DNA from: an uncultured Caulobacteraceae bacterium
GTDB taxonomy: Bacteria; Pseudomonadota; Alphaproteobacteria; Caulobacterales; TH1-2
Assembly: GCA_937967425.1 (NCBI GenBank)
Contig: CALBST010000436.1
Location: 1-26,690 of the forward strand
Length of the DNA: 26,690 nt
Direction: 5' to 3'
In this document: positions 1 to 26,690 of the stretch, piece after piece
Numbering within the stretch: the stretch's first letter is position 1
Layout of the letters: every line of letters begins with the position of its first letter
The notes under the pieces: model-generated
Told to the model about the DNA's origin: nothing
Seen by the model: the letters and a program-made list of their open reading frames with translations, nothing else
Database searches by the model: none
Translations under genes and position numbers: made by a program

Positions 1-25
1 GGGGGAGGACTTCGTCTAGGGGTAG

Positions 26-955
26 TCAGGGAGTCCCGGCGCCGGTTGGCGTCGGCGCCGGCGGCGTCGCAAGTGGGCTGAGTGAATCGGTGTCCTGCAA
101 TGTGCGGCTCGGCTGATCCGAGCGCATGGCAGGCTGCCCGCGGCGCGAGGCAAGGCGCGACACCGTATCGTGTAGCCGGCCGTTTTCTCTGCGCAGCGAT
201 TGGATCTGTTGGTTCTGCAGCCGCGTTTGGTTTTCGTGTTCGCGGATGATGTCGCTGCGCTGCTGCTGAAGCCAGTCGATCCGCTCGGCGAGCGGGCCGA
301 CGATGAGGCCGACCATAATGGCGACGCCGATCGCGACGAGCGCGCCGAGCAAGCCGGCGACGGCTGCGGAGTTCTGCTTGACTGGCGGATAGGGTGGCGG
401 AGCTCCCGGCGGCCCGATGTTCTGGGCGCCTGGCGCGGGCACGGTGACGATGACAGGGGCGATGGCGTTGCTGCCTCCGCCCGGTTGCCAAACGTTGATA
501 TCGTCTGCTGCGCCGGAGCGTGGTTGGGCGCGGCGTCCCCGCCGCACTTCTTGAGCTGGGTTCGGATCGATCTGGACTGACACGGCTGCTTGCTCCCATC
601 CAAAGAGAGTTTGAAGGTTGGCTTCCAATGCACGTTCGAGGGCGCCGAGGTCGCGCTCCACAATGTCATCGAGTTCTTCCGATTCGCGGGCGGTGATGAC
701 CATGTGGACGGTCATGCCGTGCTGATTGAAGTTGTTGTGGCGCACGTGTTCGACGCGCCCGCCGATTTCTTCGGCGAACACCGCCCCGCATCGTTCGACA
801 ATCACGCGAATGGCGTCGTCGCGCTTGGGGCCGCGCACGAGCTCTACGTGACCGGGCGCGGCGATGAGCGAGACCTCTACGTCCAGCACCGGAACGGCGA
901 CGAAGATCCAGTTCTTTTCGCCAGCAGGGTCGGCGTTTTGAAATAGCCTTGCCAT
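26..955 (-). CDS. Single-span membrane protein with proline-rich linker and coiled coil, function unknown
   Basis: I do not recognise the family. The 309-residue product starts at an ATG preceded by a GGAGG site about six bases upstream. Residues 1-130 look like a compact alpha/beta domain. Residues 131-195 are a low-complexity linker rich in Pro, Gly and Ala. Residues 197-220 form one clear hydrophobic span (GALVAIGVAIMVGLIVG). Residues 223-268 are Gln/Arg/Glu rich and look like a coiled coil. The last 40 residues are Pro/Thr/Ser rich and probably disordered. No signal peptide is seen, so the N-terminal domain may be cytoplasmic and the coiled coil periplasmic, or the reverse. It lies 11 bases behind the TPR gene on the same strand, so the two are probably co-transcribed and may act together at the envelope. 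The gene is certain, the role is not. Confidence 0.8.
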   Translation of the reverse strand: MARLFQNADPAGEKNWIFVAVPVLDVEVSLIAAPGHVELVRGPKRDDAIRVIVERCGAVFAEEIGGRVEHVRHNNFNQHGMTVHMVITARESEELDDIVERDLGALERALEANLQTLFGWEQAAVSVQIDPNPAQEVRRGRRAQPRSGAADDINVWQPGGGSNAIAPVIVTVPAPGAQNIGPPGAPPPYPPVKQNSAAVAGLLGALVAIGVAIMVGLIVGPLAERIDWLQQQRSDIIREHENQTRLQNQQIQSLRRENGRLHDTVSRLASRRGQPAMRSDQPSRTLQDTDSLSPLATPPAPTPTGAGTP

Positions 956-966
956 GACGTCCTCCG

Positions 967-2787
967 CTAAGCTTGGCAGTGACGAATGCGGTGTGCGAGG
1001 AAACGCGCTTCAACAGAGCGATCGGCTCGCAGCGCCTCCTGCATCAGCCTGGCGCCTTCGATCTGGCGGCCGAGGCACTGCAGCGCGACGGCTTGGCCAT
1101 AGCGATAAAGCGCGGCGCTCGAAGGGTTCTGATTGGCGGCGTCATTGAACGCGTCGACCGCGTATTGAAGGTGTGTCGCCTCGACTGCGCCGTTTGGAGC
1201 GCCAGCGAGCGCCCAACGGAGTTGCAACATGCCCATCGCGCCATAGGCGTCGCTCAACTGGTTGGCGTCGCTGGTTTCGCGCGCGAGGCGGATGGCTTCG
1301 CGGCATGCGGTTTCAGCGACGCCCCATTCGCCGCCGGCGACAAGACGGGTGAGGCATCGGCCAGCCTCATAGCGGGCTTGCTGCGGCCGATGCGCGGCCG
1401 CTTCGTCGGCGAGGTTACGCGCGTTGCGCGCCACGATTTCGGCGACGTGGCCGGGGGCGTCGATCAGATTCCATTGGGCGCGGCTGCGCATGAAGAGCGC
1501 TTCAGCCAGTGCAGTGTTGGGGTCCATTCCGGAAGGCAGGGGGCCGTGGCGGGCGATGGCTGCGGCTTGGGCGAAGCTTTGATCTGCCCGGACGAAGTCG
1601 CCCGCGCTGATGTAGATCATGCCGCGTTGGAAATAGCTGCGATATTGATCGCCGCCGTGCCTTAGGGCTTCGTCATAGTCGCGCATGGCGCGCTCGCGAT
1701 CTCCAAGCAAGGCGTAGAGATCACCGCGCGCGCGGTAGAGTTCGCCGTCGTCAGCCGCGATGCGGATGGCGCGGTCAAGGTCGGCTATCGCGCGCATTCG
1801 GGTTGCCGCGGTTTGTTCATAGACTTTGGCGCGGCCGGCCAGCGCATCGACATTCTGGCTGTCGGCCTCGACTGCGTCTTCGAAGTCGCGGGCGGCTGCG
1901 GCGAGGTCTTGGCTGCGGCGGGTATCGTCCGCGTGCGCCCGCAAATAGCGCTGAAGGTAGAGATCGCCGCGCCCGGCATAGGCGCGCGCCAGCAACCGGC
2001 GCTGCGTAACCCCCGCGGCGTCAGCGCCAATGCTTGTAAGCGCCTCGGTGTAGTAGATCTCGGCATCGGCAAAGGCTTGCCGGTTGGTCAAGACGAGTGA
2101 GCTATGTGTGTCGGCCAGCGCAAGCAGCGCGTCGATCGAGTTCGGATTGAGCCGCACGGCTTCTTCATATTTGTCGATCGCTTCCCGGACATCGCCCGCG
2201 CCCAGATAGGCATGACCAAGACCGACGAGAGCGCGCGCCTTGCGGCTGTCGTTCGAAGTTATCTCGCGTGCGCGGGAATAGGTTGCGATGGCTTGGGCCC
2301 ACTGACGCCGTTCAAGTTGGATGGCGCCGGTCGCCATCTGGGCTTCAAAGTTTGCGGCGACATCCTGGCTGGTCGCGTTGGCGGAGGCGTCTTGGAATGC
2401 GTCGAGCGCGCCGTCTGGATCGTTGAGGCGCGCGCGAACGCGACCGAGAGCGAGGAGGCTCGCCGGATCGTCTGCGCCCATGCGCTGAGCTTGTTCGAGG
2501 TCGGCTGCGGCGGCGTTCAGATCGTTGCGGCGGATAAGCATGTTGGCGCGCGCGATCAGCGCGCCTTGCACTTGCGCGACTGTGGCGCGGTCATTTTCGA
2601 CGACGTTGCCGCATGCAGTGATGGCGCGTTGGATGTGGCGGGCGTCTTGGCGCTGGCAGGTGCGGAAATCACCCCCGACGCCGCGCGCCTCCGCGGGCAT
2701 GGCTGCGGCCAGCAACAGGGCGGGCGCTACGCCCAGCAATAAGCGCGAAAGCCGTGAAGAACGGCGTGATTGAGAACGGGGCGTCAT
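967..2787 (-). CDS. Exported tetratricopeptide repeat (TPR) protein
   Basis: This is a 606-residue protein built almost wholly of helical TPR-like repeats. Such proteins usually act as protein-protein scaffolds. I chose the ATG at 2787 because GAGGAG lies just upstream on the coding strand and because the new N-terminus is a good signal peptide: basic residues (RSQSRRSSRLSR), a hydrophobic core (LLLGVAPALLLAAA) and a likely cleavage site near AEA. The frame stays open upstream to 2868, but that extension would bury the signal. Clear repeat units include segments of the type GHAYLGAGDVREAIDKYEEA and ARGDLYALLGDRERAMRDYDEA. Cys residues occur near the mature N-terminus and at the extreme C-terminus (HCQA). 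It heads an apparent two-gene operon with the single-span membrane protein downstream. No enzymatic domain is seen. A periplasmic location is inferred from the signal peptide. Confidence 0.88.
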   Translation of the reverse strand: MTPRSQSRRSSRLSRLLLGVAPALLLAAAMPAEARGVGGDFRTCQRQDARHIQRAITACGNVVENDRATVAQVQGALIARANMLIRRNDLNAAAADLEQAQRMGADDPASLLALGRVRARLNDPDGALDAFQDASANATSQDVAANFEAQMATGAIQLERRQWAQAIATYSRAREITSNDSRKARALVGLGHAYLGAGDVREAIDKYEEAVRLNPNSIDALLALADTHSSLVLTNRQAFADAEIYYTEALTSIGADAAGVTQRRLLARAYAGRGDLYLQRYLRAHADDTRRSQDLAAAARDFEDAVEADSQNVDALAGRAKVYEQTAATRMRAIADLDRAIRIAADDGELYRARGDLYALLGDRERAMRDYDEALRHGGDQYRSYFQRGMIYISAGDFVRADQSFAQAAAIARHGPLPSGMDPNTALAEALFMRSRAQWNLIDAPGHVAEIVARNARNLADEAAAHRPQQARYEAGRCLTRLVAGGEWGVAETACREAIRLARETSDANQLSDAYGAMGMLQLRWALAGAPNGAVEATHLQYAVDAFNDAANQNPSSAALYRYGQAVALQCLGRQIEGARLMQEALRADRSVEARFLAHRIRHCQA

Positions 2788-2932
2788 TTCCACTCTCCTC
2801 CCGTGCGGCGTCGTTTGCGATGCACAGGCAAAAATCTCGCGCCATTGCATGCGGCGCGTGACCCCCATTCGGGTTATTCAGGAAGGTGTGTTTTCGCACC
2901 TGCGGGGAATGTGGAGCTGCGGGAGTGGAGGG

Positions 2933-2950
2933 GCGTCCTGGGGAGGACGC
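2933..2950. repeat. Short perfect inverted repeat, 7-bp stem
   Basis: GCGTCCT (2933-2939) and AGGACGC (2944-2950) are perfect reverse complements around a GGGG loop. It lies ten bases from the larger 2961-2999 repeat in the TPR operon leader. It could be an RNA hairpin. No T-run follows on either strand. Confidence 0.6.
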
Positions 2951-2960
2951 TGGCGGATAC

Positions 2961-2999
2961 AGTGCGGCGGCGCAAGTTTAGGGATGTCGCCGCCGCACT
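2961..2999. repeat. Perfect 12-bp inverted repeat, possible hairpin or operator
   Basis: AGTGCGGCGGCG (2961-2972) and CGCCGCCGCACT (2988-2999) are perfect reverse complements with a 15-base loop. The repeat lies 74 bases behind the Crp/Fnr stop codon and about 170 bases ahead of the TPR start, on the strand that reads both genes. It may terminate the Crp/Fnr transcript, but no T-run follows it. It may instead be a leader hairpin or a dimer-binding site. Confidence 0.6.
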
Positions 3000-3072
3000 A
3001 CCCGCAGCCCCGGGGTTCAGCTGCTCACAGCTCGAGAGTTGGCGCTACCCGCATTTGGGTGATGTCGCGTTC

Positions 3073-3798
3073 TTATACCCGCCAATCTATCGCCTCTGAT
3101 GTCGTGGCGCCGGCTCGCTGATGCAATTGGTTGCGCAGGCGCCCGATGTCGAGGATCAGCAGTTCCCGTTTGTTTTGCTTGAGGACGCCAGAATTGGCCA
3201 AGAACCGCATTTCCCGAGTGACCGCTTCACGTTGGGTGCCGGTCGTCGCCGCAATCGTGTCATGTGTGGGCGCGTTTTTCACCAGGACGCCTTCCGTTGT
3301 TTGCTCGCCATGGGCGGCGAGCCGCAGCAACTCCGCGTAGATGCGGAAGCGAACCTCGAGCGCCGCCAACTCGAAAACGCGGTCGGTCAGTGAAACAACC
3401 GTAAGCGACAAATGTCTGGCGATGGCTGTGGCGAAAGCTCCGTTGCCAAGCATCAGCTCAATGAGCGCCTCAGCCGGGCATTCGGCGAGGAGACCATCGG
3501 TCTCGGCGGTGATCGCGAGAGAGCGGGGCGTGTTGCTGAGGGCGGCGATTTCGCCGAAGTGGCTGCCGGCTTGTAATTGGCGGATCGTCACCTTGCGCCC
3601 CACCGCGGATTCCAACGTCGCGTTGAAAGCGCCCTCGACCGCGAAATAAACTTGGCCTCCCGTATCAAGGTGCGCCACGACCTCCTCGCGAGAGGCTACG
3701 CGCCGCCAGGTCAGCCGCGCCGCGAGCTTATCGAGGTCGGCATCGGTCAATGTCGCCAGAATCTGCACTTTGCGCAGCTGATCGCGCGCGTTTTCCAT
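3073..3798 (-). CDS. Crp/Fnr-family transcriptional regulator
   Basis: This 241-residue protein has the usual length and layout of the family. Residues about 10-125 form a cyclic-nucleotide-binding-type beta roll, 126-160 the dimer helix, and 177-210 a winged helix-turn-helix (APTHDTIAATTGTQREAVTRE). The phosphate-binding cassette has the form FGEIAALSNTPRS. F81-G82-E83 and R92-S93 sit where cAMP receptor proteins hold their key Glu, Arg and Ser, so it may bind a cyclic nucleotide. No Fnr-type Cys cluster is present. The ATG at 3798 has GGAG about eight bases upstream. It is divergent from the LuxR-type gene across 136 bases, so the two may share control. A cyclase-like gene lies 5 kb away, but its active site is altered, so any link between them is only inference. 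Confidence 0.93.
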   Translation of the reverse strand: MENARDQLRKVQILATLTDADLDKLAARLTWRRVASREEVVAHLDTGGQVYFAVEGAFNATLESAVGRKVTIRQLQAGSHFGEIAALSNTPRSLAITAETDGLLAECPAEALIELMLGNGAFATAIARHLSLTVVSLTDRVFELAALEVRFRIYAELLRLAAHGEQTTEGVLVKNAPTHDTIAATTGTQREAVTREMRFLANSGVLKQNKRELLILDIGRLRNQLHQRAGATTSEAIDWRV

Positions 3799-3934
3799 CG
3801 GGGTTGCTCCATCAGCGCGCCTCGGTTTTCTCCGTTTTCCGTCCTGGCGTCACCCGCAAACCAGCTTGCCTCGGTGCGATATTTCACATGGCGAAAGCTT
3901 CCGGCTTTTGCACAGTCCGGCCAAGGAGGATCTC
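3799..3934. promoter_or_regulatory. Divergent promoter region between the Crp/Fnr and LuxR-type genes
   Basis: These 136 bases separate two regulator genes transcribed away from each other, so both promoters must lie here. I could not assign a convincing -35/-10 pair or a Crp-type palindrome by eye. A T-rich tract around 3825-3840 (TTTTCTCCGTTTTCC) is the least GC-rich part. Confidence 0.5.
3923..3930 (+). promoter_or_regulatory. Strong ribosome binding site that fixes the LuxR-type start
   Basis: AAGGAGGA lies four bases ahead of the ATG at 3935. The frame is open back to 3866, but this site marks 3935 as the true start. Confidence 0.85.
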
Positions 3935-4945
3935 ATGGGACGCCACCTCATTTCGCCGGCCGAAGTTTGGCTGCAAGCCGCAATCGACACCGAAGGTTGG
4001 CGTAAACCGCTTGAGGCGTCCGCACGTTGTTTGGGTGCGAAGGCGGTTCTGCTCGCTTGGGACGCCCAAGCGGGCGGGATGGAGGTCGAGCCAACGCCAG
4101 CGTCGTCAGCGGATTTTGTCCGTCTCTGTCGCGATCTTGCGCACAGCGACGGCGCCGGCGTGCGGGAACGTCAGGCGCCGGGGCTGGGCTTGCTCACCTG
4201 GACAGGGGCGCACGGCGGGAAAGCCGGCAGTCGCGTCACGCTCTTTGCCCTGTCGAGCGAGCCGATCGCGCGCCAGGCTTTGCGGACGCTCGCCGTGTCG
4301 GCGGCGAGCGCGGTGGCGATAAGGTCCACTCTCGACGCCATGCGGATAACAAACTCGCTGATGACGCAGGCGTGCGACCAGCTGCGCATTGGTCTGGTGA
4401 CTGTCGACGCGGGAATGAACATTATGGCGCACAACCAATCCTGGCGTCTGCTGCTTGCCCGGCGCGACGGCCTCAGCGCGGTGGGCGGCAAATTGGTTCT
4501 CCGGGATCGTGGCGACCAAACCATGTTAGCGGCCGCTGTCATGGACGTGCTTGCCGGCCGGCTGAACGAGGCGACCGTCAAAGCAGGCCGCGTGGGCGGC
4601 GCTGAATCCTACGTCTTGCGGGTCACCACAGCGGATCGCAAAAGCGGCGCGCCCGGTCTTTGTTTGCTGATGGTGATCGATCCCGATGAGGCGCCGGCGC
4701 CGAATGGCGACATTTGGCGGGCGATGTTTGAGCTCACCGAGTGTGAACTTATCATCGCTGAGGGTTTGATATCCGGCCGGCGCATCAGCGAGGTGGCGGC
4801 TCGCCGTGGAGTCTCGCGGGAAACCGTCCGCAGCCAAACCAAGCGGATGCTTGCCCGGCTTGGCGTTTCAAGCCAAGTCGAAGCGGCCGTCCGGCTGAGC
4901 CGGGCAACGCCGTTTTGCGCCGCGCCGGCCCGAAGCGAAGCCTGA
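3935..4945 (+). CDS. LuxR-type helix-turn-helix transcriptional regulator
   Basis: The start is set by a near-perfect Shine-Dalgarno site and gives 336 residues. Residues 265-324 form a LuxR/FixJ-type DNA-binding domain: the FELTECELIIAEGLISGR opening, then a helix-turn-helix (ISEVAARRGVSRETVRSQTKR) and the closing MLARLGVSSQVEAAVRL. This variant (ELTxxE...TVRSQ.KR..A.LGV..Q) is common in alphaproteobacteria. The first 250 residues probably hold a GAF-like fold and a PAS-like fold (segment GLVTVDAGMNIMAHNQSW near residues 152-169), so a sensory role is likely, but the ligand is unknown. There is no receiver domain. It lies 125 bases upstream of the peroxidase-P450 operon on the same strand and is a plausible local regulator of it. 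Confidence 0.9.
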   Translation: MGRHLISPAEVWLQAAIDTEGWRKPLEASARCLGAKAVLLAWDAQAGGMEVEPTPASSADFVRLCRDLAHSDGAGVRERQAPGLGLLTWTGAHGGKAGSRVTLFALSSEPIARQALRTLAVSAASAVAIRSTLDAMRITNSLMTQACDQLRIGLVTVDAGMNIMAHNQSWRLLLARRDGLSAVGGKLVLRDRGDQTMLAAAVMDVLAGRLNEATVKAGRVGGAESYVLRVTTADRKSGAPGLCLLMVIDPDEAPAPNGDIWRAMFELTECELIIAEGLISGRRISEVAARRGVSRETVRSQTKRMLARLGVSSQVEAAVRLSRATPFCAAPARSEA

Positions 4946-4960
4946 GAGATGCGCTCTTCT

Positions 4961-4980
4961 GGCGTGCTTCCGGCGTGCTT
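4961..4980 (+). repeat. Two direct repeats of GGCGTGCTT at 11-base spacing
   Basis: GGCGTGCTT occurs at 4961-4969 and again at 4972-4980, about one helical turn apart. It lies just behind the LuxR-type stop and about 90 bases ahead of the peroxidase operon, so it could be a regulator binding site. It may also be chance in GC-rich DNA. Confidence 0.4.
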
Positions 4981-5070
4981 GGCGCTCGGCCTCGCGAGAC
5001 GGGGATGTTCTGTTCTTGCTTGCCGATTTGTTCGAATATTGGATCGTAGCTGTTCAGCAGGGGCGTTAAG

Positions 5071-5808
5071 ATGAATGAAAGTGCCTGGGCGCGCTCGCTC
5101 TTCGTGAATGGCGTTTCGGAGTTTTTGCTGCTCTCGCCGATCAAGCTCGGACGCATTCCCGGCGAGCGGCGCACCTATCTGCAGCGGGTGGAGGACACGC
5201 TCACTCTGCTCGCGAGCCGAGCCGAAGCGGGCCTCCCGACTCCGTTGACGACAATACCGACAATTCACTTCGCACGGTGGGCGCTCATCCGGCCCGAACA
5301 ATTAGGTCGTGAGCAAAACGTTGCAGCGGCTAAATCGAAGTCAAAAAAATCAACGCCGCAAGGTGTGGCGGACGCTGTGGAGCAGCACACATGGCTGCTC
5401 ACCGCTGTGGTCTTCGACGGTGAGGCACGCGTTTATAGCCGCGAGCTCGCCGCGTCGATTGGCGACCAGCTCGACGGGATCTTCGGCAATTGTGAGGATT
5501 ATCCAGCCGATGGCGCCGCGCGCGATTCCGAGGGGCTATGGAATTGGTTTCGCCGCTACCAATTGCCGACGGCGGTCTTTCATGCCTCCTACGGCCATCT
5601 ATCGGTTGTCCGCCTTCGCATGCTTGAGCTCTTCAAGACGCGGTTCGATGCTTTTGTGGCGAGCGTGCTGACCCCGCAGGGCGTGGCGATCGGAGACACC
5701 AACGCCGCCTTGAAAGAGTTTATTCGTAGGAACGAGCAGTTCGCCGACGGTTTCCCTGCGAGCGGGGGCACATATCCCACTCTCGAGGGGAAGCGGACAC
5801 ATGACTGA
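5071..5808 (+). CDS. Protein of unknown function translationally linked to the DyP-P450 fusion, possibly DyP-like alpha/beta fold
   Basis: A 245-residue soluble protein without a signal peptide or membrane span. Its last eight bases overlap the start of the fusion enzyme gene, which suggests translational coupling and a shared task. The segment IPTIHFARWALI (residues about 54-65) followed by a strand LLTAVVFDGEA (about 109-119) and a helix resembles the beta-alpha-beta pattern of the ferredoxin-like fold used by DyP peroxidases and their non-catalytic relatives. It lacks the GxxDG motif and a heme-ligand His context, so I do not predict heme peroxidase activity. It may be a partner or substrate-delivery subunit. 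The family call is weak; the gene and its coupling are strong. The ATG has only a modest purine-rich GGGG upstream. Confidence 0.8.
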   Translation: MNESAWARSLFVNGVSEFLLLSPIKLGRIPGERRTYLQRVEDTLTLLASRAEAGLPTPLTTIPTIHFARWALIRPEQLGREQNVAAAKSKSKKSTPQGVADAVEQHTWLLTAVVFDGEARVYSRELAASIGDQLDGIFGNCEDYPADGAARDSEGLWNWFRRYQLPTAVFHASYGHLSVVRLRMLELFKTRFDAFVASVLTPQGVAIGDTNAALKEFIRRNEQFADGFPASGGTYPTLEGKRTHD

Positions 5809-8800
5809 GAAGATTCCGGCCGAGAACCTCATTCAGTCGCATTTTGTGCGCGTTGGCCGTCAAGGCAGCGCGCTGAAGAAGCGGCGCGATTGGTCGCTGT
5901 TCCTGTTCTTTCGCGTGTTGAGCGAGACCGACTCATCGGCTGGTCTTGATCGCATGCTTGCGCAAGAGGCCGAGCACGCAGCCTTCCACGCGGCTCAAAT
6001 AAATATAGAACTCGTCAATCCCTCGCTCTGGGCGCCGCTTCAATCCGATCCCGAACAAGGCGCGCCGCTCGTAGGACCTGAGCCTCCGGCTAAGCTTTTT
6101 CGGCATTGGCTCAAAGCTGTAACGGGCGATGGTCATGAAAAGATCGGCGCTGATCTTGCGGCGCTTGCTGCAAGGTTGAGCGCGGCGGATGCCGCCGCAG
6201 GCGCATCTTTGATGTCGCTGCAAACTGGCGGCGGAGCTCCGCTGCTCAATCAGCAGCTGTCGGTAGACGTCTTGTCTAAGATTAGCGCCCTCATCGATGA
6301 CGGTTCGCCCGATCATGGCTTGAGCCGGCTGAAGGAGGGTTTGGCGTCCATCTGCGCTTACGAAATCGTTCGCGGGATCATTCGTGCGATGCAAAATGTA
6401 GCGGTCGCACGCTCCTCAGCAGCGGAATCTGATGTCGCGCCGGCGGCGGGCGATCGCTCACCGATTGAGATCGCCTTCACATATAGCGGGCTAAGGGCGG
6501 TCGGCGTTGGCGCAAGGGTCCTCAACTCGTTTCCAGATGTATTCAAGGAAGGCATGGCCGCGCGCGCGGCGCGCCTTGGAGATGTTGGCAAGAGTTCGCC
6601 CTCGCACTGGGACGGAGAACTCGGGCAGAGCGCGATTCACGGCGTGCTGGTCGGCGGCTTTGCCGTCGAGGGTGCAACCCACGAGGACTGGGAGGATTTG
6701 CGCGACCAAATTCGTGTGTTCAATGAGGCCGGAGCAGAAGGCCAGGCGCTGCGCAGAGCCGTGGCGATGGTGTTTCGTGCAATCGGGCTTGAAGTCTTGC
6801 ACATCGAACTGGGCCAAGACCCCTACGAGCTTGGTCCCGGCGGTTCGATCGTGCCGTTGCCTCACCGCCATGAGCATTTTGGTTTTCGCGATGGCATCAG
6901 CCAGCCGATGATGGAACTGCCCGGCTCAGGAACACCGGCAGGCAATGGCAGCTGGATCCCGGTCGCACCGGGAGAGATCTTTCTTGGGGCCGAAGACGAG
7001 GATGGTTGCGTGCAGAGCGCGCCGTTTCACGCGGCGTTGCGCGCGGGCGGGACATATATCGTGTTTCGCAAGTTGCAGCAGGACGTCGCCGGCTTCCGCG
7101 ACTTTCTTGCGGCGGCTCGTCCGGGCTCGAAGCAAGAGCAGGATCGGTTGGCGGCGCAAATGGTCGGGCGGTGGCGGAACGGCGTCTCGATGGTGCGAGC
7201 CCCGAAGAAGCCGATCGAAATCGGTGAGGGCGAGGAGTTCGATCTCAATAATTTTCGCTACGCCGAGGAAGATCCCCAGGGGCGCTATTGTCCGCTCGGG
7301 GCCCACGTGCGGCGCACCAATCCGCGCGATATCGGCGGCAAGAACGAAGCCAAACGGCATCGTATCTTGCGGCGCGGCATGGCCTATGGCGGCGCGCTGC
7401 TTCCCGACGGTGCGCTGGCGGACGGCAAAGAGCGCGGCATGTTGTTTGTCGCCGCCAACGCCAGGATCGATGTGCAATTCGAGTTGATGCAGAGCCGTTG
7501 GATCAATGGCGGCGAGTTTCTGGGGCAAGCAGGCCTCGGCAAATGTCCGATCACCGGCGCCAATGCCGGCCTGGCGGCAGACACATTCTTCCCGCCCGAC
7601 AGCGCGACGCCGCTGAACCACATTCCCCGTTTCGTTCATACGCGGGGTGGCGATTATTTTTATGCGCCGGGCATAGCAGGCTTGAAGGCGATCGCGAACG
7701 CAGAGGTGACTGATTCCGATATCCCGGTCTCCGACGAACTCGGTCACAACAGCGCCAAGACCGAGGATGTGTTTTCTCCCGACAGCATCCGCAAATTGAT
7801 CGAGAAGACGCTTGTTGAGGGTCCTTACAAACACGCCTTCAAGCCGATCATAGGTTCGAATGATCAGCTGGAAGACGAGGCGACGGGCAAACCAATCGTT
7901 TTTGTCGGCCGGCACGCTCAAGTGAAGAAGCTGCTATCGGGCGAACTGAGTGGTGTCGGCGTGCGTCACTACCGCGACAGCAGCGAGCGGATGATGTCGG
8001 GCGCGCGCATTCTTATCAGCACCGAAACTGGCGATCCGGAACTGCGCGAGCCAATGAAGGCAGTGCTGGAGAGAGCCTGGACCCTCCTCAGTCCTTACAA
8101 GGCGTTCGGCGAGGTTCTGGATGATGCGATCAGCAAAGCGATCGCGCGCACCAAGCAGATTGGCGTCATCGATCTGGTGCACGATCTCGCCGTCGATCCG
8201 ATCTATCGACTGGTTGCAGACATTTACGGCGTGCCCGGGCCGGACTGGCTGACCGAACTCGCCGTGGCGTTGCCGTTCGGGCGGCGGCATATCAGCGAGT
8301 TGCATCCAGATTGGCTCGCGATGCTGAGTGGCAGGGCCCCTAAGAATGCCAAGCTTGCGACATTGCAAGTGTGGTCGGTCCTGATGTTCAGCGACCTCAT
8401 TGGCAATCTGCGCAATCAAGAGGAGTTGAAGGTCCTCGCCATGGACGCGGCATCGGAGCTGACGCGCTACCTTGACCATTTGCTGATGAAGGAACAGGCG
8501 AAGCCCAAAAGGAAACCGCGAACACTCGTGGAGGCGTTCCGTGCGATCGAGGGCGAGAGCTTCGCTGGGAAGCAATTTTCCAAGGCCGAGTACTATCGGA
8601 TCGTCCGCCTGTTGCTCGCCGAACTCGTGCCTTCGGCGCTTGCTGTGATCCCGGCGACGTTTGGTTCATTGGTGTCGGCCGCGTTGGCGAACCGGATCAA
8701 TCTAAGTTACGTCGTGCCGTTTCTCGAGGGCATCCCCACGAGCGTGCTGCCGGCTGGCGAAGGCGTCAAACGCTTCATCTATGAGCTGAATCGTTTGAGC

Positions 8801-9181
8801 CCCAGCCTTCCTCTCTTGCAGCGTTATGCGAAAGAGGATGTGCAGATCGACCAAACGACGATCGATAAGGGCAGCTGGATTGGTGGGTTGGTGATTGCGG
8901 CGAACCTGGACCCCTCTGTTTTTCCTGATCCGCAGAAGTTTTCGCTTGGAGAAAGTTTGGGTCAACCGAAGCGCGCGCTCGACGACTACATGATGTTTGG
9001 ATCGGTGCGCGGTGATCGAGAGTGTTTTGGCCGCGATCGATTGGCGATGTTTGCGTTGACGAAGTTCATTCACGCCGCGGCGCGTTTTCCCGGTTTGCGC
9101 CGCGTCGCCGGCGCCGGCGGCGCGCCCGTCACGATCCTGCGAACCATGATTGGGCTGCCCGCCAAGTTTGCGCGTTTCTAG
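5801..9181 (+). CDS. Fusion of DyP-type heme peroxidase and cytochrome P450
   Basis: One continuous 1126-codon frame holds two heme enzymes. Residues about 220-640 match the DyP peroxidase family: AFTYSGLRAVG, then EHFGFRDGISQP with distal Asp D364, then CPLGAHVRRTNPRD with the likely proximal heme ligand H502, then RRGMAYGG, FVAANARIDVQFE and RGGDYFYAPG. Residues about 670-1126 match cytochrome P450: K-helix E995-x-x-R998 (YELNRLSP), the strand segment ANLDPSVFPDPQKF, and the heme loop GDRECFG with thiolate ligand C1075. The I-helix region reads IPATFGS (P951, A952, T953), so the usual acid-alcohol pair is altered. About 210 N-terminal residues have no assigned domain. No signal peptide is seen. 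No reductase or ferredoxin gene is nearby. Peroxide-driven oxidation of an unknown, perhaps lipid, substrate is inferred. Confidence 0.93.
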   Translation: MTEKIPAENLIQSHFVRVGRQGSALKKRRDWSLFLFFRVLSETDSSAGLDRMLAQEAEHAAFHAAQINIELVNPSLWAPLQSDPEQGAPLVGPEPPAKLFRHWLKAVTGDGHEKIGADLAALAARLSAADAAAGASLMSLQTGGGAPLLNQQLSVDVLSKISALIDDGSPDHGLSRLKEGLASICAYEIVRGIIRAMQNVAVARSSAAESDVAPAAGDRSPIEIAFTYSGLRAVGVGARVLNSFPDVFKEGMAARAARLGDVGKSSPSHWDGELGQSAIHGVLVGGFAVEGATHEDWEDLRDQIRVFNEAGAEGQALRRAVAMVFRAIGLEVLHIELGQDPYELGPGGSIVPLPHRHEHFGFRDGISQPMMELPGSGTPAGNGSWIPVAPGEIFLGAEDEDGCVQSAPFHAALRAGGTYIVFRKLQQDVAGFRDFLAAARPGSKQEQDRLAAQMVGRWRNGVSMVRAPKKPIEIGEGEEFDLNNFRYAEEDPQGRYCPLGAHVRRTNPRDIGGKNEAKRHRILRRGMAYGGALLPDGALADGKERGMLFVAANARIDVQFELMQSRWINGGEFLGQAGLGKCPITGANAGLAADTFFPPDSATPLNHIPRFVHTRGGDYFYAPGIAGLKAIANAEVTDSDIPVSDELGHNSAKTEDVFSPDSIRKLIEKTLVEGPYKHAFKPIIGSNDQLEDEATGKPIVFVGRHAQVKKLLSGELSGVGVRHYRDSSERMMSGARILISTETGDPELREPMKAVLERAWTLLSPYKAFGEVLDDAISKAIARTKQIGVIDLVHDLAVDPIYRLVADIYGVPGPDWLTELAVALPFGRRHISELHPDWLAMLSGRAPKNAKLATLQVWSVLMFSDLIGNLRNQEELKVLAMDAASELTRYLDHLLMKEQAKPKRKPRTLVEAFRAIEGESFAGKQFSKAEYYRIVRLLLAELVPSALAVIPATFGSLVSAALANRINLSYVVPFLEGIPTSVLPAGEGVKRFIYELNRLSPSLPLLQRYAKEDVQIDQTTIDKGSWIGGLVIAANLDPSVFPDPQKFSLGESLGQPKRALDDYMMFGSVRGDRECFGRDRLAMFALTKFIHAAARFPGLRRVAGAGGAPVTILRTMIGLPAKFARF
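9178..9181. other. Shared CTAG: both convergent genes stop within the same four bases
   Basis: TAG at 9179-9181 ends the DyP-P450 frame on the plus strand. The reverse complement of 9178-9180 is TAG and ends the cyclase-like gene. There is no room for a terminator between them, so transcripts must overlap. Confidence 0.9.
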
Positions 9182-12060
9182 CGCGAGGCCAGGCCTGGCT
9201 CCCAGGCGACGATGCCGAAGCGTTCGCACAGCACGGCTTGCTCCTCACGGTCGAAGGCGATCATCGGATCGTTTGGGTCGATCTCGCTGGCGATGCGGAT
9301 GCGGATGCCTAGCATCTGAACGAGGCTGCCGACGGCTTGGCGCTCTCGGGCGAAATCGATAGCGTTTGCCGCCGCCTCTAACGCCGCAGCGGGTCCTACG
9401 GCCGCGCGCACGGCTTCGGTGTGTCCGAGCCATAGGGCGTGCATCGCGCGCGGGGTTGCGATGCGATTGAGGTCGAAAATCTTCTGGGTCATCGCCAAGG
9501 CGTCCTCGCCGCGGCCCGAGCGCGCCAACGCGGCGGCGAGGTGTCCGCAGACGGTGGGTTCAGACGCCCATAAGCCGAAATGTTCAAACTGGTATTTTGC
9601 AGGAAGCAGACATTCAACCGCGCGCTCATTGTCGCTGTCATGGAGGTAGGCTTCACCGAGCGTGATCCGAGCCATGACTTCCGAGAACGGTTCGCGGGCT
9701 TCCTGAGCGATGGCGAGAGCCTCGAGTGCGGATGCGACGGCCTCGCGGTACCTGCCAATGTCGACGAGAAACTCAGCCAAGAAACCTCGCGAAAGGACGC
9801 CGGGGACTTCCACGCCGCCCAGCCGCATGGCGCGATCTTTGCCATCGAAGATGCGGCACAACTCGCTCATCAGCTCGACCGAGCGATCAACGTTTCCGAG
9901 CACGTGGGTCAGCGCGGCGAGTGTTGTCTGGGCGTAGTAGATGAGAGGTAGGCGGCCGAGCTCCTTGGCGATGGTAAGCGCCTCTTCGGCGTACGCCACG
10001 CCGCCAGCATAGCGCGCGTCGAGCCAATGGGCCATGCCGAGGTGGGCAAGCGCGATGCAAACCTTCTCGCGTTGACCGGCGGCGCGCGTCAGCGAAACCG
10101 TCCGCTCCAGCATCGGCGCCAAAGGTTTGAATTCGCCGATCTGATGCATCGACTCGAAGGCAAGCAGCACGAAGTCTGCAAACTTATCATCCGCCGCCGC
10201 TCCAACCCGGGCAGTGGCTTTGATCGCCTGATCGAAAATAAGCTTCATCGATTGGCGGGCGGATTGTCTGCGCGCGTCGAGGCCGGCGCGCCAGTAATAA
10301 TCGAGCGCCAGCAGATCGTCGCCGGCGCCGGTGGCGTGATGCGCAAGGCGGCCGAGCTGCGCCGGGTCGCCGGGGTGGCGATTTTCGATCGCCTTAATGG
10401 CTGCCGCATGCAAGGTCTTGCTGCGCCGGCGCGGCAGCATGGTCCTGCAAGCCTCTGCAAGCAGCGCGTGGCGGAATCGTATTGAATGCGGGGCCCCGAC
10501 GTGGAGAAACGCCAAGGCCTCAAGTTCGCGCAAGCCAGCGCGTACGCTCGCTTCGTCAAGTGCAAGCGTGTCGCTTGCGACGTCGAAGCTTGTCTCTTCG
10601 CCGAGCACGCTCAATGTCTGCACCATCTGGCGCAAGGCTGGGCTCAGCCGGTTGACGCGCGCGTGGATAAGCGATTCAACCCCGATTGGCAGGCGATCGA
10701 AAGCGGGTGTTTCCTCCGGATCAAGCGAGGAGACGATCTGTTCCAACGCGAACGGGAGTCCATCGGCGCGTCTCAGCAACTCCCGCATGGCGTCAGCCGC
10801 GAGCGGCTCGCCACGCCAAAGTTGCGCCGCCAACACGCTCATGTCTTCGTCAGGCAGGCTGGGCAGCTTGACGACTGTATGGGCAATGTCGTGGGCGTCT
10901 GTTGTCGCTTCTGGGCGCCCTGTCATCAAAAGCGCTATTGGCGTTCCCTCCTGACGCGCCAGAAACTTCAGAAATTCTCGGCTCTCGGCATCGAGGAGGT
11001 GAAGGTCTTCGACAAACGTCACTGACGGCGCCGAACTGGTGAGCGCAATGAAGGCGGAGGCGAGGGCGCGGGCTAAAGCTGTTGGAGTTTGTGCGGGATC
11101 GGGGCGCTTGTCGTTTTTGCCCCGGCTCATGATGACCGGAGCGATAAAGTCGATCGCCTCACGATCCATCCCCGCCGCCGACAATGCAGCGGCCAGTTGA
11201 TCATGGCTTGGCGGCGCGCGCGCCTGCAAAGCTTCCAAGAGCAGCGCGCGCGCCGCCGCGAACGGCGTCGCCGAATCCTGCTGGTCTCCGAAGAATGAAT
11301 AAGCGCGTGCGCCCGCGGCCTGCGCCTCGTCGAGGAGCGCGGCAGCGAGGCGGCTCTTGCCAATGCCCGGATCGCCGATCACCGCAACCGCGCCTTGCCG
11401 GGCGCCGCCGGGCAGATGAAGACGGAGCAAGTCCAATTCCTTGCCGCGACCGATGATCGGGTCCAAGTAACGGCGGGAGAATCCGGCATCGTTGGAGCGA
11501 TGGGGACGCGCCTCAAGCCGCAACAGGTCGATGTCGATCTTATCAAGTGCGGGCGGGCGCGGCTGTGGCGAGATGACGAGCTGGTTGCGGCACAGTCCGT
11601 GTGTCTTGCTGCTGATGATGACGCTGCCTGGCGCCGCCGCCTTCTGTAGCGCAGCCGCCAGATGGACAGGGACGCCGGAAACGCGAGCCCGTCCGGCCTC
11701 TCGCCAAAAGAACACCAGTCCTGAATGAACGCCGACGCGGAACTGCACCGGCGTCGAGCGGCCATTGGCTTTTGCGTTCGCCGAAAGTTGGTGCAGGTCC
11801 CAGGCGGCCATGCAAGCGCGGTCGGCGTGGTCTTCATAGGCGATCGGCCAGCCGAATACGGCAAGACCACCGTCACCCTCGGGATCGACGACAAAACCGC
11901 CGGCGTTAGTGACTGCCGCCTTGGCGGGCGCGAGCCAAGAGCGCAGCAGGTCGCGTGCTTCGTCTGGCGCGCAATCGGCAATGTGGCGAGTCGAGCCAAC
12001 CATGTCGTAGTGAAGCATGGTGACGATGCACTGCTCAGGAAGTTGAGCCTTAGCTTTCAT
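9178..12060 (-). CDS. Class III cyclase-like / AAA ATPase / TPR-type signalling protein, cyclase active site degenerate
   Basis: About 960 residues from the ATG at 12060. Residues 10-155 are a class III nucleotide cyclase homology domain with both metal Asp residues (D19 in HYDMVGST, D63 in EGDGG). The usual NxxxR pair that stabilises the transition state reads H133 and A137 (VHLAAALQ), so activity is doubtful. A GRGKELDLL segment near 204 leads into a STAND/AAA-type ATPase with Walker A GDPGIGKS (229-236) and a Walker B-like VTFVEDLHLLD. The C-terminal 500 residues are helical repeats of TPR type. Such proteins usually act as ATP-dependent switches. The start is uncertain: the frame is open to a TTG at 12213, with another ATG at 12093. 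I chose 12060 because the domain begins there. It is convergent with the DyP-P450 gene and shares its stop. Confidence 0.88.
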   Translation of the reverse strand: MKAKAQLPEQCIVTMLHYDMVGSTRHIADCAPDEARDLLRSWLAPAKAAVTNAGGFVVDPEGDGGLAVFGWPIAYEDHADRACMAAWDLHQLSANAKANGRSTPVQFRVGVHSGLVFFWREAGRARVSGVPVHLAAALQKAAAPGSVIISSKTHGLCRNQLVISPQPRPPALDKIDIDLLRLEARPHRSNDAGFSRRYLDPIIGRGKELDLLRLHLPGGARQGAVAVIGDPGIGKSRLAAALLDEAQAAGARAYSFFGDQQDSATPFAAARALLLEALQARAPPSHDQLAAALSAAGMDREAIDFIAPVIMSRGKNDKRPDPAQTPTALARALASAFIALTSSAPSVTFVEDLHLLDAESREFLKFLARQEGTPIALLMTGRPEATTDAHDIAHTVVKLPSLPDEDMSVLAAQLWRGEPLAADAMRELLRRADGLPFALEQIVSSLDPEETPAFDRLPIGVESLIHARVNRLSPALRQMVQTLSVLGEETSFDVASDTLALDEASVRAGLRELEALAFLHVGAPHSIRFRHALLAEACRTMLPRRRSKTLHAAAIKAIENRHPGDPAQLGRLAHHATGAGDDLLALDYYWRAGLDARRQSARQSMKLIFDQAIKATARVGAAADDKFADFVLLAFESMHQIGEFKPLAPMLERTVSLTRAAGQREKVCIALAHLGMAHWLDARYAGGVAYAEEALTIAKELGRLPLIYYAQTTLAALTHVLGNVDRSVELMSELCRIFDGKDRAMRLGGVEVPGVLSRGFLAEFLVDIGRYREAVASALEALAIAQEAREPFSEVMARITLGEAYLHDSDNERAVECLLPAKYQFEHFGLWASEPTVCGHLAAALARSGRGEDALAMTQKIFDLNRIATPRAMHALWLGHTEAVRAAVGPAAALEAAANAIDFARERQAVGSLVQMLGIRIRIASEIDPNDPMIAFDREEQAVLCERFGIVAWEPGLASR

Positions 12061-12251
12061 TGACGTGGTTGCCCGTCCCGGAATCCATTCCATCGTCCAG
12101 CGCTGGGGCGGAAGTGGGTCTGCGTGCGAAGCGGCAATCGAGGTTTTGGCCCCGGCAGGCTCGTTCGCGCCGCGATGATGAGGCGCCGCGCAATTCGTCC
12201 GTGTCCTCCCCAAGATGTTGTATCACTTGCCCGGCAGGAACGAAACAAGCT
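12061..12251. other. Region between the subtilase and cyclase-like genes
   Basis: About 190 bases if the cyclase-like gene starts at 12060. It is open in that gene's frame up to a TTG at 12213, but the residues look random and arginine/proline rich. I see no terminator or convincing promoter. The two minus-strand genes may be co-transcribed. Confidence 0.4.
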
Positions 12252-13892
12252 TCACGTCAGCAGCGCTTCGAGGCGTGGACGGGACGACAACGCTGAAGCC
12301 AGAGCCGGCGTTGTCGCCAGTGGCTCGCGGCTTTGCTTTGACATTGCCGCTGCGCGCTCGCGCGCACGCGAAACGTGGAAGCGCCAAAGCGCCTCTGCCG
12401 CAAGATCTTCGTCGAGGCTTGCCGCCTCGAACGCAGCCATGGGGTTGATCTCTGCGACCGCGTCAGCAAGCAGACGCCGCAATGGGGTGACGTGGGTGAT
12501 TGCGACTTTTGTTTGTGGCAGCAACCGATTGCTGATCTCACGCACGCGCGTATTCACCAAGGCGCCGGCATTCAGAACGCCCGCGCCCATGCCTGTGTTC
12601 GGCCAACCAGACGGCCGATGAGCCGTTGCACGAAGCGCCTCGTTAAAGAGCGTTTGAACGCTTACGCCGTTTCGATCCGCGATGGCCTTTAATCTCGCTC
12701 TCCCGCGCTTTGCCGCGACCCACAAAGCGGCGGCGCCGGCGGTGAGGGAGGCGGCGAGCGTCGTTCCTTGTTGCGCTTCAACACCTTCGTCGGACTCGTC
12801 CTCCTTGCGTTTCCGAGCGCCCCAGACGGCTTCACCGAACGCGCTCACTGTCACAGCTGAGCCCTTCGAGGTTTTTTCCCAGGGATTGTACTGGAAATCG
12901 ACAGCGGCGATCGCGGCGGCCAGACCTTGCTTTGCGAATTGTGCCGGGAAGACGACGGAGCCTATGCAATTGCCGGCAGCGCAAACGATCACCACACCGT
13001 TCGCTACAGCATAGCGCATCGCAGCTTCGACCGGCTCGATGGGCGTGAGGCCGCCGAGCGCAAAGACGATGACATCGCAGCCCCGGTTGACGGCATGCTC
13101 GATCGCAGCCGGCAAGTGCTTCTGGCGTGTGTCGATGACGGAGCGAGTGACGCGAATGGGCAGGACGCGCGCTTCCGGAGCCGCGCCGGTTACGCGCTTG
13201 TCGTCGTCGTCGGTGGCGCCGTCTTGGCTCACCGTGCCTCGGCTGGCGACAACGCTCGCCACCAACGTGCCGTGTCCAGGGTGTCTGAGCCACCCGACCG
13301 AGAACCGATCGCGCGCGTCGCTGGGCGCGTCGGTCTCCAGCAGATTGAGTTGACCATCCATTTCAATCGCGCCGGCGAGTTCGCGATGGTCGCTATAGCC
13401 GGTGTCGATCGAGGCGACGGTGACGCCCGCGCCCTTGGTTTTATCCCAGGCGTGGAGCATGCCGTGACCAACGAGCGCCCAGCCGTGCTTGGCGGGGCCG
13501 CCATTATCGCTTTCGCAGTTGCCGGAGAAGGCTAGCTCGCCGCTGCTTATGTAGGCCTCGCCCACAAGTGAATCGATCAAGACCGGCCGCGCCGAGTCCG
13601 CCCCAAAAAGGCGGCGCAGCACCCGGGCGGTCTGGAAGGCGAGTGGTTCCGTGTCTCGTGCAGTCAGCTCCGGAAACACCAATATCCAAAACCTGTTGCC
13701 TGTTTCGGCGCACAGCTTCGGCGTCATGAAGGCTGGCTGGACGAGGAAGCGAAAGCGCTTCTTGAGCGGTGACAACCGGGCGCTGATGGTCCGCCCGCCG
13801 TCGGGGAGCGTGATCGAGAATGCCGCTGCTTCGTCTGCCGCCGGGGCGGCGAGCGCCGACCATTGGTTCAGCAGGTCTTCCAGTTCGTCCAT
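12252..13892 (-). CDS. Subtilisin-family (S8) protein with Ser-to-Thr change at the catalytic position
   Basis: The ATG at 13892 has AGGTGG just upstream and gives 546 residues; the frame runs on to 13976 with only GTG/TTG starts. After about 130 residues of unassigned N-terminal domain comes a subtilase core: Asp D163 in VASIDTGYSDH, His H207 in HPGHGTLVAS, and the oxyanion Asn N308 in CAAGNC. The serine motif, normally GTSMAxP, reads GTTLAAS with T378 at the nucleophile position and Ser in place of Pro. It is either a pseudoprotease or a threonine-nucleophile variant. No signal peptide is seen, so it is probably cytoplasmic, unlike secreted subtilisins. About 130 residues follow the core. 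It lies upstream of the cyclase-like ATPase on the same strand and may be its partner. Confidence 0.9.
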   Translation of the reverse strand: MDELEDLLNQWSALAAPAADEAAAFSITLPDGGRTISARLSPLKKRFRFLVQPAFMTPKLCAETGNRFWILVFPELTARDTEPLAFQTARVLRRLFGADSARPVLIDSLVGEAYISSGELAFSGNCESDNGGPAKHGWALVGHGMLHAWDKTKGAGVTVASIDTGYSDHRELAGAIEMDGQLNLLETDAPSDARDRFSVGWLRHPGHGTLVASVVASRGTVSQDGATDDDDKRVTGAAPEARVLPIRVTRSVIDTRQKHLPAAIEHAVNRGCDVIVFALGGLTPIEPVEAAMRYAVANGVVIVCAAGNCIGSVVFPAQFAKQGLAAAIAAVDFQYNPWEKTSKGSAVTVSAFGEAVWGARKRKEDESDEGVEAQQGTTLAASLTAGAAALWVAAKRGRARLKAIADRNGVSVQTLFNEALRATAHRPSGWPNTGMGAGVLNAGALVNTRVREISNRLLPQTKVAITHVTPLRRLLADAVAEINPMAAFEAASLDEDLAAEALWRFHVSRARERAAAMSKQSREPLATTPALASALSSRPRLEALLT

Positions 13893-14250
13893 TGCACCAC
13901 CTGTCCCTGGCTGACGCGCGGAGCGAGCATCGGCGAACGCGAATTTACTTATGTCTAGAGCTGGCGGCGTCACCAATTTGGAGGATAGGGCGCGAAGATC
14001 GGCGTCTCAATCTCAACCGAGTGCGGCGGTCATGCGGTTTTGGTTCAACTGGCGATCGTCAGCAGCCGATTGAATGCGACTGCGCGCGCTAGAGATGACA
14101 AACGATGGACATGATGCAAACGCTGTCGCGAAGCGCTCTTCTTGGCGGCATCAGCGTGGTTCTCCTCGGGTGTGTGTCCCCACGAGTGTCGGCTCAGCAA
14201 TGCCCCGCTGAGGCGCGAGGCATTTGATGGCGATGTGGCGAAGTCGTGGG
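13893..14250. other. Intergenic region holding the subtilase promoter and the end of the methyltransferase operon
   Basis: About 358 bases between two minus-strand genes. It holds a 40-codon plus-strand frame described separately and a 6-bp hairpin CTCAGC / GCTGAG (14193-14198 and 14207-14212) downstream of the methyltransferase operon. No T-run follows the hairpin, so a terminator is unproven. I see no repeat or RNA gene. Confidence 0.5.
14105..14227 (+). CDS. Possible 40-residue lipoprotein-like small protein
   Basis: A short plus-strand frame begins MDMMQTLSRSALLGGISVV and continues LLGCVSPRVSAQQC. This looks like a lipoprotein signal: a few polar residues, a hydrophobic core and a lipobox-like LLGC. 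An alternative signal peptidase I site VSA-Q also exists. No Shine-Dalgarno site is seen upstream, and it stops after 40 codons. It may be a small membrane peptide, a remnant of a longer exported protein, or chance. Low confidence. Confidence 0.25.
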   Translation: MDMMQTLSRSALLGGISVVLLGCVSPRVSAQQCPAEARGI

Positions 14251-16050
14251 CTAGGTTTCGGGATCCCGATCGCAAATCCACGCAACGCGCACATGGTTAT
14301 TTCCGCCACGTCCGGTCCGTGCGGGCGCCATGCGGTGGTCGCGCACGACCCAGCCGAATTTAGCGAGCAGACGCTGCACGAGCGCCGTATCGCTCTGGTT
14401 TGACATCACGATCGCCAATCGAGCCCCGGGTCTCGCTTTCTCGGCAGCGCCTTCAATTAGCTTGCGAAGAAACGCGTAATTCTCGTCAAAGCACGACCGT
14501 TCCAGCATCGTCTTGGCTGGCTTGTTCCAGAACGGTGGATTCGAGACAATCAGGTCGAATTTGCCGTCCACATTTTCATAGACATCCGAAAGCACGATGC
14601 GCCCGCGCGCCGCGAACCCTAGACGGTCGAGATTGGTTTGGGTGTTGGCGACGGCATCCGGATTGACGTCCACGAATGTTGCGTGCTCGGCGCCGCGGCG
14701 TAGGGCAGCGATTCCCAAAACCCCTGTGCCGCAACCTATATCAACAACCCGATCACCCTGTTTGACCGGAAGCATCTGGATGAGAAAGTCGCTGGAGTGA
14801 CTGTAGCGTGGTGAGAACACGTTCGGAAACACAATGAGCTCCGCACCGTCATGCTCTACCGTGTATGCGCTCTTGTGCGAGGCGACGCGTTCTAGAAATC
14901 GCTCGACGTCGGAGATTTGTTCGCGCGTATCCTCTCGCAGAGCAACATCAGCGTGCGTCTCAGGTTGTGGGGCCCCGAGGAGAATATCCAACTCGCGCTC
15001 AAGGGCCGCGACATTGCCCGCGTGCCTGAGAACCGCTGCAGCAACGGAGTCGAGGTCGGAGAGTTCCGCTGCGGCGGGAGAGGCCATCACGCGAGCTACA
15101 ACCTGATCTGGCACGCGCGGTGGTGGCGGGGATTTGTCGCCGGCGGCAATAATGGCGCGACGAAGCAAGAGTGGCACATCGCTGAGGCGTTCGCGCAAGC
15201 TGGGCAAGTGCGCGACCTCCTCGGACACTAAATCGTAGAACTCAGGGTCACATAATCCTTGCTTGACACGCGCCGCGAGATAGTCGGTCGTCGTTACGAT
15301 GACGCGTGTTTGGGCGCTAAGGGTGCGCAGGAGGTTGGCAAGCGCAGCTTGTTCGGACAGATCGGCAGCGTCGGCGTCTGTAATTACGAGCAGATCAGCG
15401 TCACTCACATCCGGCGCGTCTTTCGCATTACGTGCGTCGATCGTCGTGAAATCGGAGGTGCGGAGACGGCTTACGTATTGGACAATAGCGTTCTTCTCGG
15501 CGTCCTCTACGCCTTGCAGCAATAACCGCCGGCGATCGCCGTACGCGAAGCGCTGGACCAGGAAGAGCGCCTGCAAGAATTGACCATGATGGCCGACAAG
15601 CCACGTGGCTGGTGTCGGCGTTAGGTAGCGCTCTACGACGCCCCAGAAATCTTCTGCGCGCTGGCCGTTCTTGTGAATGAAGTCGACGGCGCCGCGATCA
15701 AGCGCATGGCCTAAGTTGGTGTTGCGTTCAAGCGACGTCAGCATAACGATTGGAATCGTCCGGTGTGTTTCCGTCAGCCAATCGAGCATCTCGTAGCCGA
15801 GTGGCAGCGCCCCGAAATTGACGTCGAGTAAGATGAGGTCAGGGCGCGGCGTTTCTGTTCGCGCGAAATAGCCCTGGAGCGCGCTAACCGCGTACCGGCC
15901 AAGAAAGTCATCGCGGCCGGAGAAGAAGTGGAAATCAACGCCATCGCGGCCGAAACGTGCGCGGAATGCACGTTGATGGAATGCGCCATCGGCGTCGTCT
16001 GCGCCGTAGACGTCGTCGATGATCCAGATGTGGCGCTTATGCTTCTTCAT
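14251..16050 (-). CDS. Receiver / degenerate sigma54-type AAA / SAM-dependent methyltransferase fusion
   Basis: A 599-residue three-part protein. Residues 8-143 are a response-regulator receiver with acidic pair D12-D13, phospho-acceptor D76 (LILLDVNFG), T105 and K127, and about 20 extra residues after the acidic pair. Residues about 150-390 follow the layout of an NtrC-type AAA domain, ending with LPSLRERLSDVPLL and a lid HAGNVAALERELD. The Walker A position reads GVEDAEKN, so ATP binding is probably lost. Residues about 395-599 are a methyltransferase of the RsmC/PrmC-like small-domain type: FSPRY (412-416), SAM loop D437-IGCGTG, and catalytic-type N504-P-P-F. NPPF suggests amino-nitrogen methylation of a base or Gln, but the substrate is unknown. 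There is no DNA-binding helix-turn-helix. It overlaps the upstream gene by 14 bases and ends the five-gene minus operon. Confidence 0.9.
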   Translation of the reverse strand: MKKHKRHIWIIDDVYGADDADGAFHQRAFRARFGRDGVDFHFFSGRDDFLGRYAVSALQGYFARTETPRPDLILLDVNFGALPLGYEMLDWLTETHRTIPIVMLTSLERNTNLGHALDRGAVDFIHKNGQRAEDFWGVVERYLTPTPATWLVGHHGQFLQALFLVQRFAYGDRRRLLLQGVEDAEKNAIVQYVSRLRTSDFTTIDARNAKDAPDVSDADLLVITDADAADLSEQAALANLLRTLSAQTRVIVTTTDYLAARVKQGLCDPEFYDLVSEEVAHLPSLRERLSDVPLLLRRAIIAAGDKSPPPPRVPDQVVARVMASPAAAELSDLDSVAAAVLRHAGNVAALERELDILLGAPQPETHADVALREDTREQISDVERFLERVASHKSAYTVEHDGAELIVFPNVFSPRYSHSSDFLIQMLPVKQGDRVVDIGCGTGVLGIAALRRGAEHATFVDVNPDAVANTQTNLDRLGFAARGRIVLSDVYENVDGKFDLIVSNPPFWNKPAKTMLERSCFDENYAFLRKLIEGAAEKARPGARLAIVMSNQSDTALVQRLLAKFGWVVRDHRMAPARTGRGGNNHVRVAWICDRDPET

Positions 16051-17230
16051 TATGCTTAGATGTCGACATTGATCCTTTCCACAGACCTACCGGCGCTTCG
16101 CCCGGTTCTCGGTCCGAGGGACGGAGATGCTCAAACACCATACCCACGCCCGATGTTACGTCGAATACGTCCGACGTCTGGTTAAAAGAAGTCACGCCCA
16201 GGTAAACCTGAGCGTCCTTTGAGGCGAGGGGCAAAAGCTGCCTAGCCGCGTCAAGTAGCTGTGATCGACGTTTCGCAAACGGGCCCGCGCCGCTTGGGGT
16301 AAGCGGTGGCAGGTGCATCGCCACCAAATCGAATGGGCCTTTCGCAGCCGATTCGTCGAGGATCGTAACGCGTGAGGTGAGGCCATGGGTGCGCAGGTTC
16401 GCTTCGAGTCCAGCGCGCGTCGTCCCATCGGGTTCGTAGACAGTGAGACTGGTGTCTGGTCCGGAAAGGAGGGAGATCGCCAGCTCGCCAGCGCCTCCCC
16501 CGATTGCGAGCGCTCGGAGCGCATGCGTCCCGGGCGCGACCACAGCACTGCAGAGTGCACGAAGGCTTTGATCGTAGCGCGGCGAGAGAGCGCCGGCAGG
16601 CACACGCAAAACCAAGCCCTGCGTCCGCACGGTGTGTCCGGCAACACCACCGTTGACGAGACTGTTCAGTGTGTACGGGTCTTCGATGTGTGCGGCGTGA
16701 TCGATCTCGCGTCCTGCGCGTTTTAGCAGCGCAAGCGCTTCGGAGAGCCACATCGCTTTGCCAACCTCATACTCGACGATGCTTACCAACTCTTCAGCGC
16801 CGAGATTGCGCACGTAATAGGACCACGATTGTGCGCGAGGTTGCTCGATCAGCAGCAAGCAGGGGCGACTCAGGCCGATCGCCATGCCGATCTCTACAAA
16901 AGTGCCGTCGGTACGGTATGGTTCGCTGGCTCCGAACGGCAGCACAGCGAGGTAAAGATCGCACGCGCGCAGCCATGCGTTGTCCCGTTGCACCAGAGTC
17001 GTCTCGTGAACGTCCGCGCCGAAAGCCTCCGCCAAGTGAGACGAGAGAATTCCCGCTCCCTGAGTGCGCAGGAAGGCGTAAACGCGCTCGAATTTCGCGC
17101 GCAACGTTTCGTCGAAACCGATAATTTCTCCGGCATTATTGAACTTCAACGCCGCCGAAAATGGTCCACCGACGAAAACCGTGCGGTCGCTCAGTCGCGG
17201 CGCCGCGACGCCCGTGCTCGCGCGCGCCAA
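16037..17230 (-). CDS. Nucleoside 2-deoxyribosyltransferase-like domain fused to a degenerate methyltransferase
   Basis: This 397-residue protein starts at a TTG four bases behind the lipoprotein stop. The TTG is needed because the first strand (RTVFVGGPFS) follows at once. Residues 15-130 match nucleoside deoxyribosyltransferase-like folds: D91 in CDLYLAVLP, then TDGTFVEIGMA with D108 and the likely nucleophile E113. Relatives cleave or transfer N-glycosidic bonds of nucleosides, and some act on NAD-type or signal nucleotides. Residues about 200-397 resemble the methyltransferase domain of the next gene (LSPRY at 215-219), but the SAM loop reads AIGGGAG (242-248) and NPPF has become LPPL (307-310), so this half is probably inactive. 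Both genes overlap by 14 bases. I infer a catalytic plus non-catalytic methyltransferase pair, with the first domain adding nucleoside or nucleotide recognition. Confidence 0.85.
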   Translation of the reverse strand: MARASTGVAAPRLSDRTVFVGGPFSAALKFNNAGEIIGFDETLRAKFERVYAFLRTQGAGILSSHLAEAFGADVHETTLVQRDNAWLRACDLYLAVLPFGASEPYRTDGTFVEIGMAIGLSRPCLLLIEQPRAQSWSYYVRNLGAEELVSIVEYEVGKAMWLSEALALLKRAGREIDHAAHIEDPYTLNSLVNGGVAGHTVRTQGLVLRVPAGALSPRYDQSLRALCSAVVAPGTHALRALAIGGGAGELAISLLSGPDTSLTVYEPDGTTRAGLEANLRTHGLTSRVTILDESAAKGPFDLVAMHLPPLTPSGAGPFAKRRSQLLDAARQLLPLASKDAQVYLGVTSFNQTSDVFDVTSGVGMVFEHLRPSDREPGEAPVGLWKGSMSTSKHNEEA

Positions 17231-17234
17231 ACGT

Positions 17235-18239
17235 TTACTCGCCTAGGACTTCTTGCGGCGTGACCGCGCGCGGCAACAGGCCGAGGCCGGCATAAGTGTC
17301 GATCGTCGTCTGCCAACCTTCGGCGTCTTGTTGACCGGCTGTGTCGCCGATCATTTCGCATACGCGATCCCAGCTCGCAGTGACGTAGGGCCGCTCCGCT
17401 TCCATGCGCTCCGGCGTGCGATGCACTTCCTGCAAGAACGCATTCACCGCCGCTTCGCGGTTGGCGCAACCCTCGGTGTAGCCTTGCACGGCGGCAGCGG
17501 AGAGCGCCCGCATGCGGTCCGGCCGTTCCTGCATGGCGCGCGGCGAGGCGACGATATTGAGACCGTAACCATTCACGCCGTAATCCGCGAGCGGTAACTC
17601 GAACGAGGTACGGCCGTTCACGCGCCGTGCAGTGGGGTTGATCGCAAGGCGCGCCGGGCTCATTTCCGCGTAGTTCAAAACCGCATCGGCCTGCCGCTGC
17701 TCCATGAACTCGAGGTCCGAACCCACGGCATCGACGATGGTGATTCGTGAGCGGTCGAGGTTGTTTGCGCGCATAAACGCGTCGAACTCATTTTTCGTGA
17801 TCGAAGTCGGGTAGATGCCTACGCGCCGGCCATAGAGATCCTGTGGACGCGAAATGTTGTTGCCGACTGGTCCATAAACTACAGTTGAAATCCTCGGGAA
17901 GATCACCGCCAAGGATTGTGTGGCATTGCCGTTGGCGACGCCGATAACAGTTGCGCCGCCCGAAGCAGTTCCGATCGGATTTTGGCCGGCGGCCACTGCT
18001 TGGATCACCGCATTCGCACCGCGCAGCGGCACGATGTTAACGTCAAAACCTGCGCGCTCGAAAATGCCGGAGGACTTCGCGTAGTAGATGCCGAGATATG
18101 TAGGCTCAGGATCCCAATCGATTAGGAAGGGCACTTCTTCCAATCCGTTGTTGGGCTGTTGCGGGCAGCCGCCCAGCGCCAAGGTCGCCACGGCAGCTGC
18201 GGTGACGGCGCCTAACCGCGCCAGTAAGGATCTAGCCAT
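17235..18239 (-). CDS. ABC transporter substrate-binding lipoprotein, NMT1/THI5-like
   Basis: A 334-residue periplasmic binding protein. A lipoprotein signal ends in the lipobox LGGC with Cys 25. The mature part has the features of the NMT1/THI5-SsuA family: FLIDWDPEPTYLGIYYAKSSG near the start, then GANAVIQAVAAGQ, and DLYGRRVGIYPTS in the middle. Members bind thiamine pyrimidine precursors, riboflavin, sulfonates, nitrate or other small compounds. The opening DWxPxxxYxGxYxAK resembles pyrimidine-precursor and riboflavin binders more than nitrate binders, but I cannot assign a ligand. It overlaps the permease gene by eight bases and is followed four bases later by the deoxyribosyltransferase-like gene, which ties the transporter to that operon. 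Its TAA stop lies at 17235-17237. Confidence 0.92.
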   Translation of the reverse strand: MARSLLARLGAVTAAAVATLALGGCPQQPNNGLEEVPFLIDWDPEPTYLGIYYAKSSGIFERAGFDVNIVPLRGANAVIQAVAAGQNPIGTASGGATVIGVANGNATQSLAVIFPRISTVVYGPVGNNISRPQDLYGRRVGIYPTSITKNEFDAFMRANNLDRSRITIVDAVGSDLEFMEQRQADAVLNYAEMSPARLAINPTARRVNGRTSFELPLADYGVNGYGLNIVASPRAMQERPDRMRALSAAAVQGYTEGCANREAAVNAFLQEVHRTPERMEAERPYVTASWDRVCEMIGDTAGQQDAEGWQTTIDTYAGLGLLPRAVTPQEVLGE

Positions 18240-19056
18240 GTCGATATCTCCGAAGCGCCAAGTATTCTATTGCCTGAATGGCCGCAACCAGTCCGACGCC
18301 CAATGCCGCCAAGATCAAGATGGCGCAATAGGTCGATGTCGCATTTTGCCCCGCTTGGGCGCTGGCGATGAGATTGCCGAGGCCGGAACGCGTACCGCCG
18401 CCTAACATTTCTGCGAGCACCGCGCCAATGAGGGCGAACGGGACAGCGAGCTTGAACGCGCCGACCAACGTCGGAACGATGTATGGCAGGCGGCAGTAGA
18501 CAAATTCCTGATAGCGTGTCGCCCCCCAAGAACGGACCAGATCGACGTAATCTTTCCGTGTGTCGCTGATCGCGTTTAGCGTCGTCACCGCTACCGGAAA
18601 GAATGACAGTAGCGCCGCGTTGGTGATCTGCGGTCGATCGCCGACGCCCAATGCCACGACAAAAATGGGATACAGCGCTTCGCGCGGAAAGCTCTGGAAG
18701 ATGGTGAGATAGGGCTCTAGCACTGCTCGCGCCGCCTGCGAGTAGCCGAGTGTAAGGCCGACGATGAGTCCGCCGACGATGCCAATCGTTCCGCCAATTA
18801 CCGCCTTGCTCAGTGTCGCGTACGCAAAGTCCGAATAGTAGAGGCTCCACTCTGTCACCAGAGAGTGGAGCACGCGCTCAGGTGCTGGAAGCAAACCAGG
18901 CGGCGCGCCGCCGATGTGGACCGCGGCCCACCAAAGAACATAGAGAATGGCGAGGGACACCGAGTAGCGGAGCGCGACAATGATGGGACGCGCACCTTTG
19001 TTGTTCGGCGTTTCCACCCGAGCCAGGGCGGGATCGGGAAGAGTAGTGACCGTCAT
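18232..19056 (-). CDS. ABC transporter permease, nitrate/sulfonate/thiamine-precursor type
   Basis: The ATG at 19056 overlaps the ATPase stop by four bases (ATGA), which fixes the start; the frame is open to 19191. The 274-residue product has five to six hydrophobic spans, beginning at about residue 26 (SVSLAILYVLWWAAV) and including TIGIVGGLIVGLTLG and ILILAALGVGLVAAI. The cytoplasmic coupling loop has the expected form SWGATRYQEFVYCRLPYIVP. It belongs to the binding-protein-dependent permease family that partners NMT1/THI5-like binding proteins. A homodimer with the ATPase is expected in the inner membrane. Confidence 0.93.
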   Translation of the reverse strand: MTVTTLPDPALARVETPNNKGARPIIVALRYSVSLAILYVLWWAAVHIGGAPPGLLPAPERVLHSLVTEWSLYYSDFAYATLSKAVIGGTIGIVGGLIVGLTLGYSQAARAVLEPYLTIFQSFPREALYPIFVVALGVGDRPQITNAALLSFFPVAVTTLNAISDTRKDYVDLVRSWGATRYQEFVYCRLPYIVPTLVGAFKLAVPFALIGAVLAEMLGGGTRSGLGNLIASAQAGQNATSTYCAILILAALGVGLVAAIQAIEYLALRRYRHG

Positions 19057-19829
19057 GCGTTCGCCTTGGCCTTGTCGGAGTCGGACAACACATTTAGGAC
19101 GCGCGCCTCGGCATCCGGTGTATCCGAGTGCACGATCTCGGAGATCACGGCGACAGGGCCGGCCGAGGAAACAGCGGCCACGCGTCCGCAATATCTAAGT
19201 GCGTCCAGCAGATCGTGGGTCACGAACATGACGGCGGCGTTTTCCTCGCGCGCGAACGTGAAGAGCGCCTCGGCGACACTACGCTTGACGATTGGGTCCA
19301 GGCCAGTCAGCGGTTCGTCCAGCAACAGTAATTTGGGACGCGTCACGGCGGCCTGGGCGAGGCTCGCTCGTGCTCGTTGACCCCCTGAGATATTGGGCGG
19401 AAACTTGTCGGCGAAACCATCGGCGGAAAAACGCTTCAGAATGGCGAGCGCGTCGATGTTTTGGGCGCCGCGGATCTGCGCTGCTAGTTCAAGATTGCCG
19501 CGCACCGTGCGCCAGTGAAGCAGCGGAAAGCTCTGAAGCGTGCGCGCCACATTTTGGCCGAGCCACGGCGTGTCGACCTCCTTGCCCTGGAATCGTACTG
19601 TGCCGCTGATTGGCGGCAGGGACCCGGACAAGGTCGCCAGCAACGTGCTTTTGCCCGCACCCGAGCGTCCCACCATTGCGAGCACTTCGCCGGGAGCGAG
19701 TTCGAGGTGCTGGGTCCGGATCACCGGCCGGCCCGCATAGCCGCTGACGAGTTCGTTCAACTCGAACAAAAAGGGCCCCTCCGCATCACCGCCACCTTCT
19801 GACACACCAGCATCCAGCCCACCCGTCAA
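19053..19829 (-). CDS. ABC transporter ATP-binding protein
   Basis: This 258-residue ATPase drives the adjacent importer. It has Walker A GRSGAGKST (54-62), a Q-loop (RTLQSFP), signature SGGQRARASLAQA, Walker B LLLLDEPLTGLD and switch His in FVTHDL, so it should be active. The start is uncertain: 19829 is a TTG with GGAG 11 bases upstream, and a GTG at 19805 is possible. Either way the ATPase core is complete. It is the first gene of the minus operon and faces the plus operon across a short divergent region. Typical family members have about 250-260 residues. Confidence 0.92.
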   Translation of the reverse strand: MTGGLDAGVSEGGGDAEGPFLFELNELVSGYAGRPVIRTQHLELAPGEVLAMVGRSGAGKSTLLATLSGSLPPISGTVRFQGKEVDTPWLGQNVARTLQSFPLLHWRTVRGNLELAAQIRGAQNIDALAILKRFSADGFADKFPPNISGGQRARASLAQAAVTRPKLLLLDEPLTGLDPIVKRSVAEALFTFAREENAAVMFVTHDLLDALRYCGRVAAVSSAGPVAVISEIVHSDTPDAEARVLNVLSDSDKAKANA

Positions 19830-19964
19830 GTCGTGCCATGCTCCGGCTTGCGCCCTGTGGGTGTGTGGGATTTAATTCCGGTCAAAATTGAGGAGTGTGG
19901 CTAATGTGACGCTGCGTTGAAGGCGCGCAAGCTGCGGTGCGCCAGTGCAGCGAAAGGGGGGGGC
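19830..19964. promoter_or_regulatory. Divergent control region between the two right-hand operons
   Basis: About 87-135 bases, depending on which starts are used, lie between the ATPase and the large unknown gene, so both operon promoters should be here. The stretch TTTAATTCCGGTCAAAATTG (19871-19890) is AT-rich against its surroundings and has AATT at both ends, a plausible promoter or operator core. A G-run (19956-19963) gives a Shine-Dalgarno-like site for the GTG at 19965. I could not assign exact -35 and -10 boxes. Confidence 0.55.
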
Positions 19965-22472
19965 GTGGCGGACGATACGAGCGGCGTTGGCGGCGACGAG
20001 GGCCCGGAAGAAGTTGATCTGCTCGATGCGCCGCCTCGGCGCCAGAAGCCGGGGCGTCCAAGGGGAGCCAAAGGCGCCAAGCCAGATTCGCGAGATGCCG
20101 CCGGTGCTGAGGGGCGTCGCAACGCGACCCGTATCGAGACGGTTGGCAACGTCATCGAGACGGTGTTGAACCCAGCTCGCAAGCTTGGGCGCACGGAATC
20201 TTACGACATCCAAACCGCGCTCAGCGGCGCCTCGCCCGGCGAGTTGTCAACGGCGTACAAAGCGTTCGCGACGGAACTCCTGAACGCGCCGTCTGAAGAG
20301 CAGAGGCGAAGTCTAGCCGCGCGCATCCGAACCGCACTTCGCGCGTGGGACGCCATGGTCATCTGCGCGGATCTCGCTGCTGTCCGGCAGGGGTCGCGTC
20401 ATCCAATCGAAGACCGGATGCGAGCCATTACCGAGGAACCTTTTTTCTGGGATGCGCGCATCAAGTTCATAGAACTGTCTCTGTACAAGCGGAGCAAGGA
20501 CGCCAGCGGCGAAGCGGAAGTGTCCGTTCCCGATGGCTCCGCGACCCAGGAGACGCGAGCCAGGGTGGGGAGGGCTGGAAAGAAACTCACGCTCCAGCAT
20601 TGCTTTGCCGTGCGTTTGCCGAAGGATCCAGAAATGCGGGCCGCGATGCCGGTGGATGAAGACGGCAAGTACGGTCCGAAATATCGTGACCTTCTTCGGC
20701 AGTACATGCTTGATGAAGGTTCTTCAATCGACCTCGACGGACACATCACCCGCGATCCGCGTTTTGCAGCGAAGGACGCCGCCGGCGGCACCCGAGATGA
20801 CGAGGTAGATTTCGACGCCGAAGTCTACGTGTCGGAGGTTGACTCAGCGTTCGAAGTGATTGCGAGGGATGGCAAGCTCGGAAGCGACGAGAAGTTTATC
20901 GAGAACGTTGTCGAAAAGGCTTTTGGCTTCCACATCGAAAAAGAGCCCATCCTTCACTTCATGGAAGGCATCGATAAGAACTTCTCCGCGAGTGGTGAGC
21001 GCGAAGGCATCACTGCCCACATGTTCTTGGTCTACGAGCATCCCAAGGATGTGCAACGAGACTCCGATCTTGCACGGAACATCCAGTTATTGTTGCTGCG
21101 CTTCTGTGCTTATTACATGGATGACGAGGCGAGTAAGAAGGAGCAATTAGCCAAAGAGGAAGGCGCGCGCGCCAATAAGGTCGCTATTGCCGCGCAGCGT
21201 GCGCGTGAGAGCCTCCGTTCGAAAGCGAGGAGCGTCCAAGATCAGATCACCACGTTGACCGCGTTGGCAAACGACATGGAAGCTAGCATGCAGGAGAACC
21301 CGGATGTTTCGCGGTTCATCCTGTGGCTCAACGACATTGTTCCACTCTTCAAGACGGGCGAACCCTTCCCGTTGCCGGGCGTAAGTGTGGATGTACGCGG
21401 CAACCATAATTCTTGGACGCACGATCATTTGGCCGCCGCGCTGTGGGCCTACACTCGGCTCGAGCCGCCGGCTCACCTGCGTGACAATTCTAGGATGTCG
21501 CTCTCGGATCTGTGGAACGCGTCGATCCAAAATTTGGACGACGACGAGGTGCAGGCGCGCATGGAGCGCATGATTGTGCGCCGCCAGGGCGTCTTCCAGT
21601 CGATGCGTCGTGTCAAAGAACTGGACGTTCAAGACGCTTTCAAGGTGATGAAGCGATGGAACGCCAAGGCGAAGGACCTTTTCCGGGCGAGCGGCACCAA
21701 GTCGGAGTTCTTCTTCAGCCAGTTGCTCTTCTTGCTGGGCAATCGATCATTCTTGCGGGTGGAAGATAAGAACGACAAGCGGTTCGAGTTTGTCAGTCAG
21801 ACGATGGTTGAGGGGCTGATCCATTTTGCAAACAATATCGATCGCGGTCTGCACGACGACCGAATGCGTGACACGCTTAAGCTCTTTGGCGTTGAGCCTG
21901 AAATCGTGGGCGGCTTGATTAATGTGGCGATAGACGTTTCTGGCGAAGAAGATGACCGGGACGAGGAAAAAGACGCAATCGATCAACCGAACTTCTACCT
22001 CGGCCCCGAACACCTCATCGTTCGCCTCTGGCAACATGATGTTCTCTCGGCGCGCGGCGCAACTACCCGTGCCGAGGCCGCGGCAAGGGCCGGCAAAAAT
22101 CTCGCCGACCTATTGGAGAAGGTCGCCGCCAAGGAAGCTCCGTTGCCTGGTGAGAGCTCCGCCTCCCAGATGGCTCACCGAGAATGGCGAGATAATTGGA
22201 ATAAGGGCGGGCGTGAGGAGACATCATACAGTCTTGGCAAAGCGTTGGGCCTGAGCGAGACGTATCAAGTTGCAGCTGCGGAAGGCGAAGATGAGCCCTT
22301 CTTTGCGCAAGTGGGCGCCTCGGAACATTGGATGCGAACCTACATTGACGTGCCGTCGGGCGGCCGGCTCGACACCACAATCGCAATGTTGCGCTGCGAT
22401 CCTGAAAAGAACATGTTTGAGTTCCGCTTCAGGCGTAAGTCGCCAGAGGACAAGTTCAGCGCGATGAAGTAA
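19965..22472 (+). CDS. Large protein of unknown function with AT-hook-like N-terminus
   Basis: I do not recognise this family. I chose the GTG at 19965 because it follows AAAGGGGGGGGC closely; the frame opens at a TTG at 19917. The 835-residue product has an acidic start, then KPGRPRGAK (residues 28-36), an AT-hook-like motif that could bind the minor groove of DNA. The rest looks globular and mostly helical. Residues about 386-443 are charged and helical and may form a coiled coil. A His/Asn cluster NHNSWTHDH lies at 480-488, and an acidic run rich in Asp and Glu at about 660-675. There is no membrane span, Walker motif or signal peptide. It heads a four-gene operon with a receiver protein and is divergent from the ABC/methyltransferase operon. 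A sensor or scaffold role is possible but unproven. Confidence 0.82.
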   Translation: MADDTSGVGGDEGPEEVDLLDAPPRRQKPGRPRGAKGAKPDSRDAAGAEGRRNATRIETVGNVIETVLNPARKLGRTESYDIQTALSGASPGELSTAYKAFATELLNAPSEEQRRSLAARIRTALRAWDAMVICADLAAVRQGSRHPIEDRMRAITEEPFFWDARIKFIELSLYKRSKDASGEAEVSVPDGSATQETRARVGRAGKKLTLQHCFAVRLPKDPEMRAAMPVDEDGKYGPKYRDLLRQYMLDEGSSIDLDGHITRDPRFAAKDAAGGTRDDEVDFDAEVYVSEVDSAFEVIARDGKLGSDEKFIENVVEKAFGFHIEKEPILHFMEGIDKNFSASGEREGITAHMFLVYEHPKDVQRDSDLARNIQLLLLRFCAYYMDDEASKKEQLAKEEGARANKVAIAAQRARESLRSKARSVQDQITTLTALANDMEASMQENPDVSRFILWLNDIVPLFKTGEPFPLPGVSVDVRGNHNSWTHDHLAAALWAYTRLEPPAHLRDNSRMSLSDLWNASIQNLDDDEVQARMERMIVRRQGVFQSMRRVKELDVQDAFKVMKRWNAKAKDLFRASGTKSEFFFSQLLFLLGNRSFLRVEDKNDKRFEFVSQTMVEGLIHFANNIDRGLHDDRMRDTLKLFGVEPEIVGGLINVAIDVSGEEDDRDEEKDAIDQPNFYLGPEHLIVRLWQHDVLSARGATTRAEAAARAGKNLADLLEKVAAKEAPLPGESSASQMAHREWRDNWNKGGREETSYSLGKALGLSETYQVAAAEGEDEPFFAQVGASEHWMRTYIDVPSGGRLDTTIAMLRCDPEKNMFEFRFRRKSPEDKFSAMK

Positions 22473-22487
22473 CTCGGGGAGGGAAGC

Positions 22488-23612
22488 GTGCCTGCTGTAG
22501 ACGTCGTGCTGGTGGCATATGTGGAAGGCTCGCCTGGCGATCTAATCGATCCTCCCAAGAAATGGCGCGAAGTCGGCGAGGCTGACATCGCGAACTTTGA
22601 TGTGCCGGACAGCACGGTTGTCGTCCTACACCCGGGCGGAGAGGATCGGTTCCACAAATGGCTAGCCTGGGCCGCCGCACGCCGTGGGAAAGTTGCGATG
22701 TTGGCGGTGTCGAGCGACCCCGCCTCGTATCAAGTATTCCTACGTGACGCGCGCGGGAGGTACGGCGCCGACGCCCTCGACCATGTGTTTGTGATGCCCG
22801 ATGGATTGGCGATGCGCGGCCGCGAGGAAGAAGATGCGGTTGTGCGATTCCTCCGTACTCTGGCTGGCTTCGTGACCTTTGCCCAAACGCGTGAGACGCC
22901 TCTCAATGTCGTCGACGCGCCGAAGCTTTGGACGTACTTCGACGGGGCTAACACGGCCAAACGCCGGCGGATTGAGTTTCTCGCCAGCGAGGCCATGATC
23001 TTCTTGGCCGCGCGCAAGCTGGGCGCGACAAAAGCAAAGACGATAGCTCGCACCCGTAAGCGCGACTTCGATGGCGAGGCCGGTGCGCAGCGCCGGTTTC
23101 TCACGCTCGATGGCGAAGTTGGCGCGGAGGTCTTTCCCTATTCGCTGCGGCGTCACCTGATGCATCACACGACGCTGACCCAGCGTATCATCGGTGTCCT
23201 TCGGTCCGCGCACGCGACCGAACAGGAGAAAACCCAGGCGTTAGCCGCATGGAACGTGCTCGCCAGGGAATGCGAAGTGCTCTCGCAACAAGCTCTGGTG
23301 GCGCTGAACCCCGATCCGCTGGTGCGAGCCGCGATGTATCTCGCTGATCCCTGGTGGACGCCGCCACGGGAAGCCAAATTGGAGCGCGAGTCCTGGGATC
23401 AGGCTGTCGTGGAAGCAGCGGCGCTCGTGATCCAAGAGGCGAAGGCGGCCCCGCCTGCGGATGCTGTTGAGCGCGTTGACGCCTTTGTGGCCGCAAGCGC
23501 GGCGGTTGCAACGGCCTCCGGCGCCGAAGCTAAGCTCGCGGGCTTGCAGAAAGTGGCGGATCTGCTCGGCGGCGCCATGAAGGTTCGGCATGGCGCAAAA
23601 GCCGTCGCCTAA
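22488..23612 (+). CDS. Protein of unknown function, second gene of the receiver operon
   Basis: This 374-residue protein starts at a GTG with GGGGAGGG about five bases upstream, 15 bases behind the large unknown gene. The family is not recognised. The first 130 residues alternate strands and helices (VDVVLVAYVEGSPG, TVVVLHPGG, GKVAMLAVSSDP), suggesting a Rossmann-like or TOPRIM/TIR-like alpha/beta domain, but no catalytic motif can be named. The C-terminal 200 residues are Ala-rich and helical. There is no signal peptide or membrane span. Its end overlaps the receiver gene by 23 bases, so the two are probably translationally coupled. Confidence 0.8.
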   Translation: MPAVDVVLVAYVEGSPGDLIDPPKKWREVGEADIANFDVPDSTVVVLHPGGEDRFHKWLAWAAARRGKVAMLAVSSDPASYQVFLRDARGRYGADALDHVFVMPDGLAMRGREEEDAVVRFLRTLAGFVTFAQTRETPLNVVDAPKLWTYFDGANTAKRRRIEFLASEAMIFLAARKLGATKAKTIARTRKRDFDGEAGAQRRFLTLDGEVGAEVFPYSLRRHLMHHTTLTQRIIGVLRSAHATEQEKTQALAAWNVLARECEVLSQQALVALNPDPLVRAAMYLADPWWTPPREAKLERESWDQAVVEAAALVIQEAKAAPPADAVERVDAFVAASAAVATASGAEAKLAGLQKVADLLGGAMKVRHGAKAVA

Positions 23613-24204
23613 GAAGAAAGCCACTAAAAAGGCGCGCGCGAGAGCGAAGCCCCGCGCCGTCAACAGTGCGCCGAAACCAGAGCGTAAGAGCAAGCCCGAA
23701 AAGGCCGCGGCGCCTAACTTGAGCATCGTTTTGATCGACGATGAATTTGCTGCCGACGCCCAGGCCGCCCAAGGCTACAACCGAGATAACTTTCTCCGTG
23801 ACGTCGGCGACATCCGAGCTCAATGGCATTTTAGCGACGCGTTCGATTCCTTCACGGGTTTTTTCCTTGCGGAAGAGGCTTTGGCGTTCGCGAAGCGCAC
23901 GCCAAAGCCTGACCTTTTCTTGGTCGATCTGATGTTCGGAGAGAAGCGCACGCTCGGAATGGAGATAATTGTCGGGTTGCGGGAGATGTATCCGCAGGTG
24001 CCCATCGCGCTCTTGACGACGCACGGTCCGGACGATGTGGTGACGGGAGAGGCCGGGTCGACTACGATCGGCGCTTGGGTGCGCGGTGTTGGCGTGGGGT
24101 TGATCAGCAAGAACGCAATCTTCCAACCTGGAGAATTCTGGCGGCAGATCGAACCGCTGTTGAAGGGCCGTCGGCGTGCGGGGGTGCGAAGAAAGCATGC
24201 GTAA
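23590..24204 (+). CDS. Response-regulator receiver with histone H1-like basic N-terminal tail
   Basis: The 204-residue product has a 40-residue tail of Lys, Ala, Pro and Arg (KPSPKKKATKKARARAKPR) like bacterial histone H1-like proteins, then a receiver domain: acidic pair D50-D51, phospho-acceptor D113 (LFLVDLMFG), T143-T144 and K174. About 20 extra residues follow the acidic pair, and the domain ends with KN and EFW. The receiver of the methyltransferase fusion in the divergent operon shares the insert, the PDLxLxDxxFG core and the KN...FW ending. There is no output domain, so it may act on nucleic acid through the tail or on a partner. It overlaps the gene before by 23 bases and the gene after by eight. 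A partner histidine kinase is not visible in the window. Confidence 0.88.
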   Translation: MAQKPSPKKKATKKARARAKPRAVNSAPKPERKSKPEKAAAPNLSIVLIDDEFAADAQAAQGYNRDNFLRDVGDIRAQWHFSDAFDSFTGFFLAEEALAFAKRTPKPDLFLVDLMFGEKRTLGMEIIVGLREMYPQVPIALLTTHGPDDVVTGEAGSTTIGAWVRGVGVGLISKNAIFQPGEFWRQIEPLLKGRRRAGVRRKHA

Positions 24205-26596
24205 GATCATCTATTGGAGCCGCGCGCTCTCTGACGACGTGCAGGTGGATAGAGCAAAAAGAATCTTCAGCCTGTTAGAGGCGTGTGCGTCGAAGACCGA
24301 CATCGTCGTTGAGGATTGGAGCGAGTTGGCGGGCGACGCTGCATTCTTCGATCGCCTAAACCGCATGAGGTTCGATAATATCCGCGACGGTGTCATCGTC
24401 GTGATGGACAAGTGCACGCTAGCGGATTTCCGGTTCAGCCCCATTTCACTCTTCAATGTGAGAGCGCAGCACATCGAGGGGCCCGATCGGCTTGAACAGG
24501 ATCGAGTCAAACGCGGCGCGGCGACGGCGCTAATTCTGCGCAATCCAGGTGTTTGGCCAATTTTCATCAACGCCGGGAGCGCCGACGAGGTCTTCATTCT
24601 TGACGAAGAGATACGAAACAAACTTGCGAGCCTAGAGGCTGTCTTGCCGCGCGGTGACCATTTGAGGCCGCCAATGCAAGCTGATGTACTTCGGCAATTT
24701 TCGAGCTTTGTCGTCAATCAGCACTTCATTTCCGAGGCGGAACTGGAGGGGGCGGCAGCTGCTGGGGCATTGCCGCGCGCGCTGCACGCCCCCGCACTTG
24801 GTGCGTTGCCGTTGTTTGATCCAACCGGTCTGCGTACGATCGTCAAATCTCAGCTGCTTTATGAGATGCTGCTGCTGAAGTCGTCGAACGCTCCTGGGGC
24901 GGCAGGTCGCGAGCATGGCGCCACACAACGGGCGATCGCCACCTTGCTGGAACGGCTTCGTCATCCCGCTGTGGTCGCCGAGGAAGAGACCGATTTCGCC
25001 TACCTTGCCGCCTACAGCCTGTTCCGACACGGCCGGCGCGTATGGACGGTCTCGAATTTCAAGTTCTTTCGTGATGGCGTTTGGCGAGAGGACGTGGCGT
25101 GGGCCGATCCCGCCGCCGGCGGCTCCGCACTCGTCATTCGTGACTACGATCTCCGATTTGTCGACTTGCAGGCAAACGAGCAAAGCGTCGATCTTCGCAA
25201 CATAGACGACTGGCGGTGCGGCAAGGATGATGAGTCCGAGCCGATCAACGTTTGGATTAGCAACGCGTGGTGGCGCGTTTGTTCGTCTTTCTCTGCGGTA
25301 AAAACGCCAGTCGAAATCGAGGCCAAGGCCGATTACAGACGGCTGGAGAAAAACTGGCGGCTCGGCGTCTTTCTGAATCCGGTGGCAGGAAAGGGGAGAA
25401 AGAAGAGAGCCCCCAATTTCCTACGCGCCCACGACCAGAACGATCCAGGCATGGTGTTGGTCGGCGTGCAAAAGCCGATCAAGAGCGTGTTGTTCGTGAC
25501 CGATAGTATCGAGGATGCTTTCCTGCCGGCGCGCGGCACGTTGCCGCCACGGCGCGATATCTTCACGCTTGCGTACCGCACTTTGCTTGCACGCTGGAAT
25601 CTACAAGAAATCGTCAGCGGTTCGGGAAGTCGACATGCACCTCCGCCTGTCAATTTGGAAGTCGCATCGAGCTTGCTGGATCGCGTCCGGATCTTTCGCG
25701 GCACCGCCCACCCCAACGCCTCTGTTTACGCTGCTGTCATGGCGTTGGAGGCCTACGAAGTGCTGATGGGCAAGAGCAAATCGACAAGTATGGAGGCTTT
25801 GCAGCAAGTTTATCTCGCCGAAACTCAGATCGAGACCCAAGGTGTTGGGCTCTCGTCACGCATTGAGCTCTTGAGCAAAGAGCAAGACATTGAGTTCTCG
25901 CTTCGTAACTTCTTCGGCAGCAGGAAAATCGAAGAGGTCAATCGCGAACGTGACTATGCGGCGAAGATTTGGTCAGGCGTGCGCACAATGTTTCGCTCGG
26001 CAGACATGTTCCAGGCGGCGAATGAAGCCAACACTGCGGTCCTCACAAACCAAGAATGGTTCGGCGTCCGTAGATTGTTGTGGGATGCGAAAGAAGGCGC
26101 GCTTGCTCCTTTCCGCGGCGTGGCCTCTTTCTTTGGCGTTCGACGTGATGCCCCTGCTGACCGTCGGCTCACCGATCGAGCGGTCCTCGACCAGCGCCAC
26201 CTGAAGAAGAAGGGACGGATTCGGCTGCGTGTGTCGGGTCGGCAGCCGATTACGGAATGGGTGAAACGTCTAATCGCTGGAATCGCCACGGATCCCGGCG
26301 AGTGGGCGAAGGCGTTCTTTTGGTTCTGGGTGATCGCGACCGTAATCAAAGTGGTTGTGGAGGCGGCAGCGGGCTATTTTACAAAAGGCGCGCTCGTGTT
26401 TTTAAGGGAAGCGCAAACGCTATTGCAGGAGCCTGGCCTTGTGCTGATGGCGTCGCTGAGCAGTCAATTCACACAGCCGCCGACTGGACCGTGGGCGTTG
26501 ATCCTACAATTCTATCAGATTGTATTTCTCTCCATCAACACCCTGTTCATGGCGTTCTTGGTCGCCATGATCGTGCGACAGGTGACACGCGATTAG
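24197..26596 (+). CDS. C-terminally membrane-anchored protein of unknown function
   Basis: The ATG at 24197 overlaps the receiver stop in ATGCGTAA and gives 799 residues; a GTG at 24176 would add seven. I do not recognise the family. The first 130 residues alternate strands and helices (RKIIYWSR, GVIVVMDKCTLADF, TALILRNPGVWPIFIN), and a long soluble middle follows. Two hydrophobic spans lie near the C-terminus, at about 703-727 (FFWFWVIATVIKVVVEAAA) and 766-793 (ALILQFYQIVFLSINTLF and onward), and the protein ends RQVTRD. There is no signal peptide, so it is probably a large cytoplasmic domain held at the inner membrane by a hairpin. As the last gene of the operon it could be a membrane effector or a receptor for the receiver protein. 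Both roles are inference. Confidence 0.82.
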   Translation: MRKIIYWSRALSDDVQVDRAKRIFSLLEACASKTDIVVEDWSELAGDAAFFDRLNRMRFDNIRDGVIVVMDKCTLADFRFSPISLFNVRAQHIEGPDRLEQDRVKRGAATALILRNPGVWPIFINAGSADEVFILDEEIRNKLASLEAVLPRGDHLRPPMQADVLRQFSSFVVNQHFISEAELEGAAAAGALPRALHAPALGALPLFDPTGLRTIVKSQLLYEMLLLKSSNAPGAAGREHGATQRAIATLLERLRHPAVVAEEETDFAYLAAYSLFRHGRRVWTVSNFKFFRDGVWREDVAWADPAAGGSALVIRDYDLRFVDLQANEQSVDLRNIDDWRCGKDDESEPINVWISNAWWRVCSSFSAVKTPVEIEAKADYRRLEKNWRLGVFLNPVAGKGRKKRAPNFLRAHDQNDPGMVLVGVQKPIKSVLFVTDSIEDAFLPARGTLPPRRDIFTLAYRTLLARWNLQEIVSGSGSRHAPPPVNLEVASSLLDRVRIFRGTAHPNASVYAAVMALEAYEVLMGKSKSTSMEALQQVYLAETQIETQGVGLSSRIELLSKEQDIEFSLRNFFGSRKIEEVNRERDYAAKIWSGVRTMFRSADMFQAANEANTAVLTNQEWFGVRRLLWDAKEGALAPFRGVASFFGVRRDAPADRRLTDRAVLDQRHLKKKGRIRLRVSGRQPITEWVKRLIAGIATDPGEWAKAFFWFWVIATVIKVVVEAAAGYFTKGALVFLREAQTLLQEPGLVLMASLSSQFTQPPTGPWALILQFYQIVFLSINTLFMAFLVAMIVRQVTRD

Positions 26597-26628
26597 AGAC
26601 CTAACTTGCACACAAGAGGGGCGACCAA

Positions 26629-26650
26629 CGCCCGCTGTATCTGGCGGGCG
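26629..26650 (+). terminator. Possible terminator hairpin behind the plus operon
   Basis: CGCCCGC (26629-26635) and GCGGGCG (26644-26650) pair perfectly over seven bases with an eight-base loop, 32 bases after the last stop codon. No T-run follows, so it is a weak intrinsic terminator at best. Nothing else is seen from 26597 to the window end. Confidence 0.4.
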
Positions 26651-26690
26651 CAAATCGCGTTCACTGGGTCGATCTATCGGCCCAAACTGG

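Follow-up and report, generated by a model that had tools for sequence, protein, structure and literature searches.

A divergent nine-gene locus encoding a predicted receiver-methyltransferase and a CMP N-glycosidase-like protein in an uncultured Caulobacteraceae bacterium

RsmC, which methylates rRNA, carries a dead domain in tandem with its catalytic one. Detocs is a three-gene family marked by a histidine kinase in the operon, a receiver-only protein, a receiver-effector and a nucleotide N-glycosidase. According to excerpts of one report, the best-described Detocs effector cleaves ATP (PMC11249213). Bacimethrin clusters, as excerpts of two reports present them, contain a thymidylate synthase, an N-glycosidase, a methyltransferase and an ABC transporter (PMC12345177, PMC4081090). 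In part of the latter report, MilB/BcmB-type glycosidases are defined by an F-L-(G/A)-(G/A)-P-F motif, and Arg23 of MilB is described as reading the 5-hydroxymethyl group and contacting the phosphate (PMC4081090).

The locus analyzed here lies in a 26,690-nucleotide stretch of DNA from an uncultured Caulobacteraceae bacterium (the whole stretch is referred to as the window) and resembles several described systems in part. Between them, g1 and g2 contain a catalytic MTS-type domain and a degenerate one, as RsmC does, but here the domains belong to two separate proteins, each bearing an extra domain. A receiver-only protein (g8), a receiver-effector (g1) and a nucleotide glycosidase theme are common to the cluster and Detocs; however, a scan of the 17 main ORFs of the window gave no histidine-kinase domain, there is no PNP domain, and an importer, g6, g7 and g9 are extra. 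The g1–g5 operon combines an N-glycosidase, a methyltransferase and an ABC transporter in the manner of the bacimethrin clusters, from which it differs in that thymidylate synthase, ThiD2 and thiaminase are absent from the 17 ORFs, two-component parts are present, and g6, g7 and g9 are additional. Finally, g3–g5 resemble ThiXYZ, which takes up FAMP, in having a permease, an ATPase and a binding protein whose nearest solved structure is ThiY, whereas here neither thiamin genes nor a TPP riboswitch lie nearby. The initial annotation had considered the set as a whole unlike any known system. In agreement with this, no catalogued system matched the nine genes in Pfam, NCBIfam and PADLOC, nor in PHROGs, with which g1, g2, g6, g7 and g9 were compared, and none of the titles and abstracts listed in searches of an open-licence library described a receiver-methyltransferase with an N-glycosidase partner.

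Two divergent operons and their receivers

The nine ORFs at 14251-26596 form two divergent operons, g1–g5 on the minus strand (14251-19829) and g6–g9 on the plus strand (19917-26596). As first proposed, both are tightly packed, with junctions that overlap or nearly touch: overlaps of 14 bp (g1/g2), 8 bp (g3/g4) and 23 bp (g7/g8), gaps of 4 bp (g2/g3) and 15 bp (g6/g7), and further overlaps of 4 bp for g4/g5, provided that g4 starts at ATG 19056, and of 8 bp for g8/g9, provided that g9 starts at 24197. Because the likely start of g5 is 19829 or 19805 and that of g6 is 19965 (a GTG with a purine-rich stretch before it, where the database version P0001 also begins), the shared control region measures ~135-160 bp. 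The 5 promoter-like sites found all lie outside it, and at gathering score the window has no Rfam match, hence no TPP riboswitch. The end of g9 is 94 bp short of the window end, and the window is as long as the longest contig on record for g9 (26690), so the right boundary of the cluster may be the contig end. A longer contig, of 28,852 bases, is on record for the g6 cluster.

Table 1. Features of the locus, in window coordinates.
Feature	Length	Position	Strand	Description
g1	599 aa	14251..16050	-	Receiver (1-146), NtrC-type AAA+ region and MTS-type methyltransferase (~374-591)
g2	397 aa	16037..17230	-	CMP N-glycosidase-like (NDT/PF05014) domain and degenerate methyltransferase
g3	334 aa	17235..18239	-	Lipoprotein-like NMT1/THI5-type solute-binding protein; PF09084 7e-31
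g4		18232..19191	-	ABC permease; PF00528 1e-22; true start probably ATG 19056, overlapping the g5 stop
g5		19053..19829	-	ABC ATPase; PF00005 7.4e-29; start 19829 (TTG) or 19805 (GTG)
Divergent control region		19830..19964	none	Between the operons; placed from start positions
g6	835 aa (851 from 19917)	19965..22472	+	Basic, proline-rich N-terminus; no predicted membrane segment
g7	374 aa	22488..23612	+	Unmatched in Pfam, NCBIfam, PADLOC and PHROGs
g8	204 aa	23590..24204	+	Stand-alone receiver; Lys/Ala/Pro-rich basic N-terminus, basic C-terminus
g9	799 aa	24197..26596	+	Two hydrophobic C-terminal segments

Each operon encodes one receiver. The Pfam Response_reg score of g8 is 19 bits, below the cut-off, and both g1 and g8 retain residues that we take to serve as the acidic pair, acceptor Asp, Thr and Lys. 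Residues 1-145 of g1 align with g8 at 29% over 149 aligned columns and 47.4 bits. The best scores against 7 E. coli receivers were 29.6 bits for g1 and 26.6 bits for g8, an added eighth fragment gave 11.9 and 10.4 bits, respectively, and the best PDB receivers gave 24.6 and 20.2 bits. The value of 47.4 bits is itself not high, because E. coli receivers from different subfamilies reach it or more among themselves (55.5 bits for PhoB-NtrC); the pair stands out because both members are distant from the E. coli panel. Furthermore, the first acidic residue precedes the acceptor by 64 residues in g1 and 63 in g8, g1 carries ~20 extra residues before the acceptor relative to ZraR and NtrC, and the pairwise alignment shows a KN...FW ending in both. 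The paralogous appearance reported by the initial annotation is therefore retained, since the two receivers were closer to each other than to any other receiver of this small panel. The first 44 residues of g8 contain 15 K/R against 2 D/E.

The remaining proteins of the g6–g9 operon, g6, g7 and g9, matched no curated family in Pfam, NCBIfam, PADLOC or PHROGs (E 0.001 for g6). A search of 5.8 billion proteins gave one relative each for g6 (P0002, 45%) and g9 (P0004, 25%). The AT-hook proposed for g6 is weak, since P0002 retains no more of it than the PGR core. A C-terminal pattern made g6 a candidate divergent histidine kinase, which a profile comparison did not support; against 7 E. coli kinases the g6 profile reached a probability of 0.6% (13 columns, score of 19.3), with 2.4% and 23.8 for the reversed control and scores of 11.1 to 18.1 for 20 column shuffles, in a test that is weak in that the g6 profile consists of two sequences. 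In g9 the hydrophobic segments lie at ~710-728 and 774-792 (numbering of the 806-aa version), and P0004 has three at the same end, which suggests that g9 is membrane-anchored, as was originally thought. Structure predictions had a mean pLDDT of 39.2 for g6 and 31.7 for g9, too low for the models to be of use.

Searches for further copies returned few matches. Neither g6 nor g9 had a tblastn match among plasmids, and alignment queries found no relative of g2, g6 or g9 in viral contigs. The g9 profile matched 0/395 genomes of the Desulfobacula phylum, 0/5 plasmid records and 0/1 further genome. In the class taken as Alphaproteobacteria, 2/385 genomes were weakly matched at E up to 0.01; one of these proved to be a chance match to a ProA-like frame, as judged by eye, and the other was a 62-residue frame with 2 stops. 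The g6 profile matched 0/213 genomes. Because these genome searches were run without a positive control, they show rarity at most. As for other proteins of the window, a Crp-like one reached no more than 38% identity in 142 genomes, and three window proteins had mixed plasmid matches.

The g6–g9 genes are tied to g1–g5 only by the shared control region and the kinship of the receivers, and it is conceivable, though on balance unlikely, that two unrelated operons merely adjoin and that the receivers resemble each other through an old duplication. No searched genome held a second instance of the two operons together, the homologues of g2, of g6 and of g9 come from different records, and the score between the receivers is no higher than that between unrelated E. 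coli receivers. Against this stand the long pre-acceptor stretch and the KN...FW ending, the mutual similarity of the receivers, closer than the 29.6 bits or less that they reach with the panel, and the single short region that holds both operon starts.

A receiver-methyltransferase and its glycosidase-like neighbor

Judged from its sequence, g1 is an NtrC-type regulator that has lost its ATPase motifs and its DNA-binding end and retains an intact terminal methyltransferase. Pfam matched MTS at 3.8e-25 and Response_reg at 1.5e-10, and Sigma54_activ_2 at 3.2e-5 and 24.6 bits, slightly short of the cut-off of 25. Residues ~1-355 can be aligned with E. coli ZraR and NtrC, with which g1 shares a receiver followed by an AAA+ region. 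In contrast to these regulators, its Walker A (GVEDAEKN in place of GESGTGKE) and Walker B motifs are degenerate, the GAFTGA loop is deleted, and, according to the alignment and Pfam, the methyltransferase occupies the position of the HTH. In the translation, this domain has both its SAM glycine motif, DIGCGTG, and NPPFW intact, in keeping with an MTS/PrmC-type amine methyltransferase.

The g2 protein is predicted to consist of a MilB/BcmB-like CMP N-glycosidase domain and a dead methyltransferase. A nucleoside-cleaving fold had been proposed for it; profile matches confirmed this and narrowed it to the CMP / hydroxymethyl-CMP N-glycosidase kind (PF05014, 9e-8; family profile against BcmB 4jen, 6e-17, MilB 4jem, 1.6e-15, and BlsM 5vto, 4e-15). 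The motif reads FVGGPF, which fits the MilB/BcmB pattern with V replacing L. To count active-site residues in g2 and 13 relatives (n=14; P0005, 99% identical to g2, was excluded), we transferred the MilB columns to the g2 family through the BcmB alignment, with residue roles as given in part of PMC4081090. The equivalents of the catalytic Glu103, Asp78 and Gly99 were conserved in 14/14, that of Phe22 in 13/13 having a letter there, and that of Glu62 was Glu in 7/14 and Asp in 7/14. Thus g2 belongs to the fold family of MilB, BcmB and BlsM and has kept the GGPF motif, the catalytic Glu and the majority of the residues that bind substrate. It differs from them in its fusion to a dead methyltransferase, in its proposed receiver-bearing partner, and at the Arg23 position, where all 13 sequences having a letter carry Ser and the hydroxymethyl-type Arg/Lys is absent. 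The methyltransferase domain of g2 retains neither NPP(F/Y)W nor the SAM glycine motif, and it aligns with that of g1 at 26% and 33.5 bits. The proposed pair of a catalytic and a dead methyltransferase is thus confirmed by the motifs.

To trace the origin of this pair, we turned to the relatives of g2. Ten of them are single NDT-methyltransferase proteins with (N/S)PP(F/Y)W intact, and the motif is lost in four proteins, g2, P0006, P0007 and P0008. The four dead-type proteins share 49-60% identity in the NDT domain and 17-26% in the methyltransferase (6 pairs), and in 41/45 pairs of the ten intact fusions the methyltransferase identity equals or exceeds that of the NDT domain. The closest relatives of the g1 methyltransferase among the sequences compared are P0010 (47.1%, 214 bits) and P0009 (50.7%, 213 bits), and in the tree it clusters with P0009-P0011 (support 89/88). 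In the NDT tree, the four dead-type domains form one clade (100/97) placed beside P0009-P0011 (80/70). In the methyltransferase tree, for which the program warned of long branches, the four dead domains are not placed with P0009-P0011 but lie outside the whole intact group (99/98), and as drawn this tree does not show that they descend from the same ancestor. Because the g1 methyltransferase groups with fusions whose NDT halves neighbor that of g2, one bifunctional glycosidase-methyltransferase has probably split, and its methylating half moved under receiver control.

Fusion searches with A1 in 1 genome and with P0009 in 1 genome gave no match spanning both domains, and among the matches listed none does so in larger sets (A1 in 58 and 398 genomes; P0009 in 395). 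PF05014 alone matches in 3/14 control genomes, and the sole match in the genome collection (L001, Desulfobacula) consists of an NDT domain on its own, with unrelated genes around it. Among plasmids, tblastn with g2 gave 3 records, which match the NDT part alone; g1 gave 111 records, 0 of which cover 80% of it, and the best 20 of the 111 matches all fall within residues 338-591.

The importer and a proposed pathway

Pfam identified a binding protein, a permease and an ATPase in g3–g5, which substantiates the small-molecule importer of the initial annotation. The N-terminus of g3 contains a lipobox-like LGGC, and its nearest solved structure is ThiY (3ix1, 1.9e-11). The best three kinds of solved relative, ThiY, 4nmy and THI5, have a common (D/N)WxP start, and on their account both ends of the g1–g5 operon point to 4-aminopyrimidines. 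The best NCBIfam models for g3–g5, however, are of the sulfonate, taurine and nitrate types, all below cut-off (for g3 the sulfonate-binder subfamily SsuA, 1.8e-7), so the ThiY reading derives from one protein.

Domain make-up, catalytic residues kept or lost, methyltransferase and receiver kinship, and gene order are read from the sequences; from them we infer the association of g1 with g2, the substrate, the site of methylation, the gating by phosphorylation, the import step and whatever part g6, g7 and g9 play. The reading that we tentatively prefer, while giving it somewhat less than an even chance, is that g1–g5 make a methylated cytosine-like base in a step gated by phosphorylation, with g6, g7 and g9 as the sensor or target side. 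Two-component signaling would control how the g1–g5 operon makes and handles a small molecule of the pyrimidine type. The g2 protein would act on CMP or a closely related cytosine-type ribonucleotide, cutting its N-glycosidic bond to release the base, and g1, as the active partner of the dead methyltransferase domain of g2, would methylate the base or its nucleotide, probably at an exocyclic nitrogen because g1 has NPPFW. Phosphorylation of the g1 receiver, relayed via the ATPase-dead NtrC-type middle, would switch the methyltransferase on or off, and the ThiXYZ-like g3–g5 would import the product or a related 4-aminopyrimidine. The g8 receiver would draw on the phosphoryl donor of g1 and either serve as a phosphate sink or use its basic tails to provide a second output that acts on nucleic acid. 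The sensor side or the targets would be g9, anchored in the membrane, together with g6 and g7. Against this reading stand the lack of a histidine kinase among the 17 main ORFs (one may be encoded elsewhere in the genome), the lack of a nearby thymidylate synthase, thiamin gene or TPP riboswitch, the Ser at the Arg23 position, and the NDT relatives that have no methyltransferase.

Other readings and the meaning of the locus

A Detocs-like anti-phage system, which we regard as improbable, would use a phage-sensing relay to phosphorylate g8 and g1, a g1–g2 complex to destroy cytosine nucleotides or modify bases, and g9 as a membrane sensor or effector. Besides the parts shared with Detocs, our searches showed g6 and g9 to be very rare, and PADLOC MADS models match the methyltransferase part of g1 (mad2, 3.3e-29) and g5 (mad3, 2.3e-21). 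However, the MADS matches span general methyltransferase and ATPase regions only. The lack of a histidine kinase, in a cluster whose right edge is near the window end and whose g6 was not kinase-like in a weak test, also argues against this system, as does that of a PNP effector, and an importer would be unexpected in defence. In a PADLOC scan, the 6 left-hand neighbors gave a TPR match and, weakly, one to a Pycsar cyclase, and nothing further.

We consider it slightly more doubtful that the locus is a bacimethrin-related antivitamin or nucleobase cluster, in which g2 and g1 would yield a methylated antimetabolite of the cytosine type, with uptake or immunity provided by the ThiY-like importer. 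The g2 protein does belong to the glycosidase family of those clusters, and its NDT-domain relatives, including ones without a methyltransferase, sit in other clusters, namely a PKS/NRPS-like one (recognized by eye) and one on an Agrobacterium plasmid. On the other side, the characteristic thymidylate synthase, ThiD2 and thiaminase are missing from the 17 ORFs, g2 has no hydroxymethyl-reading Arg/Lys, no exporter was seen, and receiver control together with g6, g7 and g9 is foreign to the clusters as described in excerpts of PMC12345177 and PMC4081090. Equally doubtful is that g1 acts on RNA like RsmC or TrmN with g2 as a nucleotide-sensing partner only: RsmC is its nearest solved structure (2.6e-12), NCBIfam tRNA, rRNA and protein amine methyltransferase models match it below cut-off, and the g8 and g6 ends are basic, but Pfam gave no RNA-binding domain in g1 or g2, the closest compared homologues of the methyltransferase are glycosidase fusions, and single-domain rhizobial relatives adjoin genes that carry asparagine synthetase or aspartate kinase annotations.

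The making of a methylated cytosine-like base remains our preferred reading. Of the overall interpretation in the initial annotation, the operons, receivers, importer, fold and methyltransferase pair stand; nucleic-acid modification and defence are not favored, as no evidence here supports either in particular over small-molecule chemistry.

It is possible, although we think it unlikely, that the locus represents a new two-component output, in which a small-molecule methyltransferase regulator has a CMP N-glycosidase partner and a second, related receiver leads to a rare membrane-anchored set, in a phospho-gated circuit for nucleobase signaling or defence. The regulator would have traded DNA binding and ATPase activity for a methyltransferase, and the glycosidase of the split enzyme would hold the dead sister domain. 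If this is true, a bifunctional nucleotide-cleaving and methylating enzyme was split: a degenerate NtrC-type regulator took over the active half, while the old half persisted as a pseudoenzyme. Small-molecule methylation would then join the outputs of two-component systems, and an unrecognized methylated-pyrimidine metabolite would be indicated.

Organization of the cluster and its surroundings

The ORF analysis of the window bore out the proposed arrangement of nine packed genes, g1 to g9, in two divergent operons, whose start codons are separated by approximately 135-160 bp. Pfam scanning covered the window's 17 main ORFs (9 at E up to 1 and 8 at E up to 0.001) and revealed no histidine kinase, thymidylate synthase or thiamin gene among them; no Rfam family matched across the window at the gathering score. 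The window end, 94 bp beyond the end of g9, may be the contig end, so a missing gene could lie outside the window. The GC-rich inverted repeat downstream of g9 would fit an operon end and is absent from the terminator scan output. Among the left-hand neighbors, the nucleotide cyclase protein showed a weak match to Pycsar cyclase models, and the best 8 of 81 plasmid matches to the peroxidase-P450 protein cover its peroxidase part only.

Features of the cluster, its neighbors and related loci elsewhere (NDT, nucleoside 2-deoxyribosyltransferase-like domain)
Feature	Location	Strand	Remarks
1126-aa protein	window 5801-9181, with 5071-5808	+	DyP-type peroxidase region and cytochrome P450 region (Pfam)
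1011-aa protein	window 9178-12213	minus	nucleotide cyclase domain, AAA_16 and TPR
Subtilisin-family protease	window 12252-13976	minus	type VII mycosin likeness below family cut-off
g5	within 14251-19829	minus	ABC ATPase
g4	within 14251-19829	minus	permease
g3	within 14251-19829	minus	solute-binding protein
g2	within 14251-19829	minus	NDT and methyltransferase remnant
g1	within 14251-19829	minus	receiver, sigma54-type AAA region and methyltransferase
g6	within 19917-26596	plus	no family
g7	within 19917-26596	plus	no family
g8	within 19917-26596	plus	receiver
g9	within 19917-26596	plus	no family; two hydrophobic C-terminal segments
Inverted repeat	window 26629-26650		CGCCCGC ... GCGGGCG, seen by eye
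Lone MilB-like NDT and creatininase-family gene	L044 9218-11416		PKS/NRPS-like cluster, genes recognised by eye
Lone MilB-like NDT and creatininase-family gene	L012 8089-9504		Agrobacterium plasmid cluster with acyl-homoserine-lactone synthase (annotated)
g1-methyltransferase relative	L009 9010-9807		nifZ genes ~6 kb away
g1-methyltransferase relative	L013 7440-9690		adjoins aspartate kinase and nucleoside-diphosphate kinase genes (annotated)

A receiver-bearing methyltransferase and its putative glycosidase-like partner

Alignment of g1 to E. coli ZraR and NtrC revealed the same receiver-AAA order. However, Walker A is changed from GESGTGKE to GVEDAEKN, Walker B is degraded, the GAFTGA region is absent, and a methyltransferase occupies the place of the DNA-binding end (Pfam). 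This methyltransferase carries the motifs DIGCGTG and NPPFW, and RsmC is its closest relative of solved structure (2.6e-12). Among the sequences compared, it is closest to the NDT-methyltransferase fusions P0010 (214 bits) and P0009 (213 bits); the highest-scoring single-domain enzyme, from a Bradyrhizobium plasmid, reached 143 bits. Single-domain relatives are also carried by rhizobial plasmids (L009 and L013).

We built a profile from g2 and 13 relatives, leaving out P0005 (99% identical to g2). Its second half matches MTS-type methyltransferases of solved structure, and the best solved matches of its first half are the CMP/hydroxymethyl-CMP N-glycosidases BcmB, MilB and BlsM. The fold group assigned in the initial annotation, deoxyribosyltransferase-like, thus holds, and the type is refined to that of these glycosidases. 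Most substrate-site residues are matched: the g2 residues aligned to MilB Phe22, Glu62, Asp78, Ser97, Gly99 and Glu103 are F, E, D, T, G and E. In contrast, Ser replaces Arg23 in each of the 13 sequences that have a residue in that column. Residue roles in MilB are those of the published account (PMC4081090), in which Arg23 reads the hydroxymethyl group and contacts the phosphate. Given this replacement, our best guess is that g2 would act on a cytosine-type nucleotide without needing the hydroxymethyl group. Two different clusters (L044 and L012) also contain a lone MilB-like NDT gene close to a gene of the creatininase family.

The (N/S)PP(F/Y)W motif is intact in 10 of 14 NDT-methyltransferase proteins and not in g2, P0006, P0007 and P0008. 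With NPPFW kept in g1, this agrees with the proposed pair of catalytic and dead methyltransferases. Conservation of the methyltransferase half equaled or exceeded that of the glycosidase half in 41 of 45 pairs of the intact proteins, and in none of the six pairs of dead-type proteins (17-26% against 49-60%). The existence of four clearly distinct dead-type proteins suggests that the dead domain of g2 has been retained as a pseudoenzyme and is not a pseudogene of recent origin. In the trees, the four dead-type glycosidase domains form a clade (support 100/97) that joins P0009-P0011 (80/70), with which the g1 methyltransferase also clusters (89/88). The dead methyltransferase domains branch outside all intact ones (99/98) and not with P0009-P0011. 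These branches are very long and drew a warning of false joins from the tree program; the placement therefore neither confirms nor excludes a split enzyme. The simplest reading of these sequences is that a P0009-like bifunctional protein was the common source of g2 and the g1 methyltransferase; the ancestral methyltransferase would now stand behind the receiver in g1, and the g2 copy would persist as its dead partner.

Receivers, transporter and proteins without a family

The receivers of g1 and g8 matched each other at 47.4 bits (29% over 149 aligned columns), and matched seven E. coli receivers, a small panel from one distant species, at no more than 29.6 and 26.6 bits, respectively; E. coli receivers of different subfamilies score as high against one another as the g1-g8 pair, or higher (PhoB-NtrC, 55.5 bits). 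As had been predicted, the g1 and g8 receivers are nearer each other than they are to the receivers of this panel. At the sequence level, this shows that they are each other's nearest kin within this comparison and does not imply a recent duplication. Both retain the residues on which phosphorylation depends, and in each the acceptor lies 63-64 residues after the first acidic residue. The kinship of the receivers, together with the control region common to both operons, favors a single unit.

The predicted small-molecule importer was recovered as g3-g5. The best solved relatives of g3 are ThiY, an N-formyl-aminopyrimidine binder (1.9e-11), 4nmy and THI5, and none of the 7 solved chains matching at E up to 0.01 is a named sulfonate or taurine binder. 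The best NCBIfam models, all far below cut-off, were an SsuA subfamily for g3, SaoP, TauC and SsuC for g4, and nitrate and taurine ATPases for g5, which is in part at odds with the ThiY likeness. If that likeness holds, both operon ends point to 4-aminopyrimidines. The surroundings of g3-g5 contain no thiamin gene (17 main ORFs) or riboswitch (Rfam, window).

No family matched g6, g7 or g9 at E 0.001. A search of 5.8 billion proteins found a single relative of g6 beyond its own cluster (P0002, 45%) and a single relative of g9 (P0004, 25%); it required shared 5-residue words and scored ~8000 candidates for each, so more distant relatives may be missed. Structure prediction gave no usable model of g6 or g9. 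A kinase-like identity for g6 was tested and was unsupported. In genome searches run without a positive control, g6 was found in 0 of 213 genomes and g9 in 0 of 395 and 0 of 1; a search of 385 genomes gave two weak g9 matches, neither accepted and the one inspected a chance match. At most, these searches indicate that g6 and g9 are rare.

Proposed role of the cluster

Read from sequence, the domains, retained and lost residues, kinship and gene order of the cluster are established by these comparisons. A phosphorylation signal from a putative kinase would act on g1 (and g8); g1 and g2 would jointly produce a methylated base from a cytosine-type nucleotide; g3-g5 would take up this base or a related compound; and g6, g7 and g9 would sense or respond. 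The main rivals, a Detocs-like defense role, an antivitamin role and RNA methylation, each lack a defining part or direct support.

The cluster is real and unusual, and its strongest new point is the pairing of a methyltransferase that carries a receiver with a protein resembling CMP N-glycosidases and bearing a dead sister domain.
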